Shown in pieces: positions 1-64,000 of a stretch of DNA of 64,000 nucleotides; positions within the stretch are counted from its first letter, which is position 1, and every line of letters starts with the position of its first letter. A program made the translations under genes and the position numbers. The notes beneath the pieces are model-generated. The model saw only the letters and a program-made list of their open reading frames with translations, did no database searches and was not told where the DNA came from. Source of the stretch: an uncultured Methylobacillus sp. (GTDB lineage Bacteria; Pseudomonadota; Gammaproteobacteria; Burkholderiales; Methylophilaceae). The stretch is from contig CAIJXJ010000170.1 of the NCBI GenBank assembly GCA_903824575.1, positions 62,001-126,000 of the forward strand. The letters run 5' to 3'.

Positions 1-268
1 GAACACCGAGATAGAGCACCGACAGGTTCGGCGGATAGCCGGACTCGTCCGCCATGCGCGTGACTTTTCCCTCATCCACGGCGCGCTTGTAGGCATCGAT
101 CGCCTCCCGTATTTCACGCAACGCGGTGTGCAATTCCTGTTCCTTGTGACGCTTTACCGCCATTTCGAGTGGAGGCGCTGCCAAGCTTGCCAGCAGCCCG
201 AGAATGGTCATCGTGATCAACAACTCGATCAGGGAAAATCCCCGATGCGCGCAATTGGCAAGCGTCAT
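1..268 (-). CDS. Type II secretion/type IV pilus-like pseudopilin (partial, 3' end outside window)
   Basis: The reading frame starts at an ATG eight bases after the secretin stop and runs off the window edge. The N-terminus carries a class III prepilin signal: a short basic leader, a Gly10/Phe11 cleavage site, Glu at mature position 5 (Glu15), and a hydrophobic helix of about 20 residues. The later residues include a GYPPNLSVL-like stretch typical of GspG-like minor pseudopilins. It would be inserted in the inner membrane, processed by the prepilin peptidase and built into a short pseudopilus. It is the last visible gene of the minus-strand secretion operon. The exact pseudopilin class cannot be decided from 89 residues. 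Confidence 0.85.
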   Translation of the reverse strand, partial: MTLANCAHRGFSLIELLITMTILGLLASLAAPPLEMAVKRHKEQELHTALREIREAIDAYKRAVDEGKVTRMADESGYPPNLSVLYLGV

Positions 269-276
269 GATACGAC

Positions 277-2160
277 TCAGTGCATCCCGAAGGGCAAGCC
301 CAGTGGTTGCGGTTGCCCGGGCATGGGCGTTGCCGCAGCCGGCGCTGAAGCTGGCGCTGCTGCCGCTGGCGCTGCCGCCGGCTGCTGAGGCGGCAGACCG
401 CCGAATTGCTGGAAAATGGCCATCGGATTGATGTTGATGGGGCCACCGGGGCGCCCGCCCCTGCCACCATAAAATTCCGCATTGGCGGCTTCCGGCCGCA
501 ACAGGTTGCGTACCACATGCGGGGTGATGAGCAGCACGATCTCACTCTGCTCCTTATCACGTGAATGATTGCCAAACAACCGGCCGACCAAAGGGAGGTC
601 TGACAGGCCTGGCACCTGAGCCGAGTTCTTTGATTCTGAATCGTTGATCAAGCCGGCCAGTATCTGGGTTTCATTATCGGCCAGCATCAGCATGGTAGAG
701 GCGTTTCGAGTCCCCACCGTCGGATACTGCGCGGTTGCGGCGGAGGTCACGCTGCTGACTTCGAGATTGAGCCGGATCGAGACATTGTCATTGAGCATGA
801 CGCGAGGCTCGACTTCCAGTTTCAAACCCACATCAAGATAATTTGCCGAAGTGCTGGCAAAATTGCTACCAGACGCCACAGTGGTGTTGATGATGGGAAT
901 CTTGTCTCCGATCAGAATTCTGGCTTTCTCCCGACTGATGACCCGGATCTTCGGGTTCGCGAGCAAGGTGGTGTCGCCATCATTGCGCAACAAATTGATC
1001 ACAGGCGTCGGCGAGATGCCGACTCTATTGCTGTTAATGTTGGTCAGACTGTTCAGAGTCAGCCCTGCCCCCGTAGCAGAGCCAGTAGCGCCGGTAGCGC
1101 CTAGTAGAGTCAGGCTGTTAGGATAGGTGACCCCGATATTCGTCACGCGTGACTTGCTGACTTGCAGCACTTCCACATCAATAACGACCTCGGGATTGGG
1201 CACGTCGGTCTCGGCGATCAATTTCTCGACCATCTCCAGTTGCTCGAACGGCACCTTGAGGCTGATCATATTCAGCTTGTCATCGACATAGAGTTCCTTG
1301 GGTGTTGCCATGGCACGCACATAGTTAGCAACATCCTTGGCATCCGCATGGTTCAGGTAATAGGTACGCAGCGTCAGATCCTCATACAGGTTGGCGCGGC
1401 CTTGCGGGAAGATCAGGAGGGAATTGTCGGTCAGCGTTTTCCGACCCATCTGATGCATCATCAGAATGAAGTCGATCACCTCCTCGACAGAGGCATCTTT
1501 AACAAAAATGGTCGCCTTCAGGTCAGGCCGGATGGTAGGGTCCAGCACAAAATTGATTTTGCTGGTTTTGGAAATGATCTCGAAAATACTGACGATACTG
1601 GTATCCCGGAATTCAAGCGTGACGGTCTTGTTGCCGGCAAACTTCAATTTATGCGGCGTGATCTGGTCTTTGTAGGCCTTGGCCTCGATGGCCTGCATCA
1701 AGGTTCGCGCCTCACGGTTCATCGGGTCTTCAATCAATACCGGACGCACCTTGCTACGCGCACCTTCATCATTACCTGCATCAAATAATAATTGAGCCTC
1801 GGCGATGATACCCTGATGCCTGGATTGGCTTTCGATCAAGCCCAGCCCGTCCAGGGCGCGCTGATTGTTGGCTTGCAGCTTCAGGACTTCCTCATAAGCT
1901 TGTCGTGCCGCATCAAAACTGCCTGACTTCCGAGCCTCATCGGCCGCTGCCAGTAACTGGTTAAGTCTTGCGTAGCCCGCATCGAGTTGCTGCGCGCGCG
2001 CGGCCGTATCCTGCGGGTGCTGTTCCATCCGTTTGGTGGCTGCTTCAAGGCTGCCAGCCGACCCATCTTTGCGCATCAACCACTCGTCGCTCACGCAACC
2101 ATCCAGCAGCAAGGGAAAAGCCAGGCATAAAAAATAAAACTTCAATCCAGACAAACTCAT
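277..2160 (-). CDS. gspD: Secretin of type II secretion/type IV pilus-like system (GspD/PilQ/MshL family), lipoprotein
   Basis: This 627-residue protein would form the outer membrane gated channel of the secretion machine. A signal peptide ends at a possible lipobox with Cys22, although Asp at -2 is atypical. Residues 60-160 are helical and TPR-like. Residues 182-250 form an N0/STN-like domain, 262-320 an N1/NolW-like domain, and about 325-575 the secretin core, including the VPGLSDLPLVGRLFG motif near its end. The C-terminus is rich in Gly, Ala, Pro and Gln. The start overlaps the stop of the upstream gspC/pilP-like gene by 4 bases, which indicates translational coupling. The TPR-plus-secretin layout is more like MshL-type secretins than classical GspD with N1-N3 repeats. 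Confidence 0.9.
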   Translation of the reverse strand: MSLSGLKFYFLCLAFPLLLDGCVSDEWLMRKDGSAGSLEAATKRMEQHPQDTAARAQQLDAGYARLNQLLAAADEARKSGSFDAARQAYEEVLKLQANNQRALDGLGLIESQSRHQGIIAEAQLLFDAGNDEGARSKVRPVLIEDPMNREARTLMQAIEAKAYKDQITPHKLKFAGNKTVTLEFRDTSIVSIFEIISKTSKINFVLDPTIRPDLKATIFVKDASVEEVIDFILMMHQMGRKTLTDNSLLIFPQGRANLYEDLTLRTYYLNHADAKDVANYVRAMATPKELYVDDKLNMISLKVPFEQLEMVEKLIAETDVPNPEVVIDVEVLQVSKSRVTNIGVTYPNSLTLLGATGATGSATGAGLTLNSLTNINSNRVGISPTPVINLLRNDGDTTLLANPKIRVISREKARILIGDKIPIINTTVASGSNFASTSANYLDVGLKLEVEPRVMLNDNVSIRLNLEVSSVTSAATAQYPTVGTRNASTMLMLADNETQILAGLINDSESKNSAQVPGLSDLPLVGRLFGNHSRDKEQSEIVLLITPHVVRNLLRPEAANAEFYGGRGGRPGGPININPMAIFQQFGGLPPQQPAAAPAAAAPASAPAAATPMPGQPQPLGLPFGMH

Positions 2161-2654
2161 GGGTTTGCTCCAATATTCAAAACTTGTATTTGATTGAGCG
2201 GAAGATAAACCAATTCAATCCTGGACGAACTGATTGATTTCACAGCATACATTCCATCCAGCACATCACCCACTTTGATGATGTATGGCTTTTCTTCCCG
2301 GTTCAGAAAAACCGATAGTTGACTGCCGTCAAACATTTTCCCCGCATAGGTATAAGGTAAAGGCGGCGCGACCGGTACCAAGTTAACCTTTGGTGGCGGA
2401 GGCGGAGGCGGAGGCAAGTTGACCGAGAACAGGGCACCAGGCATGTCTTCCGATTCCCCGCGCTTGAGCGGAATTAACCCTGTCTTTACTGATTCCAGAT
2501 CTGGAGGCATCGGGCCTTCAGTCCTGCCAGCCGTATCGTGCCGGCGCGGCGCAATCACACCCTCCTCCGGGGAGGGGGCAAAAATTGCCGCAAGCAATGT
2601 AGCCAAGGCGGCAGCGGCAATCAGCCATCGTGTTTTATTATTCTTGTCGCTCAT
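2157..2654 (-). CDS. PilP/GspC-like inner membrane secretion component with a Pro8 run
   Basis: The 165-residue protein has one N-terminal transmembrane helix (residues about 10-25) and a periplasmic region. Its C-terminal part, about residues 95-160, resembles the small beta domain of PilP and the homology region of GspC, which dock onto the secretin. A run of eight prolines at about residues 83-90 links the two and is encoded by a TCCGCC-type repeat. The position directly before the secretin gene, and after a PilO-like gene with a 4-base overlap, fits the PilP slot. The assignment rests on context and fold-like pattern, because similarity to named families is weak. Confidence 0.65.
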   Translation of the reverse strand: MSDKNNKTRWLIAAAALATLLAAIFAPSPEEGVIAPRRHDTAGRTEGPMPPDLESVKTGLIPLKRGESEDMPGALFSVNLPPPPPPPPKVNLVPVAPPLPYTYAGKMFDGSQLSVFLNREEKPYIIKVGDVLDGMYAVKSISSSRIELVYLPLNQIQVLNIGANP

Positions 2655-3184
2655 TTTTTGTCTTGGAAATAAAGCGTCAAATTGAGTTTAATTTCCAACT
2701 GATCTGATCCGGCATCCTGGCGCGACATTTCAATATCTTCCAGGGCGGCATTGGGCAACTGAGCCAGCAGATCGGAAACATAAAGGCGTAGCGTTACGTA
2801 ATCGGTGACCAGAGGAATGTTGATTTGGTAGCGCCATAACGGGGTACCGGAGAGACGCGTGTACTTGTAATCGACATGCTCAGGAACGATATCATAGCCG
2901 TCGGCAAGATCGTTCACCGTTCGCAACTGACTGATCAGATGATCCTTGGTTGGAAAAAAGTCATAAAACTGCGTCAAATCCTCTTCAGGCCGATAGCGCC
3001 TGTGCGTTTGAGTCGTTGTGCGCAACTTTGAAAGCTCGCTCTTTTGGGCAACGATCTCGTCCATGGCAGCCCTGCTCATGCTTAAATGAACGACCAGACC
3101 CACAATCAACATCAACAGACCCACACCCCCTGCCAAGCCCAGGTTGCCGACCAGGCGGCGCAACTCCCAGCTTAATCTGTTCAT
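2651..3184 (-). CDS. PilO/GspM-like assembly platform protein
   Basis: The protein is 177 residues long from the ATG at 3184, which overlaps the stop of the preceding PilN-like gene in an ATGA arrangement; an upstream start at 3199 is less likely. It has a short cytoplasmic tail, one transmembrane helix (about residues 17-37), a coiled-coil-like segment (about 40-60) and a ferredoxin-like periplasmic domain. This is the PilO/GspM layout. Such proteins pair with PilN/GspL and connect the cytoplasmic ATPase platform to the secretin. Confidence 0.7.
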   Translation of the reverse strand: MNRLSWELRRLVGNLGLAGGVGLLMLIVGLVVHLSMSRAAMDEIVAQKSELSKLRTTTQTHRRYRPEEDLTQFYDFFPTKDHLISQLRTVNDLADGYDIVPEHVDYKYTRLSGTPLWRYQINIPLVTDYVTLRLYVSDLLAQLPNAALEDIEMSRQDAGSDQLEIKLNLTLYFQDKK

Positions 3185-3717
3185 GGATGCTCCACCCAAT
3201 TGGCAGTGAGGGTGAATTCCAAAGGCAAGTGTTCCTCATCTCCAAGAAAATCCTGACTCAACAAATGAGCTCCGACGAAACGCTTGGTCGCCTGCAGGCG
3301 CTCCAGATAATCAAAAGCGGCCGTCATATCTTTCGCCCTGGCCTTGATCGTGATCGCAGCCTTGCCGGGATCGGGCTGCAAGGACAGCAAGCCGACATCC
3401 GGTGTCAGCGTTTTTTCAAGCCCGGAAAAAATCGTTTCCCACGGCAAGTTAAGGCGGGCAAGCACGTCATTGGCGGGCTTTAATGTTTCTACCGTCTGGC
3501 CAGGACTGGCCCCGGCATGGGAGAGCGGGGACTGCTGCCTGTCACTGCGGCCCAGACTTTGCAATTCCCATGAAAGCGCGTTTCTTTCGGCATCGACGAG
3601 ATGATAAGCGTAGAGGCTGTAACACAAGCCCGCCAGCCCAATTGAAAAAAACAAGGCCCGCAACACACGCACAGTTGGTGATATGGGCTGCTTGAAATCG
3701 ATCCATACCTTCCTCAT
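3181..3717 (-). CDS. PilN-like assembly platform protein
   Basis: I start this 178-residue protein at the ATG at 3717, which overlaps the stop of the PilM-like gene (TAATG). The longer frame to 3777 would overlap that gene by 61 bases. It has a short cytoplasmic N-terminus with an FKQP motif, one transmembrane helix near residues 20-40, and an alpha/beta periplasmic domain. PilN proteins bind PilM by their cytoplasmic N-terminus and PilO by their periplasmic domain. Sequence similarity is weak, so context carries most of the weight. Confidence 0.65.
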   Translation of the reverse strand: MRKVWIDFKQPISPTVRVLRALFFSIGLAGLCYSLYAYHLVDAERNALSWELQSLGRSDRQQSPLSHAGASPGQTVETLKPANDVLARLNLPWETIFSGLEKTLTPDVGLLSLQPDPGKAAITIKARAKDMTAAFDYLERLQATKRFVGAHLLSQDFLGDEEHLPLEFTLTANWVEHP

Positions 3718-4514
3718 TACGCACCTCCCAGGAGATGCAGAGGCGCGCTGCTCGCGACTGGCAAGTCCATGCGCCATCCGGGATCTATCCTGCTAAATTG
3801 GCCCTGCAGCGACTCGTCCAGTTTGCCGGACGTTGCCATAAAAATATTTTTGACATCATCTGCCAAACCGGCCAGGCGCATCTCACGCAGCAGGTGCTCC
3901 CGCAGGCTGCCCTGCCTGACCGCCTGGAGTGGCAGGCACTGGACAAGAATCGGATTGTGATTTTGCAGATAAAGCACTGTCAGTCGTTCCTGATCAGGAA
4001 TCAGCAGCCAGAAACCAGATAACTTGATGCGACGGATGACGGCATTAAGCACTGAAACGGCGCATGGCTGTACGGAAGTCAGCTTGCCACCGGCAATCTC
4101 AATTTCGGTATTCAATGCCTTCAATAAGGCGTCATCGGTGGCACTGGCAAGCCAGGGCTCGCCAAAGCCCGTATCATCGACGGAAAATTTCCACTGCAAT
4201 TTAGCCTCGCTATATATTTCGCGAAAACGGGCCATGGTCAGAAGGCCTTGCTGGTTCGCCTGCTGCATGTCATCTCGCCATGGCTGCAAACAAAGCGGCG
4301 CAATAGCGGCCGACAGCACGACAGAGACGCGCACAGGACCTGATCGCGTCGTAGCCAGCCAACCGCACGCGGCATCCAGTGCCGGCTGCCAGGAGGGTGC
4401 GTGATCCCAACATTCCATCTTCCATTCGGTGACCTGCGCTCCTTTGGTCTTTGCCAGGACCGCATAGGATAAGCCGAGTCCGATGCGTATTTTTTCAGGA
4501 AATAAAAGTGACAC
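3717..4514 (-). CDS. Divergent PilM/GspL-like cytoplasmic protein
   Basis: This 265-residue protein has no signal peptide or transmembrane helix. It occupies the PilM/MshI slot between the GspE-type ATPase gene and a PilN-like gene. An N-terminal IGLGLSYAVLAK segment and the spacing of beta-rich segments recall the actin-like ASKHA fold of PilM and the cytoplasmic part of GspL. I do not see clear ATP-binding motifs, so it may be a degenerate member. It overlaps the end of the ATPase gene by 20 bases. Confidence 0.5.
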   Translation of the reverse strand: MSLLFPEKIRIGLGLSYAVLAKTKGAQVTEWKMECWDHAPSWQPALDAACGWLATTRSGPVRVSVVLSAAIAPLCLQPWRDDMQQANQQGLLTMARFREIYSEAKLQWKFSVDDTGFGEPWLASATDDALLKALNTEIEIAGGKLTSVQPCAVSVLNAVIRRIKLSGFWLLIPDQERLTVLYLQNHNPILVQCLPLQAVRQGSLREHLLREMRLAGLADDVKNIFMATSGKLDESLQGQFSRIDPGWRMDLPVASSAPLHLLGGA

Positions 4515-6177
4515 GGTTGATTTCCTGCAATGTAGTTTCGCCGGATTTTACCAGCCCGAGTGCGGATTCTCTCAAAAAGCGCGTATTCTGCCGGCTCGCC
4601 GCTTCCTTGATGGCGCGAATCGATTGCCGCCCTATGATCATCTCCCGCAACTCGTCGTTCAATATCAGCACTTCAGAAATAGCCTTGCGCCCACGGAAGC
4701 CCGTTCCACGACATTTTCCGCATCCCCGGCCAGCACGAAAATCAAAGTCGGCCAAATCCATGAGCTTCAAACCTGACTCTTCCAGCAATTGCCTGTCAGG
4801 AGCATACGGTATCGTGCATTCAGGGCAGTTAATACGGACCAGTCGTTGCGCAAGGATGCCATTCAATGCCGAGACGAAACTGTAGGGATCGACGCCCATG
4901 TGCATGAAACGGCCAAGCACATCAAACACATTGTTAGCGTGCACCGTCGTAAAAACCAGGTGACCGGTCAGCGCTGACTGAATGGCGATTTGTGCGGTTT
5001 CGGCATCCCGAATTTCACCCACCATGATCTTGTCGGGGTCGTGGCGCAAAATGGAACGCAAACCGCGCGCAAAGGTCAGCCCTTTCTTCTCATTGACTGG
5101 AATTTGCAATATCCCCGGCAACTGGTATTCCACCGGATCTTCGATCGTGATGATCTTGTCCTGGCCGTTATTAATCTCCGAAATCGCCGCATACAGGGTC
5201 GTGGTTTTACCTGAGCCGGTGGGTCCCGTCACCAGCAACATGCCGTAGGGCTCGCGACTGAGGCGGCGCAGTGTCACCATGGTGGCGGCATCGAAGCCCA
5301 GCGTGTCCAACTTCAATCCCTGCAGTTGCTTGGTCAGCGACGCCTTGTCGAGGATACGCAAGACGGCATCCTCGCCGAAGATGCTGGGCATGATTGACAC
5401 CCGAAAATCCACTGCGCGGCCACTGGCATGGACCTTGAATCGTCCATCTTGCGGGATGCGTCGCTCTGAGATGTCCAGATCAGACATCACCTTGATCCTC
5501 GAGATAACCTGCTCTGCCGTTTCAACGCCCTGAATTGCACCAATCTGCGACAAGGCGCCATCGATGCGGTACTTGATGACCAGTCCTTGCGGTCCGGTCT
5601 CCAGATGGATGTCGCTGACTCCAATTTTCAGTGCGTCGTAAAGGGTTGAATGCACCAATCGCACCACTTCACTGGCATCTTCCGAGATTGACTTCAGTGA
5701 AATGACCTCGCCATCCTCCTCCGTCGATGACTGCAGCTCATCGCCGCCTGACCAGCTCTCCATCGCCTGCTGCGAATCTTCCTGACGAGCAAAATAAGCC
5801 TGGAGATCCGATAGATGTGCCAATCTAAAATCGAAACGCTGCGGTATCCTCACCCAGGCCCAGTCTCGCAGAATATCGTTGAAAGGGTCTGCAATGACCA
5901 GAATCAGTTGACCGCCCCCGGTGCGCATCACCAGACATTCGCGCTGCAGACACTCAGCGAAGGGAAGCATATCAAAGTCAGGCTGCCAGGCATGCAACTC
6001 GTCCATGGAGGCCACGGCGTAACCGGACACCGTAGCAATCCAGCCCATGAAGCCTGGCTGATCAAGGCCGGTCAACTCCTCAAGCACGGTAATCAGGCTG
6101 CGTTTACTCAGGCTGACCACATTCCGGGCCTTGACCAGAATAGCCGGATCAAAATTTATCTCAGACATCGCACTCAT
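4495..6177 (-). CDS. gspE: GspE/PulE-family secretion ATPase
   Basis: The 560-residue cytoplasmic ATPase powers pseudopilus extension. The N-terminal 140 residues resemble a divergent MshEN/N1E domain. The core has a Walker A motif GPTGSGKTTT at about residues 317-326, Asp-box residues (ITIEDPVEY), a Walker B region (KIMVGEIRDAET) and a His box ending in TTVHANN. A tetracysteine zinc site is present (CPEC, then CGKC), as in GspE and PilB but not PilT. This indicates an extension ATPase. The gene starts one base after the gspF stop. Confidence 0.93.
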   Translation of the reverse strand: MSAMSEINFDPAILVKARNVVSLSKRSLITVLEELTGLDQPGFMGWIATVSGYAVASMDELHAWQPDFDMLPFAECLQRECLVMRTGGGQLILVIADPFNDILRDWAWVRIPQRFDFRLAHLSDLQAYFARQEDSQQAMESWSGGDELQSSTEEDGEVISLKSISEDASEVVRLVHSTLYDALKIGVSDIHLETGPQGLVIKYRIDGALSQIGAIQGVETAEQVISRIKVMSDLDISERRIPQDGRFKVHASGRAVDFRVSIMPSIFGEDAVLRILDKASLTKQLQGLKLDTLGFDAATMVTLRRLSREPYGMLLVTGPTGSGKTTTLYAAISEINNGQDKIITIEDPVEYQLPGILQIPVNEKKGLTFARGLRSILRHDPDKIMVGEIRDAETAQIAIQSALTGHLVFTTVHANNVFDVLGRFMHMGVDPYSFVSALNGILAQRLVRINCPECTIPYAPDRQLLEESGLKLMDLADFDFRAGRGCGKCRGTGFRGRKAISEVLILNDELREMIIGRQSIRAIKEAASRQNTRFLRESALGLVKSGETTLQEINRVTFIS

Positions 6178-7374
6178 TTATTGAATATTCCCGGCCAGTT
6201 CAAAAATTGGCATATACATCAGCACAACAATAGTCCCCACGATGATGCCAATAGCGGCCATCAGAATCGGCTCAAAAAGTCTGCTCGCCCACTCGATCCA
6301 GCGATTGAGTTCTTCATCATGAAAATCCGCAATATGATTCATCATTTTTCCCATTTGCCCGGTGCGCTCGCCAACGCGCAGCAGTCGTGCTGCCACCGGC
6401 GTGGTCAAACCACTGATCTCCGCCGACTGGGACAACGGCTTGCCGGCACGAACCTGATTCTTGGTGTCTGCCAGCCTGGCCTGCAAGCGCACATCAAGCA
6501 GGCTGCTGACCTGATCCAACGACGACATCATGGAGTTCCCCGCAGTCACCAGCATTCCCATGGTCCGGTAGAAACGAGAAAGCTGGAATACCCGCATCTT
6601 TTCTCCGATAACGGGTAATTGCCATAGCAACTCTCGAAGCCAGCCCCTGAAACCCGGGCGTGTGAAGGCGAAAATAGCTGTGGCCAGTAACGTCCCGAAG
6701 ATACCGAAAATGAGCATGCCATGCTGCTCAATAAGTTCCCCCCATCGCATCAACAACCATGATGCCGTCGGCAATTCCCGCCCGGAATCCGCATAAATAT
6801 GGCTGAATTTCGGAATCACGTAAACGAGAAGAAACAGCACCACCATGCCACCAACCCCGATCAGCAACAGCGGATAGATTGATGCTGAGATCACTTTTTT
6901 TCGCATCTCATAGACTTGCATCTGGTAGGCGATATAGCGACTCAACGATTCGGCAAGGCTGCCGCTACGCTCACTGGCGCGAATCATGGAAACATAAAGA
7001 TCGGGAAAAACATCAGACTGAGTCTCAAGCGCAGCGGACAGCGTACGCCCATCATGCAGACCGGAATGGACCGAGGCCAGCACATAGCGGCTCTCATCCC
7101 TCGTTTCCTTCTCGATCAGAGTTTCCAGCGCCTCAACAATAGACAGCCCAGCTTCAAGCAAGGCCAGCAGTTCCTTGTTGAACAAGAGCAAAGAGAACTT
7201 GCGTTTGCCGCTGAACTTCAAGAATTCAGCCAAGCCTTGTTGCAGAGGTGCTACATCCAACACTCGCAACCCGCGCTCTGCACCAATACGCCCGGCCTCT
7301 TGAGGCGACGTAGCTGACAATTCCAAGCTGACATAACGCCCGGCGGTGTTCAGCCCTCTGACCAGAAAATTCAT
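6178..7374 (-). CDS. gspF: GspF-family inner membrane platform protein
   Basis: The 398-residue protein carries two T2SSF helical cytoplasmic domains separated by transmembrane segments, with a third helix at the C-terminus. The conserved ALLEAGLSIVEALETL segment of the first domain and the matching GMLVTAGNSM segment of the second are visible. I prefer the ATG at 7374 (MNFLVRGLN) over the frame opening at 7413, because family members start with this beta-strand. It is cotranscribed with gspG and gspE and forms the rotor-like platform around which pseudopilins assemble. Confidence 0.9.
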   Translation of the reverse strand: MNFLVRGLNTAGRYVSLELSATSPQEAGRIGAERGLRVLDVAPLQQGLAEFLKFSGKRKFSLLLFNKELLALLEAGLSIVEALETLIEKETRDESRYVLASVHSGLHDGRTLSAALETQSDVFPDLYVSMIRASERSGSLAESLSRYIAYQMQVYEMRKKVISASIYPLLLIGVGGMVVLFLLVYVIPKFSHIYADSGRELPTASWLLMRWGELIEQHGMLIFGIFGTLLATAIFAFTRPGFRGWLRELLWQLPVIGEKMRVFQLSRFYRTMGMLVTAGNSMMSSLDQVSSLLDVRLQARLADTKNQVRAGKPLSQSAEISGLTTPVAARLLRVGERTGQMGKMMNHIADFHDEELNRWIEWASRLFEPILMAAIGIIVGTIVVLMYMPIFELAGNIQ

Positions 7375-7413
7375 GTTCTTATACTTGCAAGAAAATCTGA
7401 AAACTGCGGCCAA

Positions 7414-7824
7414 TTACCAATTGGTCACATCGGCAGCATCGCCGGTTCCACCTGGCTGTCCATCCTTGCCATAGGAAAAGAGATCAAATTCAGAATGCTC
7501 ACCCGGATACCGGTAAAAATACGCCTTGCCCCAAGGGTCGGGGGGGACATTTTTCTTGAGATAAGGGCCACCCCAGCGCGGTTCATTGCCAGGATTGACA
7601 TTAAGGGCCGGCAGGCCCTGCTCGGTAGTTGGATAATGACCGGCATCCAGTCGATATTGATCAAGCGCCTTCTCCAGTGCATCGATTTGGGCACGGGCCG
7701 CCTTGGTTTCCGATTTTCCAATCTGGGCAAAGTAACGGGGCCCGACATAGCTTGCCAGTAGTCCGATGATCACAAGAACGACGAGCAACTCAAGCAGAGT
7801 GAAGCCGCGATGTTGTTTATTCAC
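7414..7824 (-). CDS. gspG: Major pseudopilin GspG
   Basis: The 136-residue protein begins with GTG and has a six-residue basic leader, a Gly7/Phe8 cleavage site and Glu12 (mature +5), followed by a hydrophobic helix. The C-terminal half carries the GspG signature, including the HYPTTEQGL and DPWGKAYFYRYPG stretches and an acidic loop that binds calcium in the family. It is the main subunit of the pseudopilus and the first gene of the operon. The start is preceded by an AAAGG ribosome binding site about 10 bases upstream. Confidence 0.95.
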   Translation of the reverse strand: MNKQHRGFTLLELLVVLVIIGLLASYVGPRYFAQIGKSETKAARAQIDALEKALDQYRLDAGHYPTTEQGLPALNVNPGNEPRWGGPYLKKNVPPDPWGKAYFYRYPGEHSEFDLFSYGKDGQPGGTGDAADVTNW

Positions 7825-7858
7825 AGCGTAGATACCTTTAGGTAATTTATGCAGGTGT

Positions 7859-7888
7859 ATTTTAAAAAATGATTGCGCAGGAATTCAA
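7859..7888 (-). promoter_or_regulatory. Predicted sigma70 promoter of the secretion operon
   Basis: On the minus strand a TTGAAT -35 box (7883-7888) and a TAAAAT -10 box (7859-7864) are separated by 18 bases. They lie about 35 bases upstream of the gspG start. This is prediction from sequence only. Confidence 0.45.
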
Positions 7889-7995
7889 ACTTTTAAACTC
7901 CCCCTTTAGTAATTATACTGTAATCGCTCTCATGGCTGAGATATCAGCTTCACATCCCCTATTTCCAGATAAACCACAAAACTAAGGACGCTACC

Positions 7996-8085
7996 ATGCT
8001 GGCTGCCAAACCATCAACGATCAAAATCAACTTGAGTCTGGCCAAGGCTTCCCGCTCAGACATCCCGATAAAAAGCGTCAAATGA
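7996..8085 (+). CDS. Possible small ORF, 29 residues
   Basis: An ATG preceded by AAGGACG (7984-7990) opens a 29-codon basic frame between the secretion operon and ychF. I recognise no family. The good ribosome binding site is the only support, and it may be chance or a leader peptide. Confidence 0.2.
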   Translation: MLAAKPSTIKINLSLAKASRSDIPIKSVK

Positions 8086-8122
8086 TCACTCACGGCGCCT
8101 TGCCGCCCTGATCATTTTAAAC

Positions 8123-8290
8123 ATGGCCAAAAAATATAGGGTGGCGATGGTCATTGTCAATACTATTTTCATGGGTTACGTCTGCTACTTTTCAATCAAA
8201 TACAGCAAGTTTTATCTGCCATTTCAAAACTTTGTAAAACTCCAAAGAAAAGACAAAATTTTTCGCTTCAACCTTAGTGCCTGTTCGTGA
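8123..8290 (+). CDS. Possible small membrane protein, 55 residues
   Basis: The frame encodes a basic N-terminus, one hydrophobic segment (about residues 7-23) and a basic C-terminal tail. No ribosome binding site stands out, and no family is recognised. It could equally be decayed coding DNA. Confidence 0.25.
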   Translation: MAKKYRVAMVIVNTIFMGYVCYFSIKYSKFYLPFQNFVKLQRKDKIFRFNLSACS

Positions 8291-8658
8291 TCAACGATGC
8301 CAGAACAACGGCCAAGCAACAGGAAGATGAGGACGATACCCTTCTGTTATAAAATTTAAAAGCATGTAACTGTTACATCAAAATTACCTTTTAAGTCATG
8401 ACCCATCTGAGGACTTCGCTCGAGCTATGCGTTAAGCTTTGCTACCGATCACTTAACCACCATCAGAAAGCCTTTGGAGCCACGCTTAGGGCAGGGTTAC
8501 AATCACGGCTTTTCAAAGTTAGCGAGTCCCGTTGAAGAGGCGCTCCGGTTTCGCTGCCATTCACTAAACAACGGGCATGATCGAACGGATAGTCTGACAC
8601 TTCAAAATGTCAACGACAGGCAACGTTAGTGCATTGATATTTATAAGGAACACAAGTC
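8291..8658. other. Non-coding upstream region of ychF
   Basis: No supported gene is seen. The region has a possible TATAAAAT-like -10 element near 8347 and an inverted repeat, CCCGTTG at 8528-8534 with CAACGGG at 8569-8575. A TAAGGAA ribosome binding site precedes ychF. Confidence 0.5.
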
Positions 8659-9744
8659 ATGAAGTGCGGAATCGTAGGACTCCCCAATGTCGGCAAGTCA
8701 ACACTGTTCAATGCCATCACTCAGGCCGGGATTGAGGCGGCGAACTACCCTTTCTGCACCATCGAGCCCAATGTCGGCATTGTCGAAGTGCCGGACCGCC
8801 GACTGGATGGGCTTTCTGCCATTGTCAAGCCACAGAGGGTACAGCATGCCATCGTTGAATTCGTGGACATCGCTGGGCTCGTGGCGGGGGCCTCCAAGGG
8901 CGAAGGCCTCGGCAACAAGTTTCTCGCCAACATCCGCGAAACCGATGCCATCGCTCACGTCGTGCGCTGCTTCGATGACGGCAACATCGTGCATGTTTCA
9001 GGCAAGGTCGATCCCTTGTCCGATGTTGAAATCATCAATACCGAACTGGCGCTGGCCGACATGGAAACGGTAGAGCGCGCCATGAGCCGTGAGCAGAAAA
9101 AGGCCAAATCCGGCGACAAGGATGCACTCGCCCTGTGCAGCGTGTTGGAAAAAGTTCAGAAACAATTGGATCAGGGCAAGCCGGTACGTACTCTGGGACT
9201 GGACACGGACCAGCTGTTTTTGCTGAAACCGTTGTGCCTGCTCACCGTCAAGCCGGTGATGTACCTCGCCAATGTGGATGAGCACGGTTTCGAGCACAAC
9301 CCGTTGCTGGATCAGGTCATCAACATGGCCAAAATAGAAGGTGCACCGGTGGTGTCCATCTGCGCCAAGATCGAGTCCGAAATTGCCGATCTGGAGGAAG
9401 AGGACAAGGCCATGTTCCTCGAGGAAATGAAGCTGGAAGAACCCGGCCTTAACCGAGTCATTCGCGCCACCTATGACCTGCTGGGACTGCAGACCTACTT
9501 CACGGCAGGCGTCAAGGAAGTGCGTGCCTGGACCATCCACAAGGGCGACACCGCGCCGCAAGCCGCAGGCGTCATTCATACCGATTTTGAAAAAGGCTTC
9601 ATCCGCGCCCAGACCATCGCCTACACCGACTTCGTCACCTATAGCGGCGAACAAGGTGCCAAGGAAGCAGGCAAAATGCGGGCCGAAGGCAAGGAATACG
9701 TGGTGCAGGATGGCGACGTATTGAATTTCCTGTTTAACGTCTAA
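8659..9744 (+). CDS. ychF: Redox-regulated ATPase/GTPase YchF (OLA1 family)
   Basis: The 361-residue protein is close to the usual family length of 363. The P-loop GLPNVGKS is at residues 6-13, a G2/G3 region with VDIAGL follows, and the atypical G4 motif NVDE (rather than NKxD) explains the family's preference for ATP. The C-terminal TGS domain is present. YchF associates with ribosomes and affects translation and the oxidative stress response. It appears monocistronic, with a terminator 50 bases downstream. Confidence 0.97.
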
Positions 9745-9793
9745 CAAAGCCAATCGTTTCACAACATATCACACCACCTCAAAATACCCACGT

Positions 9794-9822
9794 AAGCCCG
9801 GCAAATGCTGGGCTTCTTCGTT
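9794..9822 (+). terminator. Rho-independent terminator after ychF
   Basis: AAGCCC (9794-9799) pairs with GGGCTT (9810-9815), with additional GC pairs inside the loop, followed by a T-rich tract (TCTTCGTTCTT). Confidence 0.7.
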
Positions 9823-9862
9823 CTTACCGTCTCACATCATGCCTTGTCATCCATTATTAAAC

Positions 9863-9902
9863 CGGGTATAGGTTCATACCCGCACAGAATTGTACCGGGT
9901 AC
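9863..9902. repeat. Paired palindromes at the left edge of the integrase island
   Basis: CGGGTAT (9863-9869) and ATACCCG (9876-9882) form a perfect stem with a 6-base loop. Ten bases later GTACC-G-GGTAC (9892-9902) forms a second palindrome. Both lie just before the integrase start at 9925. They could be integrase arm sites, an operator, or part of attL, but no matching copy was found at the right edge. Confidence 0.5.
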
Positions 9903-9924
9903 GGCTAAAAAACCGGAGAATGCG

Positions 9925-11184
9925 ATGCTTACCGATACCCAATGCCGCACGGCCAAACCCAAAGACAAGTCCTACAAACTGCCAGACGGCAACGGCCTAT
10001 ATCTTGAAGTTAAGACAAACGGAGGGAAGGCATGGCGCTACAGGTTTGAACTAGGCGGCAAGGAAAGCATGTTTGCCATTGGCGATTATGTCAGTGCACC
10101 AACAGGTGAAACTCCAGAAGCTGCCAAGATAAGAAAAGATGGTCGGCGCTTTACCGTGGCCGAGGCGCGGGACGAACGCATCAAGGCACGGTCGCTGGTC
10201 AAGCAGGGAATCAACCCGGCCCACAACCGGCAGCTTGAGCGCATCAAGCGCGAACAGGAAAGCGCCACGACATTCGAGGCCGTAGCGAATGAATGGCTAG
10301 CCCTGAAGGATTGGGAAGATGTAACCAAGGCACGCCGGCTAGACATGCTTGAGCGGGTTGTATTTCCAACCATCGGGAAATTACCTATAAAGCAGATTTC
10401 GCCATCCGTCATTCTCGACATTCTAAAGAAGGCATCCGACAAGAACGGGCCATCCGTCATGGCGGAAGCAAAACGCACCATGTTTAGGATTTTTGAGCTT
10501 GCTACTGAGACTTTTCGTGCCGACTCAAATCCTGTTCACCAATGGAGCGAAGCCCTGCCAAAGAACAAAACCCAGCACAAGCGCCCCCTAGAAGTCGCAG
10601 AAATCGGAACATTGCTTCGTGACTTCGAGGGCCATGGAGGACGGCATGAAACAATCGCTGCATTTCGCCTAATGTGGATGGCTCTATGCCGCCCGAGCGA
10701 AGCTGTCGAGGCTCAATGGTCAGAGTTCGATCTTGATGCTGCAATCTGGCGCATTCCAGCCGAGCGGATGAAAAACCGCAAAGAGCATACTATGCCGCTA
10801 CCTACTCAAGCCGTTGAGATGCTGCAAGCGCTGCACGGCATTACCGGAAAGAATGCCCACGTATTCCCCGGACGCGATGATCGATCCAAGCCTATGGCCC
10901 TAGCTTCGCTTCGGCAAGCCCTGCATGTACTTGGTTGGTCAGGGAGATTCAGCCCCCACGCCACGCGCACAACAGGCAGCACCAGACTTAATGAGATGGG
11001 CTACCCCTCAGACTGGATCGAGCGCCAACTAGCCCACACCGAACCCAATACTGTACGCCGCACGTACAACCACGCCGAGCACATGGCTGATCGCGCCAAG
11101 ATGATGCAGCAATGGGCCGACATGCTGGACGCATGGAAGAATGGCGAATCAAAAGTTATTCCGATACATGGCAAAGCTGCATAA
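9925..11184 (+). CDS. Tyrosine integrase, P4/DUF4102 type
   Basis: I use the ATG at 9925 with a GGAG ribosome binding site 7 bases upstream, giving 419 residues. The N-terminal DUF4102 arm-binding domain (about residues 1-95) begins in the typical way (LTDTQCRTAKP). A core-binding domain follows, and then the catalytic domain with the Arg box ALCRPSEAVEAQW, the HATR motif for HxxR, and the final AHTEPNTVRRTYNHAEH segment that holds the last His and the nucleophilic Tyr. It integrates and excises genomic islands. It lies directly after ychF rather than at a tRNA gene, and heads a cluster of accessory and broken genes. Confidence 0.93.
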   Translation: MLTDTQCRTAKPKDKSYKLPDGNGLYLEVKTNGGKAWRYRFELGGKESMFAIGDYVSAPTGETPEAAKIRKDGRRFTVAEARDERIKARSLVKQGINPAHNRQLERIKREQESATTFEAVANEWLALKDWEDVTKARRLDMLERVVFPTIGKLPIKQISPSVILDILKKASDKNGPSVMAEAKRTMFRIFELATETFRADSNPVHQWSEALPKNKTQHKRPLEVAEIGTLLRDFEGHGGRHETIAAFRLMWMALCRPSEAVEAQWSEFDLDAAIWRIPAERMKNRKEHTMPLPTQAVEMLQALHGITGKNAHVFPGRDDRSKPMALASLRQALHVLGWSGRFSPHATRTTGSTRLNEMGYPSDWIERQLAHTEPNTVRRTYNHAEHMADRAKMMQQWADMLDAWKNGESKVIPIHGKAA

Positions 11185-11197
11185 CTGAACCCCATCA

Positions 11198-11231
11198 ATT
11201 ATATGACAAGTGACAATTGACGCTATATAAT
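11198..11231 (+). promoter_or_regulatory. Promoter and possible operator of higBA
   Basis: A -35-like ATGACA (11203-11208) and a perfect TATAAT (11226-11231) are 17 bases apart. The promoter is framed by a perfect 7-base inverted repeat, ATTATAT (11198-11204) and ATATAAT (11225-11231), with TGACA direct repeats between. This is a plausible HigA autorepression site. Confidence 0.6.
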
Positions 11232-11238
11232 AGATGCC

Positions 11239-11517
11239 GTGATACAGTCATTCAAACATAAAGGGCTTGAAGCCTTCTTCTACACCGGAAGCAAGGCAGG
11301 CATACAACCAGCGCATGCAAACAGATTGCAAGTTCAACTAGCCAAGCTAGATACGGCGAAGGATCAGGAAGATATGCGATTGCCCGGCTGGAAGTTGCAC
11401 CAGTTATCGGGCGACCATGCAGGGCATTGGGCGGTTTCAGTTAATGGCAACTGGCGTCTGACTTTCACTTTTAAAAATGGCGATGCTGTCATCGTGAATT
11501 ATCAGGACTACCACTAG
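11239..11517 (+). CDS. higB: HigB/RelE-family toxin
   Basis: The 92-residue protein starts with GTG only 8 bases after the -10 box, so the transcript must be nearly leaderless or start at a second promoter. It has the HigB pattern, including a KLHQLSGDHAGHWAVSV stretch, an NWRLTF strand and a C-terminal NYQDYH. HigB is a ribosome-dependent mRNA endonuclease in characterised members. The toxin-first order with the antitoxin immediately after is typical of hig loci. Confidence 0.9.
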   Translation: MIQSFKHKGLEAFFYTGSKAGIQPAHANRLQVQLAKLDTAKDQEDMRLPGWKLHQLSGDHAGHWAVSVNGNWRLTFTFKNGDAVIVNYQDYH

Positions 11518-11528
11518 AGGTATTGAAC

Positions 11529-11822
11529 ATGAGCAGAATGCACAACCCGCCACACCCGGGCGCAGTATTAAGGGACGGCGTATTTACGGACTCTGAAGTC
11601 ACCGTGACAGACTTTGCCAAGCGTATTGGCGTAACCCGCGTGGCCTTGTCCAACGTGCTTAATGGTAAGAGCGGGATCAGCGCAAGCATGGCTGTCAGGC
11701 TGGCAGCGGCATTAGGTGGCAGCGCAGAGTCTTGGATGCTTCTGCAATCAAACTATGAACTGTGGAACGCAGAGAAAACTCTCAAGGGCGAAGTGTCCAA
11801 GATCGAGCGTCTAGCAGCTTAA
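11529..11822 (+). CDS. higA: HigA-family antitoxin (XRE helix-turn-helix)
   Basis: I choose the ATG at 11529 because AGAGG lies 9 bases upstream; the TTG at 11523 would be too close. The 97-residue protein carries the HigA start (HNPPHPGAVLRDG) and an XRE-type helix-turn-helix at about residues 25-65. HigA proteins neutralise HigB and repress their own promoter. It follows higB by 11 bases. Confidence 0.92.
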   Translation: MSRMHNPPHPGAVLRDGVFTDSEVTVTDFAKRIGVTRVALSNVLNGKSGISASMAVRLAAALGGSAESWMLLQSNYELWNAEKTLKGEVSKIERLAA

Positions 11823-11917
11823 AGAGTTTCACCGTCCTCCATGCGGATCATGGGGTAGGCAGCATTAAGAAGTCAAAGGGATAGGTAGGCTTCTACATAC
11901 TGCAACAAATATCATTG

Positions 11918-11997
11918 AATATGTTGCGATTGCAACGAAATCGCAACATATTTTATTGACCTGTTGTCGCCAGCGACATAAACTCGGCATGTGTCGC
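11918..11997 (+). promoter_or_regulatory. Operator-like palindromes and promoter upstream of the fic gene
   Basis: A perfect 14-base inverted repeat occupies 11918-11931 and 11939-11952 (AATATGTTGCGATT and its complement, 7-base spacer). Just downstream is a candidate promoter, TTGACC (11956-11961) with a TAAACT-like -10 at 11979-11984. TGTCGC-CA-GCGACA (11965-11978) sits inside it, and a further TGTCGC is at 11992-11997. This density of symmetric sites suggests tight repression of the Fic gene. Confidence 0.55.
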
Positions 11998-12017
11998 AAA
12001 ACTTGTAAAATTGAATC

Positions 12018-13124
12018 ATGACCGATTGGCGTCCAGACCAGCCCTATAACGACTTGCCCCCTTTGCCGCCAGCCGCAGAGGTTGAAACGCGCCCAGTACT
12101 CAAGCAGTGCATTGCTGCGCGCGCAGCCTTGGCAGAACTGAAACAGGCAGCGGAATTGATTCCAAATCAGGGTGTCCTGATCAATGCGCTGCCACTACTG
12201 GAAGCACAAGCCAGCTCGGAAATCGAGAACATCGTCACCACCACAGACCGGCTTTTTCAGTACCAGAGCGCCGGGGAGCATGCCGATCCCGCCACCCGCG
12301 AAGCATTGCGTCACAGTAGCGCACTACTGGAAGGGTATCGGGCACTCAAGCAATTCCCATTGAACACTCGCACGGCGGAACAGGTTTGCTCACGTATCAA
12401 GGGCATCGAGATGCAGGTCAGGCGCGTGCCGGGAACGGCACTCGCCAATCAAGCAACCGGAGAAGTGATCTACACCCCGCCTGTCGGTGAAGATTTGCTG
12501 AGGACAAAACTCGCCAACTGGGAACGCTATCTTCATGAACAGCGCGATATCGATCCTTTGATCCGTATGGCGGTTGGGCATTACCAGTTCGAGGCAATCC
12601 ACCCCTTCACCGATGGCAATGGTCGCACCGGGCGCATTCTGAACAGTCTGTTTTTGATTCAGGAAGACTTGCTGACGCTACCGATTCTTTATCTCAGCCG
12701 CCACATCATCAAGAACAAAGCCGAATACTACCGGCTGCTGCTGGACATCACGCGCAGCCAAGCATGGGAGCCGTGGATTATCTATTTGCTTGTAGGCATT
12801 GAGGATACGGCGCGTTGGACGACGACCAAGATTTCAGCGATCCGCAATCTGTCAGCATTGACCATCACGCATGTAAAACAGGCTGCACCGAAAATCTATA
12901 GCCGCGAGCTGGTCGATTTGATCTTTGACCTGCCGTACTGCCGAATTCAAAATCTCGTAGAGAGAGACATCGCCGGCCGCCAAGCGGCTTCGCGCTATCT
13001 CAAGCAACTCGTTGAAATTGGGGTGCTGGAAGAAAGAACCGTCGGGCGCGACAAGCTATTTATTCATCCGAAGCTGATGCATCTGCTGACGCGGGATGAC
13101 AACACGATTGCAGCTTACTCATAA
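12018..13124 (+). CDS. Fic-domain protein (predicted AMP transferase) with N-terminal inhibitory helix and C-terminal winged-helix region
   Basis: The 368-residue protein has the full Fic active-site loop [12 protein letters not shown] at residues 195-206. An N-terminal inhibitory motif of the S/TxxxE-G/N type is visible at residues 66-71 (Ser66, Glu70, Asn71), which makes it a self-inhibited class II Fic protein. The Fic_N-like region precedes it, and the last 90 residues look like a winged helix-turn-helix. Family members modify proteins with AMP from ATP. The winged helix and the palindromes upstream suggest autoregulation. It is intact, unlike the genes that follow it in the island. Confidence 0.9.
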
Positions 13125-13218
13125 TGAATTCGAGTAAATCAAAGCGAGAATATTTTTGGCGCATGTATTGCGTAAAAATATCTCCAATCACGCTGCATGC
13201 AGCCGTATAAGGTTTCCG

Positions 13219-13542
13219 ATGGAACTTATCGACAACATTAACCGCCTGCTCGGCGACGACTTGAAACAGACGATCAAGCCAGGTGCCCGCTTGAAGATCG
13301 CGGCCTCCTGCTTTTCGATGTACGCGTTCGAGGCGCTCAAGGCCGAATTGGAGAAAGTTGAAGAGCTGAATTTCATCTTCACCTCGCCAACGTTTGTCGC
13401 CAACGAGGTTACGGATGAGCAAAAGTACAACAAGATCAGCAATCTGATAACGAAACTTCGCCGTCGAGACGTGATTGTGAATACTGGCTCGGATTCAGCG
13501 CCCTGTTGGCATCTTGCAAAGAGGCTCGCAGAGAAAAAATAG
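13219..13542 (+). pseudogene. Chimeric remnant: helicase N-terminus joined to a winged-helix C-terminus
   Basis: The frame begins at ATG 13219. Its first 65 or so residues match my knowledge of the N-terminus of a large SNF2-type helicase linked to type III restriction loci (MELIDNIN, KIAASCFS and FIFTSPTFV stretches). After TDEQKYN the sequence changes to a short winged-helix-like tail (NKISNLITKLRRR, then NTGSDSAPCW) that does not belong to that family. It looks like an internal deletion that fused two genes in frame. The last codons enter the GCAGAGA repeat region. A function is unlikely but expression as a 107-residue protein is possible. Confidence 0.6.
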
Positions 13543-13740
13543 AAACTTGCAGAGAAACTTTTTTATCTAACACTTATGACTCAATGGGTTACATCTCTCT
13601 GCAAATGAATTTGCAGAGAGAGAGAGAGAGAGAGAGAGAGCACGAAAAGGGTGGCTGTTGTAGAGTGCAAAACGGCTTTCGCGCTCCACAAAATTGCAGA
13701 GAAAAATAGAGTAATGCAGAGAGATAGCAGAGAAAAATGA
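13528..13740. repeat. Dispersed GCAGAGA repeats with an AG microsatellite and a palindrome
   Basis: GCAGAGA occurs in the forward direction at 13528, 13549, 13613, 13696, 13716 and 13727, and as its complement near 13595. The pairs at 13528/13549 and 13696/13716 are spaced about two helix turns apart. A near-perfect palindrome spans 13595-13620 (12-base arms, GA centre). It runs directly into an uninterrupted AG tract of 13 units at 13615-13640. The spacing is irregular and no spacers of constant length exist, so this is not CRISPR. Confidence 0.8.
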
Positions 13741-13841
13741 AACTCAAATTCAAAACGCAGGCCTATCAAACGGCGGCAGTACAGGCCGTAGTCGACTGTT
13801 TCAAAGGACAGCCACCCGCTTCCGTGGAAGCCATCAGCTAG
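13737..13841 (+). pseudogene. N-terminal fragment of a type III restriction endonuclease (Res) subunit
   Basis: Thirty-four codons starting MKLKFKTQAYQT match the known start of type III Res helicase-nuclease proteins, which are usually near 1000 residues. The frame ends at a TAG created where it meets an unrelated AlpA-like fragment. The start is inside the GCAGAGA repeat zone. It is a deletion remnant. Confidence 0.6.
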
Positions 13842-13984
13842 GCATCAGCCGGACGAAAGCTTATGCCGAAATGAAAGCGGGGCGCTTAACGCCGCTCAAA
13901 ATTGAACGGCGAATTTTCATCCATCAAGACGAAGCGGAAAGGTGGATTGGTTCGCGCCCGCGAGAGCCGATTTCCCAAGATTGA
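13838..13984 (+). pseudogene. C-terminal fragment of an AlpA-like/HTH_17 regulator
   Basis: Reading from 13838, the frame gives LGISRTKAYAEMKAGRL and then RRIFIHQDEAERWI, the second half of a MerR-like helix-turn-helix of the AlpA/excisionase family. The first helix and start codon are missing. Such genes usually accompany P4-type integrases, so this is probably the former regulator of the island. Confidence 0.6.
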
Positions 13985-14022
13985 CTGACCACAAGGACAG
14001 CGGAATCTAGGGTGTTGTAAGC

Positions 14023-14051
14023 AACGGCATCGGTCTTCGGTGCCGTTTTTC
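14023..14051 (+). terminator. Rho-independent terminator at right end of island
   Basis: AACGGCA (14023-14029) pairs with TGCCGTT (14041-14047) around a small CGG-containing loop, followed by TTTTT and CCC. Confidence 0.75.
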
Positions 14052-14125
14052 CCTTTGAAAATTTTTTTGGGGGGAAGCGAAAAAATGAATGGCCGTCTGC
14101 TAAAAGCACAGAGTAAAATAGCCTG

Positions 14126-14857
14126 ATGGAAAAAGTACGTCTTTCAAAAGTCATGTCCGAACAGGGTATTTGCTCACGCCGCGAGGCGGACAGCTACATT
14201 GAGCAGGGGCTGGTTCTGGTTGATGGCGTTGCCATCAGCGAACTCGGCACCCGTATCTTCCCCAACCAGACCATCACGCTGGCAAAGGGCGCACAGGTGC
14301 AGCAGCAGGCACGTGTCACCATCCTGTTGCATAAGCCCATGGCCTATGTCTCGGCTCAGGCGGAAGATGGTTACTTGCCGGCGGTGTCCCTGATCAACGC
14401 GGCCTCGCGCTTCTCTGGTGACAAATCACCGCTCCGCTTTTCCCCCAGTCATTTCAAGGGCCTTGCCCCCGCCGGTCGACTGGACATCGATTCCACCGGC
14501 CTGTTGGTAATGACGCAGGATGGCCGCATTGCAAAACTCCTGATCGGCGATGAATCCAAGATCGAAAAGGAATACCTGGTGCGGGTGACGGGCACACTGT
14601 CGGATCGTGGCATGCGCATGCTGAACCACGGCCTGTCGCTGGACGATGTGCCATTGCGACCGGCCAAGGTGAGTTGGGCCAATGAAGACCAGTTGCGCTT
14701 CGTGCTGCGCGAAGGCAAGAAACGCCAGATCCGCCGTATGTGTGAACTGGTCGGACTGGAAGTGGTTGGACTCAAGCGCGTGCGTATCGGACAGATTTCA
14801 CTGTCGGACCTGCCGGTCGGACAGTGGCGCTATCTGGGCGAGAAGGAACGGTTTTAA
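14126..14857 (+). CDS. rluF: RsuA/RluF-family rRNA pseudouridine synthase
   Basis: The 243-residue enzyme has an N-terminal S4 RNA-binding domain (about residues 5-50, with the [18 protein letters not shown] core) and a pseudouridine synthase domain. The catalytic Asp lies in [11 protein letters not shown] (about residue 119). The [12 protein letters not shown] motif typical of the RsuA/RluB/E/F group follows. RluF modifies U2604 of 23S rRNA in E. coli. I favour RluF over RsuA because of the short insert and the C-terminal SDLPVGQWR, but the exact target is not certain. Confidence 0.85.
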
Positions 14858-14952
14858 TCTGCGGCCACCCGCCGCCGCGAGTGCAACTTTCGAACCATCC
14901 GCCTTTCGTGGCAGAATATGTCCAATCCCCAAAAACTGACGGCGGTCACGTC

Positions 14953-15363
14953 ATGCAAAATCATAAAGAAGCCGTTCGGAAATTCTACGACGCCATCTGG
15001 AACAATGACGAGAAATCCATCATTCCCGAACTGTTGTCAGAGGACTTCAGCTTTCGCGGCTCTCTGGGACCCAAGCACCGGGGCCATAAGGGCTTCATCC
15101 AGTACATGGATTTCATCCGCAGCGCACTCGGCAATTATCGCTGCGAAATCATTGACATGGTGGCGGAGGACAACAAGCTGTACGCACGCATGTTGTATTC
15201 AGGCGTGCACAAGGGCGAATTGTTCGGCTACGCACCGACCCACGGCAAGATCAAATGGGATGGTGTCGCCGTGTTCACCTTCGACCAGGGGAAAATAGCC
15301 GAACTTTGGGTCCTGGGTGATGTGCACGACGTCATCCTGCAACTGACACGCTATATGGGCTGA
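14953..15363 (+). CDS. SnoaL-like/NTF2-fold polyketide cyclase family protein
   Basis: I start at ATG 14953 (MQNHKEAVRKFYDAIW), giving 136 residues. The pattern is that of SnoaL-like ester cyclases: a first helix with KFYDAIWN, an acidic pocket region, and the GKIAELWVLGD strand near the C-terminus. These small cone-shaped proteins bind or isomerise varied small molecules, and their substrates cannot be predicted from sequence. It is a lone gene convergent with ygiQ. Confidence 0.75.
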   Translation: MQNHKEAVRKFYDAIWNNDEKSIIPELLSEDFSFRGSLGPKHRGHKGFIQYMDFIRSALGNYRCEIIDMVAEDNKLYARMLYSGVHKGELFGYAPTHGKIKWDGVAVFTFDQGKIAELWVLGDVHDVILQLTRYMG

Positions 15364-15369
15364 CGGGGC

Positions 15370-17517
15370 CTAATAATGCCGGGGCGCTGGTTTCTTGTAA
15401 GCGCCCACCCTGGCCTTGACTTCGCCTGCGGGCTTCTTGCCTGCTGCCGGGAAATGACCGGTCTTTTTAGGCGCGACACCGGTGCCGAGCGGTTGCCACT
15501 CCGGGATCAGGTGCTTCTTGCCATTGCCAATCAAATCCATCCGCCCCATGGCCTTCAAGGCTTCCCGCAACAACGGCCAGTTGGCGGGGTCGTGATAGCG
15601 CAGGAAGGCCTTATGCAGGCGGCGCTGGCCGGCGGCGCGAGGAATCGGCACATCTTCGCTGTCTTTAGTCACCTTGCGCAGCGGATTTTTGCCGGAGTGA
15701 TACATGGCGGTGGCCATCGCCATCGGCGTCGGCGTGAAATTCTGTACCTGATCCAGGCGGAAATTGTTGCGCTTCAACCACAGCGCCAGATTCAGCATGT
15801 CGGTGTCGGTCGTGCCCGGGTGGGCGGCAATGAAATACGGAATCAGGTATTGCTCCTTGCCCGCTTCCTTCGAGAACTTATCGAACATCTGCTTGAATTT
15901 GTCATAGGCCCCCATGCCCGGCTTCATCATCTTGGACAGCACGTTCTGCTCGGTATGCTCGGGCGCAATCTTCAAATATCCACCAACGTGATGCTGCACC
16001 AGTTCCTTGACGTACTCGGGGGACCTCACCGCCAGATCGTAGCGCAGGCCTGAGCCGATCAGGATCTTCTTCACGCCCTTAATCTGACGGGCCTTGCGAT
16101 AGAGCTGAATCAACGCTGAGTGATCGGTATTAAGGTTATCGCAGATGTCCGGATAGACGCAGGACAGCTTGCGGCAGGAAGCTTCGATTTTTTCATCCTT
16201 GCAGGCCAGCCGGTACATGTTGGCAGTAGGCCCCCCGAGGTCGGAGATGATGCCAGTGAAACCTTCCACCTTGTCGCGAATCTCCTCGATCTCGTGCAGG
16301 ATGGATTCCTCCGAACGGCTCTGAATGATGCGGCCTTCGTGCTCGGTAATGGAACAAAAGGTGCATCCACCAAAACAGCCACGCATGATGTTGACCGAAA
16401 AACGGATCATGTCCCAGGCCGGAATCTTGGCCCCGGCATAGGCCGGATGCGGGCCGCGCGCATAAGGCAGGCCGAACACATGATCCATCTCTTTTGTCGT
16501 CAGCGGAATCGGCGGCGGATTGAGCCACACCTCACGGTCGCCATGGCGCTGCACCAGAGCGCGCGCATTGCCTGGATTGGATTCGAGATGCAACACGCGC
16601 GAGGCATGGGCGTACAGCACCGGGTCTTTCGACACTTCCTCATAGGAAGGCAGGCGCACCACCTGATGGGCGCGATCAAGCCTTGGCTTGCGATGGATCT
16701 GCACCGCTTTGACGCCGGGTTCCAACTTGGCGTCAGTGGCGCAGGCTGCCCCCTCGCCCATCTGCATGACATAGGGATTGATATGCGGCTCGACGTGGCC
16801 GGGCCGGTCCATGCTGCTGGACGCCACCTCCAGCCAATCCGGGGGGATGCCCTTGCGAAGGAAAGCGGTACCGCGCAGGTCGGTGATCTCACGTACCGGT
16901 TCGCCCTTGGCCAGGCGATGCGACAATTCCACCAGTGCGCGCTCAGCATTGCCATAGAGCAGGATGTCGGCCTTGGAATCCACCAGCACCGAGCGCCGGA
17001 CCTTATCAGACCAGTAATCGTAATGGGCAATACGACGCAAGCTGGCCTCGATGCTGCCGATCACTACCGGCACCTCGGAATAGGCCTCACGGCAACGCTG
17101 CGAGTAAACCAGAACCGCGCGATCCGGGCGTTTTCCAGCTTCGCCGCCTGGCGTATAGGCATCATCCGAGCGAATCTTGCGCTCGGCAGTATAGCGATTG
17201 ACCATGGAATCCATGTTGCCGGCAGTGACGCCGAAATACAGATTAGGCTTGCCCAATGCCTTGAAGGCTGCCGCCGATTGCCAGTCAGGCTGGGCCAGGA
17301 TGCCGACTCGAAAGCCCTGTGCCTCCAGCAGGCGCCCAACCAGAGCCATACCAAAGCTGGGATGGTCGATGTAGGCGTCACCCGTCACCAGAATGATGTC
17401 ACAGGAGTCCCAGCCTAAGGTGTCCATTTCAGCCCGTGAAATCGGCAGGAATGGAGCCCGTCCGAAGCGGCTGGCCCAGTAAGGTCGGTAGGAAGTCAGT
17501 TCACGCGGCGTTTGCAT
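15370..17517 (-). CDS. ygiQ: YgiQ family radical SAM protein
   Basis: The 715-residue protein contains a cobalamin-binding-like N-terminal region and a radical SAM core. The cluster-binding motif [10 protein letters not shown] (CxxxCxxC) is encoded near 16360-16385. The N-terminal [14 protein letters not shown] region and the Lys-rich C-terminal tail are usual in the family. YgiQ proteins carry a SAM-cleaving 4Fe-4S cluster, and their reaction is unknown. It is convergent with the SnoaL-like gene, with only six bases between them. Confidence 0.95.
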
Positions 17518-17640
17518 AGGGCGACATTGTACGCTGTGGCCGCAATGCTATCGACCCGGGGGTGGATGTGGCTATTGCGGCGCAACATGAAATCCTGCAT
17601 ACCTGCTGAAAACGGGTGGACATTCCGATAGCCAAAACAG

Positions 17641-18813
17641 CTAGAACAATTCAGGCTCCTGTGCGCCATCACTACCTCGCAGGGCGGCCTGAATCTTGTC
17701 GAACGTTTCGTCCGATTTTGAACTGGTTAACTCCAACAGGCTGATTATTTTTTCAACGGACGCATACATGGCTTTGCTGATGCTCACTTCCTGATCGCGA
17801 CTGGTACCCAGCCAGGCATAGGTTTTCTCGACCTGATCCACCAATTCCTGCAACAACAACCGGGTATCTATCTGCGTGCTTTGCCCCAGCTTGCGTAAAA
17901 ACTCCGTTTCGAAAAAAGCCGTACTCATGGCCACCTGAAGCTGTTCTGCCATAGCACTGGAGGCCTGCCGTATAGCGACGTTGCCACACAGGGTGTCCGT
18001 CATTTCGGCAAGAATGGTGATATTGTCCCTAATACGACCCGTCTTTTCCGACTCGTCCAGAGGCATGTTACTCACGATCACCGAGACATGATCATAATTC
18101 ACCACCAGTTTCTGCTTGAACTGGAATATCCGCCCCATGCTGGACGCCTGCTCCAGAACGGAAGCTTCAATTGCGCTGGCTGTCCCATGGGACGCCAGAA
18201 TCGTGACCTCATCATTGGCACGGATCAGCAGACTGCTCTCCAAGCCAAAATCACTGATTGCTGCCAGCAATTGCCGCCCCAATTCCGTTGACGTATTACA
18301 GGCCAGGCTGGCCTGCATGAATTTTTGCAATACACCGCTCTCACCCACGGCCGACAGAAAATTCATCGCCATGCTATGAAGCGAATCTTTTTCGCTTTTC
18401 AACTGATGCTGTGAGTTTTTTCGCATGATGGCGAGCGACACCTTGCGCAGCAATATTTCTTTAGCCACTGGCTTGGTGATGATGTCATCGCCACCTGAGT
18501 CGAAAGCAATCAAATGCTCGTCCAATGACTCATTAGAGGTGGCAAAGATGATCGGGATATCGGTAAACTCGCGTAATCTACGGCAAGTTTCATAGCCGTC
18601 CATGTCAGGCATGACGACATCCAGCAACACGAGATCTGGCAAGCGCTCACGGCAAATTTCCAACGCCTGCAAGCCGGAACTGGCTGTCTCAACATCGAAC
18701 CGGGTTGAAAGTGCGCTGCGATGTATGGTGCGCGTCACGCTATCATCATCCACAACCAGCACCCTTCCTGTCACATCAGGCACACTATCCATGTTTGAAA
18801 AATCAACTTCCAC
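17641..18813 (-). CDS. Response regulator with unrecognised C-terminal region
   Basis: A GTG at 18813 with AGGAGG six bases upstream is the best start (390 residues); ATG codons at 18852 and 18792 are alternatives. The N-terminal receiver domain is complete: acidic DDD pocket, phosphoacceptor Asp in LVLLDVVMPDMDG, Thr/Ser in FATSNE, and Lys in ITKPV. The following 250 residues contain no DNA-binding, GGDEF, EAL or kinase motifs that I can see. Parts look GAF-like followed by helical segments. It may act by protein-protein contact. No histidine kinase gene is adjacent. Confidence 0.75.
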   Translation of the reverse strand: MEVDFSNMDSVPDVTGRVLVVDDDSVTRTIHRSALSTRFDVETASSGLQALEICRERLPDLVLLDVVMPDMDGYETCRRLREFTDIPIIFATSNESLDEHLIAFDSGGDDIITKPVAKEILLRKVSLAIMRKNSQHQLKSEKDSLHSMAMNFLSAVGESGVLQKFMQASLACNTSTELGRQLLAAISDFGLESSLLIRANDEVTILASHGTASAIEASVLEQASSMGRIFQFKQKLVVNYDHVSVIVSNMPLDESEKTGRIRDNITILAEMTDTLCGNVAIRQASSAMAEQLQVAMSTAFFETEFLRKLGQSTQIDTRLLLQELVDQVEKTYAWLGTSRDQEVSISKAMYASVEKIISLLELTSSKSDETFDKIQAALRGSDGAQEPELF

Positions 18814-18972
18814 TTCCTGCCTCCTGCAATTTATATCCAATTCAGTAACCAATGGCTACTCCAGTTGTGCCAGGACGGCCAACTGGAACGATCCATTCAC
18901 GTTTCTAATCAGTCAGTAACATACTCCCAACCATGCAAACCTGCCAGATCATCACCAGATCATCAACCACGT

Positions 18973-20214
18973 TCAGGCAGGCAGATTGTATTTTGACTCA
19001 ACGCTGTCGGGCACAACCACCTCCTCCAGCACAGAACAGATGCGTTCGAAATCCTGATTCCGCAACCACGGGCTGTTCGTGATGATGAACATGCGAGCCG
19101 CAAAATCACGCGCATTCGGTACCTCCGCAGTCTGAAACAAGGCCGACAAATAGGGGTAGTCCGGCAAGGCATGGATAAACAGCCGTCCGACGCCAAGACC
19201 CGCCTGCCACAAGCTTGCGAGCACATGATCTCTGGCCGCTTGCGATGGCATCAACATCATGAAGAAGGGCCAGGTGCCGGTGCCGCCCGGCGCATCACGC
19301 ATCAGGGTGACGCCGGGTATTGCGGCCAGTCGAATTTTTCGCGCCTCTGCCTGCCGAGCGGTCTGCTCCAGAAAATCAGGCAGGCGTTGTAGCGCCCGCG
19401 CACCTATAGCCTTGCGCCAGGCACCCACCCGGTGCAAAGGAATATTCGCACTACAATCGTCGCCGACCGCCTCGATCAACTGGCCTTTTTTCAGTCTTCG
19501 TCGTAAAGACATGCCAAAGGCCAGGCCCATCCCGGAGGGACGATATAAGCCCAGATAGCCGGCCAACTCCAGCATACGGCGCAGTTCCCATCGCGTGCTG
19601 AAGGGAGCAATTCCAGCGCTCGTCGCGCGCAACTGTCGGCGCAGCTCATCCTGGCCTGCCACCAGAACGCCACCGCCGAAGATGGTCAACCCCTTGCCAA
19701 CGCCGAGGCTGTAGAAGCCGATGTCGCCGAAGCCACCCACCGGGCGACCCTGCCACGTCGCACCCAGGGATTGCGCCGCATCCTCGATGACATAAGCCCC
19801 TCGGCCCCTGACAATGCCTGCCGTGACCTCGAGTTCGGCCACGCGGCCGCCAAGATGGGTGATGAGGACAGCCAGGGTATCCGCATTACAGACCGCAGCA
19901 AGGGAGTCTGGGCAGAGATCGAAGTGATCAGGTCGGGTATCGCATAGCACCGGCGTCAAGCCGCAATAGGCGACTGCAAGCGCCACCAGAGGACAGGTAT
20001 AGGCTGGAATGACGACGGAACGGCGAGGGCTAAGCTGCTTGAGTGTGGTCAGCGCAACGACGAGGGCCGCCGTGCCGGAACACTCGATCTGCACCTCAGG
20101 TTGATGCAGATAGGCTGCAAGCCCAAGTTCCAACGACCCGCCGCGCGGCAAAAAATCCCGCCATGACATCGGCAACCCGGCCGTGGGAGGCACCTCCCAC
20201 AGGCGTTCAGCCAT
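18973..20214 (-). CDS. DegT/DnrJ/EryC1/StrS-type PLP-dependent aminotransferase
   Basis: The 413-residue protein has the fold-type I pattern of this family: a CSGTAA phosphate-binding turn near residue 45, the VIPAYTCP strand near residue 68, Asp145 in VIEDAAQSLGA that contacts the PLP ring nitrogen, and Lys174 in GVGKGLTIFGGG as the Schiff-base lysine. Such enzymes usually transfer an amino group to a keto-sugar or related substrate. It is the last gene of the ACP/ketosynthase operon and overlaps the upstream EamA gene by 8 bases. That context suggests an amino group is installed on an acyl-derived or sugar headgroup; the substrate is unknown. Confidence 0.85.
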   Translation of the reverse strand: MAERLWEVPPTAGLPMSWRDFLPRGGSLELGLAAYLHQPEVQIECSGTAALVVALTTLKQLSPRRSVVIPAYTCPLVALAVAYCGLTPVLCDTRPDHFDLCPDSLAAVCNADTLAVLITHLGGRVAELEVTAGIVRGRGAYVIEDAAQSLGATWQGRPVGGFGDIGFYSLGVGKGLTIFGGGVLVAGQDELRRQLRATSAGIAPFSTRWELRRMLELAGYLGLYRPSGMGLAFGMSLRRRLKKGQLIEAVGDDCSANIPLHRVGAWRKAIGARALQRLPDFLEQTARQAEARKIRLAAIPGVTLMRDAPGGTGTWPFFMMLMPSQAARDHVLASLWQAGLGVGRLFIHALPDYPYLSALFQTAEVPNARDFAARMFIITNSPWLRNQDFERICSVLEEVVVPDSVESKYNLPA

Positions 20215-20593
20215 GCGAAGCCCTGGCCTCGCTCAGGCTCAAAAACACGATACCAACGATGATGCAGAGCGCACCTGCTACCTGCATCAGGCTGAAGTGC
20301 TCTCCGAAATAAACGACAGAGATGAACAACACGGCGACCACGCCAAGATGTGAGGCGGCGAAAGCCGGTCCTATGGGTGCATGCTTGAGCAGCGTCATCC
20401 AAGCGATGAACGCACCGAAATAACCTGCCACTGCCCCGTACACCCAGGGATTATGCGCCACCGCCAGCACCCAATCGAGGTTCATGACAAATGCACCAGC
20501 GTGGGATGAAGCCAGTTTGATCGAAACCTGAGTCAGCGTATCGAACAGCATCAGCACACCAAAACCAATCGCGTAAAAATAGAGTTTCTTCAC
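20207..20593 (-). CDS. Four-helix EamA/SMR-type membrane transporter, second of pair
   Basis: The 128-residue protein has four predicted transmembrane helices and ends with a short charged tail. It is half the size of a full EamA/DMT transporter, like EmrE or ArnE/ArnF. The start overlaps the stop of the first pair member (ATGA). Such pairs commonly work as heterodimers. ArnE/ArnF flip undecaprenyl-linked aminoarabinose, which is the closest functional analogy I can offer. Confidence 0.8.
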   Translation of the reverse strand: MKKLYFYAIGFGVLMLFDTLTQVSIKLASSHAGAFVMNLDWVLAVAHNPWVYGAVAGYFGAFIAWMTLLKHAPIGPAFAASHLGVVAVLFISVVYFGEHFSLMQVAGALCIIVGIVFLSLSEARASHG

Positions 20594-20946
20594 GCAAAGC
20601 CTCCCACCAACCCCACCCCCAGGGTGATGAGCAACATCCCAAGGATGCGCATGGGGTCAAGTAACTCATGGAAAACCAGCCGACCGGCGACCATGATGGA
20701 GACCATGTTGATGGCCCCAAGCAACACACCGGTCGAAAGCGGAAGCATGGACAGCAACACCAGCCACAAGGCGAATTCCAGACAAAAACATAAGATGCCG
20801 ATCCAGATCGGCATCGAAGACAACATCATCTTCCAGCGATGCCACTCATTTTCATGCTCGATGATGGCGGCATGCTTGAAAGCCATGTGGCCAGTCGTGT
20901 CCACGATGATATTCAGCACCCAGACAAGAATGGCGAGATTGGACAA
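20590..20946 (-). CDS. Four-helix EamA/SMR-type membrane transporter, first of pair
   Basis: The 118-residue protein has four predicted helices with a charged loop (HENEWHRWK) after the first. A GHMAFKHAA segment in helix 1 resembles the conserved region of small multidrug resistance-like proteins, but the classic EmrE Glu14 is not clearly present. It follows the ketosynthase by 16 bases and overlaps its partner by 4 bases. A lipid or metabolite flippase role is inferred from context. Confidence 0.8.
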   Translation of the reverse strand: MSNLAILVWVLNIIVDTTGHMAFKHAAIIEHENEWHRWKMMLSSMPIWIGILCFCLEFALWLVLLSMLPLSTGVLLGAINMVSIMVAGRLVFHELLDPMRILGMLLITLGVGLVGGFA

Positions 20947-20962
20947 GAAAATCGCCTGGGCG

Positions 20963-22189
20963 TCAGACCTTGCGTGCGATCAATACGCCGCTGGTACCGC
21001 CAAAGGCAAACGAATTGGACATCACGGTATGTACCCTGACATCACGACGACCGAAATTCGGGATGTAATCGAGGTCACATTCCGGGTCTGGCACGGCCAG
21101 ATGCGCGGTCGGTGGCAGGGACTGCTGCTCGATCGCCATCATGCAGGCGACGAACTCAACAGCACCGGAGGCGCCCATCAGATGCCCTGTCATGGACTTG
21201 GTCGAACTGACCGGAACGCCAGTGCCGCACACTTGTCTGATGGCGGCGGACTCGGTAACATCATTCAACTTGGTACCGGTACCGTGGGCATTGATGTAAT
21301 CGAGCTGATCCGGCGTGATGCCGGCTTCAGTCAAGGCACGGGTGATGGCGCGGGCCTGACCATCAACGGATGGCTGGGTGATATGGGTGGAGTCTGAACT
21401 GCTGCCATAGCCGATGATCTCAGCGTAAATATGCGCGCCCCGCGCCACGGCGCGGTCCATGTCTTCCAGCACCACCATGCCGGCGCCCTCGCCTAACACC
21501 AGTCCGCTGCGGTTGGCAGAAAACGGCTTGCAGGAGGCGGACGGATCGTTCTTGTCTTCATCCGCCAGGGTACGCAACGCTTCCCAAGCCTTGATGGTAC
21601 CGAAAGTCAGCAACGCTTCACTGCCCCCGGCCAGCATGACATCGGTATAACCATGACGAATCTGTCGAACGGCCTCGCCGATGGCAACGGCCGATGAGGC
21701 GCAAGCGGTGCAATAGGTGAGCCCTGGCCCGGTAATGCCGAGTTCCAGGGCAACCTGAGAACCGGCGGCGTTATTCATCGCCATCAACACGGTAAACGGC
21801 TTCAGCCGGCTGGCCTGGTCACGATACAGGCGCACATAACCTTCCTCAATCGAGGCAGCGCCGCCCATGCCGGTGCCGAGGTGAACGCCGATACGCTCGC
21901 GGTCCTCGGTTTCCAGATCGATGCCGGCATCACGAATCGCCTGCTGACTCGCCACCACGGCAAATTGCGTAACGCGATCCATGGTCGCGGCCTTGTTCTT
22001 GACGAAATGCGCGAGCGGATCGAAGTCTTCGACCCAGCCGGCGAGTTGCGCATCAACCTTGTCGATGAATTCGACCTGCATGCGGCGAATGCCGGAACGG
22101 CCAGCCATCAGTGAAGAGAAAAAAGTCTCGGCATCATTGCCCACCGGCGAGATGACGCCAAGTCCGGTTACTACGACACGTCTCTGCAT
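20963..22189 (-). CDS. FabF-like beta-ketoacyl-ACP synthase
   Basis: The 408-residue enzyme has the complete KAS II catalytic set: nucleophile Cys163 (in TACASS), His302 (in AHGTGTKLND), His336 (in GHLMGA) and Lys331. It therefore should perform decarboxylative condensation on an ACP-bound acyl chain. Its start overlaps the stop of a dedicated ACP gene (TAATG), and no ketoreductase, dehydratase or malonyl transferase gene is nearby. It is thus not the housekeeping fabF locus, which normally follows fabD-fabG-acpP. The likely role is one chain extension step in a special lipid or ketone pathway. Confidence 0.92.
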   Translation of the reverse strand: MQRRVVVTGLGVISPVGNDAETFFSSLMAGRSGIRRMQVEFIDKVDAQLAGWVEDFDPLAHFVKNKAATMDRVTQFAVVASQQAIRDAGIDLETEDRERIGVHLGTGMGGAASIEEGYVRLYRDQASRLKPFTVLMAMNNAAGSQVALELGITGPGLTYCTACASSAVAIGEAVRQIRHGYTDVMLAGGSEALLTFGTIKAWEALRTLADEDKNDPSASCKPFSANRSGLVLGEGAGMVVLEDMDRAVARGAHIYAEIIGYGSSSDSTHITQPSVDGQARAITRALTEAGITPDQLDYINAHGTGTKLNDVTESAAIRQVCGTGVPVSSTKSMTGHLMGASGAVEFVACMMAIEQQSLPPTAHLAVPDPECDLDYIPNFGRRDVRVHTVMSNSFAFGGTSGVLIARKV

Positions 22190-22428
22190 TATTTGGCTTG
22201 TTCCGCGCGCAGACGATCAATCAGGTTCACCACATCCTGCACCGTCTTGATGTCCACTTCATCGTTGGGCACCTTGATGTCGAATTTTTCTTCCGCTTCA
22301 AAGATGATGTCGAAAGTATCCAGGGAATCGATTTCAAGCGACTCAAAAGTCGCATCCAGCGTGATCTCGCTGGCAGCTTTGTCGAATTTTTTGGCGATAA
22401 TATCGCGCAGGGTTTCAAAAGTATCCAA
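22189..22428 (-). CDS. Acyl carrier protein
   Basis: The 79-residue acidic protein has the phosphopantetheine attachment site Ser35 in the EIDSLDTFD motif and the four-helix ACP pattern. The ending (LIDRLRAEQAK) is usual. It is placed between the hydrolase and the ketosynthase gene and probably serves the pathway of this operon rather than general fatty acid synthesis. Confidence 0.95.
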   Translation of the reverse strand: MDTFETLRDIIAKKFDKAASEITLDATFESLEIDSLDTFDIIFEAEEKFDIKVPNDEVDIKTVQDVVNLIDRLRAEQAK

Positions 22429-22437
22429 AACAGTCTC

Positions 22438-23298
22438 CTATGCCGGCAACACGTGATGTGCCGAACATTTCTTGAAAAATTCCGCCATGCGGCGAGCGAC
22501 ATCGTCGCGCCGCTTGTCGAGGGTCAGCACATGATACGTATCATCGACGAAAAATGTTTCAATTTTTCGCGAGGCTATCGTTTTCTCCACAAAATGCGCA
22601 TTCTTGAGGCTGGCGGTGTCGTCTTCCGTCGAATGCACGATCAGGGTAGGCACGTGCACATGCGGCAGGGCCCGCTTCGCCACCTTGATCAAACGCGTAC
22701 TCTCATAGATGGTGACGCCGGAGGTACGGAAGATGCCAACAGTTTCCGTCGCCAGGGCGTCACGATTCTGCAACACGGCATGCACCATGGCACGGGTGCG
22801 TTCGCACTTGATGCCGTAGGGCGGGGTCTCGTCCCAACTGAGGAAAAACCGCAACGGACTATGCAGCACGATGGGCAGGATGATTTTCCGTTTCCAGCGC
22901 GGCATGTTCCAGCCATCGTAGAAGAAGGTGGTGGAGAGCAAGCCGATGCCATCGACGCGCGAACCCTTTTCGCGCGCCAGCAACAAGGCAATCAACGCCC
23001 CCATCGACAGGCCCGCCACGTACACCCGGCCATGCTTGGCCTTGAGAGCCTCGAAGGAATCACTGATGCCGCCATACCAGTCCTGCCATCTGGACTGGCG
23101 CAAATCCAGGGCTGAGCCACAATGCCCGGCCAGGGCCGGACACATGACGGAGAAACCCTGCTTGAGCAAACGCTTGGCGATCGGCTTCATCTCGGCAGGT
23201 GTGCCGGTCAGGCCATGGATCAGCAGTACGGCATCTGCTCCGGCTTCATCGTAATAACCGGTGTTGCCGAGACAGTCCTCAATCGATCGCGTCATCAA
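22438..23298 (-). CDS. Alpha/beta hydrolase, carboxylesterase/monoacylglycerol lipase-like
   Basis: The 286-residue protein shows the oxyanion strand VLLIHGLTGTP, the nucleophile elbow GLSMGA with Ser98, an acid in HSTEDD and a catalytic His in DDTYHVLTLDKRRDDV. This resembles YvaK-type carboxylesterases and monoacylglycerol lipases. It could be a thioesterase that releases the product from the ACP, or an ester hydrolase acting on a lipid. The gene lies 6 bases after the aminotransferase gene and 9 bases before the ACP gene, which supports shared translation. Confidence 0.88.
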   Translation of the reverse strand: MMTRSIEDCLGNTGYYDEAGADAVLLIHGLTGTPAEMKPIAKRLLKQGFSVMCPALAGHCGSALDLRQSRWQDWYGGISDSFEALKAKHGRVYVAGLSMGALIALLLAREKGSRVDGIGLLSTTFFYDGWNMPRWKRKIILPIVLHSPLRFFLSWDETPPYGIKCERTRAMVHAVLQNRDALATETVGIFRTSGVTIYESTRLIKVAKRALPHVHVPTLIVHSTEDDTASLKNAHFVEKTIASRKIETFFVDDTYHVLTLDKRRDDVARRMAEFFKKCSAHHVLPA

Positions 23299-23304
23299 TG
23301 CAGC

Positions 23305-24678
23305 TTACTCGGCGCCGTTGCGACGCAGTAACATCTCAAACAGATGGATGCCTAGGTCGATTTCTTCCTCTGAAATTAACAGCGAAGGGGCCAGCGTAAT
23401 AACGTTCTTCTCATAGCCACCAATATCCAGCACCAGGCCGTATTTCTTGTCACCAACCAGAAGGTCGCCCTTCAGGCCTTCGTTGAACATGCGATCTGCC
23501 AGCGACCGACTGGCGGTGAAGCCATCCGGCTGACACAATTCGATGCGCAGTGCCAACCCCAGGCCACTGACGTCCCCGATCACCTTCCAGCGCGACTTCA
23601 ATTCATGCAAGCGCTTCAGGAAATAGGCGCCGCGCGCCAGCACTTCCGGCTCGAAGCTTGGCTCCTGCGTCATCTTCAAGACTTCCAGCGCAACGGAGGT
23701 GCCGAGCGGATTGGAGGCGAAGGTCGAATGGGTGGATCCCGGCGGGAATTTTTCCGGAGAGATCAGTTCCTCGCGTGCCCAGATGCCAGACAAGGGGTTC
23801 AGGCCATTGGTGATGGCCTTGCCGAATACAAAGATGTCCGGAACGATGCCGAAGTTTTCCCACGACCACAGTTTTCCCGTGCGGTACACGCCCATCTGGA
23901 TCTCGTCCGCCACCAGCAGCACCTTACGCTTCTTCAGGGACTCCTGCAGCTTGGCCATGTAGCCCTCGGGCGGGATAATGTAACCGCCAGTGCCCTGCAT
24001 CGGCTCGATGTAGAAGGCGCCGAACTCACATTCTTTCGCCTTCTCGTCCCACACCGACTGGTATTCGGTGTCGAACAGCTTTTCAAATTCCTTGTGGCAA
24101 TAGGTGTTGCAAGTTTCCACCTTCATGTCGTACGGGCAGCGGAAGCAATAAGGATAAGGCACGAAATGCGCACGATCGGCAAAATTTCCGAAGCGGCGGC
24201 GATAGCGGAAGCTGGACGTGATGGCGGATGCACCCAGGGTGCGACCGTGGTAGCCGCCCATGAAGGCGAACTGGTGAGTCTTGCCGGTATGATTGCGCAC
24301 GACTTTAAGCGAATCTTCCACCGCCTGTGCGCCGCCAACGTTGAAATGCACGCGGCCCTTGACGCCATGCTTTTCTTCCATGTATTTGCAAATGATCTCG
24401 GCCAGGTCGACCTTTTCCTTGTGCAGGTACTGGCTGGCCAGTTGCGGTAGCGTATCGATCTGCTTGTGCAACACGTCGCTAATGCGCTTGTTCTTGTAGC
24501 CGAAGTTGACTGCCGAGTACCACATCTGCCAGTCGAGATACGGCGTATTGTGTTCGTCAAACAGGAAGCTGCCTTCGCAGCCCTCGAACACCTTGGGGGG
24601 GTCCGCGTAATTAACGGTATCGCCATGCGAGCAATACTTGTTGTTCTTGTCGAGAATCTCGATGATCTTCTTATCCAT
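23305..24678 (-). CDS. Class III (ornithine/4-aminobutyrate-type) PLP-dependent aminotransferase
   Basis: The 457-residue protein has the class III fold pattern: GGYHGRTLGA near residue 141, the PLP-contacting Asp258 in VADEIQMG and the Schiff-base Lys287 in VFGKAITNGL. A four-cysteine segment (Cys178, 181, 190 and 194, in CFRC and CNTYC) resembles a PYCYRCPFG-type element found in several members of the subfamily. Members transfer the omega amino group of diamines or amino acids. In this operon it could supply an amino aldehyde or amine building block. The substrate is not predictable here. Confidence 0.88.
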   Translation of the reverse strand: MDKKIIEILDKNNKYCSHGDTVNYADPPKVFEGCEGSFLFDEHNTPYLDWQMWYSAVNFGYKNKRISDVLHKQIDTLPQLASQYLHKEKVDLAEIICKYMEEKHGVKGRVHFNVGGAQAVEDSLKVVRNHTGKTHQFAFMGGYHGRTLGASAITSSFRYRRRFGNFADRAHFVPYPYCFRCPYDMKVETCNTYCHKEFEKLFDTEYQSVWDEKAKECEFGAFYIEPMQGTGGYIIPPEGYMAKLQESLKKRKVLLVADEIQMGVYRTGKLWSWENFGIVPDIFVFGKAITNGLNPLSGIWAREELISPEKFPPGSTHSTFASNPLGTSVALEVLKMTQEPSFEPEVLARGAYFLKRLHELKSRWKVIGDVSGLGLALRIELCQPDGFTASRSLADRMFNEGLKGDLLVGDKKYGLVLDIGGYEKNVITLAPSLLISEEEIDLGIHLFEMLLRRNGAE

Positions 24679-24738
24679 GTGTAAACACTCTCAAATAACG
24701 GAATTTTAAGGATGGGGCACCGTGGCCAACCAAACACC

Positions 24739-24776
24739 GTTATTCCGGATAAGCACTAAGCGATTTCCGGAATAAC
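24739..24776 (-). promoter_or_regulatory. Perfect 11-base inverted repeat between the HAD and aminotransferase genes
   Basis: GTTATTCCGGA (24739-24749) and TCCGGAATAAC (24766-24776) are exact complements with a 16-base spacer, inside a 124-base gap. No U-tract follows on the minus strand, so it is not a simple terminator. It may be an operator, a processing hairpin or an attenuator that sets the ratio of the phosphatase to the downstream genes. Confidence 0.6.
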
Positions 24777-24802
24777 AAATTTCATCAGATTTGCTGGTTT
24801 CT

Positions 24803-25471
24803 TCAGGCAGACTGCGCAACGCGACGCTGTGGCGCTTCTTGTGGCCATGACTTGACGCGGGTCAGCACGTCGGCGAAGGTCTGAAATTTGATGTGAGCGA
24901 TGTCGTTTTCTTCGCAATACTTGATCAACGAGCCCTTGGCGAACACGATGTCGGCCTCTTTCGCCAGGCACGCGTCCGACTTGCCGTCACCGATCAGGAT
25001 CACCGGCTTGTTGCCGCCGGACAGATCGCGCGCCACTGCACACTTGCAAACGCCGTTACCGGCTTTGCAGGTCGGGCTCTTGTGCGGCCAGGAAATATCG
25101 ATGCCATTGGGCACAAAATGCAGCTTGTTGGCATACACCGGCAATTCCGGCAGTGCGGCATTCTTCATGGCGACCTTGATGGCATGGTCCAGACCGTCAC
25201 TGACGATGGCAACCTTGGAAAACTTGCTGACATGCTGGTAGAACGGCAGGAAAGTAGCGTCGAGCTGAATGCTGCGGAAAAACTTTTCCAGCGTCACGTG
25301 ATCGGATTTAACCATGCGCAATTGCTTCTGCATGCACTGTACGGCCGTGATCTGGCCATCCAGCCACTCCTGCTCCACGGCCTCCCATTCCGGTCCGGCA
25401 AAACGCTCCAGCATCGCATCCACGGTATCCCTGACGGACAATGTGCCATCGAAATCAACGACAAACAGCAT
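24803..25471 (-). CDS. HAD-IB family phosphatase (MtnX/SerB-like)
   Basis: The 222-residue protein starts with the HAD motif I, VVDFDGTLS (nucleophile Asp6, acid Asp8). Motif II is SDG, and motifs III/IV are in LIGDGKSDACLAKEADIVFA. The middle region carries CKAGNGVCKCA, a Cys-rich cap loop seen in MtnX-like members. It should dephosphorylate a small phosphate ester such as a phosphoserine-like or phosphorylated amine. It is first in the minus-strand operon and diverges from the ABC exporter genes. Confidence 0.85.
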   Translation of the reverse strand: MLFVVDFDGTLSVRDTVDAMLERFAGPEWEAVEQEWLDGQITAVQCMQKQLRMVKSDHVTLEKFFRSIQLDATFLPFYQHVSKFSKVAIVSDGLDHAIKVAMKNAALPELPVYANKLHFVPNGIDISWPHKSPTCKAGNGVCKCAVARDLSGGNKPVILIGDGKSDACLAKEADIVFAKGSLIKYCEENDIAHIKFQTFADVLTRVKSWPQEAPQRRVAQSA

Positions 25472-25558
25472 GCTTAACCCCCACCATTGGCTTTAAAGTA
25501 ACATTGAAGATAACACCGAAGACTTACAAATCACTTACAATGACTGTTATTCGAATAT

Positions 25559-25577
25559 AGCCCCTCAGATAGGGGCT
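25559..25577. promoter_or_regulatory. Stem-loop in the shared divergent intergenic region
   Basis: AGCCCCT (25559-25565) and AGGGGCT (25571-25577) pair perfectly around CAGAT. The site lies between the divergent HAD phosphatase and ABC permease genes, so it could be an operator acting on both or a leader hairpin of the permease transcript. Confidence 0.5.
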
Positions 25578-25603
25578 GAAATTTAGATCATTTACGCGCA
25601 TCC

Positions 25604-26737
25604 ATGAATGTTTCCCTGGCAAGATCCAGCCTCATCCACGAAGGTCGCCGTTACCTTGCGGCCGTACTGGCAGTCAGTTTCGCCGGACTGCTTCTGATCG
25701 TGCAGATGGCTTTGCTGCTGGGTCTGTTCGGCAGCGTGTCACTGGTCATAGAGCAGTCCAGCGCGGCCCTCTGGATCGGCTATCGCAACACCCAAAGCGT
25801 TGACCTGGGGCGCGACCTACCCCCCGGCAGCGACTTGCAAGCCTGGCAGCATCCGGGAGTGGCAAGCGTTGAGCGCTTGCATCTGGGCTTCGGCGACTGG
25901 CGGCGGGACGATGGCGTCGCCATCTCCGCCACCATTAACGCCATCGACACCCGACCCGGCGCGCTGGCCTTTGCCCGCCTGCTAACCCCTCAGCAACGCA
26001 AACTACTTGACGAACCGGACGCCATCCTGATCGACAGTGCGGATCAGGAAAAACTCGGCGCCAGCCTCGGCAGTCAGGCCGAAATAAACGGCAAGCGCGT
26101 GCGCGTGGCGGGTCTGGTGGACGGCATCCGTGCCATCGGTGGCGTCAATGTGCTGACCTCATTCAATACTGCACGTGCCATCGACCCCGGCCTCATCTCG
26201 GGAGATGAAACCACTTATTACCTGGTGGCGCTGACCCCCGGTAGCGATGCCACCCAGGTCGCGCACGAGCTCAATGACAGGCATCCATACAAGCGTTACA
26301 GCGTCTGGCGTGCCAGGGATTTTTCGGTGCAATCACAACTCTACTGGCTGTTCGAGTCTGGTGCCGGCACCGGAGCAGGCGTCGCGACCTTGCTGGGCCT
26401 GATCGTTGGCATCGTCATCACCAGCCAGACCCTGGCGGCTTCCATCCTGGCATCAGTCAAGGAATTCGCCGCGCTACGTGCACTCGGCGTATCGCAATGG
26501 GCCTTGCGTCAGATCGTTCTGGAGCAGGCCTTCTGGATCGGCCTGGCAGGACTCATCATCACCGCAGCTCTGACGGTCGCCACCATCTGGTTGGGAATGG
26601 CGGTCGGCATCGCCATGCTATTCCCCTGGTGGCTACTCGCGGGCTCGGCCTTCGTCATCCTGGCCATTGCCCTCGGATCCGGCTGGTATGCCCTCGGCAC
26701 CTTATACAAGGCCGATCCGGCCACCTTGCTCCGATAA
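25604..26737 (+). CDS. ABC transporter permease, FtsX/DevC family
   Basis: The 377-residue protein has one N-terminal transmembrane helix (about residues 17-40), a large periplasmic region and three C-terminal helices, the usual FtsX/MacB layout. The final segment (GTLYKADPATLLR) resembles DevC proteins. DevBCA exporters move lipids or other hydrophobic molecules through a TolC-type channel. It overlaps the ATPase gene by one base (TAATG). Confidence 0.88.
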   Translation: MNVSLARSSLIHEGRRYLAAVLAVSFAGLLLIVQMALLLGLFGSVSLVIEQSSAALWIGYRNTQSVDLGRDLPPGSDLQAWQHPGVASVERLHLGFGDWRRDDGVAISATINAIDTRPGALAFARLLTPQQRKLLDEPDAILIDSADQEKLGASLGSQAEINGKRVRVAGLVDGIRAIGGVNVLTSFNTARAIDPGLISGDETTYYLVALTPGSDATQVAHELNDRHPYKRYSVWRARDFSVQSQLYWLFESGAGTGAGVATLLGLIVGIVITSQTLAASILASVKEFAALRALGVSQWALRQIVLEQAFWIGLAGLIITAALTVATIWLGMAVGIAMLFPWWLLAGSAFVILAIALGSGWYALGTLYKADPATLLR

Positions 26738-27480
26738 TGCCGAATCGCCAGCCCACACTCGTCAGCCAGAACATTTCCAAAGCCTATAGTTCGGGCCATA
26801 TCACCCATCAGGTGATCAAGGACAGTTCGCTGAAGATCTATCCTGCCGAACTAACTCTGGTGGTAGGTCCCTCGGGCTCGGGCAAGAGCACCATGCTGGC
26901 CATGCTATCAGGCTTGCTTCGGCCGGATGCAGGGCAGGTGCATGCACTCGACACTGACTTATGGACGCTGGATGACCAGTCCATAGACCTGTTCCGGCTG
27001 CAACATTGCGGCTTCATCTTTCAGGGTTTCAACCTGTTCGGCGCGCTGACCGCACTGGAAAACGTGATATTACCGTTGCAGTACCTGCATCAGCACGGCA
27101 ACACGGCGAGGCAACGCGCGAGGGACGCGCTGGCTGAAGTGGGCTTGGCCGAACGCATGCACCTGCGCCCGATGCAACTCTCGGGTGGAGAAAAACAGCG
27201 CGTCGCCATTGCCCGGGCGCTGGTCAAGAACCCGCGCCTGATGTTTGCGGATGAACCCACCTCGGCCCTCGATGGCGCCAACGGCCAGATCGTGATCGAC
27301 CTGTTGAAACGCATCGCGCGGGAGCATAACGCAACCGTACTGGGTGTCACACATGACCCACGCCTGTTCAGTCATGCCGACCGGGTGATCACGCTGGAAG
27401 ACGGCATCGTGGTCAGCGACAAACACCGCAGCACCTTCCATGCGCCAATCGGCGATTACGTAGAGCACCCTCATGACTAA
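26737..27480 (+). CDS. ABC transporter ATPase, DevA/LolD-like
   Basis: From the ATG at 26737 the protein has 247 residues, the normal size; the frame upstream of this is a shadow of the permease gene. It has Walker A GPSGSGKST, a Q-loop (FIFQGFNL), the signature LSGGEKQRVAIARAL, Walker B LMFADEPTSALDG and the H-loop GVTHDPR. It would drive the FtsX-like permease. The 8-base overlap with the next gene supports a single operon. Confidence 0.93.
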   Translation: MPNRQPTLVSQNISKAYSSGHITHQVIKDSSLKIYPAELTLVVGPSGSGKSTMLAMLSGLLRPDAGQVHALDTDLWTLDDQSIDLFRLQHCGFIFQGFNLFGALTALENVILPLQYLHQHGNTARQRARDALAEVGLAERMHLRPMQLSGGEKQRVAIARALVKNPRLMFADEPTSALDGANGQIVIDLLKRIAREHNATVLGVTHDPRLFSHADRVITLEDGIVVSDKHRSTFHAPIGDYVEHPHD

Positions 27481-28387
27481 AAAAACAGCCCTGCCCCTCA
27501 ATCGTTACGCATTGCCATTCATCCTGCTGACGGCTCTATCCCTCTGGCAATTTTTGCCTGACACACCGATAGCCGAGGCCGCGCCGCGCGCCGCCATCGC
27601 CGCATCGCCGTACGTCGCCACTGCCAAGGGTCGCATCGACATCAAGGGCGGCGTTCTGCGCCTGGCCGCGCGACATGAAGGCATGGTACAAAAGGTACTG
27701 GTGGAAGAGGGCGACACGGTCAAAGCCGGGCAGGTACTAGCCATGCTAGATGACCAGCAGGCACGCGCCGGCGTCGATCTGGCACAAGCCGAATTAGAAC
27801 AGGCCAGACGCGCCCTCCCCGCACTCGAGGCCAGGCACGGCATAGCGCAGCGGGAAGAATCACGCCTCATCCCGCTAGCGGCTGACAATACTGTGGCCCG
27901 GCAGGAACTAGACCAGGCTGGCGACCAGATCAAGCTGCTGCAGGCCGAAATCGCCGCCACCAACGCCACCATCGACACCGCAACCCAACGCGTGAAAGTC
28001 GCCGAACTGGAAGTCGAGCAGTTTGCCATTCGCGCGCCGCTCGATGGCCAGATCGTTCGGCTTCAGGCGCGCCCAGGGGATGTGGTCGGCACCCAGAACG
28101 CGCTGTTTCTGCTCGCCCCGCACGCGCCACGGGTGGTGCTGGCTGAACTGGAAGAACGTTTCGTCCCTGAGGTCAAACTGGGACAAACTGCCGAAGTCAT
28201 CCTGGAAGCCGATGAAACGCACAAATTTCCGGCGCGCGTATTACGCATCGGTCGCATGGTCGGCGCACGCACTCCCAGCGATGACCCGCACGAGCGCCAA
28301 GACGACCATGTCGTTGAGTGTCTGCTTGCCGTCGATGCGCCGCAATTACTGATCGGTCAGCGCGTGATCGTGCGGATCTTCAAATGA
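27473..28387 (+). CDS. Membrane fusion protein, HlyD/DevB family
   Basis: The 304-residue protein has an N-terminal membrane anchor, a biotinyl-lipoyl-like half (GMVQKVLVEEGDTVKAGQ), a coiled-coil hairpin of about residues 100-185, the second lipoyl half (IRAPLDGQIVRL) and a beta-barrel domain. It would bridge the ABC permease to an outer membrane factor through the periplasm. It is coupled by 8- and 4-base overlaps to its neighbours. Confidence 0.9.
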   Translation: MTKKTALPLNRYALPFILLTALSLWQFLPDTPIAEAAPRAAIAASPYVATAKGRIDIKGGVLRLAARHEGMVQKVLVEEGDTVKAGQVLAMLDDQQARAGVDLAQAELEQARRALPALEARHGIAQREESRLIPLAADNTVARQELDQAGDQIKLLQAEIAATNATIDTATQRVKVAELEVEQFAIRAPLDGQIVRLQARPGDVVGTQNALFLLAPHAPRVVLAELEERFVPEVKLGQTAEVILEADETHKFPARVLRIGRMVGARTPSDDPHERQDDHVVECLLAVDAPQLLIGQRVIVRIFK

Positions 28388-29505
28388 TGATGCGGCCGCT
28401 CTCATGGCTGCCGCTGCTCGCCCTCTTGGCCGGATGCGCCACGCAGGACCCGCGGGAATCATCCGGCACAGACCCCATCCCCTTGGCTCCCGACCAGGTA
28501 ACCCTGCCAACCGCCTGGCGGCACGAACCCGCTACCGAATCGGTAGTGGCCACGGCATGGTGGAAGTCGCTCAATGACCCGGTGCTTAATGACTTGATCG
28601 CACAGGCGCAGTCAAATAACCCGGATCTCAAGATAACCAGGGCGCGCCTGAACGAAATCAAAAACATTGCCGCCGAGGCTGACTCTGATGAAAAAGAGAC
28701 TGCTGCAGGCCTGCTGCTTGCAGCCGAAAATGATGCCCATGTGATACAACTTGGCGTGACGCATACCGTCGTCACCACCTATCTGGAGGCCCAACTAGCC
28801 GACAAGAGGAAAGAAATCCTGCAGCAACGCATGCAACTGGCCCACGACCTGACGGCCCGCCTGCATCGAAAGCTGGAGGCTGGACTCATCAATTCACGCA
28901 GCTTGCGTGAGAGCGAACAAACAGAAATCGAAACGCGCACGGCCACCGAAAAAAACCATCATGACAGGCGGCAGGCAGTCGGCCGACTCGCGCTCCTGAC
29001 CGGATTGGCACCCATCGAATTCAAGCTGACGCCCGGCACTGATCCATTGTCAGCCAACCTCGAGCTTCGTCCTGATCTCCCAAGCCGCGTTATCGAGCGT
29101 CGCCCTGACGTTCAAGCCGCGTGGCAGCGCCTGCTGGTCGCCACCATGAGCAAGCCGGATGGCGACTTGCCACTCGCAGCCAGACTGGATCTGGCAGAAG
29201 CCAGCATCGACAACCGCGACGCCCTCTATCGAAAATCCGTACTGGCAGCACTGCAAGAAGTCGAGGCCGCGCTCTCAGGCTGGCGCTCATCCAGAGCCGA
29301 GGCAGGGACCAGCGCAGAATTTCTGGAAATCCAGAGCGCCAATGTGCATGACTTGGAACGTGAACTGACGGCAGGACGCATCAGCCAGATCGAATTGCTA
29401 AAGGCGAAACTGGCAGAGAATCTTGCACAGGAAAATGCACTGCTGGCGCAATACGCCCTGCGCGGCGCATTTGCAGCCACACAACTGGCGCTGGCGAGGA
29501 ACTAA
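28384..29505 (+). CDS. NodT/TolC-like outer membrane factor lipoprotein lacking both beta-barrel hairpins
   Basis: The 373-residue protein starts at the ATG at 28384 (ATGA overlap) and has a signal peptide with lipobox LAGC (lipid on Cys18). It keeps the N-terminal DPVLNDLIAQAQSNNPDLK helix and the ERRPDVQAAWQRL repeat of NodT-type factors. Compared with the full-length homologue at 61794-63215 (473 residues), about 50 residues are missing in each repeat, near residues 98-108 and 251-268. These are the segments that form the outer membrane strands. The coiled-coil parts remain and the frame is intact. It may be a periplasmic alpha-barrel adaptor rather than a pore. Confidence 0.8.
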   Translation: MMMRPLSWLPLLALLAGCATQDPRESSGTDPIPLAPDQVTLPTAWRHEPATESVVATAWWKSLNDPVLNDLIAQAQSNNPDLKITRARLNEIKNIAAEADSDEKETAAGLLLAAENDAHVIQLGVTHTVVTTYLEAQLADKRKEILQQRMQLAHDLTARLHRKLEAGLINSRSLRESEQTEIETRTATEKNHHDRRQAVGRLALLTGLAPIEFKLTPGTDPLSANLELRPDLPSRVIERRPDVQAAWQRLLVATMSKPDGDLPLAARLDLAEASIDNRDALYRKSVLAALQEVEAALSGWRSSRAEAGTSAEFLEIQSANVHDLERELTAGRISQIELLKAKLAENLAQENALLAQYALRGAFAATQLALARN

Positions 29506-30173
29506 TGCGCGTATTGCAGGTAGAAGACGATGCCGTGCTGGGGGACGCTCTCCTGATCGCCCTGGGCGGCGCTGGCTATGCCGTGGACTGGGCACACAGC
29601 GGGACAGATGCGGACATTGCGTTACAAGACCAGATGTATGACGCCGTCGTGCTCGACCTCAACCTGCCGGGAATGGATGGCTTCGAAGTCCTGCATCGCT
29701 TGCGGGGCAGGCGTTCCGATACGCCCGTTCTGATCCTGACAGCACGCGACGCGCTGGATGACCGCGTGCGGGGCCTCGATCTGGGTGCCGATGATTACAT
29801 GCTCAAGCCTTTCGACATGCCGGAATTTCTCGCCCGAGTACGCGCCTTGCTGCGACGTGGCGGTGCTGCAATCTCCAACGAAATCGAGTTTGGCCAATTA
29901 CGCTATGACATGACGACCCGTAGCGTCACCGCCGATGGCTTGGCCCTACACCTGTCGGCGCGCGAACTTGGCGTGCTGGAGGCCCTGTTGATTCGGGCTG
30001 GCAAGGCCGTCACCAAGGAAGCGCTGATGGAAAAATTGTGCAACTGGGATGAAGATCTGGGCAGCAATGCGATTGAGGTTTATGTACACCGCCTGCGCAA
30101 GAAGCTCGAACCCTTCGGTATCGAAATCCAGACCATCAGGGGCCTTGGCTACATGATGGGCCGGCCAGTTTGA
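29505..30173 (+). CDS. OmpR/PhoB-family response regulator
   Basis: The 222-residue protein has a receiver domain with acidic EDD, phosphoacceptor Asp in VVLDLNLPGMDG, Thr in LTARD and Lys in LKPFD. A winged-helix DNA-binding domain with the YVHRLRKKLEP recognition helix follows. It resembles QseB/PmrA-type regulators. It starts one base within the preceding stop region and overlaps the kinase gene, so it is part of the exporter operon and probably controls it. Confidence 0.93.
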   Translation: MRVLQVEDDAVLGDALLIALGGAGYAVDWAHSGTDADIALQDQMYDAVVLDLNLPGMDGFEVLHRLRGRRSDTPVLILTARDALDDRVRGLDLGADDYMLKPFDMPEFLARVRALLRRGGAAISNEIEFGQLRYDMTTRSVTADGLALHLSARELGVLEALLIRAGKAVTKEALMEKLCNWDEDLGSNAIEVYVHRLRKKLEPFGIEIQTIRGLGYMMGRPV

Positions 30174-31573
30174 AAACACGCCGCCACTCGCTACGACGGA
30201 CCCTGCTGACCTGGCAACTGGCGCCACTGCTCATCATGCTGATCGTCGGCACGGCAGTAGTTTATCGTCTGGCGCTAGGCTTTGCCGAACGCGAATACGA
30301 TCACTCGCTGTATGAGTCAGCATTCGACATCATGCAACTGTTGAAGAAGTCTGCCGAGGATAGCGGACAAATCCATCTGCCCAACTCGGCCAGTGATCTG
30401 ATCCTGGCCGATTCAGAGGACGAAGATTTTTTCAGCATCACCAACGCCCAAGGCGAAGCCATCATCGGCAACACCCGCTTGCAACCGCCACTAGTCAAAG
30501 CAAAGTTGCCAAACGAAACCATCTATTACAACAGCGTAGTCGATGAAAAACCGGTACGGGTAGTCTCGGTCCCCATTACGCTCCTGTTGCTTGGTAAGCC
30601 ACAGGTGCTGCACGTACAGGTAGGCGAGACCCTCAACAAGCGCCAGCACCTGGCCGACCAGATACTGTCCAGTTTTGTCGTGCCACAAATCATCCTGATC
30701 ACCCTGTCCGCCATGCTGGTGTTGTTCGGCATCCGACGCGGCCTGGCGCCGTTGGAGAAGGTGCGCGACGCCATTGCCCACCGCTCCTATCTCGACATGC
30801 GACCGGCGCCGACGGCAGAGGTGCCCATCGAGGCCTTGCCCCTGATCGAGGAAATCAACGGCTTGCTGAAACGCCTGAATACCGTGTTTGAGGCGCAAAA
30901 GCGTTTTACCGCCGATGCCGCGCACCAGTTGCGCACCCCGCTCGCAGGGCTGGCCGCTCAGACCGATCTCGCGCTGGGACAAAACAACCCGGCTCCGACC
31001 ACCCACGCCTTGCAGCAAATCAAGACCGTTTCCAGAAGTCTCAACCATCTCATCCATCAACTCCTGCTGCTGTCCCGTAGCGAAGCCGCCGGTGCACACG
31101 CGCTGTACGACACGGTAAATCTGCGTGAACTGGTGCAGGAAATCGTACTGGAAAATGTGCCGCGCGCCGCACAAAAAAATATCGATCTGGGCTTTGAAGG
31201 CACTGACGAAGCGATCACGCTGCGCGGCAATCGCCAGTTGCTGCAGGAAATGCTATTGAACCTCGTCGACAATGCCATCCGCTACACCCCGATCGACGGT
31301 AAAATTACGGTTCGTCTGGATGATGGCAGCAAAGCCTCATTAACCATTGAAGACAATGGCCCTGGCATCCCGCTGGAAGAACGCGAGCAGGTATTCGAGC
31401 GTTTCCACCGGGTGGATAGAGCTAGCAGCATAGAGGGGACAGGCCTCGGCCTCGCCATCGTGCAGCAAATTGCCTTGGCACATGGCGCAACCATAACACT
31501 GACGGAAGGGCAAGGCGGGCAAGGCTGCCTGTTCCGGGTAGAGTTTCCGGAACAATACAAAACCTTGGATTAG
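30170..31573 (+). CDS. Sensor histidine kinase, QseC/PmrB-like
   Basis: The gene starts at TTG (30170), overlapping the regulator's stop. The 467-residue protein has two transmembrane helices (about residues 13-33 and 165-185) around a periplasmic domain of the TctE_N type, a short HAMP-like linker, the H-box FTADAAHQLRTPLAG with the phosphorylated His, and N, G1 and G2 boxes (NLVDNAIRYTP, IEDNGPGIP, GTGLGLAIV). It is the partner of the adjacent OmpR-type regulator. The signal is unknown. Confidence 0.92.
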   Translation: MKTRRHSLRRTLLTWQLAPLLIMLIVGTAVVYRLALGFAEREYDHSLYESAFDIMQLLKKSAEDSGQIHLPNSASDLILADSEDEDFFSITNAQGEAIIGNTRLQPPLVKAKLPNETIYYNSVVDEKPVRVVSVPITLLLLGKPQVLHVQVGETLNKRQHLADQILSSFVVPQIILITLSAMLVLFGIRRGLAPLEKVRDAIAHRSYLDMRPAPTAEVPIEALPLIEEINGLLKRLNTVFEAQKRFTADAAHQLRTPLAGLAAQTDLALGQNNPAPTTHALQQIKTVSRSLNHLIHQLLLLSRSEAAGAHALYDTVNLRELVQEIVLENVPRAAQKNIDLGFEGTDEAITLRGNRQLLQEMLLNLVDNAIRYTPIDGKITVRLDDGSKASLTIEDNGPGIPLEEREQVFERFHRVDRASSIEGTGLGLAIVQQIALAHGATITLTEGQGGQGCLFRVEFPEQYKTLD

Positions 31574-31593
31574 ACAATGACAGGACGCACTCA

Positions 31594-31908
31594 ATGACAA
31601 CCCGCTGGAAAATCATCTCACCTTTGCAGTCAGGGTGGTCAAACGTATGCTTGATGCAAGATCGCCACCGAACGTACATCCGCAGCGAGCTATCGCAAGT
31701 GCGAGGGCTCATCCCTATCCTGATGAAACATCGCAATGGAGAAAATTGGAGCACGGAAGAACGCATATTGCTACAACGTGACCTGCGCGCCTTGTCCAAC
31801 CTGAGCCCCTACCTTGTCCCGCTGCTCATGCCCGGCGGATTCGTCATGTTTCCCTTGCTTGCCTGGTGGCTGGATAATCGCCACAACAGGCGTATCACTC
31901 CCCTTTAG
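31594..31908 (+). CDS. Small LETM1-like conserved protein
   Basis: The 104-residue protein ends with a hydrophobic stretch and a basic tail (LVPLLMPGGFVMFPLLAWWLDNRHNRR). This resembles the LETM1-like segment found in small proteins of betaproteobacteria. A single membrane-associated helix pair near residues 68-95 is likely. Function is unknown in bacteria. The next gene begins two bases after its stop, which suggests coupling. Confidence 0.65.
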   Translation: MTTRWKIISPLQSGWSNVCLMQDRHRTYIRSELSQVRGLIPILMKHRNGENWSTEERILLQRDLRALSNLSPYLVPLLMPGGFVMFPLLAWWLDNRHNRRITPL

Positions 31909-31910
31909 TC

Positions 31911-32177
31911 CTGACCGAGCCTACCCTGCAAAACCCTCCAAAACCCTACAACCTGGACGGCATCACACTGGAAACCATGGTGACCCGACTGTCGGAAAAC
32001 ATGGGCTGGATTGCCTTAGCCAGCGCTATCCCGCTGCGCTGCTTCTCACATGATCCCAGCATCAAATCCAGCTTGAAATTCCTGCGCAAAACACCCTGGG
32101 CTCGCACTAAGGTAGAGCAACTGTATTTGCAACAGTTTGGGAAATCTTCACGCCTGGTCAACACTGCTGTAGAGTAG
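31911..32177 (+). CDS. VF530/DUF2132-family DNA-binding-like protein with probable CTG start
   Basis: The family signature DPSIKSSLKFLRKTPWAR is clear. The first ATG (31977) would remove the conserved NLDGITLET N-terminus, which is in frame upstream. No ATG, GTG or TTG occurs between 31908 and 31977 in this frame. A CTG at 31911, two bases after the previous stop, gives a natural start (M)TEPTLQNP and 88 residues. Either CTG is used by coupling, or the true start codon has mutated. VF530 proteins are small helical proteins of unknown role. Confidence 0.75.
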   Translation: MTEPTLQNPPKPYNLDGITLETMVTRLSENMGWIALASAIPLRCFSHDPSIKSSLKFLRKTPWARTKVEQLYLQQFGKSSRLVNTAVE

Positions 32178-32224
32178 ATATCATACCTTTACGGGCCGCA
32201 CTGGAAAGAAGAAAAGGGGTTGCC

Positions 32225-32485
32225 ATGAAGAAACTGAAGAATGAAAACGCAGTATTCAAAGAGGCCTTGCTGGCTGGCGTAAAGTACGCGGAAGGACGCG
32301 GCGTAGTCGAATTCGAGGCCACCGACTCGGTGAGCGAGAAACTGCTCTATATCTATCGACTGCTGGTTCACGACAAGGTCATATCGCCGATGCCGGAAGA
32401 ACAGGTCTCCGAAAAAACCCTGCGCCACAGAATTGCGCTCTGGTACTTGCACCAACTGCCCAAAGATCACCCGCTGTTGCAATAA
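32225..32485 (+). CDS. Small conserved protein, DUF5062-like
   Basis: The 86-residue soluble protein starts MKKLKNENAVFKEALLAG and has an AAGAAAAGGGG-type ribosome binding site. The start, the YRLLVHDK core and the HRIALWYLHQLP helix recall the DUF5062 family, from memory. No function is known. Confidence 0.6.
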   Translation: MKKLKNENAVFKEALLAGVKYAEGRGVVEFEATDSVSEKLLYIYRLLVHDKVISPMPEEQVSEKTLRHRIALWYLHQLPKDHPLLQ

Positions 32486-32635
32486 GGCTGCTACGTCTAT
32501 TTGCCCTCCGGCCGCTTGTAAGCTTCAACGATTTTGGCATTCATGCGGTCACTGGCAAATCCCATGGCAAAATTGGAGGACAGCGTTTCCAGCCTGCCGC
32601 CGACTGAATTTCAACCCTGCTTTAATGCAATCCTT

Positions 32636-33367
32636 CTATTCCAGGAACTTCATGCCGATCGGCACCAGGGCGGCCCCGGCCACCATGAAACCGCCCTGCC
32701 AGGCGAAGGCTTCACGTTCTTGGCGCAGCCTCGGCAGAATGCCGGTCAAGGCAATATAGATAAAGTTGGCTGCCGCCACCGTGAGGACAAACGGTAACCA
32801 TTGGCGTTCACCAGACAGGGCAAGGTAACCGCCGACGGTACCCAACACGCAAGCGAGGCGTGACAAGGCATTCCAGGCCAGCGCACGGCCACGTCCCAGT
32901 TTTGCCGTGATCAGCAGGGCAAAGTCGCCGGCCTCACGCGGAACTTCGTGTGCCAGCACCGCAAAAGTCATACCCCAGGCCAGCTTGGGATCGACCAGAA
33001 AGGCGGCCCCCAAGATCAGGCCATCGGTGAAGACGTGCAGGGCACCACCCGCCAGGATCATGGGAATCATGTGATGATCACCGGCACCATGCTCATGCTG
33101 GCAACCTGCATGCAACTTGAGGTCGAGTGCAAATAGTGCAATCAGCGCGACCAACAGCACGGCGAACAGTTTGTCGGCAGCCATGCCTCCAGCAATCGCC
33201 TCTGGTAGCAAGTCGATCAGCGCCATCGCCAGCATCATGCCGGCGGCAAAGCTGACCAGTCGCATCAACCAGGTCTGGCTGAGACGGGCAGTGCCGAAAA
33301 ATGCGATTGCCATGCTGGCAAAGCCGGCGAGAACGCCTGCGATAATGGCTTGCAGAAAAGGACTCAT
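32636..33367 (-). CDS. ZIP family zinc transporter
   Basis: I start at ATG 33367, which overlaps the stop of the Fur-family gene (ATGA); the protein has 243 residues and about eight transmembrane helices. A His-rich cytoplasmic loop (HAGCQHEHGAGDHH) and the metal-site motifs HVFTDGL and HEVPREAGDF in helices 4 and 5 are the hallmarks of ZIP importers. The pairing with a Zur-like repressor supports zinc as substrate. It acts in the inner membrane. Confidence 0.9.
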   Translation of the reverse strand: MSPFLQAIIAGVLAGFASMAIAFFGTARLSQTWLMRLVSFAAGMMLAMALIDLLPEAIAGGMAADKLFAVLLVALIALFALDLKLHAGCQHEHGAGDHHMIPMILAGGALHVFTDGLILGAAFLVDPKLAWGMTFAVLAHEVPREAGDFALLITAKLGRGRALAWNALSRLACVLGTVGGYLALSGERQWLPFVLTVAAANFIYIALTGILPRLRQEREAFAWQGGFMVAGAALVPIGMKFLE

Positions 33368-33813
33368 GGATGAGCGCTCACGCAGCGGGGACATTCGCCG
33401 CGAATATCCAGCGCCATGCCACCGAAACGGAACCCCTGTGGCAACACAGGGGGCGGCGGCGGGGTGACATCAAGACAGAACACACCACCGCAGCCGGTAC
33501 AACGCAGGTGAACGTGCTGCATATGCTCACCGTCAGGGTCTGCCGCTGAGAAACGAAACACGCCACGTGCGTCTGCCGCCTTGTTGGCGAGGCCAACCTC
33601 AGAGAGCCAATCCAGCACCCGATAAAGCGTGACACGATCCATTCCCGGAAGGCCGTCGCGCCGCAGAAACTCCTCGATATCGCCCAGGCTGAGCGGGTTT
33701 GGCGCGGCTTTAAGCGTACTTAACACCCGGACACGCGAGGTCGTCACGCGCGCACCGGTCGCACTGATGGCAGACTCAATGACGGAATAAGGTGAATCGG
33801 TGGAAACTTTCAT
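33364..33813 (-). CDS. zur: Fur family repressor, Zur-like
   Basis: The 149-residue protein from ATG 33813 has a winged helix (about residues 1-80) and a C-terminal metal-binding domain. Two CxxC pairs for structural zinc are present (CTGC and CPRC), along with His-rich HMQHVHLRC. A proline run separates the parts of the second domain. It is transcribed ahead of the ZIP gene. Zur binds zinc and represses zinc uptake genes, and an operator-like palindrome lies 31 bases upstream. Confidence 0.85.
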   Translation of the reverse strand: MKVSTDSPYSVIESAISATGARVTTSRVRVLSTLKAAPNPLSLGDIEEFLRRDGLPGMDRVTLYRVLDWLSEVGLANKAADARGVFRFSAADPDGEHMQHVHLRCTGCGGVFCLDVTPPPPPVLPQGFRFGGMALDIRGECPRCVSAHP

Positions 33814-33843
33814 GCGCGCATTTGAACACAACAATTTTGCTAA

Positions 33844-33858
33844 TGCAACAATGTTGCA
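33844..33858. promoter_or_regulatory. Palindromic operator upstream of zur-zip
   Basis: TGCAACA-A-TGTTGCA is a perfect 7-1-7 palindrome, a layout usual for Fur-family sites. It is well placed to repress the zur-zip transcript. The base content differs from the gammaproteobacterial Zur box. Confidence 0.6.
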
Positions 33859-33890
33859 ACAACACGGACCTTAGCTGTTAAATGGTGGTT

Positions 33891-34859
33891 TTAGAACTTG
33901 CGGTTGACTGCGAATGCCGACAAGTCAATCAAGGCTTGCCGGTATTGCGATTCAGGCAGGTGCGAGATTGCCCGGCAACCGGCCACGGCCTCGCTTTGGG
34001 CCAATTGACGCACGTAATCCAGAGCGCCGGTTTCACGTACGGCAGCCATGACTAAAGCTAACTCATCCAGCCCACCCTGTTCGATGGCATGGCGAATCAC
34101 TGCGGCTTGCTGCGCGTTGCCATGGCGCATGGCATAGAGAAGTGGCAAGGTAGGCTTGCCTTCGGCCAGATCATCGCCCAGGTTCTTGCCGATCTCGCTG
34201 CTGTCACCGCTAAAATCCAGCACATCGTCAATGAGCTGAAATGCAGTTCCCAGGCGGACGCCATACTCTGCCATAGCGGCTTCGTCCTCGCTCGACGCCC
34301 CGCACAGGATGGCGCCGAGGCGCGTGGCAGCCTCAAACAGTTTTGCCGTTTTGTAATGGATCACCTTCAAATAGGCTGCATCCGACACATCGGCATCATG
34401 GCAGTTGAGCAATTGCAGCACCTCGCCTTCTGCAATGATGTTGGTGGCATCAGCCAGCACCTGCATCACGCGCATGTTCTGCACCCCAACCATGATCTGG
34501 AAGGCGCGCGAATAGACGAAATCACCAACCAGCACACTGGCAGCATTGCCGAACAGGTTATTAGCGGTGGCCTTGCCACGGCGCATGCCGGAACCGTCAA
34601 CCACGTCATCGTGCAACAGGGTAGCGGTATGGATGAACTCCACCACGGCAGCCAGTTCATGGTGCCGGGACGTGATGTTGCCGAAGGTGCCGGCGGACAG
34701 CAGCACCAACGCCGGGCGCAGTCGCTTGCCACCACTGTTAACGATATAATCAGCGACCTGATTGACCAGTACGACTTCGGAATGGAGTCGCTGGCGAATG
34801 ATCACATCGACGGCGCCCATGTCGGCTGCGATGCAGGAATGTAGGGATTCGAGTGGCAC
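33891..34859 (-). CDS. ispB: Polyprenyl (octaprenyl) diphosphate synthase
   Basis: The 322-residue enzyme begins with GTG and shows both aspartate-rich motifs: LLHDDVVDGSGMRRGK (first DDxxD) and LIDDVLDFSGD (second). It also has the GGKRLRP pocket for the allylic substrate. It elongates farnesyl diphosphate to make the quinone side chain. The location divergent from rplU is the usual one in betaproteobacteria and E. coli. Confidence 0.94.
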   Translation of the reverse strand: MPLESLHSCIAADMGAVDVIIRQRLHSEVVLVNQVADYIVNSGGKRLRPALVLLSAGTFGNITSRHHELAAVVEFIHTATLLHDDVVDGSGMRRGKATANNLFGNAASVLVGDFVYSRAFQIMVGVQNMRVMQVLADATNIIAEGEVLQLLNCHDADVSDAAYLKVIHYKTAKLFEAATRLGAILCGASSEDEAAMAEYGVRLGTAFQLIDDVLDFSGDSSEIGKNLGDDLAEGKPTLPLLYAMRHGNAQQAAVIRHAIEQGGLDELALVMAAVRETGALDYVRQLAQSEAVAGCRAISHLPESQYRQALIDLSAFAVNRKF

Positions 34860-34941
34860 GTGAGATCTCGAGTAGTTCTATGGCTTAAGTTGCACAAGAT
34901 TTTAACATAGGCACCGCCCACGACCGTTGTAAAAATGGGCT

Positions 34942-34969
34942 TTGCATTTTCAGGACCTTTCCGTATAAT
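34942..34969 (+). promoter_or_regulatory. Sigma70 promoter of rplU-rpmA
   Basis: TTGCAT (34942-34947) and a consensus TATAAT (34964-34969) are 16 bases apart, about 40 bases before the rplU start. Confidence 0.8.
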
Positions 34970-35010
34970 GCGCGGTTCTTTGGAAAGCATAACGAACGAG
35001 GCATAAAATC

Positions 35011-35325
35011 ATGTATGCGGTCATCAAGACGGGCGGCAAGCAGTATCGCGTAGTCGCCGGCGAGAAGCTCAAGGTTGAACAACTGGCGGGCGAAGTAGGC
35101 AGTGAATTGGTCATTGACAAGGTGTTGATGGTTGCAGATGGTGACAATATCACCATTGGTTCACCCATCATCAACGGTGCGAAGGTCACGGCCACCGTGC
35201 TATCGCATGGTCGTCATGACAAGGTAATGATTTTCAAGTTTCGTCGCCGCAAGCACTATCGCAAGACGCAAGGTCATCGCCAGAATTACACTGAAATCCA
35301 GATCCAGCAAATCGCTGCCAAGTAA
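35011..35325 (+). CDS. rplU: 50S ribosomal protein L21
   Basis: The 104-residue protein starts [14 protein letters not shown] and has the C-terminal [16 protein letters not shown] rRNA-binding segment. It is followed 27 bases later by rpmA, the universal order. Confidence 0.99.
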
Positions 35326-35352
35326 GCTTTGGTAAGAATTAAGGGGAATTAA

Positions 35353-35610
35353 ATGGCACATAAAAAAGCAGGCGGCAGTTCCCGTAACGGCCGCGACTCA
35401 CACTCACAACGACTGGGAGTCAAGGCTTTCGGCGACCAACTGGTTACCGGCGGCAGCATCATTATTCGTCAGCGCGGCACCAAGATGTACCCTGGTGACA
35501 ACGTCGGCATGGGCAAGGATCACACCCTGTTCGCCAAGGTTGCTGGCCGGGTATCCTTCTCAGTGAAGGGTGCACTGCAGCACAAAATCGTGAGCATCAT
35601 CCCCGTCTGA
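35353..35610 (+). CDS. rpmA: 50S ribosomal protein L27
   Basis: The 85-residue protein starts [16 protein letters not shown], the flexible N-terminal arm that reaches the peptidyl transferase centre. A strong terminator follows. Confidence 0.99.
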
Positions 35611-35632
35611 AGGTGATTGATGCCTCAATCCT

Positions 35633-35666
35633 AAAAGCCCTATCCTGGCGATAGGGCTTTTTTGTT
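35633..35666 (+). terminator. Rho-independent terminator after rpmA
   Basis: AAAAGCCCTATC (35633-35644) pairs with GATAGGGCTTTT (35650-35661), followed by T-rich sequence. Confidence 0.95.
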
Positions 35667-35675
35667 TTAAGCTAT

Positions 35676-37898
<2,223 letters not shown>

Positions 37899-37964
37899 AA
37901 AACCCAGATGGCAGAGAAGGCTAACCTGCACAGCGGGTTATGCCAAAACTACAATCGTTTTACT

Positions 37965-38044
37965 GTAGCGCAGGCGGCCTCGCCTGCAATCTTGCAATAG
38001 CCGGCTCAAAATAATACGGCTGCAGGAGAGGCCGCCAGCGCTAC
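37965..38044. repeat. 80-base REP-like inverted repeat between proB and purE
   Basis: The 24-base arms at 37965-37988 and 38021-38044 pair with two mismatches around a 32-base loop. The arms are GC-rich (GGCGGCCTCG core). This looks like a repeated extragenic palindrome or small mobile hairpin element, possibly also acting as a terminator. Confidence 0.75.
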
Positions 38045-38076
38045 CTTGGATCTTCTTCAAGCGAAAGGAATCACCA

Positions 38077-38577
38077 ATGACGACTCAACAACCCTTAATC
38101 GCCATCATCATGGGGTCCGACAGCGACTGGCCGGTGATGAAGGCGGCAGCTGCCCTACTGAACGATTTTGCTGTCGCTTTTGAAGCGCGCGTCATATCGG
38201 CACATCGTACCCCGGATCTGATGTTCGAGTTCGCCGACACCGCCCGCGCACGTGGCCTGCGGGCGATCATTGCAGGCGCTGGCGGCGCCGCCCACCTGCC
38301 TGGCATGGTTGCCGCCAAGACCATCGTCCCGGTGCTGGGCGTACCGGTCCCGTCCAAGCACCTGCAAGGGCAAGACTCTTTGCTATCGATCGTGCAAATG
38401 CCCAGAGGCATTCCGGTAGCGACCTTTGCCATCGGCGAAGCAGGGGCCGCCAACGCGGCCCTGTTCGCCATCGCCATGCTGGCATTGACGGATCAGAACC
38501 TGGCTGAAAAACTGACCGACTTTCGCCGCAAACAGGCCGAAAAAGTGCTGGGCATGACGCTCAAGGGGGACGCATGA
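38077..38577 (+). CDS. purE: 5-(Carboxyamino)imidazole ribonucleotide mutase
   Basis: The 166-residue class I PurE has the GSDSDWPVM nucleotide loop, the SAHRTPDL segment with the catalytic His, and the [10 protein letters not shown] motif. It moves the carboxyl group of N5-CAIR to give CAIR in purine synthesis. purK overlaps its stop (ATGA). Confidence 0.98.
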
Positions 38578-39704
38578 TTCTGCCTCCCGCAATGCTTGGC
38601 ATGCTGGGTGGCGGCCAACTGGCGCGCTTCTTCGTCATCGCCGCGCATGAAATGGGCTACCGGGTGACGGTGCTAGACCCGGACCACAACAGCCCGGCTG
38701 GCCGCATCGCCGATGGGCATCTATGCGCCGCCTACGACGATTCTCAGGCACTCGAAAAAATGGCACAAACCTGCGTGGCCGTCACAACTGAATTCGAGAA
38801 TGTGCCAGCCAGCACGCTAACGACGCTGGCGAAGCGGGTGCGGGTCTACCCTGCCGCCTCCGCCGTCGCCATCTGCCAGCATCGGGTGTCGGAAAAGAAT
38901 TTTCTGCGCGAGCATGGCTTTCCGCACGCGCCTTATGCCGAGATCAACACCGAGTCCGACATCCCGGCAACAGATTCCAGCCTCTACCCCGCGATCCTGA
39001 AAGTTGCCCGATTCGGCTACGATGGCAAGGGCCAGGCGCGCGTGACCAATCCCGAAGAAGCCCTGGCGGCATTCCATCAATTCAAGAGCGAGCAGTGTGT
39101 TCTGGAGCAAATGCTGACCCTGGATTATGAAGTCTCGGTGGTACTGGCGCGCGATGCCGAGGGCCAAATCGCAGCCTTCCCGACGTCCGAGAACATCCAC
39201 CGCAATGGCATTCTGGACATCAGCATCGTGCCTGCCCGCGGCTCGATCGAGGATCGTGATGAGGCGCAGCTGCTGGCGCGCGCCGTCGCCGAAAAACTGG
39301 ACTTCGTGGGAACGCTGGGCGTCGAAATATTCGTCAGTGGCGGACAGTTATATGTCAACGAAATGGCACCACGCCCGCACAATTCAGGCCATTACACTTT
39401 GGACGCCTGCATCACCAATCAGTTCGAGCAGCAGATCAGAGCCTTGTGCGGGCTGCCCTTGGGCGATGCGCGCCTGCACAGCAATGCGGTCATGGTCAAT
39501 CTGCTGGGCGATGTATGGCCAGAGGGCCAGGCGCCGGACTGGAGCGTACTGTTTGAACAAACCAATCTGAAATTGCATCTGTACGGCAAACACGAAGCAC
39601 GACCGGGACGCAAGATGGGGCATTTCACGGTGGTTGGGGATGATGCCGATACGGTTCTGCAACACGCGCTGGCGGTACGTAAGCGCATCAAGGTCGAGGG
39701 CTAG
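38574..39704 (+). CDS. purK: 5-(Carboxyamino)imidazole ribonucleotide synthase
   Basis: The 376-residue ATP-grasp enzyme begins with [11 protein letters not shown] and contains the GYDGKGQ loop and the [15 protein letters not shown] motif. It makes N5-CAIR from AIR, bicarbonate and ATP. It is coupled to purE. Confidence 0.97.
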
Positions 39705-39882
39705 CGTAGCGACGGGGTTCAAGGCGAAATCAGCTTAGCCGTCCGGAAATATGGTCGGGACCAGGCAGCGTCAAGTGTCAGTAATGCCATCCCATCACTG
39801 CGGCCTGTGCTCGGATATGGCAAGACCCATGGTTTCGTTTATGCCAATGATGCAGATCATTGATGCAGATCCAAGAGGCAAC

Positions 39883-39911
39883 AAAAAAGCCAACTGTAAG
39901 TTGGCTTTTTT
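39883..39911. terminator. Bidirectional rho-independent terminator between purK and rpsT
   Basis: AAAAAAGCCAACT (39883-39895) and AGTTGGCTTTTTT (39899-39911) form a perfect 13-base stem with a GTA loop. A- and T-tracts on both sides make it work in both directions between the convergent genes. Confidence 0.95.
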
Positions 39912-39931
39912 GTGAAGCAGCATTACAAGAA

Positions 39932-40198
39932 TCAGGCTGCCATTGCCTTGACGGCAGCTGACAGACGGCTCTTATGACGCGAAGCCTTGTTCTTGTGAAT
40001 GATGTTCTTGTCGGCGATAGTATCGATCACACTGACGTTCTCCTGGTACGCGGCTTGTGCTGCAGCCTTGTCACCGGCTTCGACCGCCTTGATGATCTTC
40101 TTGATCGCGGTACGCAGCGCAGAACGCTGGCTCGCATTGTGGCCGCGTTGCTTGACCGCCTGACGGGCGCGCTTTCTCGCTTGTGCGGTGTTAGCCAT
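39932..40198 (-). CDS. rpsT: 30S ribosomal protein S20
   Basis: The 88-residue basic helical protein starts [16 protein letters not shown] and contains the conserved [15 protein letters not shown] segment near its end. Confidence 0.99.
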
Positions 40199-40235
40199 GA
40201 AAACTCCTGAGAATTAAGTAAAAATTGAACCCGTA

Positions 40236-40264
40236 ATCATACCTAGTCGCGCCGGCTTTTGCAA
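40236..40264 (-). promoter_or_regulatory. Sigma70 promoter of rpsT
   Basis: On the minus strand TTGCAA (40259-40264) and TATGAT (40236-40241) are separated by 17 bases, about 38 bases from the start codon. Confidence 0.75.
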
Positions 40265-40319
40265 CAAGCGATAGGTGCAGCCGTGGTAAGATGACGAACT
40301 CGAATTTTAACGTCCATTC

Positions 40320-41858
40320 ATGAATCTGCTCAAAGCGCTGGCCACGGTTGGCAGCATGACCTTTATTTCCCGCATTCTGGGCTTCGTCCGTGACACCCTG
40401 ATTGCACGCGTATTCGGCGCCGGCATCTACACCGACGCCTTCTTCATCGCCTTCAAAATACCCAATCTGCTGCGCCGACTGTTTGCCGAAGGCGCCTTTT
40501 CCCAGGCCTTCGTGCCGGTGCTGGCCGAATACAAGAACAGGCGCGGTCATGATGATACCCACATCCTGATCAACCATGTCGCCACCCTGCTTGGCCTCGC
40601 GTTGTTCGTCGTGACGCTGCTCGGCATCATTGCCGCGCCCTGGGTGGTTTACCTCAGTGCGCCGGGCTTCCATGCCAGTCCTGACAAGTTCCAGCTCACC
40701 GTGGATCTGTTGCGCATCATCTTCCCCTATATCCTGTTCATCTCGCTGGTGTCGCTAGCTGGTGGCGTGCTCAATACCTATAGTCGCTTCTCGGTACCGG
40801 CCTTGACGCCAGTCTTGCTCAACGCGTCCTTCATCGTCAGCGCGCTGTTTTTTGCGCCCTATTTTCACCCGCCGGTGATGGTGCTGGCCTGGGCCGTGCT
40901 GGCCGGGGGCGTGCTGCAACTGGCATTCCAGGTACCCTCTCTGCTCAAGCTCGGGCTGGTGCCGCGGTTTTCCCTCAATCTGCATGACGAAGGAGTGTGG
41001 CGAATACTGAAGCTGATGGGGCCAGCGGTATTCGGCGTTTCCATCGCCCAGTTGTCATTGCTGATCAACACCATCTTCGCCTCGTTCCTGGAAACTGGCA
41101 GCGTATCCTGGCTCTACTACGCCGATCGCCTGATGGAATTTCCAACCGGCATACTGGGTGTGGCCCTGGGGACCATCCTGCTGCCCAGCCTGTCCAAGAG
41201 CCATAGCATTGGCAGCCATGGCGAGTACTCGCGCCTGCTGGACTGGGGCTTGCGCCTGACATTCCTTCTGGCCCTGCCGTCGGCTGTCGCGCTGGCGGTG
41301 CTGGCCGTGCCCTTGATCGCCACCCTGTTCCACTACGGTCAGTTCACAGCGCATGACCTGTGGATGACACGACAGGCACTGATGGCCTACAGCTTGGGGC
41401 TGTTAGGCCTGATCCTGGTCAAGGTACTGGCCCCCGGCTTCTATGCACGCCAGAACATCAAGACACCAGTCAAAATCGCCATCTTCACCCTGCTGGCGAC
41501 TCAGATCATGAACCTGCTATTCATCTGGCAGCTGAAACATGCAGGTCTCGCGCTATCAATCGGGCTGGGCGCCTGCATGAATGCGGGGCTGCTGTATTAC
41601 CACCTGCGCCGCCATGAAATCTATCAGCCACAGCCCGGCTGGCAGCCATTTTTAGTAAAACTGACGACGGCCGTCGGTGTCATGGCACTGGTGTTATGGA
41701 TCTGCGGTGGAGAGCCTGACGCCTGGTTACATTACAAGCCACTGGAAAAACTGTGGCGGTTGGCTTGGCTGGTGACCATCGGTATCGCCAGTTATTTCGG
41801 CATATTGTGGCTGCTGGGATTGCGCTTGCAGGAATTCATGCGCAGGACAGCAACATGA
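40320..41858 (+). CDS. murJ: Lipid II flippase MurJ (MviN)
   Basis: The 512-residue integral membrane protein has about 14 helices and the MurJ start pattern ([20 protein letters not shown]), including conserved Arg residues of the central cavity. It moves lipid II across the inner membrane. ribF overlaps its stop by 4 bases, and the murJ-ribF-ileS-lspA order is typical. Confidence 0.97.
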
Positions 41859-42769
41859 TGCGGATATTCCGGCACATTAGCCCATGCGCGATTCCAACCG
41901 CACTCGCCATCGGCAATTTCGATGGTGTGCACACCGGCCATATGACCATCCTGGCGACCCTGCGCGCTCGGGCGGCCGCCCTCGGTCTCGCCCCCAGTGT
42001 GATGACCTTCGAACCGCACCCGCGCGAATTTTTCGAGCCGCTGAAGGCACCTGCACGCCTGACCTCGTTGCGCGAGAAACTCGAACTATTCGCCGAAGCC
42101 GGGATGGAGCGCGTCTATTTATGCCGCTTCAACAAGAAATTTGCCGGTATCAGCGCGCAAGACTTCATGCACTCGACGCTACGCAGAACGGACACGCGCC
42201 TGATCCTGGTCGGCGATGACTTTCGCTTTGGTGCAGGCCGTAGCGGTGGCCTGAACGATCTGCGCGATCAGGGCTTCGTCGTCGAAACACTTGCCGACGT
42301 AACGGTCGACGGCACACGGGTATCGAGCACCGCCATTCGCGCGGCGCTGACAAACGGCGACCTGCAGCATGCAGAACGGCTGCTAGGGCGCCCCTACAGC
42401 ATCAGCGGGCATGTCTCGCACGGCGACAAGCTTGGCCGCGAACTGGGATACCCCACGGCCAACATCTACATGCTACACGAGCGGCCACCGCTTTTTGGCA
42501 TCTATGCGGTAAAATTGAGCGGTTTGGGCGGACCGGATTTACCAGGGGTCGCCAGCCTCGGCGTGCGGCCCACGACCAAGGCTAATGGCAAGCCCTTGCT
42601 AGAAGTTCATCTATTTGATTTCGACAAGGATATTTATGACCAGCATGTGCGCGTCCATTTCCTGAAAAAGCTGCGTGACGAGTCCAAGTTCCCCGATCTT
42701 GAGTCGCTCAGGTGTCAGATATCCCTGGATGAGCAGGCTGCCCGTGATTTTTTTAGAACCGAATTTTGA
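41855..42769 (+). CDS. ribF: Bifunctional riboflavin kinase/FAD synthetase
   Basis: From ATG 41855 the protein has 304 residues. The N-terminal FAD synthetase domain shows [10 protein letters not shown] and [13 protein letters not shown]. The C-terminal riboflavin kinase domain shows [16 protein letters not shown]. It makes FMN and FAD. The frame upstream of 41855 overlaps murJ and is not used. Confidence 0.97.
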
Positions 42770-42842
42770 CAGGATTAACCAGATTAAACAGATTATCCGG
42801 ATTAAAAAAATCCTGTGAATCCTGACAATCCTGTGCATCCTG
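42770..42842. repeat. Nine-base periodic inverted repeat between ribF and ileS
   Basis: The left arm is four variants of CAGGATTAA in tandem (42770-42805). The right arm has AATCCTG at 42809, 42818 and 42827 and CATCCTG at 42836, also at 9-base spacing. The two arms can pair in several registers. Similar AATCCTG arrays occur between genes in many bacteria; the role is unknown. Confidence 0.8.
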
Positions 42843-42867
42843 CCTGAATGAATTTGATTGATTCGAT

Positions 42868-45669
42868 ATGACCGATTATAAAACCACCCTGAACTTGCCT
42901 GACACTCAATTCCCGATGCGGGGCGATTTGCCCAAGCGCGAGCCGGCCTGGGTCAAACACTGGCAGGACAGAAAACGCTACCAGCGCCTACGTGAAAATG
43001 CAGGGGGTCGCCCCCGCTTCATCCTGCATGACGGACCGCCCTACGCCAACGGTGACATCCACATCGGTCATGCGGTGAACAAGATCCTCAAAGACATCAT
43101 CGTCAAGGCCAAAACCTTGTCCGGCTTCGACGCCCCCTACGTGCCGGGTTGGGACTGCCATGGCTTACCAATCGAACTGATGGTTGAAAAACAACATGGC
43201 AAGGACATTCCAGCGGCCAAATTCCGCGAATTATGCCGTGAATATGCCCGCGCCCAAGTCGAACGTCAGAAGGCAGATTTCATCCGTCTCGGCGTGCTGG
43301 GTGACTGGGATCATCCCTACCTGACCATGGACTTCAAGACCGAGGCAGACATCATGCGTGCGCTCGGCCTCATCCACGCCAATGGTTATCTGCATCAAGG
43401 TTCCAAACCGGTGCACTGGTGCGTGGACTGTGGCTCGGCGCTGGCCGAAGCCGAGGTTGAGTATGAGGACAAGAATTCACCCGCCATCGACGTTGCATTC
43501 AAGGTGGCAGACCCGATCGCGCTGGGTCAGGTGTTCGGCATTCCTCCGCTGCCAGAGCCTGCCTACGCCGTAATCTGGACCACCACGCCATGGACTTTGC
43601 CGGCCAACCAGGCGGTGTGCGTACATCCGGATTTTGCCTACGACCTGATCCAGACCGAAAAGGGATTGCTAATCCTGGCACGCGAACTGGCAGAATCCGT
43701 GCTGGCACGTTACGGCTTCGAGACCGTTGAAGTGATCGCCAACTGCCAGGGCTCGGCACTCGAACACTTGCGTCTAGAGCACCCATTCTACGACCGGACA
43801 GTGCCTGTTATTCTCGGCGACCATGTCACGTTGGAGACCGGTACCGGTCTCGTGCACACGGCACCAGCGCACGGCTTGGAAGACTATGCCGCAGGCATGC
43901 GTTACGATTTACCGGTAGACAATCCGGTAGGCGACGATGGCAAGTTCTACAGCCGGGTCGAAAAATTTGCCGGCGTCAACATCTGGGACGCCAACAAGCT
44001 GGTGATCGAGACCCTGGCCACCGCCGGCCTCCTGCTCGCCTCCGTCCGCATCAACCACAGCTACCCGCACTGCTGGCGCCACAAGACGCCGGTAATCTTC
44101 CGTGCCACGCATCAGTGGTTCATCGGCATGAGCCAACCGGGCGCGACCGGCCGGACGCTTCGCGAGATCGCCAACAGCGCCGTGGACGGCACTGCGTTTT
44201 TCCCTGACTGGGGCCGCGCACGCCTCGAGTCCATGATCAAGAATCGCCCGGACTGGTGTGTTTCGCGCCAGCGCAACTGGGGTGTACCGATGCCGCTATT
44301 CGTGCACAGGGAAACCGGCGAACCGCATCCCGACACCACTACCCTGCTGGAAAGAGTGGCGCTGATGGTGGAGAAGCGTGGCATCGAGGCCTGGTTCTCA
44401 CTCGATATCACCGAATTTCCCGACGTAGATGCGACCCTCTACAAGAAGGCGACCGACACCCTCGACGTATGGTTCGATTCCGGCGCCACCCATTTTTCAG
44501 TTCTGCGCCAGCGCCCCGATTTGCAGCACTTGGCAAGCCAGGGTTCGCAACACCCGGCCGACCTCTATCTGGAGGGCTCCGACCAGCACCGCGGCTGGTT
44601 CCAGTCCTCGCTCCTGACCGGCTGTGCCATGGACGGCCATGCCCCCTATGCTGCATTGCTGACGCACGGCTTCGTGGTCGATGGCTCCGGCCACAAGATG
44701 AGCAAATCCAAGGGCAATGTGATTGCACCGCAGAAGGTCATGGATACCTTCGGTGCCGACATCCTGCGCCTGTGGACAGCCTCAACCGATTATTCCGGTG
44801 AGCTCACCATCTCCGACGAAATATTGAAACGCGTGGTGGAAAGTTATCGCCGCATCCGTAATACCTTGCGCTTCCTGCTGGCTAATCTGGCCGACTTCAA
44901 TGCCACGACCGACATGCTGCCGGTCGATGACTGGCTGGAAATCGACCGCTACGCTGTTGCCCTTACCTCGTCACTGCAAGCCGACATGCTGGCCGCCTAT
45001 GACAGATACGAGTTCCATCTGGTAGCGCAGCGTTTCGTCGGCTTCTGCTCCGAAGATCTGGGTGGCTTCTATCTCGACATTCTGAAAGACCGCCTGTATA
45101 CAGCAGGCCTGCATTCACGCAGTCGCCGCGCCGCACAAAGTGCGCTATGGCATATCACGCACAGCCTGTTGAAGCTGATGGCACCGATCTTGAGCTTCAC
45201 GGCTGAAGAAGCGTGGGCAGAGATCAACGGCCACGATGAGGACGACAGCATACTGCTGCAACTGTGGCACCAGTTTCCGGCAACCGATCATGATCTGCTC
45301 TCCAAGTGGGAGAAAATCCGCGAATTCCGCGCCCGCGTCACCAAACAAATGGAAGAAGTCCGGGCCAGCGGCGGCATCGGTTCATCGCTGCAGGCCGAAC
45401 TGGATCTCCATGTGTCCGGCGAACTCCACAACACCCTGGCCAGCCTGGGGGATGACCTGCGCTTCGTACTGATCACCTCTCGCGCCACTTTGCATCAGGT
45501 CGCAAGCGAATCAGATGAAAAAATCGTGGTCACGCCCAGCACCCTGCAGAAATGCGAGCGCTGCTGGCACTACCGACAGGAGATCGGCCATGACAGCTCG
45601 CATCCGCACATCTGCGGGCGATGTGTGAGCAATCTGTATGGCAACGGCGAGCCACGCGAACATGCTTAA
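42868..45669 (+). CDS. ileS: Isoleucyl-tRNA synthetase
   Basis: The 933-residue class I synthetase has the HIGH motif ([11 protein letters not shown]), the KMSKS motif ([10 protein letters not shown]), the CP1 editing domain between them, and a C-terminal zinc finger with CERC and CGRC. Length and features fit the bacterial type 1 enzyme. lspA overlaps its end by 8 bases. Confidence 0.98.
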
Positions 45670-46120
45670 GTGGCTGGGGATAAGCGCCATCATCATCGCG
45701 CTTGACCTCTATAGCAAGCACCTGATCGAGTCCGTATTCACCTATGGCGAACACTTGGTGGTGACGCCATACTTCGACTTGGTACTGTTTTACAATCCGG
45801 GAGCAGCATTCAGTTTCCTGGCCGGCGCCGGCGGCTGGCAGCGGCTATTTTTCAGCGCCTTCGCCGTGGTGGCGTCAGGGGTGATCGTGCATCTGCTACG
45901 CCGCCACCCGCAAAAGAAACTGTTCTGTCTGGCCCTGGGCCTGATCCTGGGCGGCGCGCTCGGCAATCTGTATGATCGCCTCACCTTGGGCCATGTCGTG
46001 GATTTCCTGTATTTCCACTACCGCAGCTTTTATTGGCCCGCCTTCAATGTGGCCGATTCTGCAATTTTCTGTGGCGTCGTGCTGCTGCTGTGGGACGAAC
46101 TTAAAAAGCCCGCCAAATAA
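45662..46120 (+). CDS. lspA: Lipoprotein signal peptidase
   Basis: From ATG 45662 the protein has 152 residues and four transmembrane helices. The catalytic aspartates lie in the GNLYDRL...VVDFL region and in FNVADSAIF, and [11 protein letters not shown] is also conserved. It removes signal peptides from prolipoproteins such as the secretin and OMF proteins in this window. A start at 45638 is possible. Confidence 0.96.
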
Positions 46121-46129
46121 AATTCCTGA

Positions 46130-46600
46130 TCAGTGCCGCTGACGCATCACGTCATAATCGTAATGCAGCACCAGCACTTCCTGGACCTTGATTCCCAACT
46201 GCTGGTCTATCTCCGCAATCAGCTGCTTCTTGAATCCGACTAGGTTATCGCTGTTGATGTCATTGATTTCTGAATTACGCAATATAGTGCCGATAATATC
46301 GCGGATGCGCGGCATGCTCTCCTCTGCCTTGATTCTGTATTTGATCGGGACCAGAAGTTGAAGGTCGGTGTGCACGACCGGGGTATTGCCCTGGGCATTG
46401 CGTTTGCAGGGCATGTTGATCTGGAACAACTCGACAATCGAGGTCAGCTTGGCTGTCTCCTGTTCAGGCGCCGGATTGGTCACCGCCTGCTTCTTCACGT
46501 CGGAGGACTTATCCCCGAGCAGGAACCAGAGCCCACCCAGTCCCAGCAGAGAAACGACCAGAACACCAACAGCGAGCAAAATCAGACTTTTCTTGTTCAT
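46130..46600 (-). CDS. FliL-like membrane protein
   Basis: From ATG 46600 the protein has 156 residues: one N-terminal transmembrane helix (about 5-26), a charged linker and a C-terminal domain with the FliL pattern (VHTDLQLLVPIKYRI, then an IRDIIGTIL helix and a KKQLIAEIDQQL helix). FliL modulates the flagellar motor. No flagellar gene is nearby, so it may be an orphan FliL or a stomatin-fold relative. Confidence 0.65.
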   Translation of the reverse strand: MNKKSLILLAVGVLVVSLLGLGGLWFLLGDKSSDVKKQAVTNPAPEQETAKLTSIVELFQINMPCKRNAQGNTPVVHTDLQLLVPIKYRIKAEESMPRIRDIIGTILRNSEINDINSDNLVGFKKQLIAEIDQQLGIKVQEVLVLHYDYDVMRQRH

Positions 46601-46696
46601 GATTAAAAATCCGTGAAGTAATTGAATTGCTCCAATTGTAGCGTGACTCATGGCGCTCAGCTATACGCGCCCCTTGTACCTGTCTTGCCCCTTGGC

Positions 46697-47242
46697 TCAT
46701 TCCTGATTTTTCGGTGGACTCTTGGCCAGCTTCCTTTGCAGAGTACGCCGGTGCATGTTAAGTACACGAGCGGTTGCTGAAACATTGCCTTGCTGCTGCG
46801 CGAATATGCGCTGGATATGCTCCCATTCCAGACGTTCCACCGTCAACGGATTAGTCATGATGCTGACTCGCGCATCGCCATCGGACCGTTTGAAGGCCGC
46901 TGCAACTTCATCCGCATCAACCGGCTTGGCCAGATAGTGGGTGGCACCGAGTTTAATAGCCTCGACTGCGGTTGCGATACCGGCGAATCCCGTCAGCATC
47001 ACGATGCGGGTTTCAGGATCCAGCGCGTGCAGATGGCGCACCAAAGTCAGCCCGGAGTCGCCCGGCATCTTCAGGTCCACCAACGCATATTCCGGTGGTT
47101 CTGTTGCAGCCAACCGCTTCGCCGATGCGACATCATGCGCCACCTTGACACTAAATCCTCGGTGCTCCAGCGCGCGGGCCATGACGGCGCAGAAGGTGAC
47201 ATCATCATCCACCAGTAAAAGACTTGGTTGATCCGGAGTCAT
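46697..47242 (-). CDS. regA: Response regulator, RegA/PrrA/ActR family
   Basis: The 181-residue protein has a receiver domain (DDD pocket, Asp in YALVDLKMPGDSG, Lys in AKPVD) and a Fis-type helix-turn-helix at the C-terminus (WEHIQRIF, NVSATARVLNMHRRTLQRKL). The short Fis output domain without an AAA module marks the RegA group. It forms an operon with the RegB-like kinase, overlapping by 4 bases. RegBA systems control respiration and carbon fixation genes in response to redox state. Confidence 0.9.
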   Translation of the reverse strand: MTPDQPSLLLVDDDVTFCAVMARALEHRGFSVKVAHDVASAKRLAATEPPEYALVDLKMPGDSGLTLVRHLHALDPETRIVMLTGFAGIATAVEAIKLGATHYLAKPVDADEVAAAFKRSDGDARVSIMTNPLTVERLEWEHIQRIFAQQQGNVSATARVLNMHRRTLQRKLAKSPPKNQE

Positions 47243-48540
47243 GCCGAACCCTCCAGTGACAAGGCTGCCAGAGGCAGCCAGACGCGTGTAACGGCGCCGC
47301 CCCCGGCGAGATTCTCCAGCGTGACCGTGCCGTTAAAGCGCCCCATAATGATGCGTGCCAGATAAAGTCCCAACCCCATGCCATGCTCCGGTTTGGTGGT
47401 AAAAAATGGGGTACCAGCCTGCCGTGCAACCTCAGGGGCTACCCCCGCACCCTGATCCACTATTTCAAACGTACATTCACTCAATGTCCATGCACCCTGC
47501 ACCCGGATGCTTTCGGGTGAAGCATCGGCAGCATTATCAAGCAGATTCACCAGAGCCTGGCCCAGCGTGCGATCTACCATGATCAAGGGTGCAGGCATGA
47601 CGCCCTGCAAAATAAAAGCGCATTGAGTGCGCGGGTGCGCATCACGCCACCGTTCGAGCAAACCATGTAGAAACTGGTCGAGGGGTATTCCGTGGCCGTC
47701 TTCGGTACGTGATTGTCCTGCCGTTGCGGTCAGACCAGAGATTATTTCCTTGCACCGATCGAGCTGCGTCCTGAGCAAGGTCAGATCCTTCACCAATTCA
47801 TCCCGGTCGGCATAATCGCGTATCAACTCGCGAGTCAGCACTGTCATCGTCGCCAGTGGCGTCCCAAGTTCATGCGCTGCACCGGCAGCCAAAGACCCTA
47901 AAGCAAGCATGCGCTCACCTTCAAGTGCCTTTTCCCGTGCTTTCGCAATCAGATGATCAACTTCGCGCAGGCTGCGGCCCATGCGTTCGACAAACAAGGC
48001 AATGACGCCCGCACTGACGACGAAGCCGGCCCACATGCCAAGCAGGTGGACGCTGAAGCCACCGTCATGCTGCATGTGCATGCCACCCGACATCGACATC
48101 ATGGGTAGTGGGCGATACCAGAACATCAAGGCGCTGTAACAGGCCACCGACAAAGCCGCGACTAACCAGGTATGCCACCAGGGCAAAGCGACGGCCGCCA
48201 CCGTGAGTGGCAGCAGATACATCCAGACGAATGGATTGGTATAGCCGCCAGTGACATAGAACAAACCCGTCAGGATGGCCATGTCCAGCAGTAACTGGAT
48301 CAAAAGTTCCGGATCGCTGACCGAGTTCAGACGCCCAAGACGCCACCAGGTGCCGGCGTTGAGTGTCAGCATCAAAAGCACCGCGCCCGCCACTGCCCAC
48401 ACCGGCAACTGGACATCATAGCGGCTGATGGCGGCCCAGCCGGCACCTGCCAATACCGCTGCCATGACATTGCGCAGCCAGAACAGACGATGCAAATTCT
48501 TGTAGGCCGCAGTCTGCGGAAGATTGGATGAAACACTCAT
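47239..48540 (-). CDS. regB: Redox sensor histidine kinase, RegB/PrrB family
   Basis: I prefer ATG 48540, giving 433 residues. Six transmembrane helices fill the N-terminal half and contain GGYTNPF, which fits the GGxxNPF quinone-sensing heptapeptide of RegB. The H-box is AAGAAHELGTPLATM, and the N, G1 and G2 boxes follow (NLLDNAADASPE, DQGAGV, GMGLGLYLARII). I do not see the classical redox Cys of RegB after the H-box (CxxxL region), so quinone sensing may dominate. Confidence 0.88.
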   Translation of the reverse strand: MSVSSNLPQTAAYKNLHRLFWLRNVMAAVLAGAGWAAISRYDVQLPVWAVAGAVLLMLTLNAGTWWRLGRLNSVSDPELLIQLLLDMAILTGLFYVTGGYTNPFVWMYLLPLTVAAVALPWWHTWLVAALSVACYSALMFWYRPLPMMSMSGGMHMQHDGGFSVHLLGMWAGFVVSAGVIALFVERMGRSLREVDHLIAKAREKALEGERMLALGSLAAGAAHELGTPLATMTVLTRELIRDYADRDELVKDLTLLRTQLDRCKEIISGLTATAGQSRTEDGHGIPLDQFLHGLLERWRDAHPRTQCAFILQGVMPAPLIMVDRTLGQALVNLLDNAADASPESIRVQGAWTLSECTFEIVDQGAGVAPEVARQAGTPFFTTKPEHGMGLGLYLARIIMGRFNGTVTLENLAGGGAVTRVWLPLAALSLEGSA

Positions 48541-48625
48541 GGCATGCATTCTAGCGCAGCGAACCTTACCACCGGGTGCGACATATTGCCGCGCCACAAT
48601 CTTGCACGCCTTAGACATGATTCGG

Positions 48626-48653
48626 CTTGAAATATTCTTAAACTGCCCCACCT
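48626..48653 (+). promoter_or_regulatory. Sigma32 (RpoH) heat-shock promoter of clpB
   Basis: CTTGAAA (48626-48632), a 13-base spacer and CCCCACCT (48646-48653) match the RpoH consensus almost exactly. It lies about 30 bases upstream of the clpB start. Confidence 0.9.
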
Positions 48654-48683
48654 TGTACCTGACAAATTAACCAAGGAACAGCC

Positions 48684-51263
48684 ATGCGCTTCGATAAACT
48701 CACCACCAAGTTTCAACAAGCCCTGAACGACGCCCAGAGCCTTGCCGTGGGGAGCGACAACCCGCACATCGAGCCTCAGCATCTGTTGCTGGCCCTGTTG
48801 CAGCAAGAAGATAGCGGCACGACTTCCATGCTGTCACGCGCCGGAGTCAATCTGGTGCCATTACGGGCCGCCCTGCAGTTGGCCATCAACCGACTGCCCA
48901 AGGTCGAGGGAAATGCCGGTGAAGTCAGCATCTCGCGCGACCTCAATAACCTGCTCAACGTCACCGACAAAGCGGCGCAAAAGCATGGGGACGCCTTTAT
49001 CGCCAGCGAAATGTTCCTGCTGGCACTGCTTGATGACAAGGGCGAAACCGGTCGCCTGCTGAAAGAAAATGGACTCAACAAAAAAGCCATGGAACAGGCG
49101 ATTGCTGCGGTTCGTGGTGGCGACAACGTGCAGGACGCCGAGGCCGAAGGTAGCCGCGAGGCACTGAAGAAATACACGCTGGACCTGACCGAGCGCGCCC
49201 GCATGGGCAAGCTGGACCCCGTAATCGGGCGAGATGACGAGATCCGTCGCGCCATCCAGGTATTGCAGCGCCGCACCAAGAACAATCCGGTCCTGATCGG
49301 TGAACCGGGCGTCGGCAAGACCGCCATCGTTGAGGGCTTGGCGCAGCGCATCATCAACGGCGAAGTGCCGGAGACGCTCAAGAACAAAAAAGTGCTGTCC
49401 CTCGACATGGCGGCGCTCCTGGCCGGCACCAAGTATCGAGGTGAATTTGAGGAACGCCTGAAATCCGTTCTGAAGGAATTGGCGCAGGACGAAGGACGCA
49501 CCATCGTCTTCATCGACGAACTGCATACCATGGTCGGCGCCGGCAAGGCCGAAGGCGCCATGGATGCCGGCAACATGCTCAAACCCTCACTCGCTCGTGG
49601 CGAGTTACATTGCGTGGGTGCCACCACCCTGGACGAATACCGCAAATACATCGAGAAAGATGCCGCGCTGGAGCGCCGCTTCCAGAAGGTGCTGGTCGAT
49701 GAGCCAACGGTCGAGGCCACCATCGCAATCCTGCGGGGTTTGCAGGAAAAATATGAATTGCACCACGGTGTCGAGATCACCGACCCCGCCATCGTCGCCG
49801 CTGCCGAGCTGTCTCATCGCTATATCACGGATCGCTTCCTGCCTGACAAGGCCATCGATCTGATCGACGAGGCGGCATCGCGGGTGCGCATGGAAATAGA
49901 CTCAAAACCCGAATCCATGGACAAACTCGACCGCCGCCTGATCCAGCTCAAGATCGAGCGTGAGGCCGTGAAAAAAGAAAAAGACGAGGCCTCGCTGAAG
50001 CGTTTTGGCCTGATCGAAGCCGAGATCGACAGCCTGTCACGCGAATACGCCGACCTCGAAGAGATCTGGAAAGCAGAAAAAGCACAGGTTCAGGGCACAA
50101 CCCATATCAAGGAGGAAATCGATCATTTGCGCGCGCAGATGGTCGATCTGCAACGCACCGGCCAATATGACAAGATGGCTGAAATTCAATATGGCAGCTT
50201 GCCGCAACTGGAATCTCAACTCAAGCAAGCCGAAGCCAGTCAAGGCACTACCATCCGCCACAAGCTGCTGCGCACACAGGTCGGTGCCGAGGAAATCGCC
50301 GAGGTCGTGTCGCGCGCTACCGGCATCCCTGTTTCCAAAATGATGCAGGGCGAGCGCGACAAACTGCTGCAAATGGAAGACAAACTGCATGAACGCGTGG
50401 TCGGGCAGGACGAAGCGGTACGACTGGTAGCCGACGCCATTCGCCGTTCGCGTTCTGGCCTGTCCGACCCCAACCGGCCCTACGGCTCCTTTCTGTTCCT
50501 CGGCCCCACCGGCGTCGGCAAGACTGAATTGTGCAAGACCCTGGCCAACTTCATGTTCGATAGTGAGGATCATCTGATTCGCATCGACATGAGCGAATTC
50601 ATGGAGAAACACTCAGTCGCGCGTCTGATCGGTGCGCCTCCGGGTTACGTCGGTTACGAAGAAGGCGGTTATCTGACTGAAGCTGTGCGCAGGAAGCCCT
50701 ATTCAGTCATCCTGCTGGACGAAGTGGAAAAGGCACATCCGGATGTATTCAACGTGCTGTTGCAGGTGCTGGACGATGGTCGCATGACCGATGGCCAAGG
50801 CCGCACCGTGGACTTCAAGAATACCGTCATCATCATGACATCAAACCTCGGCAGCCAGATGATCCAGAACATGGCCGGTGACGATTATCAGGTCATCAAG
50901 CTGGCGGTGATGGGTGAAGTGAAGAGCTATTTCCGTCCGGAATTCATCAACCGCATCGACGAGGTGGTGGTGTTCCACGCCTTGGGCGAGAAACAGGTCA
51001 AATCCATCGCCGGCATTCAGATGCTGGGCCTGGCGAAACGCCTGAAGGCCATGGAAATGGAGCTGGTGGTATCCGATGCTGCGCTGACGGAAATTGCCAA
51101 CGCCGGCTTCGACCCGGTCTATGGCGCGAGGCCCTTGAAGCGAGCCATCCAGGCCGAGATCGAAAATCCGCTAGCCAAGGAAATCCTGGCCGGAAATTTC
51201 GCCGCCAAGGATACGATCAAGGTCGATTTCAAGGGTGGCCGCATGCATTTCATCAAGGCCTGA
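48684..51263 (+). CDS. clpB: ATP-dependent disaggregase ClpB
   Basis: The 859-residue protein has the N-terminal Clp_N domain, two AAA+ modules with Walker [10 protein letters not shown] and GPTGVGKTE, and the coiled-coil M domain between them (about residues 400-525). It works with DnaK to rescue aggregated proteins. The ribosome binding site AAGGAAC and the RpoH promoter support heat-shock expression. Confidence 0.98.
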
Positions 51264-51446
51264 TACTCGGGGAGAAATCATGGCCAGAAGCAGACCATTG
51301 ATTCGACATTGATGGCACGCCTGTGGGCGCCCGTTAGATTGCACGCAGTTGATACGTACGGATACGAAACAAATCCATATCGACACAGGTCAGACACATA
51401 TGGTTGTTCCAATACAGGTTGGCGTCGAGTTGACTGGAGTCATGTC

Positions 51447-51884
51447 ATGAAAAAATTATTAACGGTGCTGCTACTGACGATCGCATCGACCAACCCGGCA
51501 ATGGCTGATGGCGCTTACGGACATGGTGGCGGTCATGGCGTCAGCGGTCATGGTGGAGGTGGAGAACATGGCGGTGGCGGAGGAGCCTGGTGGATTATTC
51601 CTGCGCTAATCGGTGGCACCCTGATTTATGAACTCAGCCAGCCGCAGCCGGCATATAGCCAGCCTGCCACGATCTATGTAGAACCGCAGCCGCAGATTTA
51701 TGGTCCGCGCACCACCTATGCGCCCGAAGTCCCGTCTTCAGTGGCGCAGAGCTGGTATTACTGTGCCTCATCCAACGCCTATTATCCTTATGTACGTTCA
51801 TGCCCTGATGGATGGCAAGCCGTACCGACGACGCCTCCTACAGCCTCGTCAAGCTCACCCCCTCCTCCGCCCCAGCCGAGATAA
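51447..51884 (+). CDS. Secreted Gly/His-rich, proline-tailed small protein
   Basis: From ATG 51447 the protein has 145 residues. A signal peptide ends at AMADG (about residue 21), followed by a Gly/His-rich stretch (GGGEHGGGGGAW), one hydrophobic segment, a Tyr/Pro/Gln-rich region and a domain with two Cys (YYCASSNAYYPYVRSCPDGW). A Ser/Pro tail ends the protein. Similar small envelope proteins of betaproteobacteria are known only as hypothetical proteins. It is probably periplasmic or outer-membrane associated. Confidence 0.75.
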   Translation: MKKLLTVLLLTIASTNPAMADGAYGHGGGHGVSGHGGGGEHGGGGGAWWIIPALIGGTLIYELSQPQPAYSQPATIYVEPQPQIYGPRTTYAPEVPSSVAQSWYYCASSNAYYPYVRSCPDGWQAVPTTPPTASSSSPPPPPQPR

Positions 51885-51938
51885 TTCAAGCACTTGGGAG
51901 CCATTTCGAAACAGCCTGAAGCGACTTCTCGAAACGAC

Positions 51939-52244
51939 TCAAACAATCGTAAATATTTTTCCAAAATTGGCAATATCGAGTATCTGCCGCACCGAGTTAA
52001 CGCACTGGGTCAGCCGCAGGGGGATGTCAATGGCCGTGGCGCGTTCCTTGACCAGCAACAGCATGCCAAGTGCGGAACTATCCATGTAGTCAACCTCACC
52101 CAGATCAATATCAAGCGCCCGAACGCCAGCTTCATTGAGCGTTGTTTCATAGTTATCACGAAATATACGACGCGCCTTGAAATCAAAGCGCCCCTGCAAC
52201 TTCAGAGTAAGCACGCCACCCTCCATCGATTGATGAATTCGCAT
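51939..52244 (-). CDS. STAS-domain anti-sigma factor antagonist-like protein
   Basis: The 101-residue protein has the SpoIIAA-like STAS fold, with the phosphorylatable serine in MDSSALGMLLL. Such proteins are switches controlled by a serine kinase and a PP2C-type phosphatase. Neither partner is next to it, so its partner is unknown. Confidence 0.85.
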   Translation of the reverse strand: MRIHQSMEGGVLTLKLQGRFDFKARRIFRDNYETTLNEAGVRALDIDLGEVDYMDSSALGMLLLVKERATAIDIPLRLTQCVNSVRQILDIANFGKIFTIV

Positions 52245-52426
52245 GTCTGATCACCCTCAAAAAATCATTCCGACATTGGTTCCGGTAGCAATAATCATCG
52301 CTTAACGAACGCTTCTATCAGCACGCCGTCGTCCATCATTTTCATTGATCAGAATGAAAATACTATGGTGCTGGTCAATATTTTGATGCATAAAGCCGGT
52401 GCCATTCATCAGCTTGTAAAGCACGT

Positions 52427-52624
52427 CTAAGCTTTGGTGTTGATATTGTGACCGGTTGTTCCTACCGGTCTATTGATAGGGCCTTGTTCCGGTAGTGGTG
52501 GCGTTATTGACTGCATTGATGCATTTACTGCATCTCGCATTGCCGACTGTGATGTTGCCTGCGTAGCTTGCTGTACAACAGCCTGCACCAAATTATCCAT
52601 TGACAGATTAAATCCAATAGCCAT
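52427..52624 (-). CDS. Small conserved-looking protein, possibly YjfB-like
   Basis: The 65-residue soluble protein starts MAIGFNLSMDNLVQAVVQQA, with GGAGA seven bases upstream. A Gln/Ala/Ser-rich helix (about residues 8-40) is followed by a Pro-rich tail. It faintly recalls the putative motility protein YjfB. I do not assign a function. Confidence 0.5.
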   Translation of the reverse strand: MAIGFNLSMDNLVQAVVQQATQATSQSAMRDAVNASMQSITPPLPEQGPINRPVGTTGHNINTKA

Positions 52625-52834
52625 AACCGTTCTCCAATCGTTTCAATCCTTACCTTACGCTAGCTTGATCAATAATGGAATCAGGCAATTCCCTATATTG
52701 ATCTAAGGTTTTTCCTTAGAGAAACGCTGATTTATTCGAAATTTCATAGTCATTAAAACGTAGTGCTATTACAAAATGTTAAGGGTTCTCTGATGCCTGC
52801 CCATCACCTTGGTCAATATCAAAGTGACTGTTCT

Positions 52835-53460
52835 TTAATCAAAAATTTGCTCGCCACCCGCTAGCGCTAGCAGAGGAACAGTCTCCACCCTATCCGTCAA
52901 GGAATAACGCTTTACACCTGGATAAATCACTGCGACGCGCTCCAACTCCAAATCAACTAATGCCGTGCGAATCGAAGGTGTCATCCTTGGCACATCAGTG
53001 CGCTTGCACTCGACACCAAGCAATCGATCGCCTCTCCGCAGCAGCAAATCGATTTCCGCTCCCTGATGAGTGGCCCAGAAGAATGCCTCGTCATGTGGTT
53101 CGGTCATCAAAATCTGTTCAATCACAAACCCCTCCCAGGATGCACCCACCTTTGGATGGTTCAACAACCCCTTGTCCGAAGATACCCCTAATAATTCGTG
53201 CAGCAAGCCGCTGTCGCGGACGTAAACCTTAGGAGATTTAATTTGGCGCTTACTTAGGTTGGCATGCCAAGGTTGCAATTGGCGGATCATAAAGGCATCC
53301 GTCAGCAGATCTAGATGACGCCGCATCGTCGATTCGCTCACCCCAAGTGCACGCGATGGTTCTGCCGCATTCCAAGTCTGGCCGTGATAATGCGCAAGCA
53401 TTGTCCAGAAACGCTGTAACGCAATCGCAGGCACCCGGACACCCCATTGAGGCAAATCAC
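52835..53460 (-). pseudogene. C-terminal half of IS-interrupted AAA/DUF4143 ATPase
   Basis: The frame continues the ATPase begun at 55334 after removal of the IS. It holds the DUF4143 nuclease-like domain (GASWEGFVIEQIL, GAEIDLLLRRGDRLLGVECKR). The junction rebuilds LLERDLPQWG across the 3-bp target duplication. The frame's apparent N-terminus (53461-53602) is IS sequence. Without a start codon it is probably not made. Confidence 0.85.
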
Positions 53461-53525
53461 TATAGTGGACCCCGTTTTTAGGACAGTAGATTAAGATGGT
53501 AGCCTGCTGTAAAAAGGAGCAGGTT

Positions 53526-53819
53526 GTGAGCGAAAAGAAGCGCAAGAATTTCAGCGGTGAGTTCAAGGCCAAGGTGGCTCTCGAGGCGATCCGTGGCATC
53601 AAGACGGTGAACGAAATTGGCCAAGAGTCAGGCGTTCATCCATCGCAAGTCGGATTGTGGAAGAAAGAGTTGCAGGCACAGGCGGGAAGCCTGTTTGATG
53701 CCAAGCGTGGGCCGAAACCCGTTGATCCATCGTCGAGCCCGGAGCGGCTGTATTCAGAGATCGGTCGCTTGAAGATGGAGCTGGACTGGCTTAAAAAAAA
53801 GTCCGGGATCAGCCAATAG
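53526..53819 (+). CDS. IS3-family transposase OrfA
   Basis: A GTG at 53526 with AAGGAGC upstream begins a 97-residue protein with a helix-turn-helix (KKRKNFSGEFKAKVALEAI) and a leucine-zipper-like C-terminus. Near the end an A8 tract (53793-53800) in a CTTAAAAAAAAG context is a likely -1 slippage site that fuses OrfA to OrfB. Confidence 0.93.
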   Translation: MSEKKRKNFSGEFKAKVALEAIRGIKTVNEIGQESGVHPSQVGLWKKELQAQAGSLFDAKRGPKPVDPSSSPERLYSEIGRLKMELDWLKKKSGISQ

Positions 53820-53887
53820 ACGTACGCAAGCAATGGGTTGGCACCAGTGAGCCACTGGCGCTGACCCGACAATGTGAACTGACTGGC

Positions 53888-54766
53888 GTGGCACGATCCG
53901 CAGCTTATGCGCCCTTGGTCGCCGCGAAGCCGGACGAGGATGAGTTGGTGCTGTTGGGATTGATTGACGTTGAGTACACACGTCACCCGTTTTACGGCAG
54001 TCGCAAGATCAAGATTTACCTGTGGGCCTTAGGATACAAGATCAACCGCAAGCGTGTGCAGCGATTGATGCTTTTGCTAGGCTTGGCGGGCATGGTCCCT
54101 GGTCCGAACACCAGTAGGCCGCACCCGCAGAACAAGATTTACCCATACCTGCTCAGAGGCGTGAAGGTGGTTCGCCCGAATCAGGTGTGGAGTACGGATA
54201 TAACGTATTGCCGCCTTCCGAGGGGTTTTGTGTATCTGGCTGCCGTGATCGACTGGTACTCGCGCAAGGTGCTGTCATGGCGGCTGTCGAATACGCTGGA
54301 TACGGGATTCTGCGTTGACTGCCTGGAGCAGGCGTTGCAGGCCTATGGCGTACCGGAGATATTTAACACCGACCAAGGCTGCCAGTTCACCAGTGCGGTG
54401 TTTACCGATGCGCTCAAGGCCAAGGGCATCAAGATCAGCATGGACGGCCGCGGTCGGGCATTGGACAATATCTTTGTGGAACGGCTCTGGCGCAGCGTCA
54501 AGCACGAGGACGTATATTTGAAGGGCTACGCAACCCTGCCGGAATTGCTGCTGGGCCTGACGGAATACTTTGTGTTTTACAACACGGAAAGGCCTCACCA
54601 GTCACTGGACTACAGTACGCCGGAAATAGTCTATCAGGCAGCGAGTGGTGGCGGAGCAAGCATTGTGGACAAATACGGTGCCAGAGAAAAGCTTGATCAG
54701 GAACAAAAGAAAGAAGCAAAACCGGGGCAGCGCCATTCCGCTGCATGTGAAGGGCTACCCTCTTAA
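53888..54766 (+). CDS. IS3-family transposase OrfB (DDE catalytic part)
   Basis: The frame is open upstream to the A8 slippery site and reads VRDQPIDVRKQWV from 53801, so the natural product is an OrfAB fusion. The integrase core has the DDE residues in [15 protein letters not shown] and [18 protein letters not shown]. The C-terminus ([15 protein letters not shown]) is usual. The GTG at 53888 is only a nominal start. Confidence 0.93.
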
Positions 54767-54805
54767 ACTCGATGCTTTATTGTCTTGACGGAGGGGTCCA
54801 CCATA

Positions 54806-55334
54806 CACGTTCAAGCAACGTCCGAATGAAACTCTTGCGCCAAGCAAGGCTGTCGGCTTCTTGCGTAGCCAGATAAGATAGCGGAAACCCCCCTCGAAGC
54901 CAAAGCGCCTGTTCTGCCTGCGCGCCAAGCTCAGCCAGGTTAAACCCGCCAATTAAAATATACTCCATACGTCCTGCTAGACTTTCAGATGTCTGACGCA
55001 ACAACTCCCCAGAAGCACTGCCCAAAATCAGGAATCTTGCCGTTAGCGGACTACGATCCGCCAATACGCGCAACACTGGAAACAAACCAGGCCGGCGCTG
55101 CACCTCATCAATCACCACCAAACCATTGAGTTGTCTAAGCGCCGTCATCGGCTCATCCAGACGCGCGAGACTGGCAGGATCTTCCAAGTCAAAATAATTA
55201 ATCGAATCCTCATTGAGAAACTCTCGCGCCAGCGTGGTCTTGCCGCACTGCCGTGGACCAGCCAGCACTACAATGCGGCTGCGACCAAGTGCGGCATGAA
55301 TCGACTCAATCATTGCTTTACGTACTATGTTCAT
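54806..55334 (-). pseudogene. N-terminal half of IS-interrupted AAA/DUF4143 ATPase
   Basis: The half carries the P-loop GPRQCGKTTL near residue 27, the Walker B VVIDEVQRRPGLF and GSASGELLRQTSESLAGR of AAA_14 ATPases. Translation runs into the IS end and stops after WWTPPSRQ. The intact protein would have had about 384 residues. Such ATPases are common single genes of unknown role, often in accessory regions. Confidence 0.85.
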
Positions 55335-55343
55335 GAGCAAACT

Positions 55344-55387
55344 TTACCATGAAATTCGGTTATCTAATATATAGATTTTCATGGTAA
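55344..55387. promoter_or_regulatory. Inverted repeat upstream of the ATPase gene
   Basis: TTACCATGAAATTC (55344-55357) and GATTTTCATGGTAA (55374-55387) pair with one mismatch around a 16-base A/T-rich loop. It lies ten bases upstream of the ATPase start, so it may be its operator or leader hairpin. Confidence 0.55.
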
Positions 55388-55546
55388 TTAGCAGCGATTT
55401 ATCTTGAATTTGCCATAGCCTTTCTGCTTAGTGGAATGGCTAGCTGTTTCATCATTGACGGTGCCAATGGATCATCCGGGTTAAAACACCCGTTCAACCA
55501 CGAAGGGCCTGTCCTGAGCTTACCGAAGGGCATAATTTCAAATAAA

Positions 55547-57292
55547 TCAGCGCTTCCCCAGAGACATTCGTTCACGGACCATGCGAGTCATGGCATCGCG
55601 AATGCGGGGGACGGACCGATGCTTGTAGGCAAAGTCAATTTTGGCATCGTCCAGATGCACCAGCATGCAAGCATTGGCCTCGAATAAAAGCACGTTGCCA
55701 CTTGCCAACAGGCTGCAATCCATGCCACCGTAATCGAGGTCCATGCGCCGCCCGACCTGCTCCACGGCGACAACGGCCTTGGGGCCGAACACCTGACGCC
55801 AATCGGTTAGAAAATCTTCTTCCTCCTGCATCTTCCAGGCGTCCCGCCCCATCCGCGTCCGCCAGTAATGGACCAGCCAGTGATCGCCAATGGCCAGGTG
55901 ATAGGGATATGGCTCACGATCGACGAAAATGAAGCGGTATTTGCGGTAGGCCGCACGCGCGCCCTTGAAATCATGGAAATCGATCTGAAGAAAGCGATCA
56001 TGCGGGACTTCCGCCAAGTAGCCGGACAAGTCTGCCGGGGTATTGATCAGGGCCATATCCTCGCCCCCATGAACACCGCAGGGGCGAATCAGGAAAGGCG
56101 CTGGGAATATCGACAGCCGCTCCAATTGCTCCCGCACCAGGCGGCGCACACCTGGTAGCAGCAATCCCGGAATGTCTCCATACAGGGCCTGCGATGAATC
56201 GCGACCGGTTCGAGCCACGCGTTCAGGGTGGTTAAGCAGGGGTTTGCCCAGGCGCCGGGCAAGGGCTTGTACTGGTTCGGTCTGGCCACCATCGCGCTCG
56301 GCTTCCCCCATCGTATTGAAAATCAGATCGATGCCAGAAAGTTCATCATAACCGACACGGCCCAGAGGCGCATCCGGTTGGTCGGGCGACACCAGATTGA
56401 GCACCCGGGTCTCGAACAGCGTGGGGTCGAACAGGTAGGGAGTGGAAACGAGACCCGCACCAACCCCGCCCAGCAACAAAATTCTGGCCTCCGGCTGCTC
56501 GGTCTGCATTGTAGTCACCAGACCATGGCGACGGGAAATCCCATTGAGGATGGCCCGCACCTCATCGTCACGATGCAGCCGGTTCAGTACGATGGCGAGC
56601 TGTTCCAGGGCGCCATCGTTGTCCGCATCCAAAGCGAGAACAGTGCGGCAAGCCCGTTCCGCAAGCTCCAGTGATCCCGCCGCACAGGCGGCCTTGGCCA
56701 GGTGAAGCAAAATGGGTATGCGCCCGGACACCGAATCGACCGCCGTGCAGGCCAGCGCCGAGAGATGGGCCTCGGCAGCCGCCTCGAAGCGCTGATATTC
56801 AAGCAGTACCACACCCCGAAAGTCATGCGCGGCACCGAAATTGGGATCGATAACCACAGCCCGGTCCACGGCGGCCAAGGCCTCATCCCAGAATCCCAGG
56901 CGAAACAGCGATCCCGCCAGATCGACGAATACCGGGGCAAGCGCAGATCCGCTGTCACAGGCCCGGTGGAACAGTTCGATAGCCGCTCTATCATTGCCCT
57001 GACCCTGTAGCAGGCGCCCCAGATTGTGCAGGCTCACCGGATTGTCCGGCTCCTGTTGCAGATGCCGCCGCAGCAACGACTCTGCTTCAGCCGTGCGGGC
57101 ACTTTCCAGCAGAATTATGCCGAGCATGCATAAGGCGTGAGAATGAAGGGGATCAATCGCCAGAACCTGCCGGTACAAGGCCTGGGCATCCATCAACCGG
57201 CCCGACAGATGGTGCCTGAGGGCAGACTCGATCAAGCCTTCCAGCTTGTCCGGACCTGCTGCCACGCCTGGTTTAACAAATTCCGCCATCAT
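55547..57292 (-). CDS. TPR protein with C-terminal ATP-grasp-like domain
   Basis: The 581-residue protein has about six TPR units in residues 20-260. A middle alpha/beta part follows (ARILLLGGVGAG, LIFNTMGEAERDG). The last 250 residues resemble an ATP-grasp fold, with RRMDLDYGGMDCSLL and LLFEANACMLVH corresponding to the metal-binding strands of RimK-like ligases. ATP-grasp enzymes form amide or ester bonds through an acyl phosphate. The TPR part could hold a protein or peptide substrate. It is a single gene with no recognised operon partners. Confidence 0.7.
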   Translation of the reverse strand: MMAEFVKPGVAAGPDKLEGLIESALRHHLSGRLMDAQALYRQVLAIDPLHSHALCMLGIILLESARTAEAESLLRRHLQQEPDNPVSLHNLGRLLQGQGNDRAAIELFHRACDSGSALAPVFVDLAGSLFRLGFWDEALAAVDRAVVIDPNFGAAHDFRGVVLLEYQRFEAAAEAHLSALACTAVDSVSGRIPILLHLAKAACAAGSLELAERACRTVLALDADNDGALEQLAIVLNRLHRDDEVRAILNGISRRHGLVTTMQTEQPEARILLLGGVGAGLVSTPYLFDPTLFETRVLNLVSPDQPDAPLGRVGYDELSGIDLIFNTMGEAERDGGQTEPVQALARRLGKPLLNHPERVARTGRDSSQALYGDIPGLLLPGVRRLVREQLERLSIFPAPFLIRPCGVHGGEDMALINTPADLSGYLAEVPHDRFLQIDFHDFKGARAAYRKYRFIFVDREPYPYHLAIGDHWLVHYWRTRMGRDAWKMQEEEDFLTDWRQVFGPKAVVAVEQVGRRMDLDYGGMDCSLLASGNVLLFEANACMLVHLDDAKIDFAYKHRSVPRIRDAMTRMVRERMSLGKR

Positions 57293-57482
57293 GCTGAACC
57301 TTCCTGAAGGTAGGGACTCTGAATCTTGGAGGATTTAATCAGCGCTCCCCAAAGAAATCAATCGCTGTTGCCGCAGGGTTGAACAATAAAAGGATACAAA
57401 CTAAGGATTTACTGGCCAACTCAGACAGGCTAAACTCTCGCGGCGTCGTGTCACGCTGGCATTAACAAAAATCAGGTTTTTC

Positions 57483-58637
57483 ATGCACATCAATATTCAA
57501 TTTTTCGGACTACCTGCGGCCCTGACTCTCAGCCTCGTGCTCATCGGCTGTAGTAAACCTGCTCCCGAACCAGCGAAGGAAATCGCTCAGGTTGGTGTCA
57601 TCACCGTCAGTACGCAAAAAATCTCCATCACCACCGAATTGCCTGGTCGCACCGCACCTTGGCAAATCGCCGAGGTGCGTCCTCAGGTCGGCGGCATCAT
57701 CTTGCAGCGAATGTTTCGGGAAGGTGCGGACGTCAAAGCTCATCAGACGCTGTATCAGATTGATCCGGCCATCTACAAGACGACCTACAACAGCGCGCAG
57801 GCAACCTTGGCCAAGGTGGAAGCGAACCTCAGCAGCGTAAAATTAAAAGCCGAACGCTATGCCGAGCTGGTCAAGATCAATGCCGTGAGCCAGCAGGATT
57901 TCGATGATGCGCAGGCGTCCGCGAGGCAAGCTGTCGCCGAGGTTGCCGCCAGTCGATCAGCGGTCGAGACGGCCCGCATCAATCTCGATTACACCCGCAT
58001 CACCTCCCCCATCTCCGGTCGTATCGGCATCTCGACTGTGACGCCTGGCGCCTTGCTGACAGCGAATCAGGCGGTCGCCCTCACCACGGTACAACAACTG
58101 GATCCAATCTATGTCGATATCACCCAGCCCACAACCGAACTGATACGGATGAAACACCGGCTGGAAAATGGCGAGCTGAAGCGTGCCGGTGGCGACGCCG
58201 TCAAGGTCAAACTATTACTTGACAATAACACCCCCTACGCGCTGGCGGGACGGCTCGAATTCTCCGATGTGACGGTCGGCCAGGGCACCGGCACCGTGAC
58301 CTTGCGGGCAGTCTTCCCCAATCCAAAACATGATCTGCTGCCAGGCATGTTCGTGCGTGCCGTACTCGAACAAGGCGTCAACGAGCAGGCCTTGGTGGTA
58401 CCGCAACAGGGCGTGACGCATGACGCCCGGGGCAATGCCACGGCATTGGTCCTGGGCTCGGACGGCCTTGTCGCACTGCGCATCCTTGAGCTGGGCGATG
58501 CGCTGGGCAACCAGTGGGTGGTAAAGAGCGGCCTCTCCCCCGGCGACCGGCTGATCGTGGACGGCTTGCAGAAGGTCAAGCCCGGCGAACCCGCTAAGGC
58601 CTTAGCCATAGCCGATCCGAACAGCGTAAAGCCGTAA
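57483..58637 (+). CDS. RND efflux periplasmic adaptor (AcrA/MexA family)
   Basis: The 384-residue lipoprotein has a lipobox ending at Cys23 (LIGC). It shows the lipoyl halves ([14 protein letters not shown] and [12 protein letters not shown]), an alpha hairpin between them, and the beta-barrel and membrane-proximal domains. It links the RND pump to the outer membrane factor. It is first in a three-gene operon with no local regulator gene. Confidence 0.96.
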
Positions 58638-58650
58638 GGTTAAAGAGCCG

Positions 58651-61600
58651 ATGTCACGTTTCTTCATCGACCGCCCGATCTTCGCCTGGGTGATCGCCAT
58701 CATCATCATGCTGGCCGGGATGCTTTCCATCGTGTCCCTGCCGGTCGCACAATATCCGGCCATCGCGGCCCCCGCCATCTCGATCACCGGCAACTATCCC
58801 GGCGCCTCGGCCAGAACGGTAGAAGATTCGGTCACCCAAGTCATCGAGCAGAAGATGAAAGGGATCGACGGCCTGCGCTATATGTCATCCAACAGCGATT
58901 CGTCAGGCGCGATCGTCATCACTCTCACCTTCGACAACGGCTCCAACCCCGACATCGCCCAGGTGCAAGTCCAGAACAAGCTACAACTGGCGATGCCCTT
59001 GCTGCCCCAAGTGGTACAGCAACAGGGGCTCACCATCGCCAAATCAACCAAGAACTTCCTGATGGTGATGGCCTTCGTGTCGGAGGACGGCAGCATGACG
59101 CAGTTCGACCTGGCCGACTATGTCGCCACCAAAGTGCTCGACACGGTGAGTCGCGTCAAGGGTGTGGGCGACGTCAACATGTTCGGCGCCCAGTACGCCA
59201 TGCGTATCTGGCTCGACCCGGCCCGCCTCAACAGCTTCAAGCTGACGTCCATCGATGTGAGTCAGGCGATCCTGGCGCAGAATGCCCAGGTTTCCACCGG
59301 TCAACTGGGCGGCACCCCGGCGGTCAAAGGTCAGGAACTGAACGCCACCATCACGGCACAGAGCCGCTTGCAGACCCCCGAACAATTTGGCCGCATCATT
59401 CTCAAGACCACGACGGACGGTGCCACGGTGCGCCTCAAGGATGTCGCCCGGATCGAGTTCGGCAGCGAAAACTACGGCACAATGGCACGCTTCAACACGC
59501 ACCCGGCCACCGGCGTCGCAGTCAAGATGTCAACCGGGGCCAACGCGCTCGACACCGCCGCTGCGGTGAAGGCCAAGATCGACGTACTGTCGAAGTTCTT
59601 CCCGCCCGGCATGAAGGCGGTGGTGGCCTATGACACCACGCCCTATGTGAAAATATCGATTCAGGAGGTGATGAAGACCTTGCTGGAAGCCATCATCCTG
59701 GTGTTCCTGGTGATGTATCTGTTCCTGCAGAATTTCCGCGCGACCCTGATTCCTACCATCGCCGTGCCGGTGGTACTGCTCGGCACCTTCGGCGTCCTGA
59801 GTGCGGTCGGCTTTTCGATCAACACCTTGACCATGTTCGGCATGGTGCTCGCCATTGGCCTGCTGGTGGACGATGCTATCGTCGTGGTGGAAAACGTCGA
59901 GCGCCTGATGCACGAGGAAGGCCTGTCGCCTCGGGAGGCCACACAAAAGTCCATGGGGCAGATCACCGGCGCCCTGGTTGGCATTGCCCTGGTACTCTCC
60001 GCCGTATTCATCCCGATGGCCTTCTTCGGCGGCTCGGCCGGCGTCATCTATCGCCAGTTCTCCATCACCATCGTTTCGGCCATGGTGTTATCAGTCATCG
60101 TCGCTCTGGTCCTTACCCCTGCGCTGTGCGCCACCATGCTGAAACCGGTCAAAAAAGGCGAACCGATGCTGCAACGCGGCTTCTTTGGCTGGTTCAACCG
60201 CGTGTTCGACCGTTCCAATAAGGCTTACCAGAACACCGTTGGCCGCATCATCCATCGCGGCGCGCCCTATCTCATATTCTATGTCGTGGTGGTGGTGGCC
60301 ATGTGCGTGCTGTTTTTGCGCCAAGCCAGCGGATTCCTGCCGGATGAAGATCAAGGCATACTCTATTGCCAGATCGTGCTGCCGGCCGGCTCCACTCAGG
60401 AACGCACGCTGCAGGTGATCAAGCAGGTCGAGCGCCACTTCCTGGTCGATGAAAAGGACAATGTCGCTACCATGTTCGGCGTCGCCGGCTTCAGCTTCGG
60501 CGGTAGCGGCCAGAACGCGGGCCTCGCTTTCGTCCGCTTGAAACCCTGGGATCTGCGTCCGCAAAATGAGCAAAGCGCACAGGCCATCGTCGCCCGCGCC
60601 ATGAAGTCATTTTCGGAAATCCGCGATGCCAAGGTATTTGCCTTCGCCCCGCCGGCCGCGCTCGAACTCGGCAACGCCAACGGCTTCGATATGCAACTGC
60701 AGGATCGCGCCGGCCTCGGCCACGACCAGCTGATGGCAGCGCGCAATCAGTTGCTGGAGCTCGCTGCCAAGAGTCCCCTACTGTTTGCCGTGCGCGCAAA
60801 TGGTCAGGACGACACCCCGGAATACCGGCTGGACATCGACCAGCAGAAGGCAAGCGCACTGGGAATTTCGCCCGCTGACATCAACAGCGTATTGAGTGCC
60901 GCCTGGGGCGGCGCCTATGTCAACGACTTCATCGACAAGGGACGCGTCAAACGTGTTTACCTGCAGGGAGAGGCCACCTCGCGCATGCTGCCACAGGACA
61001 TGGGGAAATGGTTCGTGCGCAACTCAAAAGGCGACATGGTGCCGTTCACGGCCTTTACCAACGGACGATGGGCCTACGCCTCGCCGCGCTTGGAACGCTA
61101 CAATGGCCTGCCCTCGATCGACATCCAGGGCCAGGCGGCACCGGGCAGGAGTTCCGGCGAGGCGCTCATTGAAATGGAAAGACTGGTCGCGCAATTACCG
61201 CCTGGCATCGGTTTCGAATGGACCGGCCTGTCAGATCAGGAGCACAGCTCGGGCAATCAGGCGCCGGCGCTCTACACAGTGTCGCTGCTGTTCGTCTTCC
61301 TGTGCCTCGCAGCGCTGTATGAGAGCTGGTCGATTCCCTTCGCCGTCATGTTAGTGGTACCGCTCGGCATTCTGGGCGCCCTCTTGGCCGCAACCTTGCG
61401 CGGCTTCGCGGATGACATCTATCTGCAGGTGGGGTTGCTCACCACCATCGGCCTGTCGGCCAAGAACGCCATCCTGATCGTGGAATTCGCCAAGGCACAG
61501 ATCGAGCATGGCCATGGCCTGATTGAAGCAACGCTTGCGGCGGTCCGCATGCGCCTGCGCCCTATCCTGATGACCTCATTTGCCTTCATGTTCGGCGTGC

Positions 61601-61797
61601 TACCGCTCGCGATCAGTCATGGTGCCGGCTCCGGCAGCCAGAACGCCATCGGCACCAGCGTGTTGGGCGGCATGATCAGCGCCACGGTATTAGGCCTCTT
61701 CTTCGTGCCCCTGTTCTTCGTGCTGGTACGCCGCCTGTTTGGCCGGCAGGACAAGAAAGCCGTGACCATGCCGGCCGAAAATGAGGGTCCTGTATGA
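58651..61797 (+). CDS. RND multidrug efflux pump (AcrB/MexB, HAE1 family)
   Basis: The 1048-residue protein has the full 12-helix, double porter layout. It starts [17 protein letters not shown] and has the proton-relay Asp pair in [16 protein letters not shown] (helix 4) and the matching Lys in [15 protein letters not shown] (helix 10). It exports hydrophobic and amphiphilic compounds by proton exchange. It lies 13 bases after the adaptor gene and overlaps the OMF gene by 4 bases. Confidence 0.97.
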
Positions 61798-63215
61798 AAA
61801 TAATTTTTCATCTCATTGCCTTAGGCATTCTGGCCGGCTGCACCAACCTGGCACCGGTGTTCCAGCGCGCCCCTCTCCCGGTCGCTGAAAACTGGCCTCA
61901 GGGCGCGGCCTATGCACCGCTTGCCAGCGGGCAAAGTGCAGCCACTATTGACTGGCATGACTTCGTGCTCGACGCCAGGCTGCAGCAGCTGATCAGCCTT
62001 GCACTCGCCAATAACCGCGACCTGCGCGTGACGGCACTAAGCCTCGAAAAAACCCAGGCGCAATTTCAAATAGAACGCGCGGCCCTATTCCCGCTGATCA
62101 ATGCCAATGCCAGCGAGACCGCCTCACTAACGCCGGCCGACTTGACTCCATCGCACAAACGCATCGTCAGCCATAGCTACAATATCGGCCTCGGCTTCAG
62201 CGCGTTCGAACTCGATTTTTTCGGCCGCGTCCGCAATCTGAAGGATGCCGCGCTAGAGCAGTATCTTGGCAGCACGGAAGCCCATCGCAGCATGGAGATC
62301 AGCCTGGTAGCTCAAGTTGCTGCGGCCTACCTGACGCTTGCTGCCGACCAGGGACATCTGGCACTGGCGAGTGACACCTTAACGAACCAGTTGGCCACCT
62401 ATGCGCTGGACAAGCGTCGCTTCGAGCTTGGCGCGGCTTCTCAACTGGACCTGAGCCAGGCACAAACCACAGTCGATGCAGCGCGCGGCGATGTAGCGCG
62501 CTATACCGGCCTGGTGGCGCAGGACATCAACGCGCTCAACTGGCTGGCGGGTTCCGCCGTACCAGACACCCTGCTGCCGGCGACCAGATTGGAGGCTGTC
62601 CCCATCCTACGCGAAGTCCCGGCCGGCTTGCCGTCCGACCTGCTGCAAAACCGCCCCGACATCCTGGCCGCCGAACATCAGCTCAAGGCTCAATATGCCA
62701 ATATCGGCGCGGCCCGCGCAGCGTTCTATCCCAGCATCACCATGACCACCTCCATTGGAACAGCTAGCAATCAACTGTCAGGTCTGTTCAGCGGATCCGG
62801 CGCTTGGCTGTTCATGCCGCAATTCAAGCTGCCGATCTTTGATGCCGGCCGCAACAAGGCTAACCTGAAGGTCGCGCAGGCGGATCGCGACATCGCTCTC
62901 GCACAATACGAAAAAACCATCCAGACCGCCTTTCGCGAAGTGGCAGACGCGCTGGCAAACCAGGCCACGCTGAGTGACCAGCTAGCCGCGCAGCAATCCC
63001 TGGTCGATGCCACGGCCGGAAACTACCAGCTATCGAATGCACGCTATCGGCATGGCATCGATAGCTACCTGATCGTCCTCGACTCAGAACGCGCGCACTA
63101 CACCGCGCAGCACAACCTGATCGGACTGAAGCTGGCTACGGCCAACAATCTCGTCACCCTGTACAAGGCGCTAGGCGGCGGAGCTTTGGCAGGAATGGCC
63201 GAGCCGCCACCATGA
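61794..63215 (+). CDS. Outer membrane factor, NodT/OprM family
   Basis: The 473-residue lipoprotein has the lipobox LAGC (Cys16) and the full duplicated structure of the family, including both beta-hairpin regions ([17 protein letters not shown] and [15 protein letters not shown] followed by KLPIFDAGR). It would form the outer membrane channel of the RND pump. It is the useful full-length comparison for the shortened homologue at 28384-29505. Confidence 0.96.
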
Positions 63216-63324
63216 TGTTTGCCAGTTTGAAACCCTTGCGATTAAGTTAAAGCAGGCCTCCGGGTGTCCGCAATAATATCAAATATATTTGACACCTGGA
63301 TGCAAGACCCTGCAGAATGATCCC

Positions 63325-63804
63325 ATGCTTAACCTTTCATCCCTTGGCTCCAAGATTCGTCACATCCGTACCGCAGGCGGCCTGACCCAGGCTGAACTTG
63401 GTATGCGTTCCGGCGTCTCCCGGGCGACCATCAATGCACTGGAAAATGGCAGCATCAAAGAAATCGGCGTCAACCGCCTGAATGAAATTGTGCGTACCAT
63501 CGACGGCATCCAAGCGATGACCCGTGCATCGACTCCTCTGCCGCAGACTTCAAGAAAGTCAGAAATCCTCAAGCTCTCGTTCCCCTATGACTGGAGCAAT
63601 CCTTCCATACGCGATGATGTTCTGATCGACCTCGTGATCGAGCGTGGAATCTTCGAGGACATCACGCGGATCTGTGCAGCCTACGGGGTCAATAGAGTGG
63701 AACGCAGAATGCAGTCGTTTGCCAACAAGAATCCTATCGCCGGCCGGGCCCTGCATCGCATGTTCAACAACATCAACGAGGCCGCCAGACTTGCTCAGAC
63801 TTGA
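63325..63804 (+). CDS. XRE-family antitoxin-like regulator paired with AbiEii-type toxin
   Basis: From ATG 63325 the protein has 159 residues. It has an XRE helix-turn-helix in about residues 8-65 (GLTQAELGMRSGVSRATI) and a C-terminal helical region of its own kind. The adjacent gene overlaps its end by 14 bases and encodes an AbiEii/MNT-type nucleotidyltransferase. XRE proteins in this position act as antitoxins or transcriptional repressors of the pair. Confidence 0.75.
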   Translation: MLNLSSLGSKIRHIRTAGGLTQAELGMRSGVSRATINALENGSIKEIGVNRLNEIVRTIDGIQAMTRASTPLPQTSRKSEILKLSFPYDWSNPSIRDDVLIDLVIERGIFEDITRICAAYGVNRVERRMQSFANKNPIAGRALHRMFNNINEAARLAQT

Positions 63805-64000
63805 TGCCTTGCCGGCGCGAACCGGCGCAGTATTCAAGCGAGTGTCAACTTGCCCGCTGATGGACGGATTTGTCCTGATCGGTGGTACGGCCTTGTCATT
63901 GCAGATTGCTCACAGACAGAGCGAAGACTTGGACTTCTGGCTACCCATGAGCCAGATGTCGAGCGACCGCGTTAATGCCATCATGGAGAACCTTAAGACT
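63791..64000 (+). CDS. AbiEii/AbiGii-type nucleotidyltransferase toxin (partial, 3' end outside window)
   Basis: The frame starts with TTG at 63791 (LLRLDALPARTGAV) and stays open to the window end. It shows the nucleotidyltransferase core: FVLIGGTALSLQIAH and SEDLDFW, which supply the Gly loop and the metal-binding Asp pair. Family members modify tRNA or other targets and stop growth unless neutralised. Confidence 0.8.
   Translation, partial: MLRLDALPARTGAVFKRVSTCPLMDGFVLIGGTALSLQIAHRQSEDLDFWLPMSQMSSDRVNAIMENLKT

Follow-up and report, generated by a model that had tools for sequence, protein, structure and literature searches.

In the eight-gene operon described here, two modules of one widespread system, HAD-AT3-ABH-ACP-KS and EamA-EamA-DegT, are fused locally; in many genomes these modules sit apart. 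Gene content, conservation, co-occurrence and, in close relatives, a conserved promoter architecture are direct observations. On balance we give an even chance to the view that the system is a modular one for an inducible amine-bearing, probably cationic, envelope lipid, which would work in an arn- or mprF-like manner whilst being a member of neither. If so, many bacteria hold an unrecognised, switchable route for adding amines to envelope lipids, with a bearing on cationic-peptide resistance and on life in water, in soil and on plants; the core pair, the partner rules and the promoter make the system directly testable.

Operon layout and conservation

All eight open reading frames lie on the minus strand of the window (the whole 64,000 nt stretch of DNA analysed, from an uncultured Methylobacillus sp.). 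In order, these are HAD, an MtnX-like HAD-IB phosphatase and the first gene (24803..25471; PF06888/PF12710); AT3, a class III PLP aminotransferase (23305..24678; PF00202); ABH, a monoacylglycerol-lipase-like alpha/beta hydrolase (22438..23298; PF12146); ACP, an acyl carrier protein (22189..22428; PF00550); KS, a FabF-like ketosynthase (20963..22189; assigned by profile scores and a full catalytic set); EamA-1, an ArnE-like four-helix half-transporter (20590..20946; PF00892); EamA-2, an ArnF/SMR-like half-transporter (20207..20593; PF00892/PF00893); and DegT, a DegT/DnrJ/EryC1-type aminotransferase (18973..20214; PF01041). Every one of the eight proteins scores above the cutoff for a Pfam family. 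According to the coordinates, HAD and AT3 are spaced by 124 bases, followed by gaps of 6 and 9, an overlap of 1, a gap of 16 and overlaps of 4 and 8 bases, in agreement with the genes, order, strand and spacing reported in the first-pass annotation of this DNA. A Pfam search of the eight genes returned no ketoreductase, dehydratase, acyltransferase or NRPS domains, and no malonyl transferase. Scans of the operon gave five promoter sites (3.9 expected) and 18 terminator-like sites (6.5 expected), the latter mostly intragenic.

All 15 relatives examined keep the order and strand of HAD, AT3, ABH, ACP and KS (contig ends truncate two of these loci, and some contain inserted genes); the gene set is therefore not a chance assembly. 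This conserved order, together with co-occurrence of the genes when unlinked, supports the functional linkage previously proposed for them. The full eight-gene, one-strand order recurs in genomes G027, G503 and G509. More widely, the system is found in 26 of 398 genomes sampled across Pseudomonadota, the window's own included, and is also present in Acidobacteriota and others, with a patchy and partly plasmid-borne distribution. Amongst laboratory methylotrophs, Novimethylophilus kurashikiensis La2-4 (L039) possesses the system, EamA-1 included, and Methylovorus mays VKM B-2221 (L043) possesses HAD-AT3-ABH-ACP-KS together with a weak (26 %) match to the ninth-gene transferase described below. 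Neighbour counts were made by tblastn, as many longest-ORF calls in the gene-order print are antisense artefacts. They refer to 55 loci, 46 of 101 having been excluded for short flanks or the lack of an AT3 hit; these 55 are related to one another, and many were picked as best AT3 matches.

HAD and AT3 form the constant pair

The constant pair of the system is the HAD phosphatase and AT3, with HAD found near 53 of the 55 AT3 genes with long flanks. HAD belongs to the MtnX-like HAD-IB subfamily (NCBIfam TIGR01489, 99.5 bits against a cutoff of 81.55), and its residues D6, D8, S91, K143, D162 and D166 are invariant in six of six aligned members. An assignment to MtnX proper, of methionine salvage, was rejected, with a score of 109.6 against the TIGR03333 equivalog cutoff of 303.2 bits.

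AT3 is a member of the class III PLP aminotransferases (PF00202, 244.2 bits) and the most conserved protein of the operon, with 87–94 % identity in 14 family relatives. Its PLP lysine, K287, is invariant in all 21 aligned sequences, as are T230 and T428. Glutamate-type class III aminotransferases, such as GABA-AT and OAT, have a Glu gate residue and an Arg for the alpha-carboxylate. Among the five solved relatives listed in our alignment, a set that does not include GABA-AT and OAT themselves, the place of T230 is taken by Glu/Asp in four (Gly in one) and that of T428 by Arg in four (Thr in one, 3n5m). A PDB profile search with AT3 (query A1) yielded no matches at E 1e-60 and 40 at E 1e-40. 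The AT3 model is of moderate quality (pLDDT 77), and a fold search with it returned ordinary class III enzymes as its nearest folds (best Z 34.8, rmsd 3.0, 411 residues aligned). As a small control, the same queries were run on the surroundings of the genome's other class III aminotransferase hits, four in all (three covered for about 9 kb in both directions, the fourth close to the end of a contig), and none has HAD, ABH, ACP, KS, EamA, DegT, transferase or arginase-like matches nearby. One of these four had a weak (26 %) match to an RND-type query in its vicinity.

A conserved promoter, with divergent genes for a probable regulator and exporter

Ahead of HAD lies a direct repeat, GTAAG-N6-GTAAG, with an 11-bp period and a conserved position (25523..25538, minus strand), which is likely to be a response-regulator site. 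Ten bases past it is a −10 element, TATCTT (25507..25512, minus strand), the TANNNT form of which is conserved in relatives. The repeat emerged from an open search for repeats of 10–11-bp period, and its conservation is consequently counted over the same loci in which it was noticed: it is exact in 23 of 29 close-relative loci and within one mismatch in 27 (shuffle means of 0.0 and 0.2, respectively). TANNNT stands 9–11 bases from the repeat in 25 of the 27 repeat-bearing promoters, compared to a shuffled mean of 3.1. At 70–85 % AT3 identity the repeat occurs within one mismatch at 2 of 12 loci, and below 70 % at 0 of 55. Its presence here is not telling in isolation, 0.28 copies being expected in the window when one mismatch is allowed. 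The genome holds three exact copies, against six of a reversed control pattern: a count typical of chance, which defines no regulon and leaves the conserved position as the evidence. Inspection by eye of the ORF lists around the two other repeat sites, on contigs C156 and C282, revealed no gene of the system. The repeat was rejected as a co-regulator of the second module, being absent before EamA-1 (0 of 16 upstream regions, of which 12 do not belong to an AT3 operon), and a TTAA-N6-8-TTAA repeat before HAD was also discarded (3 of 96 upstream regions, shuffle mean 2.2). A response-regulator-type promoter is the likely reading of the conserved sequence before HAD, in close relatives only.

The promoter, the divergent exporter and the two-component genes had all been missed in the first-pass annotation. 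The probable regulator (29505..31573, plus strand) comprises a PmrA/TctD/QseB-like response regulator and a CopS/QseC/PmrB-like kinase, both below equivalog cutoffs; PRK10643 is the best match of the former, yet PmrA itself was rejected, at 227.3 against an equivalog cutoff of 330 bits. Some response-regulator or kinase match lies near 38 of the 55 AT3 genes, which denotes a match only and not orthology. Between regulator and operon, domain and profile matches identify a DevC-like ABC permease, an ATPase, an HlyD-type adaptor and a TolC-like protein, a probable exporter (25604..29505, plus strand). It is probable that both divergent sets, the ABC-HlyD-TolC genes and the PmrA-like two-component genes, are part of the system.

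These exporter genes raise the alternative of a secreted acyl-amine metabolite or signal, leaving via ABC-HlyD-TolC, with the two-component pair as its receptor or as control of self-protection. ACP/KS clusters frequently make small molecules, the cluster has the patchy and partly plasmid-borne spread noted above, and exporter genes adjoin it not only here but also in X. sacchari and Agrobacterium, with the same set present in the same-genus locus L040. Nevertheless, the exporter ATPase is matched at ≥50 % identity in only 7 of 103 AT3 loci, whereas two or more EamA genes lie near 34 of 55 AT3 genes; moreover, the ArnE/F-like halves, an MprF-like fold (see below) and an MGDG-like glycosyltransferase indicate a membrane lipid. 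We thus regard a secreted product as unlikely, albeit still a serious contender, and favour an envelope lipid. In some loci, further lipid-type enzymes are encoded: the MGDG-synthase-like glycosyltransferase, an AMP ligase, a fatty acid desaturase and a cyclopropane synthase. The glycosyltransferase and AMP ligase always occur together (7 of 7 loci), and never with EamA or ABH.

The ketosynthase is accessory

KS has the full catalytic residue set previously ascribed to it, C163, H302, H336 and K331 being conserved in six of six aligned members. It falls within the beta-ketoacyl-ACP synthase II subfamily (PRK07314, 469.8 bits against a cutoff of 387), and was rejected as FabF proper (TIGR03150 equivalog, 469.5 against 493.75 bits). 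Two further KS genes in the genome are 41 and 36 % identical to it (E 1e-20). The DSL motif is conserved in alignments of ACP, and the best PDB matches of ABH are thermostable monoacylglycerol lipases.

KS is an accessory rather than a core component. By tblastn, ABH is near 46 of the 55 AT3 genes and KS near 26, with no KS match near the remaining 29; furthermore, plasmids of Rhizobium, Agrobacterium and Sinorhizobium, and several other lineages, carry HAD, AT3, ABH and two EamA genes in neighbourhoods that lack any match to KS or ACP. The earlier KS-centred view of an acyl-amine pathway is therefore only partly right, given that HAD accompanies 53 of 55 AT3 genes: the ketosynthase is intact, but it and ACP do not form the heart of the pathway, and we have lowered our estimate of that pathway accordingly.

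The same counts bear on the idea that AT3 aminates a KS-made beta-ketoacyl-ACP, yielding beta-amino fatty acids that are freed by ABH. Class III domains that aminate beta-ketoacyl-ACP are known from lipopeptide synthases, a KS with no ketoreductase leaves a beta-keto group, and KS and ACP travel together (25 loci with both, one with KS alone and one with ACP alone). Against this, AT3 remains about 60 % identical or more in loci with no KS match, although a housekeeping KS could provide substrate there, and the near-constant HAD phosphatase is left without a role. We judge beta-amino fatty acids improbable, and retain the amine-bearing envelope lipid as our working model.

The second module tracks AT3

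Both EamA proteins are ArnE/ArnF-like halves, as had been suggested from the sequence: the best NCBIfam match of EamA-1 is ArnE and that of EamA-2 is ArnF, each far below its equivalog cutoff (27.3 against 92 and 28.4 against 99 bits, respectively). DegT is below the cutoff of all seven NCBIfam families that it matches, including the ArnB equivalog (72.2 against 631 bits).

Within the host family, module 2 (EamA-EamA-DegT) tracks AT3 even when unlinked. Amongst 120 family genomes AT3 is present in 33, EamA-1 in 19 and both in 18 (one-sided Fisher 1.6e-11, kinship ignored), and the eight EamA-1 genera all fall inside the 13 AT3 genera, out of 24 in the family (p 0.0017). DegT carriers of this set have AT3 in 17 of 21 genomes. 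Across the 55 loci, EamA is near 36 AT3 genes and DegT near 17, always with EamA (17 with, 0 without). In G462, the sole EamA-1 genome in which AT3 was not found, the DegT gene is split in two and the transferase is interrupted by a stop. That the modules are different pathways joined by shared regulation or chance, the single pathway comprising only HAD-AT3-ABH, is thus very improbable, for although they lie apart in many genomes and the repeat was not found before module 2, their unlinked co-occurrence is strong, module 2 has decayed in G462 and the orders are fused in G027, G503, G509 and the window.

A ninth gene encodes a tandem-GNAT transferase

In other loci, a FemAB-like tandem-GNAT (FemAB/MprF-fold) transferase often follows DegT, and the host genome has an unlinked copy (C85:2949-4106). 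Hence the earlier statement that acyl transferases are lacking is true inside the operon but does not extend to the wider system. The host copy was the single match, at 26 %, to a Bartonella transferase query; it is 45–67 % identical to the transferases of nine linked loci, and about 21–29 % to the others. The linked transferase of locus L062, 66 % identical to the host copy, has 380 residues and no MprF-type membrane domain, and was modelled with a pLDDT of 88.8 and a pTM of 0.87. The best folds for this model are aminoacyl-tRNA-dependent transferases (Z 20.3–22.5; for Sba18, Z 22.5, rmsd 2.7 and 271 residues aligned, which places it in the tandem-GNAT fold), followed by MprF/aminoacyl-PG synthases (18.1–19.2), with acyl-CoA GNATs and N-myristoyltransferases at 17.1 and lower (about 16 for the latter). 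A PDB profile search gave no sequence match at E 0.1. As modelled, the transferase shares the FemX/MprF fold, which leaves the donor unfixed. In the host family, 11 of 28 transferase carriers are without AT3, 10 of these in genus g13. An arginase-fold gene occurs only with the transferase (28 of the 55 loci with both, 0 with it alone); no arginase-like gene was found in the host genome with one Bartonella query, a search that had no positive control.

Proposed function

That an amine-bearing lipid is made and flipped across the inner membrane, as first suggested, is still the best reading, and one we hold about as readily as we doubt it. In this scheme, the PmrA-like two-component pair would detect envelope stress and switch on the promoter. 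AT3 would aminate a phosphorylated keto or aldehyde precursor, from which HAD would take off the phosphate to leave an amino-alcohol head or backbone; a specific possibility is serinol made from dihydroxyacetone phosphate, although this step is a guess by analogy, with precedent and the pairing of the genes as its sole basis. Where ACP and KS occur, they could shape a dedicated acyl chain, a task that may fall to desaturases elsewhere, and ABH might act on an acylated intermediate. DegT would supply a second amino group, and on the amine the FemAB/MprF-fold transferase (unlinked here) may place an aminoacyl or acyl cap, which the arginase-fold enzyme, where present, could then trim. Finally, the ArnE/ArnF-like EamA pair would flip the lipid over the inner membrane; certain lineages may also use the ABC-HlyD-TolC exporter to take a product onward. 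A far more specific version, in which a non-glycerol lipid has an AT3/HAD serinol backbone, ACP/KS-derived acyl groups, a tRNA-dependent MprF-fold cap, ArnE/F-like flipping and PmrA-like control, with an arginyl cap that the arginase-fold enzyme of certain lineages would trim, and a spread over at least Pseudomonadota and Acidobacteriota, is in our estimation rather unlikely.

Comparison with known systems

We encountered no characterised pathway whose genes run in this order, consistent with the earlier failure to match it to known loci, and the gene set is undescribed in the literature searched (which covered few subscription journals and was not queried by strain name); the one paper returned for the gene set concerned a riboswitch. 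RtxA and Cj1437 are dihydroxyacetone-phosphate aminotransferases, forming serinol phosphate. Aryl polyene and type II PKS loci have ketoreductase and dehydratase partners. The operon resembles these and type II fatty acid synthesis loci in its FabF-like KS and ACP, but has no reductase, dehydratase or malonyl transferase and is not one of them; additionally, 29 of 55 AT3 genes have no nearby KS match. In C. jejuni, the Cj1437 aminotransferase and the Cj1435 HAD phosphatase serve a serinol pathway for capsule amidation, the phosphatase working after amide formation (PMC11800397). The likeness to this pathway lies in the enzyme types, an aminotransferase and a HAD phosphatase leading to an amino-alcohol, and its described outcome is capsule amidation rather than the lipid proposed here.

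With regard to MprF/aminoacyl-phosphatidylglycerol synthases and FemX, the ninth-gene transferase is predicted to share their fold (Z 18–22), and a cationic lipid would, by analogy, be the likely outcome. However, it has no PDB sequence match at E 0.1 and no MprF-type membrane domain, and is unlinked in the host genome. Arn is the L-Ara4N lipid A modification system, found with PmrAB. Similarities to it include the PmrA-like regulator, an OmpR-type direct-repeat promoter, the ArnE/ArnF-like pair and a DegT-family aminotransferase, and by analogy the amine is probably placed on an envelope lipid. Conversely, the DegT and EamA proteins are far below the ArnB, ArnE and ArnF equivalog cutoffs, the operon (the only region searched) has no ArnA, ArnC, ArnD or ArnT domain and instead contains HAD, AT3, ABH, ACP and KS, and its repeat is of the GTAAG type, the TTAA type not being enriched. 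The system is probably a counterpart of the known cationic-lipid systems, made of different enzymes.

The operon and its conserved core

The eight reading frames that the first-pass annotation placed at window 18973–25471 are borne out by the ORF list, which has them at those positions on the minus strand, and every one of the encoded proteins matches a Pfam family above its own cutoff. Their tight spacing likewise holds, with a 124-base gap after the HAD gene and elsewhere small overlaps or gaps of no more than 16 bases, and the ketosynthase (KS) does possess the complete catalytic residues ascribed to it, these being invariant in six aligned members, as are those of HAD. The source assembly is 3.66 Mb in 315 contigs and 99.3 % complete, and the window corresponds to C170:62001–126000. 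Terminator-like hairpins within window 18700–25800 number 18 vs 6.5 in shuffles, and are mostly intragenic. Adjoining DegT is a PleD-like response regulator (window 17641–18852) whose extended C-terminal region matches no Pfam family; this protein is not seen as a member of the conserved cluster; a YgiQ-type radical SAM protein (window 15370–17517) and a SnoaL-like protein (window 14824–15363) are ordinary neighbours of the locus.

The operon is real, and of wider interest than a lone operon: two modules of a widespread system have been joined here locally. Relatives of AT3, the class III aminotransferase, were found in 16 of 61 genomes and in 26 of 398 genomes of the phylum (own genome counted in both). 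Synteny, which the first-pass annotation had left to be searched, holds for the five genes HAD–AT3–ABH–ACP–KS, ordered alike in 15/15 relatives, of which two are truncated at contig ends and some contain inserted genes, but a window-like EamA–EamA–DegT arrangement is present in 4 of these 15, one of which has it on the same strand. The most tightly constrained protein is AT3, as its identity to the window among 14 family members is 87–94 %, vs 52–85 % for HAD, 52–79 % for ABH (alpha/beta hydrolase), 46–86 % for ACP and 57–84 % for KS.

Further afield, GTDB r220 contigs yielded at least 593 stretches, at least 560 encoding a relative, of which the best 80 were used. Plasmid relatives (34 records) come from Rhizobium (16), Agrobacterium (10), Bartonella (5), Sinorhizobium, Phyllobacterium and Xanthomonas (one each); the 509-kb plasmid of Xanthomonas sacchari R1 carries HAD, AT3, KS, ACP, transferase, arginase-like, DegT, two EamA, ABH, HlyD and ABC genes. 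Starred branches of the AT3 tree force four label changes each for Pseudomonadota and Acidobacteriota, in keeping with transfer, although, metagenome bins being involved, this does not amount to proof.

The second module and a probable ninth gene

The window genome encodes an unlinked FemAB-like tandem-GNAT transferase (PF04339; contig C85:2949–4106, locus L171), the orthologue of the gene following DegT in several relatives and a probable ninth member of the system. The EamA–EamA–DegT–transferase unit directly follows KS in three genomes (G027, G503, G509), is far from AT3 in G021, and occupies a different contig in six (G006, G471, G480, G489, G501, G507). Amongst 120 family genomes, AT3 is carried by 33, EamA-1 by 19 (18 with AT3), DegT by 21 (17) and the transferase by 28 (17); one-sided Fisher p values for co-occurrence with AT3, which ignore kinship, are 1.6e-11, 1.9e-8 and 2.1e-5, respectively. 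In G462 (L187:173–2533), EamA-1 is present, DegT is in two pieces and the transferase has a stop, as if the module were decaying; AT3 was not found in this genome, possibly being unassembled, as the genome is 92 % complete. A linked transferase homologue (L062) gives a good structure model, with aminoacyl-tRNA-dependent transferases as best neighbours (Sba18, Z 22.5, rmsd 2.7, 271 aligned; FemX, Z ~21), followed by MprF (Z 18–19), acetyl-CoA GNATs (≤17.1) and N-myristoyltransferases (~16).

Core and accessory genes

From 101 loci (the best 80 of at least 560 from GTDB, 4 plasmid and 17 others), the 55 with an AT3 match and flanks of 7 kb or more on either side were counted and 46 dropped, scoring tblastn matches (E 1e-4; DegT at ≥40 % identity) within 9 kb of AT3. 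In these mutually non-independent loci, the neighbours are HAD (53), ABH (46), EamA (36), transferase (33), arginase-fold (28), KS and ACP (26 each), DegT (17), glycosyltransferase and AMP ligase (7 each), FtsX (6) and desaturase (4); two-component (38), ABC (19) and HlyD (11) genes were counted for any match, which does not imply orthology. Arginase-fold genes are always accompanied by the transferase, and DegT by EamA. GSGDxHH, DNHxD and DKD, which stand where arginases have their metal ligands, are kept in the 21 arginase-fold proteins aligned. Seven acidobacterial loci combine an MGDG-synthase-like glycosyltransferase and AMP ligase without ABH and EamA. The variant order response regulator–ACP–KS–MGDG-synthase-like glycosyltransferase–AMP ligase–HAD–AT3, seen at L091:3030–9973, L102 and in other Acidobacteria, suggests that the product also comes as a glycolipid. 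Fatty acid desaturase genes lie within the AT3 clusters of L118, L119, L056 and L064, with a cyclopropane synthase gene also in L118.

A putative regulatory site

The two-module system is probably regulated. Upstream of HAD in the window, TGTAAGTGATTTGTAAG is followed after ten bases by TATCTT, which ends 35 bases short of the HAD start. The repeat GTAAG-N6-GTAAG, first noticed on the same upstreams later used for counting, is exact in 23 of 29 (AT3 identity ≥85 %, window included) and within one mismatch in 27, vs 0.0 and 0.2 in shuffles, with TANNNT 9–11 bases beyond it in 25 of the 27 (shuffled mean 3.1). Within one mismatch, it occurs in 2/12 loci at 70–85 % AT3 identity and 0/55 below 70 %, and it was not found before EamA-1 in any of 16 upstreams. 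A single repeat in the window is unsurprising (0.28 expected at one mismatch), and the whole genome holds 3 exact copies vs 6 for the reversed control. The adjacent PmrA-like response regulator, a different protein from the PleD-like one, scores best as PmrA but below cutoff and may bind this candidate site. A pair of hexamers separated by five bases is also how the PhoP box is described, a site that a response regulator recognises and that can overlap the −35 (PMC3335776).

AT3 and the possible product

Four cysteines of AT3 (window 23305–24678), Cys178, Cys181, Cys190 and Cys194 (C-x2-C-x8-C-x3-C), are invariant in 21 aligned members and could form a metal or redox site. Thr230 and Thr428 are equally invariant in the 21, at places where four of the five solved relatives compared have Glu/Asp and Arg; one, 3n5m, likewise has Thr at the second. 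Glu/Asp and Arg at these places handle glutamate in class III enzymes, and because AT3 has Thr at both, it probably deals with its amino donor or acceptor in another way. The best reading of the product, at about even odds, is an amine-bearing envelope lipid. As HAD is nearly always near AT3, the simplest joint role for the two would be an amino-phosphate intermediate. Such a pair in Campylobacter jejuni, Cj1437 and Cj1435, makes and dephosphorylates serinol groups (PMC11800397), and RtxA forms serinol from DHAP (PMC3222319); the likeness of AT3–HAD to these systems is one of analogy, not homology.
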